A model generated the notes under the pieces. It saw only the letters and a list, made by a program, of their open reading frames with translations. It had not been told where the DNA came from and did not search any database. From Cornus controversa (taxonomy: Eukaryota; Streptophyta; Magnoliopsida; Cornales; Cornaceae), in assembly GCA_026545225.1 (NCBI GenBank), contig CM048845.1, positions 35,201,001-35,265,000 of the forward strand: DNA of 64,000 nucleotides. Reading direction: 5' to 3'. The position numbers were made by a program, and so were the translations under genes. This document shows positions 1 to 64,000 of this stretch, in pieces. Numbering within the stretch: position 1 is the stretch's first letter; each line of letters starts with the position of its first letter.

Positions 1-1267
1 AAGTTGGAAGCTTTCTGCAGTCAAGAGATGAAATCAGAAAATGTTGCCAAGGCATCTCGATCAATCGAGATGTGGATTTCGATCAATCGAGATTTCGATT
101 GATCGAAATCTCATTTCGATTGATCGAAATCTCGATCAATCGAAAGGCAATTTCGATTAATCGAAATGCTGCAGAGCCCACTTGGCCACTTGCTCACCTG
201 CTGTCCCACTTGCAACAAAATCCCCCTTTTTGCACGACTTAGGGGGATTGTCTGACTTGAACAAGACTTTTGGGGGCCTTCTTGATACAAGAGATATATA
301 TAATGATATATATATATATATAATGGGCCCAAAGGAGCCAAAAAGCATACAAAAAGCACCAAAAGCCACATATCTCATAGCTCTCAACATACACATCAGA
401 AGACTAAAAGAGAGACCTTCGGGAGAGGAAGAGAAAAGCTGAACCAGACCAAGAAGCTTCATTCTCTTCATCAATGGAAGGGTGCAAGGCAACCATGAGC
501 AACTAACTCTTCTACTAGGGTGTTGGTTTCAACCCCTAGCCATGTAAACTTGTTCATCTTTGTAGCTCTCGGGGATTTGTAATTAAATGTTGATTATTTA
601 GCCTAGTGATTATGTACACAAATACATTTCTTATATATATTCATTTGATATGGAATTTATTCTTGTCTTAGAGTAGGTTTTGTCACTTGAATGCACAACA
701 TTTGCATATTCCACAAGAAGTGCAAATGATGGCTAGATAATGGTGTTTAAATGAATGTGTGATGCTAGTTTGTATAGACCATACCAAGACAAGGTAGTTT
801 GGATGCATGTAGTGTTTACGTAGAGAGTAGAGTAATTAGGTAGTTAGTTAGGTTGAAGAGCTATGCTTGTTGAAGATGGATTATGATAGGTTAGCACACA
901 CATTGAGGTCACAAGCCTAATGACATTGTTAGGCATTTAATTAATGAATCCCATGCTTGCTACACTTATGAACATGTGAATGGCTAGTGGTGGAAACCAA
1001 CCCTAGTTCTCTCTCCCAACTTTACTCTTTAATTTTATCGTCATTTCATTTACGCAATAGTTTTAAACACAAAACCAAAAACCTGTTTTTAGAATTAAAG
1101 TAGAATTAATCTTTCTTTATGACAATTAACGACTAGTCCTCGTGGGATCGATACCCTCTATATAGAACCTTATCTACAAAGATTCGTGCTCTTGCGAGTG
1201 GTTAAATTATATTTTGATAAAAAGGGCAAAATTAAGCTTACAATATAATTTAGTTCCGACCACATCA
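1..1267 (+). repeat. Element A 5' LTR (first ~132 bp missing)
   Basis: It matches 11561-12848 almost base for base and ends in CACATCA just before the primer site. It contains an array of the palindrome-like motif TCGATYRATCGA (about 57-168), then an AT-rich TATA-type run (about 290-322) that is the likely core promoter. Relative to the 3' LTR it lacks 19 bp near 901-909, between two copies of CAT, which fits slippage or a small microhomology deletion. Promoter function is inferred from position. Confidence 0.95.
57..168 (+). promoter_or_regulatory. LTR array of TTTCGATYRATCGAAA motifs
   Basis: About seven copies of a 12-16 bp motif (TCGATCAATCGA and its reverse complement TCGATTGATCGA) lie 120-260 bp upstream of the LTR TATA run. 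The same array occurs at the same LTR position in the A 3' LTR, both C LTRs, and LTRs I and L. The motif occurs again upstream of the env-like ORF. I infer a transcription-factor binding array; the factor is unknown. Confidence 0.6.
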
Positions 1268-1273
1268 AAATTT

Positions 1274-1290
1274 TGGCGCCGTTGCCGGGG
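1274..1290 (+). other. Primer binding site, tRNA-Asp type
   Basis: TGGCGCCGTTGCCGGGG starts six bases after the LTR end. It is complementary to the 3' end of plant tRNA-Asp(GTC), including CCA, as is usual for Athila elements. It primes minus-strand DNA synthesis. Confidence 0.92.
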
Positions 1291-1552
1291 ACTACGGTTT
1301 AATTGTCGCCATTGGAAGATTAAATCTGGTTTAATTCTTAGGCTAGAAATTCTTTCATTCTTTTTGTATATATCTTGTTCTTATATCTCAAACTTCTTGA
1401 TTTTAGGTATACCACATTGCGGGCATCTAGAAGAATTCAAATTGGAACCCTTTGTGAGTATAACTTCAAAAATTGGTGGTTTGAATCATTCACATTCTTT
1501 TGTATATATTATTGTTACTTTGTGTGTAGAGGTGCTGTTCAATTGTTAATGC

Positions 1553-3343
1553 ATGCTAGGTAGACGGTCATTGTCACTTCCTTTGCTTCCTTGTAATAGT
1601 GAACTTGAACGAACACTTAGATAACGTAGAGGAACCTCTAGGGACCCTATTTTGCCTAGAACTGAAAACATGGAACCAAATGAGAGACAACCTCCCGGTC
1701 TACCTCCTTTTAATCATGAACAACCACCTCCACCACCACCTCCTCAAGGAGAGTTGCTTATGGACTTTTACCTTCCAACTACATTTGAAGTACCTTCGTG
1801 TATTCAATTTCTGGATGTAGCGGCAAATCAATTTGAAATAAAGTCCTCCACCCTCAACCTTCTTAACAGCTTTCACGGTCTTCCTAATGAGGATCCATAC
1901 CGGCACTTAGATTACTTCTTTTCCGTGTGTTCCACCATTCGTGTACCACACTTTACGGAGGATGATCTAAAGCTACGTATGTTTCCATTTTCCCTAAAAG
2001 ATAAGGCTAGAAGTTGGTTCAATTCCCTAGAACCCAACTCAATCCATTCTTGGGCGGAAATGCAAATAGAGTTCTTAAAAGAATACTTCCCAATGGGTAA
2101 GACAAGTGATATTCGGCGAGCAATCACCGGATTCACCCAAATTGACCAAGAACAATTCCATGAGACGTGGGAGAGGTTAAAAGATCTTTTAAAATCTTGT
2201 CCGCATCATGCTGTCCCAAAATGGCAGCTAGTGCAAAGTTTTTATGATGGGGTGAGTGAGCAACATAGACAAATGATAGACTCCGCGTGTGGGGGTGGGT
2301 ACCTTTTGAAAAGCCCCGATGAGGCATGGAAACTTTTTCAAACCCTAAGCAACAATTCAGCTCAACGCTCCTCCACTAGGAAAGGGAAGGCCACCCAACC
2401 TTGTAGAGGAGTGCATGAGATTTCACGGGTAGATGAGGTAGCCATGCAAGTAGAAGCCTTGTCCCGAAAAATGGATTTAATCATGAAAAATGGGCTGCCT
2501 ATTCCTAACCAATCTGTCCAAAATCAGGAGGGGTGTTCGTTTTGCTATAGCACTTCGCATTTTGTGCGAGATTGTCCTATTGCCGGGCAATCTCCCGATT
2601 ATACTCAAGAGCAAGCGAATGCCTTGTACGCTAAACAAATGAATGATCCATATTCGAACACGTACAATCCTGGTTACAAGAATCATCCGGCTTTTTCATG
2701 GAAGAATCAAGAATCAAGTCCCTCTTTCCAAGGGCAAAATTCTTTTAATTCCCAATCTCAACAGCCTCATTATAGGCCAAACCCTCAACCTTACAATCAA
2801 AGATCTAATTACCAACAACCACCACCTCCTCCGAGAAGCCAAAGCTTTGAAGAGCGAGTGATAAGAAATCTTGAGGCCAACACCCGCTTATTGCAAACTC
2901 ACTCTCAATCAATCTCTAAGCTTGAGGCCAATGCTCAATCTATGGCTAGGTTAGAAGCTCAAATCGGGCAACTAGCTAATGCCTTAAATAGAAGGGAGGA
3001 AGGTAAGTTGCCGAGTCAACCGGTGGCGAATCCCAAGGGTGTGCATATGATTGAAGATCCATCATCTTCAACTTGTAATGCTCCTCCAGAGCAAGTTCAA
3101 TCAATCACAACCTTGAGGAGTGGTAAAATCATTAACTCCAAGGTAGGGGAGGAAGATAGAAAGGAATTTCAAGAGCAACCTAAAAATTCAAAAGAATCCC
3201 AATTAAATCCAAAATTGTTTCCGTTAAATCCAAATTTGCAAAATACCCCTTCAAATCCAAAAGGAAAGGCAAGTGAAGTTGTGTCATCATCGATTCCAAA
3301 TCTTGACACCTCTTATGAACCTTCGGTTCCTTTTCCTCAATGA
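1553..3343 (+). pseudogene. gag: Element A gag, two nonsense codons
   Basis: This is the capsid/nucleocapsid part of a one-frame gag-pol. The start is taken at the ATG at 1553, because C, F and L have the same start context and N-terminal peptide. From that start come a proline-rich stretch near residues 60-65, the Retrotrans_gag capsid domain at about 97-247, a CCHC knuckle CSFCYSTSHFVRDC at about 328-341, and a coiled coil with repeated LEA/QS heptads at about 440-482. Two stops interrupt the frame: TAA at 1622-1624 and TGA at 3341-3343. C has CAA and CGA at these places, so both are C-to-T changes. An ATG at 1670 would bypass the first stop. The second stop cuts gag from pol. Confidence 0.93.
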
Positions 3344-6300
3344 TTGAAGGAACCTTCTCATTTCGGGAAGCAAGGAGAGAAAATCCAATACATGATGGAG
3401 ATCTTCAAACAAGTAAAGATCAATCTCCCTCTCTTTGATGCTATTCGACAAATTCCCTCTTATGCGAAATTCTTGAAGGACTTATGCACTCAAAAGCACA
3501 AATCTAGGAATAAAGTTCCTAAGAAAGTCCTCTTAACTGAGCACATAAGCTCCATTTTTCAACACCAAGCCCCTCCTAAATTCAAAGATCCGGGTGCTCC
3601 GACCATTTCGTGCACCATCGGAAATCAATCTTTTGAAAAAACACTTCTTGATCTAGGGGCTAGTGTCAATTTGCTTCCATTCTCAGTTTACCAACAACTA
3701 GGTTTGGGGGAACTTAAGCATACCACGGTTGTGTTGCAACTTGCCGACCGTTCGGTGAAGCAACCACGTGGCATCATTGAGGATGTCATCATTCAAGTGG
3801 ACAAATTCTATTTTCTGGTGGACTTCATAGTCCTTGACACAGAACCAGTTCAAAATCTGAATCACCATATCCTTATCATTCTAGGTCGTCCATTCTTGGC
3901 CACGGCAAACGCTTGCGTTAATTGCCGTACTGGAGTGATGGACATCTCTTTTGGGAATATGAAAGTCCGCTTGAACATCTTCAATGCTTCCCACCACACA
4001 TCCGACGACGAGAGTGAGTGCTTTTGTGTCGATGTTGTGGAAGACCTTGTTCAAGAAGCACTTCCTTCTATTCTTTCCAAGGACCCTTTAGAGGCATGCC
4101 TAAATCATTTTAACTATGATGATTTTGACATTGAGCAATCCATATGTGAAGTCAATTCCATGCTCGATGTTAATACTGTCATGGATTTGCCTAAGTGGAG
4201 AGTTCCGAGAGAACCCTTGCCCCCTTTGTCCAAAACTCCCCAAACTCCTTCTTTAATTTCCCCACCACAACTTGAGCTCAAGCCTCTTCCAGCTACACTC
4301 AAGTATGTTTTCTTGGGCGCAAATGAGACCCTTCCAGTCATTATTGCTTCCAATCTCACAAATGATCAAGAATTGGAACTCATAAAGGTGCTCAAAGAGC
4401 ACAAAGAAGCAATAGGATGGAGTGTGGTAGATCTTAAGGGAATAGACCCTTCTGTTTGTATGCATCGCATACACTTGGAAGAGGATGCAAAGACCTCAAG
4501 GGAGGCACAACGTCGATTGAATCCAAACATGAAGGACGTTGTAATGAAGGAGGTGGTGAAGTTACTAGATGCGGGGATCATATACCCCATCTCTGATAGC
4601 AAGTGGGTTAGTCCCACTCAAGTGGTTCCAAAGAAGTCTGGTATTACGGTGCAACCTAATGATAAGGGTGAATTAGTTCCCCAACGCACCACCACAGGAT
4701 GGAGAGTGTGCATTGATTATAGGAAATTAAATTCAGCCACTCGGAAAGATCACTTCCCCCTCCCATTCATTGATCAAATATTGGAGAGATTGGCCGGGCA
4801 AAGCTTTTATTGCTTTTTGGATGGATATTTCGGCTATAATCAGGTTGCTATAGACCCGAGGGACCAAGAGAAAACCACCTTTACATGTCCCTTCGGCACA
4901 TTTGCTTATAGACGCATGCCATTTGGGTTGTGCAATGCACCGGCAACTTTTCAACGGTGTATGATGTCTATCTTCTCGGACATGGTGGAAAAATTCTTAG
5001 AAGTGTTCATGGATGATTTTTCCATTTTTGGGCCTTCATATGAATCATGCCTCCAAAATCTAGCTTGTGTTCTCAAACGATGTCAAGAAACCAACCTAAT
5101 TCTTAGTTGGGAAAAGAGTCACTTTATGGTTCAAGAGGGTATTGTCCTAGGGCACATTGTGTCTAAGCGAGGAATAGAGGTTGATAAAGCCAAGGTTGAA
5201 CTCATTTCTAAACTTCCTCCACCATCAATGGTGAGAGAGATTCGTTCATTCCTTGGGCATGCGGGCTTTTATCGCCGTTTCATCAAAGACTTTAGCAAGA
5301 TCTCTCGGCCTTTGTGTCGCCTTCTTGAAAAAGAGTCTTGCTTTACCTTTGATGAAGCGTGCCTTGACGCTTTTGAAAAACTCCGCACCATGCTTACAAC
5401 CGCTCCAATTCTAATCCCTCCAAATTGGGCTCTCCCATTTGAGATTATGTGTGATGCATCCGACTATGCCATGGGTGCTGTCTTAGGGCAACGAGTAGAC
5501 AAACTGCCACATGTCATCTACTACGCAAGTAAAACCCTTTCCGAGGCTCAAATCAATTATACCACAACGGAAAAAGAATTGCTTGCGGTAGTATTTGCAT
5601 TAGACAAGTTTCGAGCTTATTTATTAGGTTCAAAGGTCATTGTCTATTCAGACCATGCTGCCCTCTGGCATCTTTTGGCGAAAAAGGACACCAAGCCTAG
5701 GTTGATCCGATGGATACTCTTGTTGCAAGAGTTCAATTTTGAGATTAGAGACAAAAAGGGAACTGAAAATGTGGTAGCTGACCACCTTTCTAGAATTCTT
5801 GTTGAATCCCTCCATAATTCCATTCCAGTTTGTGAATCCTTCCCGGATGAACAATTCTTTGTCATCTCTCAAGAGAGTATCCCTTGGTATGCGGATGTGG
5901 TTAATTATTTGGCAACCGGTAAAATACCATCTTCTTGGACCAAACAAGAGAAGGATCGTTTTCTCTCCCAATCACGATCATATTATTGGGACGATCCTCA
6001 ATTGTTCAAATACTGCCCCGATCAAATAATTCGTAAGTGTGTACCCAACAGTGAATTCCAAAGCATTCTTAAATTTTGTCATACACTCGCTTGTGGGGGA
6101 CACTTTAGTGCTAAGAAAACCGCAGCAAAAATTCTTCAATGCGGATTTTTCTGGCCGACACTTCATCGGGATGCATATTCATTCTGCCGCTCTTGTGAGC
6201 GATGTCAGCACCTCGGCGCGATGTCTCGGAAGGACATGATGCCTCTTAACCCTATTCTTGTCATTAAAATATTTGATGTGTGGGGCATTGACTTCATGGG

Positions 6301-7186
6301 ACCATTTCCACCCTCTACTGGTCATGAGTACATACTTGTGGCGGTGGACTACGTATCTAAGTGGGTAGAGGCCGTTGCTACCAAAACCAACGATCATGCA
6401 GTCGTGGTTAAATTCATACAAGCTAACATTTTTAGCCGGTTTGGTACGCCTCGGGCCATCATCAGTGACGGAGGTAAGCATTTCTGTAACCGGTTCCTTC
6501 GAACCTTGCTTCTCAAATACTCCGTCACACACAAAGTAGCCACCCCCTACCATCCTCAAACTAGTGGCCAAGTAGAAGTATCCAATAGGGAGATTAAGAA
6601 CATTCTTCAAAAAACTGTTCGGCCTGACCGGAAGGATTGGTCATTGCGACTAAACGACGCATTATGGGCATACCGAACCGCATATAAAACTCCCATTGGA
6701 ATGTCACCTTATCGGTTAGTTTATGGCAAGGCGTGCCATCTTCCGGTTGAATTGGATCATAAAGCTATGTGGGCCACCAAGACCTTCAATTTTGACATGA
6801 AAAAGGCCGGTTCTAATCGAAAGCTTCAATTAAATGAATTGGAAGAATTGCGACATGACGCTTATGAGAATGCGAAAATCTATAAGGCAAGGTCCAAGGC
6901 CTTTCATGATCGTAATATTCGAGTCAAAACATTTTCGCCGGGCCAAAAAGTTTGGTTGTACAACTCACGCCTCCATTTGTTTCCCAGAAAACTTCGCTCC
7001 CGTTGGGATGGTCCATTTTTGGTTAATTTCGTCGCTCCCCACGGAGCGGTGGAATTGAAGGACTTGAAAGATGGTTCGATATTCAAAGTAAACGGGCAGC
7101 GCTTAAAAGTGTGCGTGGATGACCAAGTCACCACCGAATACGTGGATATCGTCACTTTGACGGATCCCGTGTATTTTGACTCGTGA
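3344..7186 (+). CDS. pol: Element A pol: protease, reverse transcriptase, RNase H, integrase
   Basis: An open frame of 1280 codons continuous with gag apart from the TGA at 3341-3343; it has no start of its own. Counting from 3344: aspartic protease with LDLGAS (Asp at residue 103); reverse transcriptase with the FMDDF active site (first Asp near residue 557); RNase H with CDAS (Asp near 704), a later SDH motif and the C-terminal HLSR; integrase with an HX6H...CX2C zinc domain, catalytic D983, D1042 and E1078 in DD35E spacing, and a WDGPF GPY/F-type module near the end. No chromodomain follows, as expected for Athila. The enzymes make cDNA from the element RNA and insert it. The frame is intact, but expression as gag-pol is blocked by the upstream stops, so the copy is probably not autonomous. 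Confidence 0.96.
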
Positions 7187-7777
7187 GCCGATCCGGACGT
7201 CGCGCCATAGACGTGTAAGGTGGCGAAGCCATGGTAGTTATCAAGCTTCCATGGTGTCCCTTTAATCCAAAGTAGGTTTGTATCTAAGCAATGTAGTATC
7301 TAATTCCCCAATATCCAAGTCCCTGAAGCATATTTTAAACTGACTGTTTTTGAGCATTTCGATTGATCGAAACCAAGATTTCGATCAATCGAAAATTTCG
7401 ATTGATCAAAATTTTGGTTTCGATTGATCGAAAAATTGCAGAGATTTGCCAAGTCCAAAGTCCCGAGAGGTGGTATTCTTCGATTGCACTTCGATAGGTC
7501 TTCGATCGATCAAAACTTTTGATTGATCGAAATGGGATTTCGATTGATCGAAATAAAAGTTCGATTGCATCAATTAAATGTTCGATTGATCGAAGTAAAA
7601 ATGTGATTCAGGGAAGGAATGTTCGATTGATCGAAGAGACAATCTCGATCCATCGAAGTTAGTTTCGATTGATCGAAGCAAGATTTCGATCAATCGAAAT
7701 TTCGATTGATCGAAATGCACATTTCGATCAATCGAAATGCACGCGGAGCCTGCACGTGAGCCGAAAATCTATTTAAA
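7187..7777 (+). promoter_or_regulatory. Element A internal promoter region for the env-like ORF
   Basis: A non-coding stretch after pol. From about 7355 to 7738 it holds around 14 full or slightly decayed copies of TTTCGATTGATCGAAA in both directions, the same motif as in the LTR. A block AAAGTCCCGAGAGGTG...CACTTCGA (7457-7496) is nearly identical in the diverged element D (21197-21234), while the sequence around it is not. CACGTG (7753-7758) and TATTTAAA (7770-7777) follow, then a GC-rich leader without ATG. Together these look like a TATA promoter. Function is inferred; no transcript data are available. Confidence 0.65.
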
Positions 7778-7975
7778 CCGTTGGGCTTCCCTCCCATTTT
7801 AAAAGACCATCCGACTTCTTCTCTTCCTCTGTGCGATCCAATCCTTCTCCAAGCATTCCCGATCATCCGCCGCCATCCGACGCAGTCCGATCCGCCGCTA
7901 GCATCTGCGCGATCTTCTCTTCGCGGCTGCGCGTGGAGTTTTCTTCGGTTGAGCCGTTCATCTTCTTCCTCACGA

Positions 7976-8364
7976 GGTAAGTGATGCATGGCTACTTTTT
8001 GTTTATTCTCTCGCCATTTTTGATAGTTTTACAGCGGAATAAACATAGTTAGATCATGTTGGGGTGGATGGTTGCGATTGCGATGTCTGAATCGAGTTTT
8101 TGTGGGTTTCGGGGGGTAGGAATTCAAGCAGGAGTGGGATTTGGCATTTTCTTCGTTTCAAACGCTTAATGTACGGTGTGTAACCGCGATACCTTTGTTT
8201 CGGCTGCACCCGTTCACATTGCCTCTTCGAGTGCAATTTTTTTTGCATTTTTGTCAGTACCTTGGACTAGGACTACATTTTTATTTTTATTCTTTTAGTC
8301 TAGTAGTAGTTTAACTTTTTTCTTATTCATCTTTTATTTACGTACCTTTTGGAATCCAGTGCAG
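7976..8364 (+). other. Predicted 5'UTR intron of the env-like transcript
   Basis: Donor CACGAG|GTAAGT at 7976; acceptor after a pyrimidine-rich tract, TGCAG, ending at 8364. From the TATA box to the donor (7778-7975) there is no ATG, whereas the predicted intron starts with two ATGs and holds several more. After joining, the first ATG is the env-like start at 8379. C has the same sites (donor changed to GTAACT). D has a donor GTAAGT at 21574 and an acceptor TTGCAG at 21838 in the same relative places despite strong sequence divergence. I infer a real spliced leader. Confidence 0.7.
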
Positions 8365-8378
8365 ACTGTTCTGAGGCG

Positions 8379-9596
8379 ATGGCGAGAGTGAAAAACGCCG
8401 CCGGTGCTGTTCGTGACGTGCCCGGGCGAGCCTTCCCGTCCCAGAAGTTCCACCCGGAGCAGGTTTTTGACTTAGCGGAGTTTGAGAGGCGTCCCGACAC
8501 TGAGTGGACAGTTGCCGAGCTCAGGAGGCGTCGCCTCGACCGGCTATGTGTGCCTCCCACCGACGTAGCACACGAACGCCTAGTGCAGGTCTTTTACGAG
8601 CATATGACCTACTCCTGCACAGCGCCAGATACACTTGAGACTACCGTGGCCACTGTCACGATCATGATTACGCCAAGCCGGATTGCTCATATGCTCGGCA
8701 TTCCTCACCAGCAGCCGCCGGACATGGTTGGCCCGGACGGTCAGCCACTCTATAGTGCCGTGCTCCCAGCAGATACCACGCTCTTCTCGATAGTGATGGA
8801 CATGTGTGGCGGGGCGTTTACCACGCCCAACCACAACTGCACGTCCAAGTCGATGTGCCCGAGCAGATATTGGTTCCTGGACACCGTTCTCCTCAAGAAC
8901 GCGTGTCTGTTGCAGCACGTGGCCGAGCGCAGGGGTGACCTCCTCCGTTGCCTCTATGCTTTCCATACGGGCGCTTGGTTTTCTGTCCCATCGCTTATCT
9001 GGGGGCAGATGCACAAAGTTTGGGATGGCCTCGTCAACAAGAGGAAGAGGAGAGCAGCGAGTTGGCGGCTTCCCTTTCCATTCCTGATCGCTGCTTTTCT
9101 CAGCAGTGCCAGTATACCGGTCAGTCGGACTGACATTCAGTTGGCACCGCCCACCCGCTTCACATCTACTCAGTGGGATCGGGTGAGGCGACACTTAGAG
9201 CGACAGGACCATCAGGGTGATCCACCAGACGATGTAGATATGGATGCCCCAGTGGAGACGGATGAGGGAGAGCCAGCAGGGGCTGAGTTAGAGGATGAGG
9301 AGATGGAGGAGGAGGAGATGGATGTCGCTGCAGAGCGGCATGATATCTTAGCGACAGGCTATTCCTGCCTGGCGGCTGACGTAGAGCGGCTCCAGCAGGG
9401 TTTTGACGAGCACGTCCAGGTGACGCAGAGTCAGCTGGCGGGTATTCGGACGGACATTTCTTCTCTGGTGCAGGGCCAGAGAGCGATCTTAGATGAGTTC
9501 CAAGCCTTCCGGCAGGATCTGCAGTTCCTGTTCGCAGGTCGAGCCTCCACCTCCACTTCTGCTCCCACCGAACCACCACCACCTGCCCTCGAGTAG
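8379..9596 (+). CDS. Element A env-like ORF (third ORF of Athila-type element)
   Basis: An intact 405-residue frame starting MARVKNAAG at 8379. The ATG is supported by element D, which has an aligned MAHVKN start right after its own splice acceptor. Residues about 60-250 form a folded-looking domain (LVQVFYEHM near 68, WFLDTVLLKNAC, the CLYAFHTGAWFSVPSLIWG stretch, and a hydrophobic FPFLIAAFLSSASIP segment). Its pattern resembles the domain called 'putative plant transposon protein' found in Athila third ORFs. Then come a strongly acidic run (about 284-322), a coiled-coil stretch (about 326-384) and a Pro/Ser/Thr tail. I see no signal peptide and no convincing membrane anchor, so a retroviral-type envelope role is not supported. 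Its base composition is far more GC-rich than gag-pol. C and D carry broken homologues. Function unknown. Confidence 0.8.
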   Translation: MARVKNAAGAVRDVPGRAFPSQKFHPEQVFDLAEFERRPDTEWTVAELRRRRLDRLCVPPTDVAHERLVQVFYEHMTYSCTAPDTLETTVATVTIMITPSRIAHMLGIPHQQPPDMVGPDGQPLYSAVLPADTTLFSIVMDMCGGAFTTPNHNCTSKSMCPSRYWFLDTVLLKNACLLQHVAERRGDLLRCLYAFHTGAWFSVPSLIWGQMHKVWDGLVNKRKRRAASWRLPFPFLIAAFLSSASIPVSRTDIQLAPPTRFTSTQWDRVRRHLERQDHQGDPPDDVDMDAPVETDEGEPAGAELEDEEMEEEEMDVAAERHDILATGYSCLAADVERLQQGFDEHVQVTQSQLAGIRTDISSLVQGQRAILDEFQAFRQDLQFLFAGRASTSTSAPTEPPPPALE

Positions 9597-9862
9597 CTGC
9601 ACTTTATTCACCTTTTATGCTTTACTTTCTGTATTTTTCTTTCTTTATTTTTGATAGGCCATGTTGGTCATGTTTAGTTTCTTTTTGCGTATTCCACCTA
9701 CATGTACACTTTGTACTGAAACGCATTTTCATCTGTATGGAATACATTTATATTTTCTTTTATGACATGTGTTATCTTTACTTTCTTTTCTTTTTGCTTT
9801 TCATCAATTTATCTGTTCTCTATACTTTGACTATGTATGTAGTACCACTTGTCTAATTGTTA

Positions 9863-10018
9863 TATGCGATTCAGTTGATGATTTCCGTTTATTACCGCCT
9901 GGTTTTAATTCCCAATACTGTTGAGATTGCTTCAACACAGTATGGCGGTAATAAACAAAGGCAGCCCCTTTGCGTGCTATACGTTAGCGCGCCTGGATAG
10001 TCAATATCTTGTCGCATA
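9863..10018 (+). other. Candidate structured RNA element, three stems
   Basis: The outer stem pairs TATGCGA (9863-9869) with TCGCATA (10012-10018). It encloses stem 1, GTTTATTACCGCC (9887-9899) with GGCGGTAATAAAC (9944-9956), capped by an inner ATACTG/CAGTAT stem, and stem 2, GCGTGC (9972-9977) with GCGCGC (9987-9992) around the loop TATACGTTA. Element D (41100-41260) keeps the fold while changing several base pairs on both sides. C has the same fold at 25304-25459. It would lie in the 3'UTR of both the genomic and the env-like RNA. Confidence 0.7.
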
Positions 10019-10289
10019 GACCTCTTAGACAATTGGGAAACACCAGTTCAGACCATTAGATATACAGTGATATTGGCATTGTCTGTTTGTGCGTAATTAT
10101 TTCATTTTGTTCTATTTATCTACTTTTTGTTCCTTTTAATGCTCGTGGTATCCAGTTGGTATTCTGTGCAGGTTTTTCTTATTTACAGGATGACCGCCGC
10201 AGTGGAATACCATTTTTCTCGCCTTCAGCCATCCCGGTAACTTCTTTCCTTGTTCTTCTTGTCCAAACATTGAGGACAATGTTGCATAT

Positions 10290-10302
10290 AAGTTTGGGGG
10301 TG
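10290..10302 (+). other. Internal (second) polypurine tract
   Basis: AAGTTTGGGGGTG, identical to the 13 bases at the 3' LTR edge, preceded by the TTGAGGACAATG block. It lies 1.1 kb upstream of the LTR. The same duplicate occurs in C (25020-25032) and D (41551-41563). It could act as an extra plus-strand primer; this is inferred. Confidence 0.7.
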
Positions 10303-10711
10303 CGGTATGCTATACCACTTGCATATGCATGCAATGTTCAGTCATTATATTGAGTGTCATTGTAGAGCAGTTTTTTTTTTTTTTCTTTGATATTTTTGCA
10401 TGCTTGCTATGATGTCTTGCTTTTTAAAGGAAGATCATTCGAATAAATGTCCGAGGTAAATGCAGCAGGTAGTTAAGAACTTTAACATTGTAAATACCCG
10501 CACTTTTGCAAGCTTTATAGTAGGCTAGAACGGTCTACATTATTGTCCAAATTCGAGCACGTACAGTTCTCGCCCTAAATTTGTCCTTAACCGCACAAAT
10601 TCGCACACATGCAGTTTAAATTGTGGGGTATAAGTCTGAGGGAGAAGTTTTGAAAATTTCAGTTTTTATCAGAACAACTTAAAGAATAAGTTCTTCCGGT
10701 TGTTGTTAAAG

Positions 10712-10743
<32 letters not shown>

Positions 10744-10923
10744 TAAAAAGAGAAAAATATGCAATAAGCCTTCTCACTAAATAAACCGGATTTCTATGCC
10801 TCAAAGCAGGAAATATTTGTGTAAAAGTGTGTAAGGTTGAGCAGTAATAAGCGGGTGGCTTACTTACGCTCATCGCCTTGTAAGCTCGGTTATTTAGTCC
10901 GAGGGGTGCTTCTTCACCTAATG

Positions 10924-10945
10924 CCCTAAAACCAATTGATTTGGG
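10924..10945 (+). other. Conserved hairpin CCC-AAA/TTT-GGG in 3' region
   Basis: CCCTAAAACC can pair back with the TTTGGG side. In C (24398-24419) the stem is longer (AACC with GGTT), and in D (42146-42167) it is AATC with GATT, a paired change. The flanks (GGGAGTCA, CTACATGG) are conserved down to element E (36486-37895 region, minus strand). Confidence 0.5.
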
Positions 10946-11415
10946 AGTCATTGGCCCAATGCCGCTACATGGGCTTGCAAGAAAGCAAAAAGAGCTAAGC
11001 ATTGCACGGTCATCCGCACATGAGCAATCATGAATGTTTTGTGATAATGAAACAGCCGTGTTGAGCATTTTCAATGAGTTTTTCTCTTAAAAACAGATTT
11101 GTTCGTTTTCTTCTCCAAATATGACAAAAGCCACGCGTTAGAATGCATGTTCACTTTTCAAAGAGGATTTTGGGGTTGGAATTGTTATAGTGTTCGGGCT
11201 GGCCAGTATGTGGGGACTGTCGTTCATTTATAGCTTGTGAAAGTCCATTTTTGCTAATGACCACATAGTTCTGTAATACTTGTTGCATTTGCCAATTGTG
11301 AAATGAATGGATGAGCGCCCTTTATCTAGTTGATGACTGAGCATGATTAAACTTTTGTATAAGATAGTTGACTTCATTTTTGTAATATTGTATTGCTAAG
11401 GGACTAGCAATATGT

Positions 11416-11428
11416 AAGTTTGGGGGTG
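11416..11428 (+). other. Element A 3' polypurine tract
   Basis: AAGTTTGGGGGTG lies directly before the LTR start TGATAAGTG. It primes plus-strand DNA synthesis in this class of element. Confidence 0.9.
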
Positions 11429-12848
11429 TGATAAGTGTTCAATTCTATGCATTTGAACCCTCTTTATTGCATATGTTAGTTCCGTTTTTGCGTTTACCGA
11501 GATATGTTTACGGTATTTTTGTGTTTTTGATGTTTTGTAGGTATTGGAGTAAATGGAGCAAAGTTGGAAGCTTTCTGCAGTCAAGAGATGAAATCAGAAA
11601 ATGTTGCCAAGGCATCTCGATCAATCGAGATGTAGATTTCGATCAATCGAGATTTCGATTGATCGAAATCTCATTTCGATTGATCGAAATCTCGATCAAT
11701 CGAAAGGCAATTTCGATCAATCGAAATGTTGCAGAGCCCACTTGGCCACTTGCTCACCAGCTCTCCCACTTGCAACAAAATCCCCCTTTTTGCACGACTT
11801 AGGGGGATTGTCTGACTTGAACAAGACTTTTGGGGGCCTTCTTGATACAAGAGATATATATATAATGATATATATATATATATGGTGGGCCCAAAGGAGC
11901 CAAAAAGCATACAAAAAGCACCAAAAGCCACATATCTCATAGCTCTCAACATACACATCAGAAGACTAAAAGAGAGACCTTCGGGGGAGGAAGAGAAAAG
12001 CTGAACCAGACCAAGAAGCTTCATTCTCTTCATCAATGGAAGGGTGCAAGGCAACCATGAGCAACTAACTCTTCTACTAGGGTGTTGGTTTCAACCCCTA
12101 GCCATGTAAACTTGTTCATCTTTGTAGCTCTTGGGGATTTGTAATCAAATGTTGATTATTTAGCCTAGTGATTATGTACACAAATACATTTCTTATATAT
12201 ATTCATTTGATATGGAATTTATTCTTGTCTTAGAGTAGGTTTTGTCACTTGAATGCACAACATTTGCATATTCCACAAGAAGTGCAAATGATGGCTAGAT
12301 AATGGTGTTTAAATGAATGTGTGATGCTAGTTTGTATAGACCATGCCAAGACAAGGTAGTTTGGATGCATGTAGTGTTTACGTAGAGAGTAGAGTAATTA
12401 GGTAGTTAGTTAGGTTGAAGAGCTATGCTTGTTGAAGATGGATTATGATAGGTTAGCACACACATTGATCTTTTGATATGTCATTGAGGTCACAAGCCTA
12501 ATGACATTGTTAGGCATTTAATTAATGAATCCCATGCTTGCTACACTTATGAACATGTGAATGGCTAGTGGTGGAAACCAACCCTAGTTCTCTCTCCCAA
12601 CTTTACTCTTTAATTTTATCGTCATTTCATTTACGCAATAGTTTTAAACACAAAACCAAAAACCTATTTTTAGAATTAAAATAGAATTAATCTTTCTTTA
12701 TGTCAATTAACGACTAGTCCTCGTGGGATCGATACCCTCTATATAGAACCTTATCTACAAAGATTCGTGCTCTTGCGAGTGATTAAATTATATTTTGATA
12801 AAAAGGGCAAAATTAAGCTTACAATATAATTTAGTTCCGACCACATCA
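11429..12848 (+). repeat. Element A 3' LTR, 1420 bp
   Basis: It starts TGATAAGTG and ends CCACATCA (TG...CA). It holds the TCGATCAATCGA array (about 11617-11728) and the TATA-type AT repeat (about 11855-11882). It is almost identical to 1-1267 and to both LTRs of C. The sequence right after it (GTAACTATTGG...) is gag of element D. Confidence 0.97.
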
Positions 12849-14160
12849 GTAACTATTGGTTTAACTCCTTAGAGCCCAATTTCATCCACTCATGGGGGGA
12901 AATGCACCATGCATTCCTAGAAAAATACTTCCCAATGGGAAAGACAAGTGATATTTGGTGAACAACCACTGGATTCACTCAACATGACCAAAAATAATTT
13001 CATGAAACATGGGAAAGATTGAAAGAACTTTTAAGGTCATATCCACACCATGCTATCCCAAAGTGGTAACTAGTGCACAGTTTCTATGATGGGTTGAGTG
13101 ATCAACATAGGCAAATGGTAGGTTCCTCTTGTGGAGGAAAATTTCTTCTTAAGAGTCCCGATGAGGCATGGAGACGTTTTGAGAGCCTAAGTGAAAATTC
13201 ATCTCAACGCTCTTCCTCTCGAAAGGGTAAAAGCACCCAATCTAGTAAAGGAGTGTTTGAGTTATCAAGGTCAGATGTGGTTGTCATGCAAGTAGAGACC
13301 CTTACTCAAAAAATTGACTAACTCATGAAGAGTGGGTTACCTACTACTAGCCAACCTATTCCAAATTAGGATTGGTGTTGGTTTTGCTATAGTACTTCAC
13401 ATTATGTGCGAGATTGTTTTATGACCGGTCAATGTCCCGATTATACTCAAGAGCAATCGAATGCCATGTATTCTAAACCAATAATGATCCATAGTCAAAT
13501 ACATACAATCCTGGTTACAATAATCATCTTGTATTCTCTTGGAAATCTCAAGAACCAAGTCCATCTTATCAGGGGAAAAATTCCTACAATTCCCAATCTC
13601 AACAGCCTCAATATAGGCCGAGTCCTTAACCATATCATCAAAAATCTAATTACCAAATTCCACTACCATCTCCTCCGAGAAGCCAAGACTTTGAAGAAAG
13701 AGTGCTAAGCAATCTTAAGTCTAACACCCACTTATTGTAGTTCCATTCTTAATCAATTTCTAAGCTTGAAGCCAATGCTCAATCTATGGCAAGACTAGAA
13801 GCTCAAATAGGGCAGCTCACTAATGCCTTGAATAGAAGAGTGGAAGGAAAGTTGTCAAGTCGACTGGTGGTGAATCCTAAGGGTGTTCATGTGATTGATG
13901 ATCCTTCGTCTTCATCTTATGATGCTCCTCCTGAGCAGGTGCAATCAATCACCACCCTAAGGAGTGGTAAAGTCATAAACTCCAAAGTTGAGCAAGAAAG
14001 AAAGGAAACCATTGAGCATCCTAAAAATTCAAAAGATTCCCTTATAAATCCAAATGTGAACAAAATCTCTAAAAATCCAAAGATAAAATTAACTGAAGTT
14101 GTATCATCACCCACTCCAAAATGTGACACATCATTTAAGCCTCCAATTCCCTTTCCTCAA
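12849..14160 (+). pseudogene. gag: Element D gag (3' part)
   Basis: The capsid domain resumes at the segment matching NSLEPN...HSW of A, right at the edge of A's LTR. Then come QLV/FYDGLSDQHRQM, a CCHC-like knuckle region near 13380-13420, a coiled coil with MARLEAQIGQLTNALNRR near 13786-13830, and the linker up to [14 protein letters not shown] at the protease border. The frame carries several stops that match CGA, CAA or CAG in the relatives F and A, for example TGA near 12959 and TAA near 12994. It is a non-functional remnant that dates D as older than A. Confidence 0.9.
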
Positions 14161-15860
14161 AGATTGAAGGAACCTTCTCATTTTGGGAAGCAAGGAGAGA
14201 AAATCCAAGACATGATAGAAATTTTTAAACAAGTGAAAATCAATCTCCCTCCCCTTGATGCTATTAGGAAAATTCCCTCCTATGTTAAATACTTGAATGA
14301 CTTATGCACTCAAAAGCGTAAATCCAAGAACAATGTTCCTAGGAAAGTCCTTTTAACCGAGCAAGTGAGTTTCATCTTTCAGCACCAAGCCCCTCCTAAA
14401 TTCAAAGATCTAGGTACCCTAACTATCTCGTGCACCATTGGTAACCACGAATTTGAAAAGGCGCTTCTTGATCTAGTGGCTAGTGTCAACTTGCTTCCCT
14501 TCTCAGTATATAAGCAATTAGGTTTGGGGAAACCTAAGCCCACCACCATAGTGTTGCAACTCGATGACCGATCGGTGAAGCAACCACGTGGCATCATTGA
14601 AGATGTGATAATTTAAGTGAATAAGTTTTATTTTCTAGTGGGTTTCATAGTCCTTGATACAAAACCTGTCCAAAATCCTTTTAGACATATTCCAATAATT
14701 CTAGGTCGTCCATTTCTAGTTACGGCGAATGCTTGCGTTAATTGCAGCACTGGAGTAATGGATATCTCTTTTGAGAATATGAAAGTTCGATTAAACATCT
14801 TCAATGCCTCTCACCACCCATCCAACGATGAAAGTGAATGCTTTTGCGTTGATGTATTAGAAGATCTAGTCCAGGAAGCACTGCCCTCCATTCTTTCGAA
14901 AGATCCTCTCGAGGTGTGCTTGAGCCACTTCAACTGTGATGACTATGACATTGAGCAATCTATAAGTGAAGTCAATTCACTACTTGATGCCACAGCTATC
15001 ATGAATTCACCTAAATGGAGAGCACCAAGAGAACCTTTGCCCCCTTTGTCAAATGCTTCCCAAACTACTTCTTTAGTATCCCCTCCACAACTTGAGCTTA
15101 TGCCTTTACCAGCTACTCTCAAGTATGCGTTATTAGGATGCAATAAAACCCTCCCAGTCATCATTGCTTCCAATCTTACTAATGAACAAGAGAGGGAACT
15201 CCTTAAAGTGCTAGAAGAGCATAAGGAAGCCATAGGATGGAGTGTTACTAATCTAAAGGGAATAGATCCTTCCATATGTATGCACCGCATACATTTGGAA
15301 GAAGATGCAAAGACCTCACGAGAGGCACAACGTCAATTAAATCAAAATATGAAAGATGTTGTAATGAAGGAGGTTATGAAATTTCTAGATGTGGGAATCA
15401 TTTACCTCATCTCAGATAGTAAGTGGGGTAGCCCTACTCAAATGGTACCTAAGAAATCAGGTATCACTGTGCAACCAAATGACATGGGTGAGTTAATTCC
15501 GCAGCGCACCACTACAGAATGGAGAGTGTGCATAGACTATAGGAAACTTAACTTAGCAACTAGGAAAGATCATTTTCCACTTCTATTCATTGATCAAATC
15601 CTAGAGAGGCTAGCTAGTCAAAGTTTCTTTTATTTTCTATATGGATATTCTGGATATAATCAAGTGGCTATAGACCTGAGAGACTAAGAGAAAACCACTT
15701 TCACATGTCCATTCGATACATTCGCTTATAGACGCATGCCTTTTCGGTTATGGTGTCTATCTTTTCTAACTTGGTGGAAAACTTTTTGGAAGTATTCATG
15801 GATGATTTTTCTATCTTTGGACCTTCATTTGAATCTTGTCTCCATAATCTGTCTCGTGTT
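14161..15860 (+). pseudogene. pol: Element D pol, protease and first half of reverse transcriptase
   Basis: Collinear with A pol residues 1 to about 580. The protease site reads LDLVAS, so the glycine of LDLGAS is lost. The RT core runs through CIDYRKLN and the region matching LDGYFGYNQ. Stops at 14614-14616 and 15685-15687 replace CAA codons of A. About 40 bp are missing near 15750 before the active-site block, which still reads FMDDFSIFG. The frame ends at the GTGTT target duplication of the H solo LTR and resumes at 18806. Confidence 0.92.
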
Positions 15861-18800
15861 TGATTCGTGGGTGAGTGTGGTGATCGGCATTGAATGTTAC
15901 GCATTTTAGCCTCTTAAATTATGTATTTTATTCTCTTAGTGATAGATTATTTTGTTATTTTACTTTGTTTTAGTGTTTTCTGTATTTTTAGGGCCTTAAT
16001 GATTATTTCAGTTAAAACCGTGATTTTGGACTTTTAAAGATGACATCCAAGATGGTTAGATGAAGCCTACTTCAAGGATATCCATTCAAACATTTATTTC
16101 AACTCAAATCAGCCCAAGAAAGAGGTCCAAGAGAATTACAGCTGCTTAAGAAGGTTTCGGGCCTGAAGCCCAAATCTGCGCATAATACAGTCTTAATCCC
16201 GTTTTGGAAAACGGACCAGAAGTCTTATTTCGGAGCCTCAAATTGACATAATTCTCGCGTAGGGTTGAACAAAATTCGATTCTGCACACTTTTGTATTTC
16301 ACGCAAAATTCCGTAAATCGGACTTCTAGTGGGTCAAAAGTTGGGCCGAAGTCAGCAGAAAAAACCCACCTGATTAGTGCTGCGGGAAACCCCAATCTAT
16401 TCCTAATTGGATTAGGACTTTGATGTATTCTCTTGGCTATTAAAGTGATGAATTGGGGCTGTATTGGGGAGGCTTAGCAGCATCTTTGAAGAGCTTTTGG
16501 AATGGAGAATCATTGGAGAACAAGGCGTATCATGAGCGGCTAGTTCAGCCACCAGGGTTTTGATGGAGCCCTAACTAAACATCACTGGTTTGACTGTTCT
16601 AATTATTGGGGATTTTTGTATTCATTCATAGATTGTGTAATTTAGAGGATTCTTATTATAGAATTGAGCAATAAAAGTCTTATAAATTCAGTTTCAATGA
16701 TTTCTTATCTTGTCTTAGATATTTGATTGTTGTTATTGAACTCGTCCCTCTTATTTTCTGTGATCATGAGAGTGATTATTACACAATGGTTTTCACTGAA
16801 TATATCATTAAAGCTTTGATGGATTATGCCTAGAGAAGATGAACCATACTGCACCCTAGATTAGAGTAGTTAGGCAGATGGCCCATGTTAATCGAAGATT
16901 GTCCATGGCTTAGCCTTAATCATATGTTATCTTCTTGACGGATGGAGGTGAGCTTGTAGCCACCAACACCACTTATGCATGATATGATGCCCCATAGTTA
17001 CTTCAATTGACCATTGATTGTGACGTTAGTGGTGAGATCAATTACCCTAGACTTATCTTATATTCTCTACACTCCTTAGTTTTTCTTGCTTTTGTTCAAT
17101 TACTTCATTAGTTAATTTAGAATTAAAAATTAGAATTTATTTTTTTCAAATTTAATTAGAATTAATTCCTTATATCCAACACAGTCAGACCACAGTCCCT
17201 GAGGTACGATACCCCTTCCTTTTGATAGCCCTATTCTGCAAGGAATTCGTTTTATTGCGAAGTGTGGTAATTTTTAATTGATATACTTTTTGAGTCACAC
17301 TCACACACAAATCATGTGGCTTAATAAGTGTATCAATTAAAAATTACCACACTTCACAATAGAACGAATTCTTTGCAAAATAGGGCTATCGAAAGGGGTG
17401 TCGAACCTCAGGGATTATGGTCTGATGAGTTGGATTACGGAATTAATTCTAATTAAACTTAAGAGAAAAGAATTCTGATTTTTAAACTAATTAAAAAGTA
17501 AAATAATATAAAACAAAGTAAATAAAGAGTGAATAAGATGAGATAAATTTAGGGTATTTGACTTCACCACTAACTCCATAATCAATGGTCAATTTAATCA
17601 ACTATGGGGGATTACGTTATGTATAAGTGGTGTTGGTGGCTACAAGCTCACCTTTATCCATCAAGAAGATAACATATGATTAAGGCTAAGTTATGGACTA
17701 TCTTCGATTGGCATGGGCCATCTGCCTAACTACTCTAATCTAGGGTGCAGTATGGTTCATCTTCTCTAGGCATAATCCATCAAAGCTTTTAATGATATAT
17801 TCAGTGATTACCATTATGTAATAATCGCTCTCATGATCACAGAAAATAAGAGAGATTGAGTTCAATAACAATAACTAAATATCTAAAACAAGATAAGAAA
17901 TCATTGAAACTGAATTTACAAGACTTTTATTGCTCAATTCTATAATAAGAATCCTCTAAATTACACAATCTATGCATGTATATAAAGGTCCCCATTAATT
18001 AAAGCAATCAAACCATTGATTCTTTGTCAGGGCTACATCAAAACCCTAGTGGATGAACTAGCCGCTCATGGTAGAAGAAGAAGCTTCAACTGTTGAGGAA
18101 GAAAGCATCATCTTCATGAATTATGCATATGACTTCGTTCTCCAATGGCTCTGCAAAGTATGTCTTCTGTTCTGTCCAAAGCTCTTTCAAACTCTCCAAT
18201 CTCTGCTATTACCCCCAACTCAGCCTCCAATTCTTCACTTTATGCCCCAAGAGAATACACCAAAGTCCTAATCCAATTAGGAATTAATTAGGTTTTCCTG
18301 CAGCACTAATCAGGTGGGTTTTTCCAACTGACGTTCGGCCCAACTTTTGACCCACTAGAAGTTTGATTCATGGAATTTTTGTGAAATACAAAAGTGTACA
18401 GAATCAAATTTCGTTTAACCCCATGAATATTAAGTCGATTTGAGGCTCAAAAATAAGACTTCTGGTCCATTTTCCAAAATGGGATTAAGACTGTATTATA
18501 CGCAAATTTGGGCTTCAGGCCCGAAACCTTCTTAAGCAGTTGTAATTCTCTTGGACCTCTTCCATGGGCTGATTTCAGTTGAAATAAATGGTTGAATGGA
18601 TTTCCTTGATGTAAGCTTCATCTAACCATCTTCGATGTCTTCTTTAAAAGCCCAAAATCATGGTTTTAACTGAAATAATCATTAAGGCCCTAAAAATATA
18701 GAAAACACTAAAACAAAGTAAAATAACAAAATAATCTATCACTAAGAGAATAAAATACATAAGTTAAGAGGCTAGAATGCGTAACATTCAACGCCTATCA
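15861..18800 (-). repeat. Outer H solo LTR (interrupted), TSD GTGTT
   Basis: A single H-family LTR in minus orientation: TGATTCGTG... at 15861-15880, then after an insertion 17320-18800 ending CCTATCA. GTGTT flanks it on both sides (15856-15860 and 18801-18805). Removing it restores D pol continuity. No internal sequence remains, so it is a solo LTR left by recombination between two LTRs. The H LTR at 46656-48163 is the same family with its primer site attached. Confidence 0.88.
15881..17314 (+). repeat. Inner H solo LTR, TSD TGTGG, inside the outer H LTR
   Basis: 1434 bp from TGATCGGCATTG to CACACAAATCA, opposite in direction to its host LTR. TGTGG is duplicated at 15876-15880 and 17315-17319. 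The two H LTRs together form a ~1.4-kb near-perfect foldback. Confidence 0.88.
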
Positions 18801-18805
18801 GTGTT

Positions 18806-20920
18806 CTTACATGATGTCAAGAGACAAATCTCATCCTCAGTTGGGAAAAGAGTCATTTTATGGTTCAAGAAGGCATTATCCTAGGGCATATTGTGTCTAA
18901 GAGAGGAATAGAGGTTGATAAAGCCAAGGTTGAACTTATTTCCAAACTTCCTCCACCATCTATGGTGAGAGAAATTCGTTCATTCCTTAGGCATGCAGGG
19001 TTTTACCGTCGCTTCATCATGGATTTTAGCAAGATCTCTCAACCTCTGTGTCGCCTTTGTGAAAAAGAGTCTTGCTTTACCTTTGATGCAGCATGCCTTG
19101 AAGCTTTTGAGAAGCTACGCACGTTACTTACACAAGCTCCAATACTCATTCCTCCAAATTGGGCTCTCCCATTTGAGGTGATGTATGATGCATTCAATTA
19201 TGCAATGGGAGTAGTTTTAGGAAAACGTGTAGATAAATTACCTCATGCAATCTATTATGCAAGCAAAACCCTTTCTGAAGCTCAAATAAATTATACCATG
19301 ATAGAAAAGGAATTGCTTACTGTGGTGTATGCCCTAGACAAATTTTGAGCTTATCTCTTAGGTTCAAAGGTCATTGTCTATTCTGATCATGCTGCCCTCT
19401 GGCATCTTTTGGCAAAGAAAGACACCAAACCCCGACTGATCCAATGGATACTCTTGTTGCAAGAGTTTAATTTTGAGATTAGAGATAAAAAAGGGAACAG
19501 AAAATGTCGTGGCAGATCACCTCTCTAGGATTGTCATTGAAACTCTAAATGATTCCCTCCCAGTTTGTGAATCCTTTATGGATGAACAAATTTTTGTAGT
19601 CTCTCAAGAGAGCATTCTTTGGTACGCGAACATTGTCAAGTTTTTGGCAATCGAAAAAATTCTGTCCTCTTGGACCAAGCAAGAAAAGGATCATTTCTTC
19701 TCCCAATCTCGATCATATTATTAGGATGATCCTCAACTTTTCAAATATTTTCCAGACCAATTAATTCAGAAATGTGTCCCCGACATTGAATTCTAAAGCA
19801 TTTTAAAATTTTGTCATACACTTGCTTGTGGAGGACATTTTACTGCAAAGAAAACCGCAGCAAAAATTCTTCAATACTGGTTTTTCTAGCCAACACTTCA
19901 TCGGGACGCATATTCGTTTTGCTGCTCTTGTGAGTGATGCTAGCGCCTCGGTGCAATGTCCCACAAAGATATGATGCCTCTTAACCCCATTCTTATCGTT
20001 GAGATATTTGACGTTTGGGGCATCGATTTCATGGGACCCTTTCCACCGTCCTTTGGTCATGAGTACATACTTGTGGTGGTCGACTACGTATCTAAATGGA
20101 TAGAGGTTGTGGCTACCAAGTCCAATGACCACGCAGTCGTGGTCAAGTTTATACAAGCTAATATATTTAGTTGATTTGGCATGCCACGAGCCCTCATCAG
20201 TGATGGAGGTAAACATTTCTGTAATCGGTTCCTCCGAACCCTTCTCACCAAATACTCCGTCACACATAAAGTAGCCACCCCCTAACATCCTCAACCAGTG
20301 GACAAGTGGAAGTATCCAATTGGGAAATAAAGAATATACTTGAAAAAATAGTTTGGCCTGACTGAAAAGATTGGTCATTATGCTTAAATGATGCACTATC
20401 GGCCTACCGAACTGCGTATAAAACTCCCATTGGAATGTCGCCTTACCAGTTGGTATATGGAAAAGCTTGCCATCTTCCGGTTGAATTAGAGGACAAGGCT
20501 ACGCGGGCCACTAAAGCATTCAACTTTGACATGAAATTAGTCGGCTCAAATAGAAGGCTTCAAGTTAATGAATTGGAAGAATTGCGACATTATACATATG
20601 AGAACGCTAAAATCTATAAGGAAAGATATAAGGCCTTTCATGAACACAATATTTGAGTCAAAACATTTTCTCTGGGATAGAAGGTATGGTTGTACAATTC
20701 ACGGCTCCGTTTGTTCCCTGAAAAACTCCGCTCCCATTGGGATGGCCCATGTCTGGTATATTCTGTTGCTCCTCATGGAGCAGTGGAATAAAAGGACCCA
20801 AAGGATGGCACATTTTTCAAAGTCAATGGACAATGGTTAAAACCATGTGTGGATGACCAAGCTAGAATGGAGTATATGGATGTCATCAATTTGATAGATC
20901 CCATCTATTTTAACTCATAA
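18806..20920 (+). pseudogene. pol: Element D pol, end of RT, RNase H and integrase
   Basis: It resumes in the RT palm ([12 protein letters not shown], near 18840), continues through an RNase H whose catalytic CDAS is changed to YDAF, and then integrase with WGIDFMGPF near 20017. It ends at TAA (20918-20920), aligned with the end of A pol. Stops and frame shifts occur near 19346, 19480, 19724, 19795, 20175 and 20655. Several are TGA or TAA where A has CGA or CAA. It is not functional. Confidence 0.92.
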
Positions 20921-21573
20921 AGCTGATTCAAGCGTCAAGCCATAGACGTACAATTTAGCGCGACCATGGTAGCAATCATGTATCCATGAAGTCCCTCTAA
21001 TCCAAATCAAATTTGTATCTAAGTGATGTGATCCAAAAGTCAAGTAGGTATCAAATAAGGTGGCATCAAAAATTTTGCAGTCATTATTTCGATTGTGTGA
21101 AATCCAAATTTTGCACAATCGAAATCTTGATTGTGTAAAATCCACATTTCGCACAATCAAGATTTGGAGAAAATTTTGAGAAACTCTATAGACTGCAAAG
21201 TCCCGAGAGGTGAGTTCCTTCGATAGCACTTCGAATAATTAAAATTTTGATTGTGCGAAATAGATAGTTCGGGCAATCGAGATCTCAATTGTGCGAATCC
21301 AATTTCGCACATTCGAAAAATGCACGCGAATTGCACATGCGCAACTTATACATTTTGAAGCCCACCCTTCACCATTATTTCTTCTTACTCTTTGCGACCC
21401 ATGCACTCCTCCCCTTCATCCGAACACCCACCACCATCATCCCCCGATCTTCCCTTCTCTCCCAACCTCCGGTATCCAACATTTGACTAGACTCGGCCTC
21501 CTCGAACGCGCACCCACTTAGGGAGACCGCTTCGGGACTCGTCGATTCGTACGGCTGAGAGCGTCCACTTCAG
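20921..21573 (+). promoter_or_regulatory. Element D internal promoter region and leader exon
   Basis: Equivalent to 7187-7975 of A. In place of TTTCGATCAATCGA the repeated motif here is TTTCGCACAATCGA (about 21085-21312). This is the same spelling as the array in D's own LTR (42838-42916). The block AAAGTCCCGAGAGGTG plus CACTTCGA is conserved at 21197-21234. A weak TATA-like TTATACAT lies near 21346. The leader has one ATG (about 21401), unlike A. Confidence 0.55.
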
Positions 21574-21838
21574 GTAAGTACATCCATGCTATTTCCTAGA
21601 CTTTGTCTACCTTTCGGATTGGATTGTATGATGTTAGATTTGAATAAAGGGATTCTTAAGCAACTTTGTGGGTGATTTTGTGGGCGTATGATTGGAGTGG
21701 ATACTTTGTTATGGTTAGAATAGTTTTAGGGTGAGGAGAGTTTATGTTCTTTGTGGACTAGGATATGGTACTTTGAGTGTGTTCTTAGATTAATTATTTT
21801 GATGCCGTGTCTTAGAATAGACTTTGTGTAAATTGCAG
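21574..21838 (+). other. Predicted 5'UTR intron of element D env-like transcript
   Basis: CAG|GTAAGT at 21574 and TTGCAG ending at 21838, shorter than in A (265 against 389 nt). The intron body has diverged, but both splice signals and the distance from acceptor to ATG (13 nt, against 14 nt in A) are kept. This conservation is the main support for splicing in this family. Confidence 0.65.
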
Positions 21839-21851
21839 GCGGTAGAGGGGT

Positions 21852-22063
21852 ATGGCTCATGTAAAGAACCCTGACATCCAGATTTGAGATGTCCCGGGCA
21901 AAGCTTGGCGCACTCGGGGATTTCATCCCGAGCATATTTTTGACCCCACAGAGTTTCGAAGGTGTCGGGATACAACATGGGCTGTAGCAGAGCTACGACG
22001 ATGCCGACTTGATAGACTGCTCTAGCCATCATCCGATGTTGTATATAATAGGATGGTGCAGGT
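21852..22063 (+). pseudogene. Element D env-like ORF, first part
   Basis: It starts MAHVKN, aligned with MARVKN of A. A TGA soon after corresponds to an arginine codon in A. The ORF matches A through the FERR...WAVAELRR-like stretch up to the E insertion, where CAGGT (22059-22063) is the left target duplication. It continues at 40270. Confidence 0.85.
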
Positions 22064-22494
22064 TGTTCGACGTGCAAAACGAGATAAAATAATATGGAAT
22101 AATGTCGTTGTTGTTTTACACCTCGACAAAAAAAGAATTTATAAAACCCTACAAATACTCTACTAAAATTAGTAAAGTGGTGAGTAGGGGTCGAACCCAC
22201 AGAGACTGCATTGGTTGTGTTGTTAAGTTATCAAGATCTTGTCTAATTTAATTGAAAGAGAATTTGTTTTATTTTTAAATTAAGTTGCTGAAATTAAATA
22301 ACATAAATAAATGATGGATACTGGAGATAGAAGGTCCTGGGAATTGACTTCACCACTAACCTTCTAACAATGAAAGTTGTACTAATTTGGGACGTTTAAT
22401 CTATGCATTCAGAAAAGAATGGCTACAAGCCAAATTCAGTTCTATCAAGAGGATTCATTCAACATATAATTAAGCATAACTTGTCTTCGCTAAG
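22064..22494 (-). repeat. Element E 3' LTR, distal fragment
   Basis: It matches 39062-39494 closely; its outer edge reads TGTTCGACG on the plus strand. It is cut at 22494 by element C, whose CTAAG duplication is 22490-22494 and 35467-35471. The 39-kb LTR gives the uninterrupted empty-site sequence. Confidence 0.95.
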
Positions 22495-23914
22495 TGATGT
22501 GGTCGGAACTAAATTATATTGTAAGCTTAATTTTGCCCTTTTTATCAAAATATAATTTAACCACTCGCAAGAGCACGAATCTTTGTAGATAAGGTTCTAT
22601 ATAGAGGGTATCGATCCCACGAGGACTAGTCGTTAATTGTCATAAAGAAAGATTAATTCTACTTTAATTCTAAAAACAGGTTTTTGGTTTTGTGTTTAAA
22701 ACTATTGCGTAAATGAAATGACGATAAAATTAAAGAGTAAAGTTGGGAGAGAGAACTAGGGTTGGTTTCCACCACTAGCCATTCACATGTTCATAAGTGT
22801 AGCAAGCATGGGATTCATTAATTAAATGCCTAACAATGTCATTAGGCTTGTGACCTCAATGACATATCAAAAGATCAATGTGTGTGCTAACCTATCATAA
22901 TCCATCTTCAACAAGCATAGCTCTTCAACCTAACTAACTACCTAATTACTCTACTCTCTACGTAAACACTACATGCATCCAAACTACCTTGTCTTGGCAT
23001 GGTCTATACAAACTAGCATCACACATTCATTTAAACACCATTATCTAGCCATCATTTGCACTTCTTGTGGAATATGCAAATGTTGTGCATTCAAGTGACA
23101 AAACCTACTCTAAGACAAGAATAAATTCCATATCAAATGAATATATATAAGAAATGTATTTGTGTACATAATCACTAGGCTAAATAATCAACATTTAATT
23201 ACAAATCCCTAAGAGCTACAAAGATGAACAAGTTTACATGGCTAGGGGTTGAAACCAACACCCTAGTAGAAGAGTTAGTTGCTCATGGTTGCCTTGCACC
23301 CTTCCATTGATGAAGAGAATGAAGCTTCTTGGTCTGGTTCAGCTTTTCTCTTCCTCTCCCGAAGGTCTCTCTTTTAGTCTTCTGATGTGTATGTTGAGAG
23401 CTATGAGATATGTGGCTTTTGGTGCTTTTTGTATGCTTTTTGGCTCCTTTGGGCCCACCATATATATATATATATATCATTATATATATCTCTTGTATCA
23501 AGAAGGCCCCCAAAAGTCTTGTTCAAGTCAGACAATCCCCCTAAGTCGTGCAAAAAGGGGGATTTTGTTGCAAGTGGGAGAGCTGGTGAGCAAGTGGCCA
23601 AGTGGGCTCTGCAACATTTCGATTGATCGAAATTGCCTTTCGATTGATCGAGATTTCGATCAATCGAAATGAGATTTCGATCAATCGAAATCTCGATTGA
23701 TCGAAATCCACATCTCGATTGATCGAGATGCCTTGGCAACATTTTCTGATTTCATCTCTTGACTGCAGAAAGCTTCCAACTTTGCTCCATTTACTCCAAT
23801 ACCTGCAAAACATCAAAAACACAAAAATACCGTAAACATATCTCGGTAAACGCAAAAACGGAACTAACATATGCAATAAAGAGGGTTCAAATGCATAGAA
23901 TTGAACACTTATCA
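22495..23914 (-). repeat. Element C 3' LTR, 1420 bp
   Basis: It runs from TGATGTGG (plus-strand left edge) to CTTATCA, the reverse complement of TGATAAG...CCACATCA. It contains the TCGATTGATCGA array (about 23617-23728) and the AT-repeat TATA region (about 23459-23490). It differs from the other C LTR by few bases and in AT-repeat length. Confidence 0.97.
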
Positions 23915-23927
23915 CACCCCCAAACTT
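23915..23927 (-). other. Element C 3' polypurine tract
   Basis: The plus strand shows CACCCCCAAACTT, directly internal to the LTR; minus-strand reading is AAGTTTGGGGGTG. Confidence 0.9.
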
Positions 23928-25725
23928 ACATATTGCTAGTCCCTTAGCAATACAATATTACAAAAATGAAGTCAACTATCTTATACAAAAGTTTAATCAT
24001 GCTCAGTCATCAACTAGATAAAGGGCGCTCATCCATTCATTTCACAATTGGCAAATGCAACAAGTATTACAGAACTATGTGGTCATTAGCAAAAATGGAC
24101 TTTCACAAGCTATAAATGAACGACAGTCCCCACATACTGGCCAGCCCGAACACTATAACAATTCCAACCCCAAAATCCTCTTTGAAAAGTGAACATGCAT
24201 TCTAACGCGTGGCTTTTGTCATATTTGGAGAAGAAAACGAACAAATCTGTTTTTAAGAGAAAAACTCATTGAAAATGCTCAACACGACTGTTTCATTATC
24301 ACAAAACATTCATGATTGCTCATGTGCGGATGACCGTGCAATGCTTAGCTCTTTTTGCTTTCTTGCAAGCCCATGTAGCGGCATTGGGCCAATGACTCCC
24401 AAACCAATTGGTTTTAGGGCATTAGGTGAAGAAGCACCCCTCGGACTAAATAACCGAGCTTACAAGGCGATGAGCGTAAGTAAGCCACCCGCTTATTACT
24501 GCTCAACCTTACACACTTTTACACAAATATTTCCTGCTTTGAGGCATAGAAATCCGGTTTATTTAGTGAGAAGGCTTATTGCATATTTTTCTCTTTTTTT
24601 TTTTTTTTTTCTTTAACAACAACCGGAAGAACTTATTCTTTAAGTTGTTCTGATAAAAACTGAAATTTTCAAAACTTCTCCCTCAGACTTATACCCCACA
24701 ATTTAAACTGCATGTGTGCGAATTTGTGCGGTTAAGGACAAATTTAGGGCGAGAACTGTACGTGCTCGAATTTGGACAATAATGTAGACCGTTCTAGCCT
24801 ACTATAAAGCTTGCAAAAGTGCGGGTATTTACAATGTTAAAGTTCTTAACTACCTGCTGCATTTACCTCGGACATTTATTCGAATGATCTTCCTTTAAAA
24901 AGCAAGACATCATAGCAAGCATGCAAAAATATCAAAGAAAAAAAAAAAAAACTGCTCTACAATGACACTCAATATAATGACTGAACATTGCATGCATATG
25001 CAAGTGGTATAGCATACCGCACCCCCAAACTTATATGCAACATTGTCCTCAATGTTTGGACAAGAAGAACAAGGAAAGAAGTTACCGGGATGGCCGAAGG
25101 CGAGAAAAATGGTATTCCACTGCGGCGGTCATCCTGTAAATAAGAAAAACCTGCACAGAATACCAACTGGATACCACGAGCATTAAAAGGAACAAAAAGT
25201 AGATAAATAGAACAAAATGAAATAATTACGCACAAACAGACAATGCCAATATCACTGTATATCTAATGGTCTGAACTGGTGTTTCCCAATTGTCTAAGAG
25301 GTCTATGCGACAAGATATTGACTATCCAGGCGCGCTAACGTATAGCACGCAAAGGGGCTGCCTTTGTTTATTACCGCCATACTGTGTTGAAGCAATCTCA
25401 ACAGTATTGGGAATTAAAACCAGGCGGTAATAAACGGAAATCATCAACTGAATCGCATATAACAATTAGATAAGTGGTACTACATACATAGTCAAAGTAT
25501 AGAGAACAGATAAATTGACGGAAAGCAAAAAGAAAAGAAAGTAAAGATAACACATGTCATAAAAGAAAATATAAATGTATTCCATACAGATGAAAATGCG
25601 TTTCAGTACAAAGTGTACATGTAGGTGGAATACGCAAAAAGAAACTAAACATGGCCAACATGGCCTATCAAAAATAAAGAAAGAAAAATACAGAAAGTAA
25701 AGCATAAAAGGTGAATAAAGTGCAG
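23928..25725 (-). other. Element C 3' non-coding region
   Basis: Same order as in A: hairpin (24398-24419, with the palindrome AAACCAATTGGTTT), poly-T on plus (about 24593-24611), internal polypurine tract (25020-25032) and the three-stem fold (25304-25459; stem 1 arms 25366-25378 and 25423-25435). No credible ORF. Confidence 0.75.
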
Positions 25726-26949
25726 CTACTCGAGGGCGGGTGGTGGTGATGGTGGCTCGGTGGGAGCAGAAGTGGAGGTGGAGGCTCGACCTGCGAACAG
25801 GAACTGCAGATCCTGCCGGAAGGCTCGGAACTCATCTAAGATCGCTCTCTGGCCCTGCACTAGAGAAGAAATGTCCGTCCGAATACCTGCCAGCTGACTC
25901 TGCGTCACCTGGACGTGCTCGTCAAAACCCTGCTGGAGCCGCTCTACGTCAGCCGCCAGGCAGGAATAGCCCGTCGCTAAGATATCATGCCGCTCTGCAG
26001 CGACATCCATCTCCTCCTCCTCCATCTCCTCGTCCTCTGACTCAGCCCCTGCTGGCTCTCCCTCATCCGTCTCCACCGGGGCATCCATATCTACATCGTC
26101 TGGTGGATCACCCTGATGGTCCTGTCACTCTAAGTGTCGCCTCACCCGATCCCACTAAGTAGATGTGAAGCGGGTGGGCGGTGCCAACTGAATGTCAGTC
26201 CGACTGACCGGTATACTGGCACTGCTGAGAAAAGCAGCGATCAGGAATGGAAAGGGAAGCCGCCAACTCGCTGCTCTCCTCTTCCTCTTGTTGACGAGGC
26301 CATCCCAAACTTTGTGCATCTACCCCCAGATAAGCGATGGGACAGAAAACCAAGCGCCCGTATGGAAAGCATAGAGGCAACGGAGGAGGTCACCCCTGCG
26401 CTCGGCCACGTGCTGCAACGGACACGCGTTCTTGAGGAGAACGGTGTCCAGGAACCAATATCTGCTCGGGTACATTGACTTGGACGTGCAGTTGTGGTTG
26501 GGCATGGTAAACGCCCCACCACACATGTCCATCACTATCGAGAAGAGCGTGGTATCTGTTGGGAGCGCGGCACTATAGAGTGGCTGACCGTCCGGGCCAA
26601 CCATGTCCGGCGGCTGCTGGTGAGGAATGCCGAGCATATGAGCAATCCGGCTCGGCGTAATCGTGATCGTGACAGTGGCCACGGTAGTCTCAAGTGTATC
26701 TGGCGCTGTGCAGGAGTAGGTCATATGCTCGTAAAAGACCTGCACTAGGCGCTCGTGTGCTACGTCGGTGGGAGGCACACATAGCCGGTCAAGGCGACGC
26801 CTCCTGAGCTCGGCAACCGTCCACTCGGTGTCGGGACGCCTCTCGAACTCCGCTAAGTCGAAAACCTGCTCCGGGTGGAACTTCCGGGACAGGAAGGCTC
26901 GCCCGGGCACGTCACGAACAGCACCGGCGGCGTTTTTCACTCTCGCCAT
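25726..26949 (-). pseudogene. Element C env-like ORF, three nonsense codons
   Basis: Homologue of the intact ORF of A (8379-9596), near-identical and starting at the same ATG (26949). TAG at 26322-26320 and TAG at 26157-26155 stand where A has CAG, and TGA at 26127-26125 where A has CGA. One extra Ser-Pro pair lengthens the C-terminal Pro-rich tail. The domain, acidic run and coiled coil are otherwise kept. Inactive. Confidence 0.9.
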
Positions 26950-26963
26950 CGCCTCGGAACAGT

Positions 26964-27351
26964 CTGCACTGGATTCCAAAAGGTACGTAAATAAAAGATG
27001 AATAAGAAGAAAGTTAAACTACTACTAGACTAAAAGAATAAAAATAAAAATGTAGTCCTAGTCCAAGGTACTGACAAAAATGCAAAAAAAATTGCACTCG
27101 AAGAGGCAATGTGAACGGGTGTAGCCGAAACGAAGGTATCGCGGTTACACACCGTACATTAAGCGTTTGAAATGAAGAAAATGCCAAATCCCACTCCTGC
27201 TTGAATTCCTACCCCCCGAAACCCACAAAAACTCGATTCAGACATCGCAATCGCAACCATCCACCCCAACATGATCTAACTATGTTTTTTCCGCTGTAAA
27301 ACTATCAAAAATGGCGAGAGAATAAACAAAAAGTAGCCATGCATCAGTTAC
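26964..27351 (-). other. Predicted 5'UTR intron of element C env-like transcript
   Basis: Minus-strand donor GAG|GTAACT at 27351 and acceptor TGCAG ending at 26964, 388 nt, in the same place as in A. The donor has G-to-C at position +5, which may weaken it. Confidence 0.6.
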
Positions 27352-27550
27352 CTCGTGAGGAAGAAGATGAACGGCTCAACCGAAGAAAACTCCACGCGCA
27401 GCCGCGAAGAGAAGATCGCGCAGATGCTAGCGGCGGATCGAACTGCGTCGGATGGCGGCGGATGATCGGGAATGCTTGGAGAAGGCTTGGATCGCACGGA
27501 GGAAGAGAAGAAGTCAGATGGTCTTTTAAAATGGGAGGGAAGCCCAACGG

Positions 27551-28119
27551 TTTAAATAGATTTTCGACTCACGTGCAGGCTCCGCGTGCATTTCGATCAA
27601 TCGAAATTTCGATTGATCGAAATCTTGCTTCGATCAATCGAAACTAACTTCGATGGATCGAGATTGTCTCTTCGATCAATCGAACATTCCTTCCCTGAAT
27701 CACATTTTTACTTCGATCAATCGAACATTTAATTGATGCAATCGAACTTTTATTTCGATCAATCGAAATCCCATTTCGATCAATCGAAAGTTTCGATCGA
27801 TCGAAGACCTATCGAAGTGCAATCGAAGAATACCACCTCTCGGGACTTTGGACTTGGCAAATCTCTGCAATTTTTCGATCAATCGAAACCAAAATTTCGA
27901 TCAATCGAAATTTTCGATTGATCGAAATCTTGGTTTCGATCAATCGAAATGCTCAAAAACAGTCAATTTAAAATATGCTTCAGGGACTTGGATATTGGGG
28001 AATTAGATACTACATTGCTTAGATACAAACCTACTTTGGATTAAAGGGACACCATGGAAGCTTGATAGCTACCATGGCTTCGCCACCTTACACGTCTATG
28101 GCGCGACGTCCGGATCGGC
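27551..28119 (-). promoter_or_regulatory. Element C internal promoter region
   Basis: The mirror of 7187-7777: TATTTAAA (27558-27551), CACGTG (27570-27575), about 14 TCGATCAATCGA-type motifs (27592-27952) and the AAAGTCCCGAGAGGTG block (about 27814-27853). Promoter role inferred. Confidence 0.6.
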
Positions 28120-31100
28120 TCACGAGTCAAAATACACGGGATCCGTCAAAGTGACGATATCCACGTATTCGGTGGTGACTTGGTCATCCACGCACACTTT
28201 TAAGCGCTGCCCGTTTACTTTGAATATCGAACCATCTTTCAAGTCCTTCAATTCCACCGCTCCGTGGGGAGCGACGGAATTAACCAAAAATGGACCATCC
28301 CAAAGGGAGCGAAGTTTTCCGGGAAACAAATGGAGGCGTGAGTTGTACAACCAAACTTTTTGGCCCGGCGAAAATGTTTTGACTCGAATATTACGATCAT
28401 GAAAGGCTTTGGACCTTGCCTTATAGATTTTTGCATTCTCATAAGCGTCATGTCACAATTCTTCCAATTCATTTAATTGAAGCTTTCGATTAGAACCGGC
28501 CTTTTTCATGTCAAAATTGAAGGTCTTGGTGGCCCACATAGCTTTATGCTCCAATTCAACCGGAAGATGGCACGCCTTGCCATAAACTAACTGATAAGGT
28601 GACATTCCAATGGGAGTTTTATATGCGGTTCGGTATGCCCATAATGCGTCGTTTAGTCACAATGACCAATCCTTCCGGTCAGGCCGAACAGTTTTCTGAA
28701 GAATGTTCTTAATCTCCCTATTGGATACTTCTACTTGGCCACTAGTTTGAGGATGGTAGGGGGTGGCTACTTTGTGTGTGACGGAGTATTTGAGAAGCAA
28801 GGTTCGAAGGAACCGGTTACAGAAATGCTTACCTCCGTCACTGATGATGGCCCGAGGCGTACCAAACCGGCTAAAAATGTTAGCTTGTATGAATTTAACC
28901 ACGACTGCGTGATCGTTGGTTTTGGTAGCAACGGCCTCTATCCACTTAGATACGTAGTCCACCGCCACAAGTATGTACTCATGACCAGTAGAGGGTGGAA
29001 ATGGTCCCATGAAGTCAATGCCCCACACATCAAATATTTCAATGACAAGAATAGGGTTAAGAGGCATCATGTCCTTCCGAGACATCGCGCCGAGGCGCTG
29101 ACATCGCTCACAAGAGCGGCAGAATGAATATGCATCCCGATGAAGTGTCGGCCAGAAAAATCCGCATTGAAGAATTTTTGCTGCGGTTTTCTTAGCACTA
29201 AAGTGTCCCCCACAAGCGAGTGTATGACAAAATTTAAGAATGCTTTGGAATTCACTGTTGGGTACACACTTACGAATTATTTGATCGGGGTAGTATTTGA
29301 ACAATTGAGGATCGTCCCAATAATATGATCGTGATTGGGAGAGAAAACGATCCTTCTCTTGTTTGGTCCAAGAAGATGGTATTTTACCGGTTGCCAAATA
29401 ATTAACCACATCCGCATACCAAGGGATACTCTCTTGAGAGATGACAAAGAGTTGTTCATCCGGGAAGGATTCACAAACTGGAATGGAATTATGGAGGGAT
29501 TCAACAAGAATTCTAGAAAGGTGGTCAGCTACCACATTTTCAGTTCCCTTTTTGTCTCTAATCTCAAAATTGAACTCTTGCAACAAGAGTATCCATCGGA
29601 TCAACCTAGGCTTGGTGTCCTTTTTCGCCAAAAGATGCCGGAGGGCAGCATGGTCCGAATAGACAATGACCTTTGAACCTAATAAATAAGCTCAAAACTT
29701 GTCTAATGCAAATACTACCGCAAGCAATTCTTTTTCCGTTGTGATATAATTGATTTGAGCCTCGGAAAGGGTTTTACTTGCGTAGTAGATGACATGTGGC
29801 AGTTTGTCTACTCGTTGCCCTAAGACAGCACCCATGGCATAGTCGGATGCATCACACATAATCTCAAATGGGAGAGCCCAATTTGGAGGGATTAGAATTG
29901 GAGCGGTTGTAAGCATGGTGCGGAGTTTTTCAAAAGCGACAAGGCACGTTTCATCAAAGGTAAAGCAAGACTCTTTTTCAAGAAGGCGACACAAAGGCCG
30001 AGAGATCTTGCTAAAGTCTTTGATGAAACGGCGATAAAAGCCCGCATGCCCAAGGAATGAACGAATCTCTCTCACCGTTGATGGTGGAGGAAGTTTAGAA
30101 ATGAGTTCAACCTTGGCTTTATCAACCTCTATTCCTCGCTTAGACACAATGTGCCCTAGGACAATACCCTCTTGAACCATAAAGTGACTCTTTTCCCAAC
30201 TAAGAATTAGGTTGGTTTCTTGACATCGTTTGAGAACACAAGTTAGATTTTGGAGGCATGATTCATATGAAGGCCCAAAAACGGAAAAATCATCCATGAA
30301 CACTTCTAAGAATTTTTCCACCATGTTCGAGAAGATAGACATCATACACCATTGAAAAGTTGCCGGTGCATTGCACAACCCAAAGGGCATGCGTCTATAA
30401 GCAAATGTGCCGAAGGGACATGTAAAGGTGGTTTTCTCTTGGTCCCTCGGGTCTATAGCAACCTGATTATAGCCGGAATATCCATCCAAAAAGCAATAAA
30501 AGCTTTGCCCGGCCAATCTCTCCAATATTTGATCAATGAATGGGAGGGGGAAGTGATCTTTCCGAGTGGCTGAATTTAATTTCCTATAATCAATGCACAC
30601 TCTCCATCCTGTGGTGGTGCGTTGGGGAACTAATTCACCCTTATCATTAGGTTGCACCGTAATACCAGACTTCTTTGGAACCACTTGAGTGGGACTAACC
30701 CACTTGCTATCAGAGATGGGGTATATGATCCCCGCATCTAGTAACTTCACCACCTCCTTCATTACAACGTCCTTCATGTTTGGATTCAATCGACGTTGTG
30801 CCTCCCTTGAGGTCTTTGCATCCTCTTCCAAGTGTATGCGATGCATACAAACAGAAGGGTCTATTCCCTTAAGATCTACCACACTCCATCCTATTGCTTC
30901 TTTGTGCTCTTTGAGCACCTTTATGAGTTCCAATTCTTGATCATTTGTGAGATTGGAAGCAATAATGACTGGAAGGGTCTCATTTGTGCCCAAGAAAACA
31001 TACTTGAGTGTAGCTGGAAGAGGCTTGAGCTCAAGTTGTGGTGGGAAAATTAAAGAAGGAGTTTGGGGAGTTTTGGACAAAGGGGGCAAGGGTTCTCTCG

Positions 31101-31965
31101 GAACTCTCCACTTAGGCAAATCCATGACAGTATTAACATCGAGCATGGAATTGACTTCACATATGGATTGCTCAATGTCAAAATCATCATAGTTAAAATG
31201 ATTTAGGCATGCCTCTAAAGGGTCCTTGGAAAGAATAGAAGGAAGTGCTTCTTGAACAAGGTCTTCCACAACATCGACACAAAAGCACTCACTCTCGTCG
31301 TCGGATGTGTGGTGGGAAGCATTGAAGATGTTCAAGCGGACTTTCATATTCCCAAAAGAGATGTCCATCACTCCAGTACGGCAATTAACGCAAGCGTTTG
31401 CCGTGGCCAAGAATGGACGACCTAGAATGATAGGAATATGATGATTCGGATTTTGGACCGGGTCCGTGTCAAGGACTATGAAGTCCACCGGAAAATAGAA
31501 TTTGTCCACTTGAATGATGACATCCTCAATGATGCCACGTGGTTGCTTCACCGAACGGTCGGCAAGTTGCAACACAACCGTGGTATGCTTGAGTTCCCCC
31601 AAACCTAGTTGTTGGTAAACTGAGAATGGAAGCAAATTGACACTAGCCCCTAGGTCAAGAAGTGCTTTTTCAAAAGATTGATTTCCGATGGTGCACGAAA
31701 TGGTCGGAGCACCCGGATCTTTGAATTTAGGAGGGGCTTGGTGTTGGAAAATGGAGCTTATGTGCTCAGTTAAGAGGACTTTCTTAGGAACATTATTCCT
31801 AGATTTGCACTTTTGAGTGCATAAGTCCTTCAAGAATTTCGCATAAGAGGAAATTTGTCGAATAGCATCAAGGAGAGGGAGATTGATCTTTACTTGTTTG
31901 AAGATCTCCATCATGTCTTGGATTTTCTCTCCTTGCTTCCCGAAATGAGAAGGTTCCTTCAATCG
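28120..31965 (-). pseudogene. pol: Element C pol
   Basis: In frame with gag through an intact CGA codon (31965-31963), which is the codon that became TGA in A. Protease (LDLGAS), RT (FMDDF), RNase H (CDAS) and integrase ([15 protein letters not shown]35E spacing) are all recognisable. Three TGA codons stand where A has CGA: 29694-29692 (RNase H), 28659-28657 and 28455-28453 (integrase C-terminal part). The end aligns with A at the DPVYFDS terminus. RT is intact, but RNase H and integrase are cut off. Confidence 0.94.
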
Positions 31966-33753
31966 TTGAGGAAAAGGAACCGGAGGTTCATAAGAGGTGT
32001 CAAGATTTGGAATCGATGATGATACAACTTCACTTGCCTTTCCTTTTGGATTTGAAGGGGTATTTTGCAAATTTGGATTTAACGGAAACAATTTTGGATT
32101 TAATTGGGATTCTTTTGGATTTTTAGGTTGCTCTTGAAATTCCTTTCTCTCTTCCTCCCCTACCTTGGAGTTAATGATTTTACCACTCCTCAAGGTTGTG
32201 ATTGATTGAACTTGCTCTGGAGGAGCATTACAAGTTGAAGATGATGGATCTTCAATCATATGCACACCCTTGGGATTCGCCACCGGTTGACTCGGCAACT
32301 TACCTTCCTCCCTTCTATTTAAGGCATTAGCTAGTTGCCCGATTTGAGCTTCTAACCTAGCCATAGATTGAGCATTGGCCTCAAGCTTAGAGATTGATTG
32401 AGAGTGAGTTTGCAATAAGCGGGTGTTGGCCTCAAGATTGCTTATCACTCGCTCTTCAAAGCTTTGGCTTCTCGGAGGAGGTGGTGGTTGTTGGTAATTA
32501 GATCTTTGATTGTAAGGTTGAGGGTTTGGCCTATAATGAGGCTGTTGAGATTGGGAATTAAAAGAATTTTTCCCTTGGAAAGAGGGACTTGATTCTTGAT
32601 TCTTCCATGAAAAAGTCGGATGATTCTTGTAACCAGGATTGTACGTGTTCGAATATGGATCATTCATTTGTTTAGCGTACAAGGCATTCGCTTGCTCTTG
32701 AGCATAATCGGGAGATTGCCCGGCAATAGGACAATCTCGCACAAAATGCGAAGTGCTATAGCAAAACGAACACCCCTCCTGATTTTGGACAGATTGGTTA
32801 GGAATAGGCAGCCCATTTTTCATGATTAAATCCATTTTTCGGGACAAGGCTTCTACTTGCATGGCTACCTCATCTACCCGTGAAATCTCATGCACTCCTC
32901 TACAAGGTTGGGTGGCCTTCCCTTTCCTAGTGGAGGAGCGTTGAGCTGAATTGTTGCTTAGGGTTTGAAAAAGTTTCCATGCCTCATCGGGGCTTTTCAA
33001 AAGGTACCCACCCCCACACGCGGAGTCTATCATTTGTCTATGTTGCTCACTCACCCCATCATAAAAACTTTGCACTAGCTGCCATTTTGGGACAGCATGA
33101 TGCGGACAAGATTTTAAGAGATCTTTTAACCTCTCCCACGTCTCATGGAATTGTTCTTGGTCAATTTGGGTGAATCCGGTGATTGCTCGCCGAATATCAC
33201 TTGTCTTACCCATTGGGAAGTATTTTTTTAAGAACTCTATTTGCATTTCCGCCTAAGAATGGATTGAGTTGGGTTCTAGGGAATTGAACCAACTTCTAGC
33301 CTTATCTTTTAGGAAAAATGGAAACATACGTAGCTTTAGATCATCCTCCGTAAAGTGTGGTACACGAATGGTGGAACACACGGAAAAGAAGTAATCTAAG
33401 TGCCGGTATGGATCCTCATTAGGAAGACCGTGAAAGCTGTTAAGAAGGTTGAGGGTGGAGGACTTTATTTCAAATTGATTTGCCGCTACATCCGGAAATT
33501 GAATACACGAAGGTACTTCAAATGTAGTCGGAAGGTAAAAGTCCATAAGCAACTCTCCTTGAGGAGGTGGTGGTGGAGGTGGTTGTTCATGATTAAAAGG
33601 AGGTAGACCGGGAGGTTGTCTCTCATTTGGTTCCATGTTTTCAATTCTAGGCAAAATAGGGTCCCTAGAGGTTCCTCTACGTTGTCTAAGTGTTCGTTCA
33701 AGTTCACTATTACAAGGAAGCAAAGGAAGTGACAATGACCGTCTACCTAGCAT
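31966..33753 (-). pseudogene. gag: Element C gag, one nonsense codon
   Basis: It starts MLGRRSLSLPLLPCN at 33753. The capsid domain is interrupted by TAG (33255-33253) where A has TGG, a change of G to A on the coding strand. Downstream are FYDGVSEQHRQM, the knuckle CSFCYSTSHFVRDC, a coiled coil and a linker running without a stop into pol. It shows that gag and pol are one reading frame in this family. Confidence 0.94.
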
Positions 33754-34015
33754 GCATTAACAATTGAACAGCACCTCTACACACAAAGTAACAATAATAT
33801 ATACAAAAGAATGTGAATGATTCAAACCACCAATTTTTGAAGTTATACTCACAAAGGGTTCCAATTTGAATTCTTCTAGATGCCCGCAATGTGGTATACC
33901 TAAAATCAAGAAGTTTGAGATATAAGAACAAGATATATACAAAAAGAATGAAAGAATTTCTAGCCTAAGAATTAAACCAGATTTAATCTTCCAATGGCGA
34001 CAATTAAACCGTAGT

Positions 34016-34032
34016 CCCCGGCAACGGCGCCA
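34016..34032 (-). other. Element C primer binding site, tRNA-Asp type
   Basis: The plus strand shows CCCCGGCAACGGCGCCA, i.e. TGGCGCCGTTGCCGGGG on the element strand, six bases from the LTR. Confidence 0.92.
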
Positions 34033-34038
34033 AAATTT

Positions 34039-35466
34039 TGATGTGGTCGGAACTAAATTATATTGTAAGCTTAATTTTGCCCTTTTTATCAAAATATAAT
34101 TTAACCACTCGCAAGAGCACGAATCTTTGTAGATAAGGTTCTATATAGAGGGTATCGATCCCACGAGGACTAGTCGTTAATTGTCATAAAGAAAGATTAA
34201 TTCTACTTTAATTCTAAAAACAGGTTTTTGGTTTTGTGTTTAAAACTATTGCGTAAATGAAATGACGATAAAATTAAAGAGTAAAGTTGGGAGAGAGAAC
34301 TAGGGTTGGTTTCCACCACTAGCCATTCACATGTTCATAAGTGTAGCAAGCATGGGATTCATTAATTAAATGCCTAACAATGTCATTAGGCTTGTGACCT
34401 CAATGACATATCAAAAGATCAATGTGTGTGCTAACCTATCATAATCCATCTTCAACAAGCATAGCTCTTCAACCTAACTAACTACCTAATTACTCTACTC
34501 TCTACGTAAACACTACATGCATCCAAACTACCTTGTCTTGGCATGGTCTATACAAACTAGCATCACACATTCATTTAAACACCATTATCTAGCCATCATT
34601 TGCACTTCTTGTGGAATATGCAAATGTTGTGCATTCAAGTGACAAAACCTACTCTAAGATAAGAATAAATTCCATATCAAATGAATATATATAAGAAATG
34701 TATTTGTGTACATAATCACTAGGCTAAATAATCAACATTTAATTACAAATCCCCAAGAGCTACAAAGATGAACAAGTTTACATGGCTAGGGGTTGAAACC
34801 AACACCCTAGTAGAAGAGTTAGTTGCTCATGGTTGCCTTGCACCCTTCCATTGATGAAGAGAATGAAGCTTCTTGGTCTGGTTCAGCTTTTCTCTTCCTC
34901 TCCCGAAGGTCTCTCTTTTAGTCTTCTAATGTGTATGTTGAGAGATATGAGATATGTGGCTTTCGGTGCTTTTTGTATGCTTTTTGGCTCCTTTGGGCCG
35001 ACCATATATATATATATATATATATATATCATTATATATATCTCTTGTATCAAGAAGGCCCCCAAAAGTCTTGTTCAAGTCAGACAATCCCCCTAAGTCG
35101 TGCCAAAAGGGGGATTTTGTTGCAAGTGGGAGAGCAGGTGAGCAAGTGGCCAAGTGGGCTCTGCAGCATTTCGATTGATCGAAATTGCCTTTCGATTGAT
35201 CGAGATTTCGATCAATCGAAATGAGATTTCGATCAATCGAAATCTCGATTGATCGAAATCCACATCTCGATTGATCGAGATGCCTTGGCAACATTTTCTG
35301 ATTTCATCTCTTGACTGCAGAAAGCTTCCAACTTTGCTCCATTTACTCCAATACCTGCAAAACATCAAAAACACAAAAATACCGTAAACATATCTTGGTA
35401 AACGCAAAAACGGAACTAACATATGCAATAAAGAGGGTTCAAATGCATAGAATTGAACACTTATCA
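34039..35466 (-). repeat. Element C 5' LTR, 1428 bp
   Basis: It pairs with 22495-23914. The AT-repeat TATA region is longer here (about 35005-35041). The motif array is at about 35169-35281. Its right edge CTTATCA is followed by the target duplication CTAAG (35467-35471). Confidence 0.97.
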
Positions 35467-35471
35467 CTAAG

Positions 35472-36485
35472 CATGGCCTATGCATCTGACTAACTAATGA
35501 TATGATAACCCATATTCGCTTAGTACGAATTATAAAAACTCTAAATTGAATGATCTGTGAAAACTATTGTATAACCTGTCTTAACAAAATCACAGAAGTT
35601 GAAAAGAACTAAACCCTAATCACTGCAAACATGCATTCATTCTACAAGAACAAAAGTAAATATGCAATGAAATAATCCATTCAAATTAAAACTAACAGCA
35701 CAGCTGTTGTTTATGTCTTGGTTATACAATCAATGCAAAAAATAAATAATTCCCAAATTAATATACAAGCTAATACATTGAAAGACAGGTTAGGGTTACA
35801 TCACTTCCCCGGAATGGTGTTTAGTTGCTCATGATCGGAGGTCCAAGCTTGAACGATGATGAAGTCGCCATCGTCTTGCCTGTATCGTCACGAATCGCCT
35901 CTGTATATCTCTCTCTGCTTCCCCCCTCCAGAATACCCTAGTTTTTCTTCCTTTCATCGTTTTTACTTTGCGAAAACAAACCTACGGGACACCTAGCCTT
36001 CCCAAAGTGGCAAGTGCGCATAAGAAAATGGCACTTGCTCCTCACAAAGTGGCATTTGCGCCCAAAAAGTGGCAGCTGCGCAAATAGGGCAGAAAGTTGA
36101 TGAAAACGTCCGTTTTAGGAAATTTTCGTGAAATATGAAATTGTGCAGAATTGAATTTCCTTCAACCAACGCTGAGTTTGTGCAGAATTGAATTTCCTTC
36201 AACCAACGCTGAGTTTGGGTTGTTTTGACAATCGTGTACGGAGATATGGTCTGAATACCAAAGCGAGTCCAAGACTTTTTAGGCCTGAATTGGCCCAATC
36301 TTCAATGTGAATAGGCCTAACACCATCTGTAGCCCGATTGCACCATTATTAATTAGAATTATCCTTAACCACCTAAAATTCTGAAAAAGATTAAAATTAT
36401 TAATAAAAATATGAAATAAATATTACTAAGACACTAATTCATATAATTTTAAGGGCATTGAATATGCAATATTCATTACTTATCA
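35472..36485 (-). repeat. Element E 3' LTR, proximal fragment
   Basis: It continues the LTR broken at 22494 and ends in TTACTTATCA before the polypurine tract. It holds a run of AAGTGGCANNTGCGC-like direct repeats (36004-36083) and two tandem 37-bp units (36143-36179, 36180-36216). It keeps about 240 bp that are absent from the other E LTR. Confidence 0.93.
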
Positions 36486-37895
36486 CACCCCCAAACTTAC
36501 ATATTGCTAGTCTCTTAGCAATACACTACTAAAAATGAAACAAAACAACTAAACTACTTCCTCTTTCGTGGGAGATCCGATTGCATTTAGCATATGCAAT
36601 AAGCCTTTTAAACCCCTAGGTTACCCCTAGTGGACGAGTGAAGTCTCGTGAGGGTTTCCAAAGATGTTACCCACAAACATTCCAAAATTCCTATTTCAAA
36701 CATTAATCAAGACGAAGACTACAAAATGCAGTTAAAAGACTTACTTTCAAGAATACTTTCAAATCCGTAAACCCCATAATTCAAAACAATGGTTCTCACC
36801 CAAAATTTACATCAATCACAACTCAAAGAAACTAACTCTAGCTCCCTCATGAAAAGTGAACTAGCATTCATCAATGTGGTTTAACCCGGCCTTGAGTGAG
36901 CAATTACAAGTCCCTTCAATTTATTGGATCCCCTTATTGAATGTTTCACTCAAAACATGAACACATGCAATTTTTTTTTTTTTTTTTGATATGGTTGTGC
37001 AATGCCCAGGTTTATTAGGCTTTCGAATTGATCCATGTAGCGAGCTTTCAGCCTGTGACTCCCAAACCAAATGGCTTTAGGGCACCAGGTTTCAAGATAC
37101 CTCGAGGGACCTAATAACTCGAATCAAAACGGCCACAAACCATAGGATTATTATTTTAATTTTAATATTTTTTTTGTTTTTTTACAAGTGTAGCATCTTT
37201 AGAATGTTTAATCTCAAGGGATACCAACTTATATTTAGCACGCATAATTGATACTCAAAGCCAAGTACAAACCCCACTAACTCAACTAGTGTGCATGTAA
37301 ATTGTGAAAAGAATTAGAGTCAACCACTCCAAGTCATGTCAATGCAAATAACGACTTAACCCACTGCATTCAAACCATAGTTTCTAGAAATTTTACACAT
37401 ACTCTACAATTGCAAGTCAAGAACCTACATAATGTATTAAACTCTTGATTGGTGTTAATACATCTAAACTGAAAACAAAAAAACCTAAAATAAATAAATA
37501 AATAAACAAACAAAAGTGTTCTTCCTTACCCCCAAACTTGAATCACACATTGTCCTCAATGTGTAACAAAAATATAAAGCGTATGGTAAGTGATAGAACA
37601 ATATTACCGTAGTGGTAGAATTGTAAAAATTTGGCAAAGCATTCACATGAATAAGGGTTGGCCATCCCCCCAAACTTGGATGCAAGAACCTGTCATAAAA
37701 AATGCAACTACACACCACGCATATTAAAAGGAAAAAAAATAATAAAAAAATAAAATAAAAAAGAATGCAATAAAATGAAAAACAAACACAAATAATACTT
37801 AAAACAAAGAAAAATTAACTCAAACAAAAGCAAAAATAAATAAAAATAAATGAAAAGAAAAACACACTTCCTAACTACTACTTTTGATGGAAGGT
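36486..37895 (-). other. Element E 3' non-coding region with three polypurine tracts
   Basis: The PPT next to the LTR is 36486-36498. Two further AAGTTTGGGGG-type tracts lie at 37528-37539 (next to an ATTGAGGACAATGT block) and 37665-37676. Poly-T runs lie near 36970 and 37170. A block near 37020-37110 (minus strand) matches the conserved GCCCTAAA...TTTGGGAGTCA...CTACATGG block of A and D. No ORF is supported. Confidence 0.65.
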
Positions 37896-38761
37896 TCACC
37901 CTATACCACATCTCTTGAGGAGCTCTAAGAGTATCCCCCCTATTTTGTCCTCACTTTCTTGTGCTGGAATCCAAACAATTTTTAGGCACCTCTTATCTAT
38001 ATCAATGTGAGGTTTTAAGAAAAATGAATCAATCGAATAAAATTCGACTAATTCAGGAAAACATGACCCTTTAACTTGTTCTTGACTAATTTTCTCATTA
38101 ATATCTAATTTGTCACTACTCAAATCAAAAACAAAGGTAAAAGGTGGACTCTCATTATGACTTAAGTGATCACACTTAAGTTCTTCATGTAAATTTTTGG
38201 AGTCTGGTATGAGTAATGGTTCCACAAAGGGGGCATGGTCTAACTCAATATTAGTCACGAGCTGACTTGGAAGTTCCTCTTGATCTTCACAATTCAAAGC
38301 ATTGGTTATTTCCTCGATTTGAACTTGTAGCCTAGCTATGGATTGCGAATGTGAATTTAACAATTTATTTTGTTTCTCAAAGTTGCTAATTCGTTCCTTA
38401 AGTTTGCCAAGTGCAGCCAAAACTTTGTCCTCAAATCCCGGGCTATAAGTATTTGAATAAGAGTCATTCCCCGGTATAGAAAAATTTATATTTATTTATC
38501 CTTGAGAAAGATTAGAACATTGTCCTGTAATAGGACAATCTCTCACATGATGATAAGGACTATAACAACATACACAGAACTCATGTGGTTTGGAAAAGTA
38601 AGTAGGAGTAGGAACATGACCAACGGTCATAAATTGTTCCAACTTCCATGATAATTCATCCAATTGGGTGGACAATCCATTGAATTTTGATATCCAAAAT
38701 CCACATCACAACCAAATTGATCAAAACATGCCTCCGAAGGATACTCATACTCAAATGACAT
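37896..38761 (-). pseudogene. Element E gag remnant (nucleocapsid and coiled coil only)
   Basis: A short ORF starts MSFEYEYPSEACFDQ at 38761 and stops near 38627. A CCHC knuckle (CVCCYSPYHHVRDC, about 38530-38580) follows in another frame, then an open frame of 174 codons (38420-37896). Its first part, NSHSQSIARLQVQIEEITNALN, matches the coiled coil after the knuckle in A gag. The last ~110 residues have no match I recognise. The capsid domain, protease and pol are absent. It is either a decayed gag or a small protein of a non-autonomous element; I favour decay of a once-translated ORF. Confidence 0.6.
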
Positions 38762-39042
38762 GTTTAAAAAAAAAAACAACAAAAAAAAAAAATAAATAAA
38801 TAAAATAAAATTCAAAATTAAAAGAAATTAACAACCCTAATCATAAGTGCATGAATTAAAATACAAAAACTCACAAGAGGTCCAAAAATTTTAACTTCTT
38901 TCCACTTGTGTAGTAGCTCTTGTACCTATATTCAAACACACAAAACACCTAAAACAAATTAAAAATAGAATATATACAAGTCCTAAATTATAATTAAACA
39001 AGACTAAATCTTTAAACTTAACAATGCAATCATGACCGCAGT
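38762..39042 (-). other. Element E leader between primer site and gag remnant
   Basis: AT-rich, with a poly-A/poly-T stretch near 38765-38800 on the plus strand. I see no ORF or fold I can support. Confidence 0.4.
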
Positions 39043-39059
39043 CCCCGGCAACGGCGCCA
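39043..39059 (-). other. Element E primer binding site, tRNA-Asp type
   Basis: The plus strand shows CCCCGGCAACGGCGCCA just inside the LTR edge at 39062. Same primer as the autonomous families. Confidence 0.9.
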
Positions 39060-39061
39060 TT

Positions 39062-40264
39062 TTGTTCGACGTGCAAAACGAGATAAAATAATATGGAATA
39101 ATGTCGTTGTTGTTTTACACCTCGACAAAAAAAGAATTTATAAAACCCTACAAATACTCTACTAAAATTAGTAAAGTGGTGAGTAGGGGTCGAACCCACA
39201 GAGACTGCATTGGTTGTGTTGTTAAGTTATCAAGATCTTGTCTAATTTAATTGAAAGAGAATTTGTTTTATTTTTAAATTAAGTTGCTGAAATTAAATAA
39301 CATAAATAAATGATGGATACTGGAGATAGAGGGTCCTGGGAATTGACTTCACCACTAACCTTCTAACAATGAAAGTTGTACTAATTTGGGACGTTTAATC
39401 TATGCATTCAGAAAAGAATGGCTACAAGCCAAATTCAGTTCTATCAAGAGGATTCATTCAACATATAATTAAGCATAACTTGTCTTCGCTAAGCATGGCC
39501 TATACATCTGACTAACTAATGATATGATAACCCATCTTCGCTTAGTACGAATTATAAAAACTCTAAATTGAATGATCTGTGAAAACTATTGTATAACCTG
39601 TCTTAACAAAATCACAGAAGTTGAAAAGAACTAAACCCTAATCACTGCAAACATGCATTCATTCTACAAGAACAAAAGTAAATATGCAATGAAATAATCC
39701 ATTCAAATTAAAACTAACAGCACAGCTGTTGTTTATGTCTTGGTTATACAATCAATGCAAAAAATAAATAATTCCCAAATTAATATACAAGCTAATACAT
39801 TGAAAGACAGGTTAGGGTTACATCACTTCCCCGGAATGGTGTTTAGTTGCTCATGATCGGAGGTCCAAGCTTGAACGATGATGAAGTCGCCATCGTCTTG
39901 CCTGTATCGTCACGAATCGCCTCTGTATATCTCTCTCTGCTTCCCCCCTCCAGAATACCCTAGTTTTTCTTCCTTTCATCATTTTTACTTTGCGAAAACA
40001 AACCTACGGGACACCTAGCCTTCCCAAAGTGGCAAGTGCGCATAAGAAAATGGCACTTGCTCCTCACAAAGTGGCATTTGCGCCCAAAAAGTGGCAGCTG
40101 CGCAAATAGGGCAGAAAGTTGATGAAAACGTCCGTTTTAGGAAATTTTCGTGAAATATGAAATTGTGCAGAATTGAATTTCCTTTATATATGAAATAAAT
40201 ATTACTAAGACACTAATTCATATAATTTTAAGGGCATTGAATATGCAATATTCATTACTTATCA
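39062..40264 (-). repeat. Element E 5' LTR, 1203 bp (internally deleted)
   Basis: TGTTCGACG...TTACTTATCA on the plus strand, close to the split 3' LTR. It shows the unbroken sequence ...TTCGCTAAGCATGG where C inserted in the other copy. About 240 bp are missing after AATTTCCTT (about 40183), including one and a half of the 37-bp units. The AAGTGGCANNTGCGC-like repeats are at about 40026-40105. Confidence 0.93.
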
Positions 40265-40269
40265 CAGGT

Positions 40270-40858
40270 CTTCTACGAGCACATGACATACTCGTGTACC
40301 ATGACCGGTACTCTATAGACTATGGTGGGAGGGACTACGATCACCATCATAGCGAGTCAGATAGCCCAGCACATAGGCTGCCCACACCTACAGCCTCCAG
40401 ATATGGTCGACCAGGATAGCCGTCTGCTCTTCAGGGAGTCACTCACGTCAGACACTACTATTTTCTCCATGGTCATGGATATGTGCAATGGGGAGTTTAC
40501 CACCCCCAATCAGAATTGCACAAGCAAATCCATATGCCTGACGAACTTATGGTTCCTGGATACCATCCTTATCAAGAACGCATGTCCTCTAGGACATATG
40601 GTGGAGCGACGTTGTGACCATCTTCGCTGCTTATACGCAGCTCATACTGGCACATGGTTTTCTATCCCATCGCTCATTTGGGGGCTACCATTCCCTTACT
40701 TGGTTATGGCCTTTCTTAGGGACGCCAATGTCCCTTTCAGTTCTACGGACATCCAGATCGGACCGCCTAGATTTGTTGTATGGTGCAACAGTCGTTTCGA
40801 CTTCTACAGCACCCACCAAGCCTCCTCCACCACCACCCACCCTAGATTTGTTTAGCAT
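40270..40858 (+). pseudogene. Element D env-like ORF, second part
   Basis: It resumes at FYEHMTYSC after the CAGGT duplication and aligns with A through PPDMV, the MDMCNGEFTTPNQNCTSKS stretch and SIPSLIWG. It then lacks about 20 residues (QMHKVWDGLVN... of A), and after IQIGPP lacks the acidic and coiled-coil parts, joining straight to the Pro-rich tail (TKPPPPPPTLD). An early TAG (about 40316) breaks the frame. Non-functional, but its conserved core supports the domain limits of the A protein. Confidence 0.85.
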
Positions 40859-41099
40859 TTTTCTATTTTATTTTCAGTTTTTAGTATTGTATTTATTTTT
40901 AGTGGGCCATGTAGGCCATGTCTTCAGATCTTTATATGTATTCCATCATATCATTTTGTACTAAACATGTTTTACAGATTTATGGAATACAGTTTTGTTT
41001 AAATTATACTTTTTGTTCACTGTATTTCTTTTACATTTAGCATCGCTACCACTATCTCCAATGCTCTGACTTTGTATGTAGTACCAATTTACTAATTGG

Positions 41100-41260
41100 C
41101 ATATGTGCGATACAGTTGATGATTTTTGTTTATTAAAGTTGGTTTCAATTCCCAATACTACTAAGATTGCTTCAACACAGTATAGCTTTAATAAAGAAAG
41201 GCATCCCCTTTGCATACTATACGTTAGTATACCTGGATAATCAATATCTTATCGCATATG
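41100..41260 (+). other. Candidate structured RNA element, D version
   Basis: Stem 1: TTTATTAAAGTT (41129-41140) with AGCTTTAATAAA (41184-41195). Stem 2: GCATAC (41212-41217) with GTATAC (41227-41232) around the same loop TATACGTTA as A. Outer stem: GCGATA (41107-41112) with TATCGC (41250-41255), extended past a 2-nt bulge. Compared with A, three stem-1 pairs and two stem-2 pairs changed on both sides and still pair. Confidence 0.7.
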
Positions 41261-41550
41261 CCTCTTAGCAAATTGGTAACCACCAGTTCAGAGTTTAGAA
41301 TGAAGCGTCAAGATGCCAAATATCATAAACTTGCAAAGAAATCAACGTGGATGCATAATTGTTTTATCTTTGTACTTTTATTTACTTTTTGTTCCCCATA
41401 ATGGTTGTGGTATACTATTGATGATCCATGTAGGTTTTGATACTCACGTGGATCACTGCTCGTAATTGACTGTTGTTTCTATGCATAACCACATTCCCAG
41501 TAATTTCGTTCCTTTCTTCTTTTCAAATCATTGAGGACAATGTTTGAATT

Positions 41551-41563
41551 AAGTTTGGGGGTG
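41551..41563 (+). other. Internal polypurine tract of element D
   Basis: AAGTTTGGGGGTG after an ATTGAGGACAATG block, 1.1 kb before the LTR, in the same relative place as in A and C. Confidence 0.65.
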
Positions 41564-42635
41564 TACGGTATACCACAGGCATATGCTTGCAACTGTTCAA
41601 TTCTTTTGTGCTTATTGACGTTGTAATGCATTTTTTGGTGCATTTTAGCCATGATGTCATACTTCTTAAGGGAAGAGCATCCCAATAAATATTTGAGGCA
41701 AATGCAGCAGGTAATTAAGAGCTTTGGACATTGTAAATACCTGTACTTTTGCAACTTATGTATTAGGTTAGAATGGTTCACATTTTTGTTCAATTGTGAA
41801 TATGGTGCAGTTCTTTCCCTAAATTTGTCCTTAATAGATCAACTAGCACACATGCATTTTAAGATGTGGGGTATATGTCTGATGGAGAATCTTGTAAATT
41901 TTTGTTTTTATTTGAACAACTTAGAGAATGAGTCTTTCTGTTGTTTGCGAAAAAAAAAAAAAAGAAGAGAAAAATTTTTGCAATAAACCTTCTCACTCAA
42001 TAAACTGGGTCTCTATGCCTCATAAAGCATAGAGTATTCGCGCATAAGTGTGTAAAGTTGAGCCTTAATGAAGTGGGTTGCTTGTTTAAGCTCATCGCCT
42101 TGGAAGCTCGGCTATTAAGTCTTAAGGGTGTCTTTTCACCTAATGCCCTAAAATCGTTTGGATTGGGAGTCATTGACCCAACACCACTACATGGGCTTTC
42201 AAGAAAGCATAAAGAGTTTAAACATTGCATCGTCAGTAGCACACAAGCATTCGTGCATGCTTCGGTGTAATAAACCACAGTGTCGCGCTTTCTATGAGTT
42301 TTTCTTCTAAAAATAGATTTGTTCTTGTATTCTCCAACTATGACGATAAGCCACACATTAGAATGGATGTTCACTCTTCAGAGAGCTTTTCAGGGTCGGC
42401 GTTGATATTTTTGTTCAAACTGACCATTATATAGGGACTATCATCTAACTCTAGTTTGCAAAGGTTCATTTTTGTTAAATGTCCACATAGCTCCATAATA
42501 CTTGTTGCATTTGTCAGTCACGAGATGAATGGGAGATCATCCCTTATCCAGTTAATGACTAATAAGTGATCCATTTTTTTTTTTTGCATAAGTTAGATTA
42601 TTTTATTTTGCATTGTTAAGGGACTAGCAATATGC

Positions 42636-42648
42636 AAGTTTGGGGGTG
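42636..42648 (+). other. Element D 3' polypurine tract
   Basis: AAGTTTGGGGGTG directly before the LTR start TGATAAGTGTC. Confidence 0.9.
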
Positions 42649-44001
42649 TGATAAGTGTCAAATGTTACACATTTAAGCCTTCTTAATTACATATGTTGAT
42701 CCCGTATTTATGTTTACCTTGGTATTTTTATGCTATTTTTGTGTTTTTGTTGAATATTAGGTTTTGTCCCAAAAGAGTGTGATGTTTCCGATCAAGTGCT
42801 GAGGAAGTGAAGAAATCAAGAAAAATTCATGAAGGCATTTCGCACAATCAAGATGATGATTTCACACAATTGAAATCTCGATTGTGCGAAACCTCAAATT
42901 CGCACAATCAAATTCTGCAGACTACTACTTACCCACTTGTTTTGCCACTTGCTTCCAATAATGACCTTTGCATGTCCTTTTTGAGGATTTTTTGACTTCA
43001 AAGAGACATGTGAGGGGTGCATATATATCGTAGGTGAATTATATATATATATAAAGGCAAGGTGGGACCCAAGGACACAAGTGGATGGACATATATTGCA
43101 TGTTTTTGGGAAAGAGAAAAGAGACAATTTCGGGAGGAGGGAAGGAGAGCTGAACCAGACCTTTGGAGCTTCATATCTCTGGCCATAGAGGATAGCAAGT
43201 CTTCTATGATCAACTAAATTTCCATCTAGGGTGTTGTTTAAACCCCTAGTCATGTAACCTATGCATTTTGTAGTTATTTTGGGATCTATATGTATATATT
43301 GATTACTTAGCCTAGTGTTTTGTACAATACTTGTGAACTTCTTCAATATATTCATTTTATTATATTTCTTCATCTTGTCTTAGAGTAGAAATACTTCATT
43401 TTTGAATGCTCAACATTTACAACATTCACAAAAAATGTAAATAATGGCTTTGCTATGGTGCTTAATGGAATGTGATATTTCTTGTTTATATAGCCCATAC
43501 CAAGATAGGTTAGTTCGGACACACGTAGGTATATGTAGAAGGTAGGATAAGTAGATAGGTTTAAGAAGTATGCTTGTTGAAGATGGGCTATGTTTAGTTA
43601 AAAATCATGTTTATCATTTGATATGTCATTATAGGTCACAAGCCTAATGACATTGGGTTGTATATACTTGTAGAAGATCCCATTAGCTACATAAATGAAC
43701 ATGTCAAATGGCTAGAGGTGGAAACCACCCCTAGTTCTCTCTCTCTCAACTTTACAAATTGTTTTAAATTTAATATTTTTACATTCTATAAAATAGTGTT
43801 AAGTCAAAACCAAAATTATGTTTTTAGGATTAAATTGGAAATTTTCTCTTAATAGTGCAATTCAACCAAGTACTCCTTGTGAGATCGAAACCCTCTATAA
43901 AGAACCGTATCTACAAAGATGCGTTCTCTTGCAAGTGGTTTAAATTATATTTTGATAGGCAATAGTAAGCTACAAAAATAACAATAAGTTTGGCGACATC
44001 A
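42649..44001 (+). repeat. LTR shared by elements D (3') and F (5')
   Basis: 1353 bp from TGATAAGTGTC to GGCGACATCA. D's polypurine tract lies directly to the left and a tRNA-Asp primer site with gag directly to the right, so one LTR serves two internal regions. It carries the family-2 motif array TTTCGCACAATC/GATTGTGCGAAA (about 42838-42916) and a TATA-like AT run (about 43020-43055). Confidence 0.92.
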
Positions 44002-44007
44002 AAATTT

Positions 44008-44024
44008 TGGTGCCGTTGCCGGGG
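44008..44024 (+). other. Element F primer binding site
   Basis: TGGTGCCGTTGCCGGGG, tRNA-Asp type with one mismatch against A. Confidence 0.85.
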
Positions 44025-44279
44025 AGTACGGTGTAATTGTCGCCACTAAAAGATTAAGTCTAATTTGATTCTTAGTCTAGCAATTTATTTATTCTATCAT
44101 TTTTGCATATATTCTGTTCTTATCTTTCAAATTGCATAATTTTAGTTATACCTCACACCGGGTAGCTCGAGATTAAGGCTTGGACTTTTTTGTGAGTATA
44201 GTGCTTAAAAGTTATGCATTTGATTGAATTTGATCTGTTCTTGTATATATTTATTTAAGTTGTATTTTCCTATTGATGC

Positions 44280-45378
44280 ATGCTAGGTAGACGGTGATTA
44301 TCACTTCCTTTGCTTCCATGTAATATTGAACTTGAACGAATAATTAAACAACGTAGAGGAACCTCTAGGGACCCTATTTTGCCTAGGACTGAAAACATGG
44401 ACCCAAATAATGTACAAGGCCCCGGTCTACCACCGTATAATCCTCCTCCTCAAGGGGAGGTTCTTAGGGATTTTTATCTTCCTACCACATATGCTTCGCC
44501 ATCATGCATTCAATTTCCAAATATTGTAGCAAATCATTTTGAAATAAAATCATCCACCATCAACCTTCTGAGTTATTTTCATGGACTTCCAAACGAAAAC
44601 CCACACAAGTATCTAGATGACTTCCTTGATGTTTGTTCAACCCTTCAGTTGCAAAATTTCTCAGAAGATGACTTGAGGCTTTGTTGGTTTTCATTTTCTC
44701 TCAAAGATAGGGCCAAGTACTAGTTAACTCCTTAGAGCCCAATTCCACCCATTCATGGGGGGGGGGGGGGTAATGCCCAATGCATTCCTACAAAAATACT
44801 TCGTAATAGGAAAGACAAGTGATATGCGGCGAGCAATCACTGGATTCACTCAACTTGACCATGAACAATTTCATGAAACATGGGAAAGATTGAAAGAACT
44901 TTTAAGGTCATGTCCACACCATGTTGTCCCAAAGTGGCAGCTAGTGCAAAGTTTCTATGATGGGTTGAGTGATCAGCATAGGCAAATGGTAGATTCCTCT
45001 TGTGGAGTAACATTCCTTCTTAAGAGTCTGGATTAAGCATGGAGACTTTTTGGGAGCCTAAGTGAAAATTCATCTCAACGTCTTCCTCTCGAAAGGGTAA
45101 AAACACCCAATCTTGTAAAGGAATGTTTGAGTTATCGAGGTCAGATGAGATTGTCATGCAAGTAGAGGCCCTTACTCAAAAAATTAACCAACTGATGAAG
45201 AGTGGGCTGCCTACTCCTAGCCAACCTATTCTGAATCAGGATGGGTGTTCATTTTGCTATAGCACTTCACATTATGTGTGAGATTGTCCTATGGCTGGTC
45301 AATCTCCCGATTATGCTTAAGAGTAATCGAATGTCGTGTATTCTAAACCAATAAATGATCCATACTCAAATTGAACTC
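44280..45378 (+). pseudogene. gag: Element F gag, truncated
   Basis: The family start context ATGCTAGGTAGACGG is at 44280, but a TGA follows at the sixth codon. Then come RRGTSRDPILPRTENMD, the capsid domain with stops near 44720 and 45035 (W to stop in the first case), a G run of about 13 bases near 44759-44771 that shifts the frame, FYDGLSDQHRQM and a knuckle region near 45250. It stops matching at about 45378, where minus-strand G sequence begins. It is the same family as D and helps to read D's stops. Confidence 0.88.
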
Positions 45379-46655
45379 ACTTGCTAAGTCAATTGGACTT
45401 TCTGAGGAACTTGGTTCCTAGATTTACACTTTTGAGTGCATAAGTCCTTAAGAAATTTAGCATATGAGGGAATTTATTTTATAGCATAAAGAAAAGGCAG
45501 ATTAATTTTTACTTGCTTGAGAATTTCTTTCTTATCTTGCAATTTTTCTCCTTGTTTCTTGAATTGAGTTGGTTCCCTTAATCTTTAAGGAAAGGGAATA
45601 GGAGGTTCATATGAAGCTACTTGATTTGGAGTCGATGAGAATTTAGCTTCAATGATTTTATCATTTCCTTTTTCTTTTGGATTATTAGAGAGCTCTATTG
45701 GATTTATTGGAAGATCTTTTGGATTAAAAATGGGGCTATTTGGATTTATCGGACGCTCACATTCTTCTTCTCTTATCTTATCAATAGAATTTTCTAGCAC
45801 TTTACTACTCCTTAGAGTAGTAATTGATTAAGGTTGCTCTTTGTTGAACTAAAAGGAATGGGAAGCCTTATCAATTACTTGAACTCCATTTGGATTGGCC
45901 ACTGTTTGACTAGGCAACTTTCCACCATCTCTATGATTCATTGCATTAGCTAGTTGCCCTAATTGAGACTCTATTTTTGCAATAGATTGTGAGTGGGTGC
46001 TGATCTTTTGAGTATTGCTTTCAATATTGCCTAAAGCTGCCAAAACTTTTTCCTTAAAACGTGGGTTTCTAGAAGGTGGTTCATTGGGAGTGTAGTATAA
46101 GCTTGAATTTGAATTGGTTTGATAAGGTTTAGGTTGGAATTGAGATGGACCTTGCTATCCAGGTTGTCCTCGATGTCCTTGATATTGGCCTTGGTTCCCA
46201 TGTTGGAATTGGTTTTGATCTCTCCATCCGGGAGTATAATAATTTTGGTATGACAATTGGCCCGACCTAGAGTAAAGTGGATTTGCTTGCTCTTGTGAAA
46301 ATTTGGGATATTGCCCTGCATGAGGGCAATCCTTTATATAATGTGAAGGGCTAGAGTAGAATGAACACACACCATATGTGGAGGAAGAAGAAGAAGAAGA
46401 AGAACCTGTCAACATAACTTGATCCAATTTATTTTCTAAAGCTTCTATTTTCCTATCAGTTGCTTGCTCCTTATGAATTTCAAAAATACTTTTAGTTTAG
46501 GTGCTAAGAGGAGCGACTACCTTATTTTTCCTTTCATTAGAAGAACAGTGGGATGAATTTTCGCTCAAGTTCTCAAAGAGTATCTATGCTTCATCGGGGC
46601 TTTTTAGAAAAATGTACCTCCACAACAAGTATCAACCATTTTTTTGTGAGGCTCC
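45379..46655 (-). pseudogene. gag: Element G gag fragment
   Basis: Minus-strand Athila-type gag of a third family, running from the capsid end (about 46655) to the start of the protease region (about 45380). Seen: a Ser-rich linker, knuckle CSFYSSPSHYIKDC (second Cys replaced by Tyr), the coiled coil ...HSQSIAKIESQLGQLANAMNHRDGGKLPSQ, and the PIPFP border to protease. Several stops and frame shifts. Both ends are broken: an abrupt junction with F on the left, and the H LTR on the right (putative TSD GCTCC 46651-46655). Confidence 0.85.
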
Positions 46656-48163
46656 TGATAGGAGTTGAATGTTACGCATCCTAGCCTTTTAACTTATGTA
46701 TTTTATTCTCTTAGTAATAGATTATTTTGTTATTTTACTTCGTTTGAGTGTTTTCAGTATTTTCAGGGCCTTAATGATTATTTCAATTAAAACCATGATT
46801 TTGGGCTTTTAAAGAAGACATCCAATATGGTTAGATGAAGCCTACTTCAAGGAGATTTATTCAACCATTTTATTTAACTCAAATCAGCTCAAGGAAGACG
46901 TCCAAGAGAATTACAGCTGCTTAAGAAGGTTTCGGGCCTGAAACCCAAATCTGAGCATAGTACAATCTTAATCTCGTTTTGGAAAACAAACCAGAAGTGT
47001 TATTTTGAGCCTTAAATCGACTTAATTTTCATTATAGTCAAACGAAATTCGATTATACACCCTTTTTTATTTCACAAAAATACCGTGAATCGGACTTATA
47101 GTGGGTCAAAAGTTGGGCTGAACGTTAGCAGGAAAAACCCACCTGATTAGTGCTGCGGGAAAACCTAATTAATTCCTAATTGGATTAGGACTTTGGTGTA
47201 TTATCTTGGGGCATAAAGTGAAGAATTAGAGGCTGAGTTTAGAGGTGATTAGAGAGATTGGAGATTCTGAGAAAGCTTTGGACAGAACAGAAGACATACT
47301 TTACAGAGCCATTGGAGAACGAAGTCAAATGCATAATTCATGAAGATTTGCCTTCTTCCTCAATAGTTGAAGCTTCTTCTTCTACCATGAGCGGCTAGTT
47401 CATCTACTAGGGTTTTGATGTAGCCCTAACAAAGTATCAATGGTTTGATTGTTTTAATTATTGGGGACCTTTATATACATGCATAGATTGTGTAATTTAG
47501 GCGATTCTTATTATAGAATTGAACAATAAAAGTCTTGTAAATTCAGTTTCAATGATTTCTTATCTTGTCTTAGATATTTGATTGTTGTTATTGAACTCAA
47601 TCTCTCTTATTTTCTGTGATCAAGAGAGCGATTATTACACAATGGTAATCACTGAATATATCATGAAAAGCTTTGATGGATTATGCCTAGAGAAGATAAA
47701 CCATACTGTACCCTAGATTAGAGTAGTTAGGCAGATGGCCCATGCCAATCGAAGATGGTCCATGACTTAGCCTTAATCATATGTTATCTTCTTGACGGAT
47801 GAAGGTGAGCTTGTAGCCACCGACACCACTTATGCATGATGTAATCCCCCATAGTTGATTCAATTGACCATTGATTGTGGAGTTAGTGGTGAAGTCAAAT
47901 ACCCTAGATTTCTCTCATATTATCTTCAGTTTCTATTTACTTTGATTTATTTATATTAATTTCTTATTAGTTTAGTTTAAAAAATAGAATTCTTTTCTTC
48001 TAAATTTAATTATAATTAATTTCGTATTTATAACTCATCAGACCATAATCCTTGAGGTTCGACACCCCTTTCGATAGCCCTATTCTGCAAGGAATTCATT
48101 CTATTGTGAAGTGTGGTAATTTTTAATTGAGACACTTATTGAGTCACACTCACACACGAATCA
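46656..48163 (+). repeat. Element H 5' LTR, 1508 bp
   Basis: TGATAGGAGTTGAATG...CACACACGAATCA, the same family as the two solo LTRs at 15861-18800. It is followed by a primer site and gag, which identifies the H family as Athila/Tat-like too. Confidence 0.9.
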
Positions 48164-48168
48164 ATTTT

Positions 48169-48185
48169 TGGCATCGTTGCCGGGG
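48169..48185 (+). other. Element H primer binding site
   Basis: TGGCATCGTTGCCGGGG, five bases after the LTR; tRNA-Asp type with mismatches. Confidence 0.8.
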
Positions 48186-48308
48186 ATTATCTATTTGATT
48201 GATTGGATTTCACAGAATTAATTTTAGTTGGATTGTTAGTTTAGAAAATTTTTATATTTTGTTTTTAATTTTGTTTTTGTTTTCTTTTCAGGTGTTTTTG
48301 GCTAATGT

Positions 48309-48586
48309 ATGCAAGGTCGTCATTTTGTGGTTGATCCTTTGATACCTCTTGATCCTGAGCCTAAACTTACTCTTAAACAATAGAGGAACATCCCTGTTGC
48401 TACCATTGTGTAAGAGGAAGAATTAATTGAAGACATGGCAGAAGAGAGGAATAATAACCTTCTTCCTAATATTGATGGAGAAAGGGCTAGATTGTTGAGG
48501 GACTACTATGTTCCTGAGACATACACCTCACCAACGGGTTTTCAACTACCTAATATCACAGCACAGAATTATGTGTTCAAGTCCAG
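48309..48586 (+). pseudogene. gag: Element H gag, N-terminal fragment
   Basis: From MQGRHFVVDPL (ATG 48309) the frame reads, across two stops (TAG near 48381, TAA near 48411), to LLRDYYVPETYTSPTGFQLPNI. This matches LLMDFYLPTTFEVPSCIQF of A gag, so it is the same domain in a diverged family. It is cut at 48586 by the LTR of element I, with TCCAG (48582-48586) as the visible half of a target duplication. Confidence 0.85.
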
Positions 48587-49973
48587 TGATAAGTGTTCAA
48601 TACTATGTATTTGAACCCTCTTTATTGCATATGTTAGTCCCGTTTTATGTTTACCAAGATACGTTTAAGGTATTTTTGTGTTTTTGATGTATTGCAGGTT
48701 TTGTACCAAAAGAAGCAATGTTGGAGGCCATCTGCAACTAAAGAGTGAAGTTCAGAATTAAAGCTAAGGCATCTCGATGAATCAAGATCTTGATTGATCG
48801 AGACTTGATTTCGATTGATCGAAATCTCGATCAATCGAGATTCCCATTTTGATTGATCGAGATTCTACAGACCCACTTGCCCACTTGCTCACCTGCTCTT
48901 CCCACATACAACAAAATCTCCATTTTTGCACGACTTAGAGAGATTGTCTGACTTGAACAAGACATTTGGAGACATTCTTGATATAGTTGGTATATATATT
49001 GATATATATATATATATATGGTGGGCCCCAAGGGTGAAAAAGAGGCCATAAAGCACACAAAGAAACCATTCTCTCATAGATCTCATACACATTAGACTTA
49101 CACAAGGAGACATTCGGGAGAGGAGAAGAAAGAGCTGAACTATACCTTGAAGTTTCATTTTCTCCATCAATGGAAGAGTGCAAGGCTGCGATGAGCAACT
49201 AACTTCTCTACTAGGGTGTGGTTGATACCCCTAGCCATGTAAACTTGTTTATTTTTGTAGCATTTTGGGATTTGTATTTAAAGTTGATTATTTAGTCGAG
49301 TGACAATGTACACTTTTACATCTCTTATATATATTCATTGGATGTTGGTTTTATTCTTGTCTTAGAGTATAATCTATTTTGTGAATGCACAACATTTGCT
49401 TCTTCCAGAAGAAGGGCAAATGATGGCTAAGTAATGGTGTTTAAATGAGTGTGTTGTGTTTGCTTGTATAAACCATGTCAAGATAAGGTAGTTTAGATGC
49501 ATTTAGGTTCACTTAGAGAGTAGGGTAATTAGTTAGGTTGAAGAGCTATGCTTGTTGAAGATGGATTATGATAGGTTGTGCACACATTAATCTTTTGATA
49601 TGTCATTGAGGTCACAAGCCTAATGACATTGTTAGACATTTAATTTATGAATCCCAAGCTTGCTACACTTATGGACATGTGATTGGCTAGTGGTGGAAAC
49701 CACCCCTAGTTCTCTCTCCCAACTTTTAATTCATTAAATTTATTGTCTTTATATTCATGCAATAGTTTTATAAACAAAAATCAAACCCCTGTTTTTAGGA
49801 TTAAAGTGGAATTAATCTTTCTTTAAGACAATTAACGACTAGTCCTCGTGAGATCGATACCATTTATATAGAACTGTATCTACAAAGATTCGTGCTCTTG
49901 CGAGTGGTTAAATTATATTTTGATAAAAGGGGCAAAAATAAGCTTAGAATATAATTCAAGTTTAGCCACATCA
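48587..49973 (+). repeat. Element I 5' LTR, 1387 bp
   Basis: TGATAAGTGTTCAATACTATG...CCACATCA, a subfamily of the A/C LTR also seen in L. It has the TCGATTGATCGA array (about 48774-48868) and an AT-repeat TATA region (about 48992-49019). Confidence 0.93.
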
Positions 49974-49979
49974 AAATTT

Positions 49980-49996
49980 TGGCGTCGTTGCCGGGG
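49980..49996 (+). other. Element I primer binding site
   Basis: TGGCGTCGTTGCCGGGG, one mismatch from the A site. Confidence 0.85.
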
Positions 49997-50258
49997 ACTA
50001 CGGTTAAATTGTCACCATTGAAATATTAAATCTGGTTTAATTCTTAGGCTAGAAATTCTTTCATTCTTTTCTGTATATATCTTGTTCTTATCTCTCAAAT
50101 TGCTTGATTTTAGGTATACCACATAGCGGGAATCTTACAGGATCAAAGTTGGAACCCTTTGTGAGTATAAGGTCTAAAATTAGTGGTTTGAATATTTTTT
50201 TTTGCTGTATATATTGTTGTTTATGTTGCGTATTGAGGTGTTGTTCTATTATTAATGC

Positions 50259-50706
50259 AAGCTAGGTAGATGGTCATTGTCACTTTCTTTGCTTCTGTTT
50301 AATATGGAACTTGAAAGAACACTTAGTCAACGTAGAGGGACCTCTAGGGACCCTATATTGCCTAGGACTGAAAACATGGAACCAAATGAGAGACAACCTC
50401 CTGGACTACCTCCTTTTAATCATGAACAACAACCTCCACCTCCTCCTCCTCAAGGAGAATTGCTTATGGACTTTTATCTTCCGACTACATTTGAAGTACC
50501 TTCGTGTATTCAATTTTTGGATGTAGCGGCAACTCAATCCGAAATAAAGTCCTCCACCATCAATCTTCTTAATTGCTTCCATGGTCTCCCAAATGAAAAT
50601 CTATACCGGCATTTAGATTATTTCCTTTCTGTGTGTTCAACCATTCGAGTACCACACTTTACGGAAGATGATCTAAAACTTTGTATGTTTTCATTGTCCC
50701 TAAATG
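50259..50706 (+). pseudogene. gag: Element I gag, N-terminal fragment
   Basis: The family start codon is lost (AAG in place of ATG at 50259). The frame then stays open through RRGTSRDPILPRTENMEPNERQPPG, the Pro-rich run and the start of the capsid domain to MFSLSL, where similarity to A ends abruptly near 50706. The downstream sequence is unrelated and belongs to the J side, so I was cut by a rearrangement or deletion. Confidence 0.88.
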
Positions 50707-50765
50707 ATCCAGTCATGTGACAATTGAAACTCAATCTCTCAGGGTCACACCACCCACAATGATAT

Positions 50766-51530
50766 ATCCATAGACTAAATTGTCTCTCATGATAAAAATC
50801 TCGCATCAACAAGTGTGTCAATAGACAAAGCTACATCTCGATGACAACAATCACACTCTTAGGTGTGTCAAATAGCTAAACTGCCCCTCAATGAAATCAC
50901 AATATCCAGGGTTGTGTCCATAGACAAAACTGCGTCCATAGTAACAACAACCAATCAACAATAGATGGGCCAATAGACAAAACTGCCTCCCCCACCACTG
51001 ATGCGTCAATGAACAAAACTGCGTCTGAGTGACAACACCAACCACATATGCAACAATGGACAAAACTGTGCCCAGAGTCACCACCACTTGTCAATAGACA
51101 AAACTGCGTCTAAGTGACAATGATTGGGTCGATAGACAAAACTGCGTCCATACGACTCCGATCCTCAACTGATGTGCCAATAGACAAAACTGCGTCTAAA
51201 TGACGACACCACTCATTTGCGACAATGGACAAAACTGCACCCAGAGTCACCACAACTTGTCAATAGACAAAACTGCGCCTAAATGACAAAAATCTCAACT
51301 GATGTGCCGATAGACAAAACTGCGTCTAAACGACAACACCACCACAATGTGACAATTGACAAAACTGCATCCAAGGTCACTATCACTCGTGTCAATAGAC
51401 AAAACTGCGCCTCAATGACAAGAGTCTCAACAATGGATGGGTCAATAGACAAAACTGCGTCTATATGAGATCGATCCTCCAACTGATGTGTTAGTAGACA
51501 AAACTGCGTCTCAATGACAGCACCACAATG
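50766..51530. repeat. Minisatellite, core ACAAAACTGCGTCT, ~43-bp period
   Basis: Fourteen exact copies of ACAAAACTG between 50930 and 51510, plus about three decayed ones before them, spaced roughly 35-50 bp. A larger period is visible: CAACTGATGTG precedes units at 51165, 51296 and 51480, and GGACAAAACTG...CCAGAGTCACCAC units alternate with GTCAATAGAC units. Some frames through it are open by chance of repeat content. I see no coding role. Confidence 0.9.
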
Positions 51531-53003
51531 ATCATCCCAAAGTCTGTAGCCTTCCAAGAATATCACATGTCCCCTCGAGTACACTATCATGTACTGGAAC
51601 TCATAACCTCAAGAGCGGTTTAAACTAACCTACTCTTGTTATCACAATCTCAATTATACACTCATTTATGAGTAAGAGTTGCCATACTCACAACATTCGA
51701 ATTTCATTTCCTTATCTACTGATACTCATCGAATCAATCCTACAATCACTTGGACCTGACACATTGTAAGAGAAGTACTAATCGAAGATAAATGGCTGGC
51801 CAGGCCATTTCTTCCCGCTAGTCCAACCCCGACTACATGCCTTTCTTGTCCCTCACACATTTAAATCCCTCAAACTTATAATCACAATTCAATCCCCATT
51901 TTTTTTTTTCATGAAATCACTGCTTAGGGACTTTCTCAAGGTCCTAAGTTCCCACAACTAGAGTTTAACATAACTCCTACTTCTCAATTATCATTAGCTC
52001 ACTCAACCTCAAATATTTGGCATGTCTCATCAAATCTCTAAAACTAGAATCCCTAGGTGATAATAACACGCCTAATAATTGAATCCCATGTACGGTTCAC
52101 TTTCACATCTTCCGGAGCACTCGGTCCCTAGATTCCACAATTTTTACTTCAAGACTTATCCAGTCTATCTCTATCTTTAGTCTAAGGTAATATCCTCGAC
52201 TAATCACATCCATCACTTACAGTGACACTTTCCTATAATTGAGATCATCAGTAATCAAAGTCATTCCATCATTATCAACTATGATTTTCTAACTGGAATG
52301 CATCTCAGGCATAATCCAAAGTCCTGTGTATCGTTATAATCCACATCAATCCCATGCACTTAACATAACAAGCGCACTAACTAGAATAAGGCACATAAAG
52401 GGTGCACTTACGCAAACAAGTCACATAGTTTAGCCTAGTTTCATAGGCTATCATCCAATGAAATCCAATTCCAAATCTAGGCTCTTACATCCTACTCATC
52501 GAACAATCTCAAAGTTCATCACCACATGTCTATTTCAACATCATTATCAGCTAAATCTTTCAAACATATACCTAGGTTTACCAGAATCCTCAAAATTTGG
52601 GACTTCTAAGTAGTGACTACATGTCACTACTAACCACGTGACACATAATGAAACACTAAAATATAATGTTCGATCACATGAATTGCATATTCCATATAGC
52701 ACATAACATATAACATGTTAAATCAAATAAACAAATACAATGCACGATATGACATATGGTGCATCTAAACAACCTAACATTCTAGCCCTCGGGCTACAAC
52801 TAGGAAAAATACCTACGACTACGCACAGTCCTGGAACATCCTCAGCCTAATCAATCGTGAAGGCAAGACCCAATTCCCTTAGTATACTAACATATACTCG
52901 TGATATGCAACTTAATATACTTGCATAAATTATCATTATAACTCATAAGTCAGAGATCGCGAATATACCTCAATCACTGTAGACGAGTCCTTTAATACCT
53001 GGA
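51531..53003 (-). other. Element J internal DNA after gag, no ORF recognised
   Basis: About 1.5 kb, AT-rich on both strands. I see no protease, RT or integrase motif and no LTR edge. It may be a degraded or replaced pol region of a non-autonomous element. Confidence 0.5.
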
Positions 53004-54121
53004 CTACTGTCCTGAACCACTAGGAAGGTTCCTCCTACTTGCTCGCAAAACCTGAGCAGACTGCATTGGCGGGGGTGGCGGTATCGCCACCGAGTCAATC
53101 TGACTCGCCAAGAACTGATCGATGTGGTTAAGAGACTTTGTCCTACCCCCTGCACCTTGTCATTGAGGACAATTCACTTTCAAGTGACCAGTCTGATGAC
53201 AGAGGTAACAAATATGTCCATCTGCTGGTGCCAAATGTATGCTGGGGCACTCAGACCTATAGTGACTCGGCTGCTGACAATGATGACACACTCTCCTTGA
53301 CCCGACCGACTGTATAGACATGGAAGTCGTAGGCACTGAATATGTCATTCGTTGTCCCATTGATCCTTTAGATTGATAAAGACCACTTTTCTGTTTCTTC
53401 TTTGGCTGACTCTTAGAAGAATCGTGCCTTTTCTCATCCTGCACCCTTTGATTGTCATTACCAAGCTCTTCTGCTATTAATGCTCTTTCCACCACTGCAG
53501 TATAGCTTGTCAATCCCAGAATTCCAACTTTATCTCGCAAAGAGAGTCGGAGACCTCTTATGAACTGTTTGACCTTCAGCTCTTCCGTTGGAATCATCTC
53601 TTTCACAAATCGAGCCAAAGAGGTAAATCTGGTCTCATACTCCATAACTGTCATATGCCCTTGAAGCAAATCATAGAACTCTCGCCTCAAACTATCCTTC
53701 ACTGTTACTGGAAAATACTTTTCGAAGAATAATGTTTCAAACGTATTCCAATCCATTACCTCAATGTCATGGCGGTTCCCAATAGACTTCCACCAACGTT
53801 TGGGCTCACCCTTAACGTAATGGGTGGCCACTTTCACCTTTAAGTTATCCTCCACCTCAAGTATGGTAAGGAGTTCAACGATATCATCTATACAATTCTC
53901 AGCCACCATAGGGTCAGACCCTCCTGTGTACAAGGCGGATTATGCTTCCTAACGTGCCCCAATGTCAACATCATCCTACTAGGAGCTACCCCAGACCGAG
54001 CTTGAGTTTCCTTTTGTGTTTCCCTAGTAATTCGTCGTATGGTCGCAACCATATCATGCACAACTTGTTCTCCACTCATAGGGATTGTATCTCCCCTTTC
54101 ACGAACTCTCCGTGGTGGCAT
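53004..54121 (-). pseudogene. gag: Element J gag, two CCHC knuckles, frameshift and stop
   Basis: It starts MPPRRVRERGD at 54121, typical for chromovirus gag. A frame change near 53930 joins to TGGSDPMVAENCIDDIVELL. Then comes the Retrotrans_gag domain (VATHYVKGEPKRWWKS, WNTFETLFFEKYFP, EFYDLLQGHMTVMEYETRFTSLARF), a basic linker, and two knuckles CHHCQQPSHYRSEC and CYLCHQTGHLKVNC. TGA at 53162-53160 follows; the frame beyond stays gag-like (basic and Pro-rich) to TAG at 53006-53004. It packages element RNA in this family. Here it is inactive. Confidence 0.88.
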
Positions 54122-54699
54122 CTTGCTATATAGACAAAAAGAAGACACTTAAATCCAAAGCCAAATCACCCAAAACTGTATACTCATTCTAAACATGTAA
54201 ACATCAAATCATATTTCATATGACACTACACAAGTTGTATATCCAATACAAATCTCAAGTCAAATGTTTCAACTCAGCCAACTCTGGGAGTATTATCAAA
54301 TGAAAATTAATTTCACGCACCAATGCATTGAATTTTCATGAGGATCATTCACACTGTGTTAATCATTCCATTATAGTCCAAAGGTAGTCAAACCAATTGT
54401 TAGGACAACCTCAAATCACTACATATGTCTAAACCAACACATTGTTCTTGCACTTCATGCACGTCCCACATGTAACCTAGCATGTTGTATCAACAATTAA
54501 GCACATAAAATTTCCGATAACATGCACTTAGTCTCAACTTACCCTCACAACATCAATTATAGGATCATAAGTTCAAAGTCATAATCCTATAAATCATCAA
54601 ATCCTTCTACTCAAAACGTGGGTTAACCCTCCCCATTGTCCTCACAACTCTATATATGATCTAACCATTACCCATCGTCCCTAGGTATTCTGACCCAGA
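54122..54699 (-). other. Element J leader between primer site and gag
   Basis: About 580 bp of untranslated DNA; I see nothing recognisable in it. Confidence 0.5.
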
Positions 54700-54711
54700 G
54701 CTCTGATACCA
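54700..54711 (-). other. Element J primer binding site, initiator tRNA-Met type
   Basis: The plus strand reads GCTCTGATACCA, i.e. TGGTATCAGAGC on the element strand, complementary to plant tRNA-iMet. It is three bases from the LTR end. Confidence 0.92.
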
Positions 54712-54714
54712 TTC

Positions 54715-57700
54715 TGTCACGCCCCGAAATCCAGACCGTCGAGACTTCTCCGGACCGACCTCGAATCCCGAGTGTGAACCCGGTCACTCAACCCCATGAA
54801 CTATCAAAAGCACACTCATACGATAGTATCTATCCTTGATATCATGCCATAACGCCCCGATTTCCCCACTCTCGGAAGACCGGAGGTTAACTGTCCATTT
54901 AAAACCAGTGAACCCTCATTACACTCATTTACAGCGGAAGCTTAACTTAATTGTTGCATAAAAATTCACACAACACTACCTCAACCAATTCCCATGAGCC
55001 CTAGATCAAATCATACACCTTAGTGGCAATTTACTTGGCCACTCCTTTGAGAATCACTCACTTTCGAGCCTCAAAACTTTCTGTGTTTGGAATCTGAAAG
55101 TGAGGCTTACACTATTGGATAGATAATCCAAAAATACTCAAGTTCAAAAAAAACCACACTCAATTCCGATCTAGAACGAAGAAATTACGTCGAAACGAAG
55201 TTTTGGAAAAAGCTGTGAATAGTAATCTCGATTGATCGACATGGGATCTCGATTGATCTCGATTAAATCTCGATTAATAGAAATTCTAGCGAGATTTTCA
55301 TACTTTTGGGACCCCAGACCTGCAATATCTCGATTGATCGAAAATGGGACTTCGATTTATCGAAATTCCTCTTTTCTGGACTCTAAAAATCACCATAAAT
55401 CATCACCCCTTCGATCAATCGAAATGGGGACTTCGATTGATCGAAATGGGCATCTCGATTGATCGAAATGCACCTCCTGGGACTTCCAACAGCCCTATAC
55501 ATGATCCATTTGAACTCAAATCTCAACCAAACCACCTTCGATCATTCATAAAACATATAAATCATCCTCCAATGATATAATATCATACTCACACATCAAC
55601 CTACACATTTGAATCTCAAATCTTGTAAAATCATAGAAAACTCATCCTAAATTCTCAATGCACATAAAATTCAAGTGCATAAACCGTCCTCATTTTCCAA
55701 AGATCATATTCATCAACTCATACATACAACCTAACTCACACATCGAAATCCTACAACCGTGATTCCAATATAAATCCACTCTTCAAAACCTTCATATCCA
55801 AGAGTTCAAGATATAAAGAACAAAAAGGATACATACATCCATTTAAGCTCCACATTCATATAAAATCCATAAAACCAAACACATAAGGATTCAAATGAAT
55901 ATACAAGTTACATATACCGTGAATGTAACTATAAATCAACATAATCCGCATGCCACATGCCGGCATGGATAGCCAAAAACATAGTCCATACATATATCTC
56001 AAAAGATCCCCAAAATGCACCAAAATGCTCCAAGTAAGGAAGCAAGCTCTCTTCATCCATTCTCGACTTCTTACTTGAAAAAAATGTTTGGGGGAGCGGG
56101 GTGAGCAACACTGCGGCTCAGTAGTGATGCCCCTCTCCTCCTAGGTGCCGACCCGACACCGACCCACATGTCCCTCACTACATGGCATGTAAAATGCTTT
56201 CATGCACATGACAACATACAATCCAAGTATGAATGCACTCATTCATATATCATGTTTTTCAATGCATATCAATGTTATAACAAGCCTAGCATGCATTCTA
56301 ACATTCAAAATAACACATGGTCACATATATGTCATAAGGCATGCATATCACTCTCATATGCCTACAAATCACAACCTAGCATATTTTGATCATGCTTCAA
56401 CAATGCACACACTTGCTATAAAATAACCTAGCATGCATTCAACATTTATACACACACACAACCAACATTTAATCATATGATTGCACCCCAAAATACACAT
56501 AACCTATATATGCATATAATACACAATATAGCTAATCATGCTCTCATTTTGCACACTTTGCACATATTCAGCCCACACATCATATATTCATCAAGATGGA
56601 TCTATCTAGCATGCATAATCACAAGGGAAAAGAAAATATAAAAATACAGCCCCTTGCCCATCTCTCTCACATACAAACTCAACCGAAAACCTCTCCGAAC
56701 CACCCGAAACCCTAGAATCGACAACTAGAAGAGAAGAAACACCCCTACCTCAAGATTGAAGACTTTCCAAGAACTTATCAAAATTTCCAGCAGGTTCTAC
56801 CTTGCCAAAATACGAGTTTGTTCGGTTCAAACCGAAGCCCTAGCCGTCCCCTACACACTTTCCTTCTTCGGCAAATCACGAATCCAAGCCGAATGCACCC
56901 GAAATGTAGAGAGAAGGTGGAGGGATGAAGAGAGAAATGTTTAGAGAGAGAGGGAACTGTGAGAAATGAGATCTTAGATCTCCCTGGGATATTTATTCCA
57001 GTCCTAGGGGCGCAAAATGACCAAAATGCCCCCAAGTCACTTAACGTACCTTCCTGGGCTCCTTTTTCGATTTTAAAAACTCCTACGGCCTCGAAATCGC
57101 TTCCTTAACTCATTAAACATTTTGTTACACTCAAAATCAAAAATAATTATTTTTTGGAAATTTTTCAGATTTCTGGGCCCACGTGGACCGCATCCCGGGC
57201 CCCTGTTTGACCAAAAATTCAAACTTCTCCAAATTTTCCAAAAACTTCCAAAAACCTCCTAACATGTTTTCCACTCTCGAAACATCCAAAACATCATTGA
57301 AAACGCATTTATAGCGAAAATGATGAAACTTTTTGAAAACCGATTAAATTTGGTTCCGGTCTCTACATTGGTGCTGAATGTTTACTGATTTCAAGCATGT
57401 TGAAAATGATTTGTAAAATCATGTGTAGTGGGTTTTGTATGTTCATATGTGCTAAAGTGCCATGTACATCATTGGTTCATGCATGCTAGGTAGAGCATGG
57501 CGTTAAATATGGTAATATATTTCGGTGCATGTATATTTTTGAGAATATGTGAGGATCGACCTGCTGCAGCGGTGATAGTATGGTTCTACATACCTTGTTG
57601 GGTCTTTGAGCTCACCCCCTCTCAGGTTTTGTAGGTATTGCTCAGTACGGAGTTAGTTAGGGGACTCACAACACCGGTTGCAGAGGTAGTGTCTAGATTA

Positions 57701-58144
57701 CTTAGAATCTGATGCATGTCCAGAATAATAGATAGATAGATGTATTACATTTGGATTAAATGTATGGAGCGATTATGTTGATTCAGTCCTTCAATTATAT
57801 TTATTCATGTGATGTATGTATATAATATGGACATTCAAGGACTGTGACATGCATATCTTTATTATATTATGCATGTTGTAGAAATGCTAGGGGGACACCT
57901 GCCCAGAAGTGTCCATTTTTATTGTTTAGATATAAATGCTGGGGGGACACGAGCCCAGAATTGTCTATTTGAATTGAAAGCAGGTATAACATGCCAGGAT
58001 CTGATTATTTAGAATGGGTCATGCCCAATTTTTGTAAAAATAATAGGAAATTGAGGTTGTATGATCAGGTGATGGTTATGTCGTGAGGGTGATCTCACGA
58101 GGTTCACAGCTCGGTTTCCAGGCCTCAGGAATCGGGGCGTGACA
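54715..58144 (-). repeat. Element J 5' LTR, 3430 bp
   Basis: Both ends carry TGTCACGCCCCG as an inverted terminal sequence. The length and the TGTCACGCCCC start are typical for Tekay/Del elements. It contains a short array of TCGATTGATCGA-type motifs (55228-55470), like that of the unrelated Athila LTRs, and two near-repeats of ATGCTRGGGGGACAC (about 57889 and 57939). Confidence 0.88.
55228..55470 (-). promoter_or_regulatory. TCGATTGATCGA motif array in the Tekay-like LTR
   Basis: About nine full or partial copies, including TCGATTGATCGAAA and TCGATCAATCGAAA, spread over 240 bp. The surrounding sequence does not match the Athila LTRs. Confidence 0.6.
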
Positions 58145-58953
58145 CTCCCCTTGCTTCCCAAAATGAGAAGGTTCCTTCAATCTTTGAGGAAAAGGAACTG
58201 GAGGTTCAAAAGAAGTGTCAAGATTTGATATAGATGGCAACACAACTTCACTTGCCTTTCCTTTTGGATTTTGTGGTACTTTATTCAAACTTGGATTTGA
58301 AGGAAACATATTTGGATTTGATTGGGATTCTTTTGGATTTTTGAGTTGTTCTTTAAATTTCTTTTCTTTTTCTTCCCCAACCTTGGAATTTATGATTTTA
58401 CCACTCCTTAAGGTGTAGATTGATTAAACTTGCTCCGGAGGAGCATTACAAGATAAAGATGATTGATCTTCAATCACATGAACACCCTTAGGATTTACCA
58501 CCGGTTGACTTGGCAACTTACCTTCCTCTCTTCTATTCAAGGCATTAGCTAGTTGCCCGATTTGAGCCTCTAACCTAGCCATGGATTGGGCATTAGCTTC
58601 AAGCTTAGCGATTGATTGAGAGTGGGTTTGTAACAAGTGAGTATTAGCCTCAAGATTGCTTATCACTCTTTCTTCAAAGCCTTGGCTTCTCGGAGGAGGT
58701 GGTGGTTGTTGGTAGTTGGATCTTGGATGGTAAGGTTCAGGATTTGTCCTATATTAAGGCTGTTGAGATTGGGAATTAAAAGAATTTTGCCCTTGAAAGG
58801 AGGGACTTGGTTCTTGAGATTTCCATGAAAATGCCGGATGATTCTTGTAACCAGGATTGTAGGTATTTGAATATGGATCATTGATCTGTTTAGAGTACAG
58901 GGCATTCGCTTGCTCTTGAGCATAATCGGGAGATTAACCGGCAATAGGGCAAT
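58145..58953 (-). pseudogene. gag: Element K gag fragment
   Basis: Minus-strand gag of the A/C/L group: from the knuckle side (ending at the L insertion, GCAAT at 58949-58953) through the Pro-rich RSQ...FEERVISNLEANTHLLQTHSQS coiled coil to [18 protein letters not shown] at the J edge. Stops and frame shifts occur near 58425 and 58665. Its missing parts are not in the window. Confidence 0.88.
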
Positions 58954-60347
58954 TGATAAGTGTTCAATACTATGTATTTGAACCCTCTTTATTGCATATG
59001 TTAGTCCCATTTTTACGTTTACCGAGATACATTTATGGTGTTTTTGTAATTTTGATGTATTGCAGGTCTTGTAGTAAAAGGAGCAAAGTTTGAGGTTATT
59101 TGCAGTTGAAGAGCAAAGTTTAGAATTAAAGCTCAGGCATCTCGATCAATCGATATCTCGATTGATCTAGACATGATTTCGATTGATCAAAATCTCGATC
59201 AATCGAGATTCTAATCTCAATTGATCGAGATTCTGCAGAGCCACTTGTGCACTTGCTCACCTGCTCTTCCCACTTGCAATAAAATCCCCTTTTTTGCACG
59301 ACTTAGATGGATTGTCTGACCTGAACAAGACATGTGGAGACCTTCTTGATATAGTTGGTATATATATTGATATATATATATATATATATTGTGGGCCCTA
59401 AGGTAAAAAAGAGGCCATAAAGCACACAAAGAGGCCAATTCTCTCCTATCTCTCAATACAGATCAGACATATACAGGGAGAGATATTCGGGAGAGGAGAA
59501 GAAGGAGCTGAATCAGACCTTAAACCTTCATTTTCTCCATCAATGGAAGAGTGCAAGGCTACTATGACCAACTAACTTCTCTACTAGGGTGTGGTTGATA
59601 CCCCTGGCCATGTAAACATGTTTATTTTTGTGGCATTTTGGGATTTATATGTAAATGTTGATTATTTAGTCTAGTGACCATGTACACTAATACATCTCTT
59701 ATATATATTCATTTGATATTGGTTTTATTCTTGTCTTAGAGTAGAATCTATCTTGTGAATGCACAACATTTGTTTCTTCCACAAGAAGGGCAAATGATGG
59801 CTAGGTAATGGTGTTTAAATGAATGTGTTCTGTTTGCTTGTATAAACTATGCCAAGATCAGGTAGTTTGGATGTATGTAGGTTTACTTAGAGAGTAGGGT
59901 AATTAGTTAGGTTGAAGAGCTATGCTTGTTGAAGATGAATTATGATAGGTTGCACACACATTAATCTTTTGATATGTCATTGAGGTCACAAGCCTAATGA
60001 CATTGTTAGACATTTAATTTATGAATCCCAAGCTTGCTACACTTATGGACATGTGAATGGCTAGTGGTGGAAACCAACCCTAGTTCTCTCTCCCAACTTT
60101 TAACTCTTTATATTTATTGCTTTTACATTTTATGCAATAGTTTTAAACCAAAATTCAAAACCTTGTTTTCAGGATTAAAGTGGAATTAATCTTTCTTTAA
60201 GACAATTACGACTAGTCCTCGTGGGATCGATACCCTCTATATAGAACCGTATCTACAAAGATTCGTGCTCTTGCGAGTGGTTAAATTATATTTTGATAAA
60301 AGGGGCAGAAAATAAGCTTACAATATAATTCAGGTTTAGCCACATCA
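58954..60347 (+). repeat. Element L 5' LTR, 1394 bp
   Basis: TGATAAGTGTTCAATACTATG...CCACATCA, closest to LTR I. Motif array at about 59138-59232, AT-repeat TATA region about 59359-59390. GCAAT to the left is the visible half of a target duplication in K gag. Confidence 0.94.
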
Positions 60348-60353
60348 AAATGT

Positions 60354-60370
60354 TGGCGCCGTTGCTGGGG
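60354..60370 (+). other. Element L primer binding site
   Basis: TGGCGCCGTTGCTGGGG, one change from the A site. Confidence 0.88.
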
Positions 60371-60636
60371 ACTACGGTTAAATTGTCGCCATTGAAAGAT
60401 TAAATCTGGTTTAATTTTTAGGCTAGAAATTCTTTCATTCTTTTTTTTTTTTTTGTATATATCTTGTTCTTATCTCTCAAATTGCTTGATTTTAGGTATA
60501 CCACATAGCGTGCATCTTAAAGGATCAAAGTTGGAACCCTTTGTGAGTATAAAGTCTAGAATTAGTGATTTGAAGAATTCTTTTAGAAAATACTGTTGTT
60601 TATTTTGCATATGGAGGTGTTGTTTATTGTTAATGC

Positions 60637-62430
60637 ATGCTTGGTAGACGGTCCTTGTCACTTCCTTTGCTTCCATTTAATATTGAACTTGAAAGAACAC
60701 TTAGACAACGTAGAGGAACCTCTAGGGACCCTATATTGCCTAGGACTGAAAACATGGAACCACATGAGAGACAACCTCCCGGACTACCTCCTTTCAATCA
60801 TGAACAACACCTCCACCTCCTCCTCCTCAAGGAGAATTGCTTATGGACTTCTATATTCTGACTACATTTGAAGTACCTTCGTGTATTCAATTTCCAGATG
60901 TAGCGGCAACTCAATTCGAAATAAAGTCCTACACCATCAATCTTCTTAATAGCTTCTATGGTCTCCCAAATGAGGATCCATACCGGCATTTAGATTACTT
61001 CCTTTCTGTGTGTTCCACCATTAGGGTACCACACTTTATAGAGGATGATCTAAAGCTTCGTATGTTTCCATTCTCCCTAAAAGATAAAGTTAGAAGTTGG
61101 TTCAATTGCTTAGAACCTAACTCAATCCATTCTTGGGGGGAGATGCAAATTGAATTCTTAAAAAAAATACTTCCCAATGGGAAAGACAAGTGATATTTGG
61201 TGAGCAATCACCGGATTCACCCAAATTGATCAAGAACAATTTCATGAGACGTGGGAGAGATTAAAAGACCTTCTTAAATCTTGTCCGCACCATGCTGTCC
61301 CAAAATGGCAGCTAGTGCAAAGTTTTTATGATGGGGTGAGTGAGCAACATAGGCAAATGATAGATTCCGCTTGTGGAGGTGGATACCTTTTGAAAAGCCC
61401 AGATGAGGCATGGAAACTTTTTCAAACCCTAAGTAATAATTCAGCTCAACACTCCTCAACTAGGAAAGGGAAATCCACCCAACCTTGTAGAGGAGTGCAT
61501 GAGATTTCAAGGGTAGATGAGGTTGCCATGCAAGTAGAATCCTTAACCCGAAAAATGGACCAAATCATAAAAAATAGGCTATCTACTCCAAGCCAACCTG
61601 TTCAAAATCAGGAAGGGTGTTCGTTTTACTATAGCACTTCACATTATGTACGAGATTGTCCTATTGCTGGTCAATCTCCCAATTATGATCAAGAGCAAGC
61701 GAATGCCTTGTACTTTAAATAGATGAATGATGCATATTCAAATACCTACAATCCTGGTTACAAGAATCATCTAGCTTTTTCATAGAAATATCAAGAATCA
61801 AGCCCCTCTTTTCAAGTGAAAAATTCCTTTAATTCCCAATCTCAACAGCCTCAATATAGGCCAAATTCTCAACCTTACCATCAAAGATTGAACTGCTAAC
61901 AACCACCACCTCCTCCGAGAAGCCAAGGCTTTGAAGAAAGAGTGATAAGCAATCTTGAGGCCAATACCCGCTTATTGCAAACTCACTCTCAATTAATCCC
62001 TAAACTTGAAGCTAATGCTCAATCTATGGCTAGGTTAGAAGCTCAAATCGGGCAACTAGCAAATGCCTTGATTAGAAGAGAGGAAGGTAAGTTGCCAAGT
62101 CAACTGGTGGCAAACCCTAAGGGTGTTCATGTGATTGAGGATCCATCATCTTCATCTTGTAATGCTCCTCCGGAGCAAGTTCAATCAATCACCACCTTAA
62201 GGAGTGGCAAAATCATAAATTCCAAGGTTGGAGAAGAAAAAGAAAAGGAATTCAATGAGCTATCCAAAAATCCAAAAGAATCCCAATCAAATCAAAATGT
62301 GTTTCCTTCAAATCCAAAAGTGAACAAATTCCCACAAAATCCAAAAGGAAAGGCAAGTGAAGTTGTGTCACCATCTATTCCAAATCTTGACACTTATTTC
62401 GAACCTCTAGTTCCTTTTCCGCAAAGATTG
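60637..62430 (+). pseudogene. gag: Element L gag, frameshifted
   Basis: ATG at 60637 (MLGRRSLSLPLLPFN). A frame change in the Pro-rich run near 60805 and another at an A run near 61160-61168 break the capsid domain. A TGA near 61200 and a TAG near 61720 follow. The knuckle reads CSFYYSTSHYVRDC, with the second Cys changed to Tyr as in G. The coiled coil and linker (61942 onward) are open into the protease region. Confidence 0.9.
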
Positions 62431-63080
62431 AAGGAACCTTCTCATTTTGGGAAGCAAGGAGAGAAAATTCAAGACATGATGGAGATCTTCAAACAAGTAA
62501 AAATCAATCTCCCTCTCCTTGATACAATCCGGCAAATTCCCTCCTATGCTAAATTCTTGAAGGACTTGTGCACTCAAAAGCGCAAATCTAGGAATAATGT
62601 TCCTAAGAAAATCCTCCTAACTGAGCAAGTAAGCTCCATTTTTCAACACCAAGCCCCTCCTAAATTCAAATATCCGGGTGCTCCAACCATTTCATGCACC
62701 ATCGAAAATCAAGCTTTTGAAAAGGCACTTATGGATTTAGGGGCTAGTGTCAATTTGCTTCCATTCTTAGTTTACCAATAATTAGGTTTGGGAAAACTTA
62801 AGCCTACCACCGTTGTGTTGCAACTTGTCGACCTCTCGGTGAAGCAACCACGTGGTATCATTGAGGATGTAATAATTTAAGTGTACAAATTTTACTTTCT
62901 GGTGGACTTCATAGTCCTTGACATGGAATCAGTTCAAAATCCAAATAGACATATTCCTATCATTCTAGGTCGTCCATTCTTGGCCATGGCAAACGCTTGC
63001 GTTAATTGCCGTACCGGAGTGATGGACATCTCTTTCGAGAATATAAAAGTCCGTTTGAACATCTTTAATGCTTCTCACCA
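62431..63080 (+). pseudogene. pol: Element L protease region, truncated
   Basis: [31 protein letters not shown]..., then the aspartic protease site [15 protein letters not shown] codons near 62779 and 62878 stand where A has CAA. It runs to NIFNASHHT and is joined at 63080 directly to the inside of an LTR, so RT, RNase H, integrase and all downstream parts are deleted. Confidence 0.9.
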
Positions 63081-64000
63081 CACTTGCTCACCTGCTCTCC
63101 CACCTGCAACAAAATCCCCCTTTTTGCACGACTTAGGGGGATTGTCTGACTTGAACAAGACTCTTGGGGGCCTTATTAATGCAATAGATATATATAGTGA
63201 TATATATATATATATATGGTGGGCCCCAAGGTTGGAAAAGAAGCCTAAAAGCACCAAAAGCCACACATATCTCATATCTCTCAACACACATCAGAATACT
63301 TCAAGAGAGACCTTCGGGAGAGGAAGAGGAGAAGCTGAACCAGACCAAGAAGCTTCACTTTCTTCATCAATGGAGGAGTGCAAGGCAACCATGAGCAACT
63401 AACTTCTATACTAGGGTGTTGGTTTCAACCCCTAGCCATGTAAACTTGTTCATCTTTGTAGCTCTTGGGATTTGTAATTAAATGTTGATTATTTAGCCTA
63501 GTGATTATATACACAAATACATCTCTTATATATTCATTTGATTTGGAATTTATTCTTGTCTTAGAGTAGATTTTGTCACTTGAATGCATAACATTTGCAT
63601 ATTCCACAAGAAGTGCAGTTGATGGCTAGATAATGGTGCTTAAATGAATGTGTGATGTTTGCTTGTATAGACCATGCCAAGACAAGGTAGTTTGGATGCA
63701 TGTAGTGTTCACTCAGAGAGTAGGGTAATTAGGTAGTTAGTTAGGTTGAAGAGTTATGCTTGTTGAAGATGGATTATGATAGGTTAGCACACACATTGAT
63801 CTTTTGATATGTCATTGAGGTCACCAGCCTAATGACATTGTTAGGCATTTAATTAATGAATCTCATGCTTGCTACACTTATGAACATGTGAATGGCTAGT
63901 GGTGGAAACCAACCCTAGTTCTCTCTCCCTACTTTAAACTCTTTACTTTTCTTGTCATTTCATTCATGCAATAGTTTATAAACACAAATTCAAAAATTTA
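63081..64000 (+). repeat. LTR M, 5'-truncated, running off the window
   Basis: It matches the A LTR from CACTTGCTCACC (about 319 bp into the LTR) and continues past the window end; roughly 190 bp should follow. The missing part holds the motif array; the AT-repeat TATA region (about 63187-63218) is kept. The join to L pol shares CAC, which points to a microhomology deletion between pol and a 3' LTR. Confidence 0.9.

Follow-up and report, generated by a model that had tools for sequence, protein, structure and literature searches.

Does the 3′ part of an Athila-type retrotransposon carry a folded RNA that selection has kept and, if so, what might such a fold do? The question arises from some 230 bases close to the 3′ end of one element in the window, the 64,000-nt stretch of Cornus controversa DNA analysed here. 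An earlier note had proposed a covarying multi-stem RNA fold in Athila at this place, and the fold z-scores and compensatory changes described below support a structured RNA on which selection has acted. The stretch appears to be kept as folded RNA, since the bases that are predicted to pair change together between two diverged copies.

Host elements and location of the conserved block

The element that holds the first copy (element A) is laid out as gag, pol, env-like frame, RNA element, ~1.4 kb of 3′ non-coding sequence, PPT and 3′ LTR. It has Retrotrans_gag, RVT_1, RNase H and integrase domains and LTRs of about 1.42 kb. With gag, pol, an env-like ORF after pol, a long 3′ non-coding region and long LTRs it shows the features of the Athila lineage of Ty3/gypsy, to which we take it to belong, in part on the ORF likeness described in one paper. 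The env-like frame matches Transposase_32 with 28.4 bits, below the curated Pfam cut-off of 45, and similarity to Transposase_32 has also been described for an Athila ORF in the accessible text of one report (PMC11728184). The elements and copies are as follows.

8310–9596, plus strand: env-like reading frame of element A, open for 428 aa between two stops (Transposase_32, E 1.8e-6)
9822–10053, plus strand: structured RNA element, copy A, whole conserved block (MFE −76.8, z −6.06)
25270–25500, minus strand: copy A2, 99.7% identical to A over 297 nt (model R1, 192 bits)
41061–41292, plus strand: copy D, diverged, 82.8% identical to A over 233 nt (MFE −63.0, z −5.16)
22064–40264, minus strand: element E, a non-autonomous relative whose 3′ LTR contains A2 (TSD ACCTG and PBS; gag remnant only)

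Element A2 (22495–35466) is inserted in E and flanked by a 5-bp TSD, CTTAG. Copy D represents the 3′ part of the older element F/D, which has its gag/pol at about 12856–20917. F/D is split by E within its env-like gene and E is in turn split by A2, which gives a three-level nesting over 12856–42640. As F/D was broken by insertion, the changes in D presumably include decay after the break.

The RNA element starts ~230 nt past the env-like stop (9596), and the 3′ LTR follows at about 11429. The earlier note had placed the fold in the env-like 3′ region; the element lies ~230 nt beyond the env-like stop codon and not inside env. Within the block, 193 of 231 aligned columns are identical between A and D (82% with gaps counted). 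The corresponding numbers are 124 of 215 for the upstream spacer, 125 of 205 for the downstream flank (54–55% for the flanks with gaps counted) and 90 of 191 for the end of the env-like frame. The edges of the BLAST block (9822–10052) coincide with the outermost stem (9826–10052). Four stretches measured farther downstream show identity in 73–79% of the aligned columns. Among 230-nt windows across the 3′ region (gaps counted, median 70%) the element ranks first with 82%, followed closely by a window at 10760 with 81%; such near-equal conservation elsewhere in the 3′ domain counts against reading the fold as a cis-RNA.

Two further features were noticed in the 3′ non-coding domain. Extra PPT-like copies, AAGTTTGGGGG, occur at 10269–10302, at 41530–41563 and on the minus strand at about 37520–37680; they adjoin ATTGAGGACAAT in A, D and E, lie ~1.1 kb ahead of the true PPT/LTR junction in A and D, and are possibly a second plus-strand primer site. 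A second conserved block is located at 10900–11010, in D at about 42120–42230 and on the minus strand of E at about 37110–37000. As it is retained by E, this second block is a better candidate for a cis copying signal than the RNA element.

Stability and anatomy of the fold

Both copies fold more stably than their dinucleotide shuffles. The 221-nt RNA of copy A reaches −73.7 kcal/mol (z −6.05) and the 201-nt RNA of copy D −53.9 kcal/mol (z −5.68), with 0 of 200 shuffles as stable in either case. With the outermost stem included, the values are MFE −76.8 and z −6.06 for A (9822–10056) and MFE −63.0 and z −5.16 for D (41061–41294), again equalled by 0 of 200 shuffles each. A coarse scan with 200-nt windows, a step of 100 and 30 shuffles per window gave its lowest z (−4.58) among 35 windows in the 3′ part of element A at 9800–9999. 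The same scan of element D (28 windows) gave no peak at the RNA element, where the windows were out of register and the best z was −1.9; other D windows reach −3.2.

The consensus fold of A and D has an energy of −47.2 kcal/mol and a z of −7.3 (200 column shuffles, lowest −34.5). Its structure conservation index of 0.74 is high (mean of 200 column shuffles 0.51) but within the shuffle range (maximum 0.75), which weighs against the cis-RNA reading. The consensus structure costs ~20 kcal/mol compared with the best fold of A and ~23 compared with D's own best, in part because pairs present in one copy only are left out; the cost is a further point against the cis-RNA reading. From the outside inwards, the fold of copy A consists of the following parts; the mean pair probabilities were computed on a stretch that excluded P0.

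9826–9830 with 10048–10052, plus strand: P0, outermost stem; D's fold also has an outermost stem
9845–9856 with 10025–10036, plus strand: P1, outer stem (mean pair probability A 0.86, D 0.98)
9863–9870 with 10011–10018, plus strand: P2, closing stem (A 0.99, D 0.71; weakest pair in D 0.27)
9873–9886 with 9995–10009, plus strand: P3, inner interrupted stem (A 0.70, D 0.07)
9888–9955, plus strand: stem 1, arms 9888–9899 and 9944–9955, apical part variable (A 1.0, D 0.97); arms in copy D 41129–41140 and 41184–41195
9957–9971, plus strand: small hairpin AAAGG/CCUUU, supported in A only (A 0.93, D 0.03)
9972–9992, plus strand: stem 2, with 8 bp in A and UACGU as its loop at 9980–9984 (five consensus pairs, A 1.0, D 0.84)

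According to these predictions P1, P2, stem 1 and stem 2 are probably present in both copies. The stem arms, their coordinates and the base changes given in the earlier note were all found in place. Its description of stem 2 as 6 bp with an unchanged 9-nt loop was right about the invariance and wrong about the size: the stem has 8 bp and a 5-nt loop, UACGU, and the loop and three further closing pairs are all invariant. A three-way junction, as drawn before, is not established, since D's own fold disfavours P3 and the small hairpin, both of them strong in A, and pairs the 5′ strand of P3 with the small-hairpin region instead. With the additional hairpin at 9957–9971, the fold of A has a four-way junction. 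The failure of P3 and the small hairpin to be kept in D's fold also counts against the cis-RNA reading.

Compensatory changes and strand

When the fold of A, computed without D, was used as the frame for D, 53 of its 72 pairs were unchanged, 6 were changed on both sides with pairing kept, 6 were changed on one side with pairing kept, 6 were broken and 1 was gapped. Random placement of the substitutions yields 1.2–1.9 double-changed kept pairs (P 0.0004–0.002 across both null models and both positions of the gap) and 14–16 broken pairs (0–1 of 20,000 draws as low as the 6 found). When D's fold served as the frame, 48 of its 67 pairs were unchanged, 6 double-changed and kept, 5 single-changed and kept, 6 broken and 2 gapped; an alternative gap placement gives 7 double and 4 single kept changes. 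Here 0.9–1.3 double changes (P ≤0.00015) and 13–15 broken pairs (P 0 to 0.002) are expected, and for both frames the P values are optimistic, because the nulls treat substitutions as independent and the changes in stem 1 are clustered.

Three of the six double changes in the frame of A fall in stem 1, two in stem 2 and one in P1. From A to D, stem 1 shows two changes of C-G to A-T and one of C-G to T-A. A fourth pair goes from C-G to a T-G wobble if the one-base gap of D sits after the arm; MAFFT places this gap within the arm, and neither placement affects the three double changes. In stem 2, two pairs change from G-C to A-T and one from T-G to T-A, and a new C/A mismatch breaks another. In P1 one G-C pair became T-A, and A2 has an A/C mismatch at that pair.

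We compared the element with 80 overlapping local control windows (40 per fold) that were taken from the same A/D alignment and did not touch it. Double-changed kept pairs numbered at most 3 in controls with A folds and 4 with D folds, compared with 6 in the element. The softer measures separate less well: the fraction of pairs kept was 0.91 against a control maximum of 0.85 for A folds and tied for D folds (0.88 against 0.88), and the fraction of changed pairs that still pair was 0.65 against 0.50 for A folds and 0.57 against a control value of 0.65 for D folds. That some D-fold controls equal or exceed the element on these measures is a point against the cis-RNA reading.

The fold comparison effectively involves two sequences, as A2 is a near-duplicate of A, and this lends some weight to chance, i.e. 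a stable fold shared by descent whose apparent compensation is luck. The excess of double changes, the low number of broken pairs in A's fold and the stability of each fold against all 200 shuffles argue against it, and we regard chance as decidedly improbable. The conserved RNA fold is in our judgement probably real.

Which strand folds is less clear-cut. Against 100 shuffles per strand, the consensus fold reaches a z of −7.7 in sense and −5.3 in antisense orientation, whereas for copy D alone the antisense strand (−60.2) beats the sense strand (−53.9). In A's fold, pairing in sense survives six one-sided changes, while of the six pairs broken in sense, five (four one-sided, one two-sided) would pair in antisense, so the pair-change count in A's fold alone does not decide the strand. 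The better antisense folding of D and these five pairs both count against a sense cis-RNA. Seven consensus pairs differ on one side only and are kept by G-U in sense RNA, although the consensus favours sense by construction. Most likely, the outer stems, stem 1 and stem 2 were kept by selection as sense RNA.

An inverted repeat at the DNA level, kept by template switching or a foldback-type insertion and without any RNA function, would likewise produce paired arms. The adjacent double changes in stem 1 may represent a single event, which weakens the cis-RNA reading, and their clustering fits one template switch; folding of the antisense strand is also in line with such an origin. The changes are, however, spread over three separate stems, the loops are conserved as well, and the seven one-sided differences are those that G-U keeps in the sense strand, with the reservation just given on the consensus. 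We consider a purely DNA-level origin improbable.

Distribution, possible roles and known systems

The window contains no match to the 4227 models of Rfam 15 at the gathering threshold, and a relaxed search of both copies gave seven matches, all below gathering with E of at least 0.42. ARAGORN found no tRNA gene in the window and so detected no tRNA-like fold. No matches were obtained in protein searches with the env-like frame and with the antisense frame over the element, in genome contigs searched with one DNA pattern, or in viral contigs searched with the env-like frame, an RT piece and two DNA patterns. Possible relatives on viral contigs were limited to four stretches with a common 19-mer and otherwise to a 35-nt match to D (83%, E 0.011 for the window); being without a match to R1, a model built from A and D, and of only short similarity, these stretches were treated as chance. 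A splice-site reading was also dropped: by eye, GTATGT lies just 5′ of the fold and TGCAG or TTTACAG 3′ of it, and TTTACAG is not kept in D. Among the literature matches listed, mostly from the open literature, no title or opening of an abstract named a comparable structured RNA from Athila, and the accessible text of PMC12218528, which surveyed structured RNAs across plant genomes in 2025, contains neither 'transpos' nor 'Athila'.

Copies A, A2 and D score 186–192 bits with model R1, which was itself built on A and D. Element E retains LTRs, the same PBS and PPT, a remnant of gag and, from the 3′ domain, the conserved end; its own sequence has no match to pol, the env-like sequence or the RNA element, and the best R1 score in 35400–40300 with filters off is 8.1 bits. 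Two contigs, L005 and L006, are 99.7% identical over 9 kb and carry an Athila-like gag-pol with pol pieces of 64% and 72% protein identity. Both stand in bacterial assemblies, those of Solirubrobacter sp. CPCC 204708 and Geminicoccus harenae CPCC 101083, which plant DNA has most likely contaminated. Neither contig has an env-like match at E up to 10 or an R1 match with default filters. With filters off, the best of five R1 matches in L005 6050–9848 (10.6 bits, E 0.03, 56 nt) was taken as chance. The fold and the env-like sequence are thus found together in two elements (A and F/D) and are both missing in two (E and L005/L006), a pattern that is suggestive of a link.

We tentatively propose that the block is a structured RNA element which acts in cis in an env-bearing subgroup of Athila and may serve as a host-protein platform for export or expression. 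In the full-length transcript it would form part of the 3′ non-coding sequence, and selection would have retained the outer stems, stem 1 and stem 2. Host proteins would dock on the folded domain and, much as with CTE and RTE, take the unspliced genomic RNA out of the nucleus or ensure its expression by other means. The analysis itself shows the predicted fold, its compensatory changes, its location and its absence from two elements in which no env-like match was found; protein binding, export and the env link are what we infer. Some post-transcriptional cis function is reasonably likely. RNA export in particular is doubtful; according to the accessible text of PMC12786077, introns are generally absent from plant LTR elements, which stands against it. 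Still more doubtful is the wider claim that this could be the first CTE/RTE-like cis RNA export domain in a plant LTR retrotransposon, tied to env and lost in env-less relatives.

Instead of export, the fold might control translation or RNA stability of the genomic or the env-like mRNA, for instance as a 3′ cap-independent translation enhancer or a decay-resistant structure. A multi-branched fold located in the 3′ non-coding part just past the env-like frame would suit such a role, but there is no Rfam match, the complementarity between loops and leader is not significant and no specific feature points to it; we consider it unlikely.

A role in packaging or dimerisation, named among other guesses in the earlier note, would mean that Gag binds the fold or that two genomes pair through their UACGU loops, which would select full-length RNA into particles. 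The fold is a folded cis-RNA of a retroelement, and the invariant apical sequence of stem 2 holds the self-complementary ACGU. However, four fold segments showed no significant pairing with the leader of A at 1271–1640 (P 0.24–0.45). The proposal is weakened further by the non-autonomous, TSD-flanked element E, which was copied and inserted with the same PBS and PPT but without the element and therefore speaks against a universal packaging or reverse-transcription signal, even if other signals or a helper could have served E. This role now seems quite unlikely.

The fold could also be a Dicer substrate that feeds 21–24 nt siRNAs from the Athila 3′ region, its structure being useful to the host or tolerated. 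The stems are interrupted and form no long duplex, and the element would presumably gain little from keeping a target of its own silencing. A putative siRNA854-like sequence lies elsewhere, at 9294–9314 (plus strand) and 26014–26034 (minus strand) with 2 and 3 mismatches, and falls, unlike the RNA element, in the Glu-rich end of the env-like frame. Hairpin-like folding of Athila6 transcripts is, on the other hand, one of three models for siRNA initiation in the accessible text of PMC3276544, in which siRNA854 dependent on the microRNA machinery was not found in wild-type inflorescences. We judge a Dicer substrate very improbable.

For the preferred reading of a cis-acting platform, the element offers a compact candidate with defined stems that is amenable to simple reporters.

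A position between env and the 3′ LTR is typical of CTE/RTE-type elements, and the structured RNA described here likewise lies between the env-like stop and the 3′ LTR. In constructs, the 226-nt RTE and the 173-nt CTE sat between the gene and the 3′ LTR (accessible text of PMC1363727). The CTE of simian type D retroviruses/MPMV is similar in being a compact cis fold of 162 or 173 nt near the 3′ end; it has the PPT directly 3′ and acts on unspliced RNA (accessible parts of PMC1363727 and PMC11379458). It differs in belonging to animal retroviruses and in its NXF1-binding loops, and for the element here no Rfam or other sequence relation was found. The RTE of mouse IAP (226-nt) and the MTE of MusD (412-nt) are comparable as structured elements of LTR retrotransposons (PMC1363727, PMC11379458 and PMC12786077, as far as accessible); they differ in that RBM15 is recruited by RTE, and that pseudoknot and kissing-loop motifs occur in MTE (PMC12786077, accessible text). 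Among plant elements, the siRNA854 'stem-loop' region of Athila6 is alike in lying in Athila transcripts 3′ of gag/pol (PMC3276544, in the text available). The non-coding motifs and inverted repeat of Sireviruses also provide a conserved folded motif in plant LTR elements, but these are Ty1/copia elements with a short inverted repeat at the PPT, whereas here a 230-nt multi-stem domain lies ~1.4 kb upstream (PMC2829016, accessible text). In location, size and multi-stem shape the element resembles CTE and RTE/MTE, a likeness and not membership.
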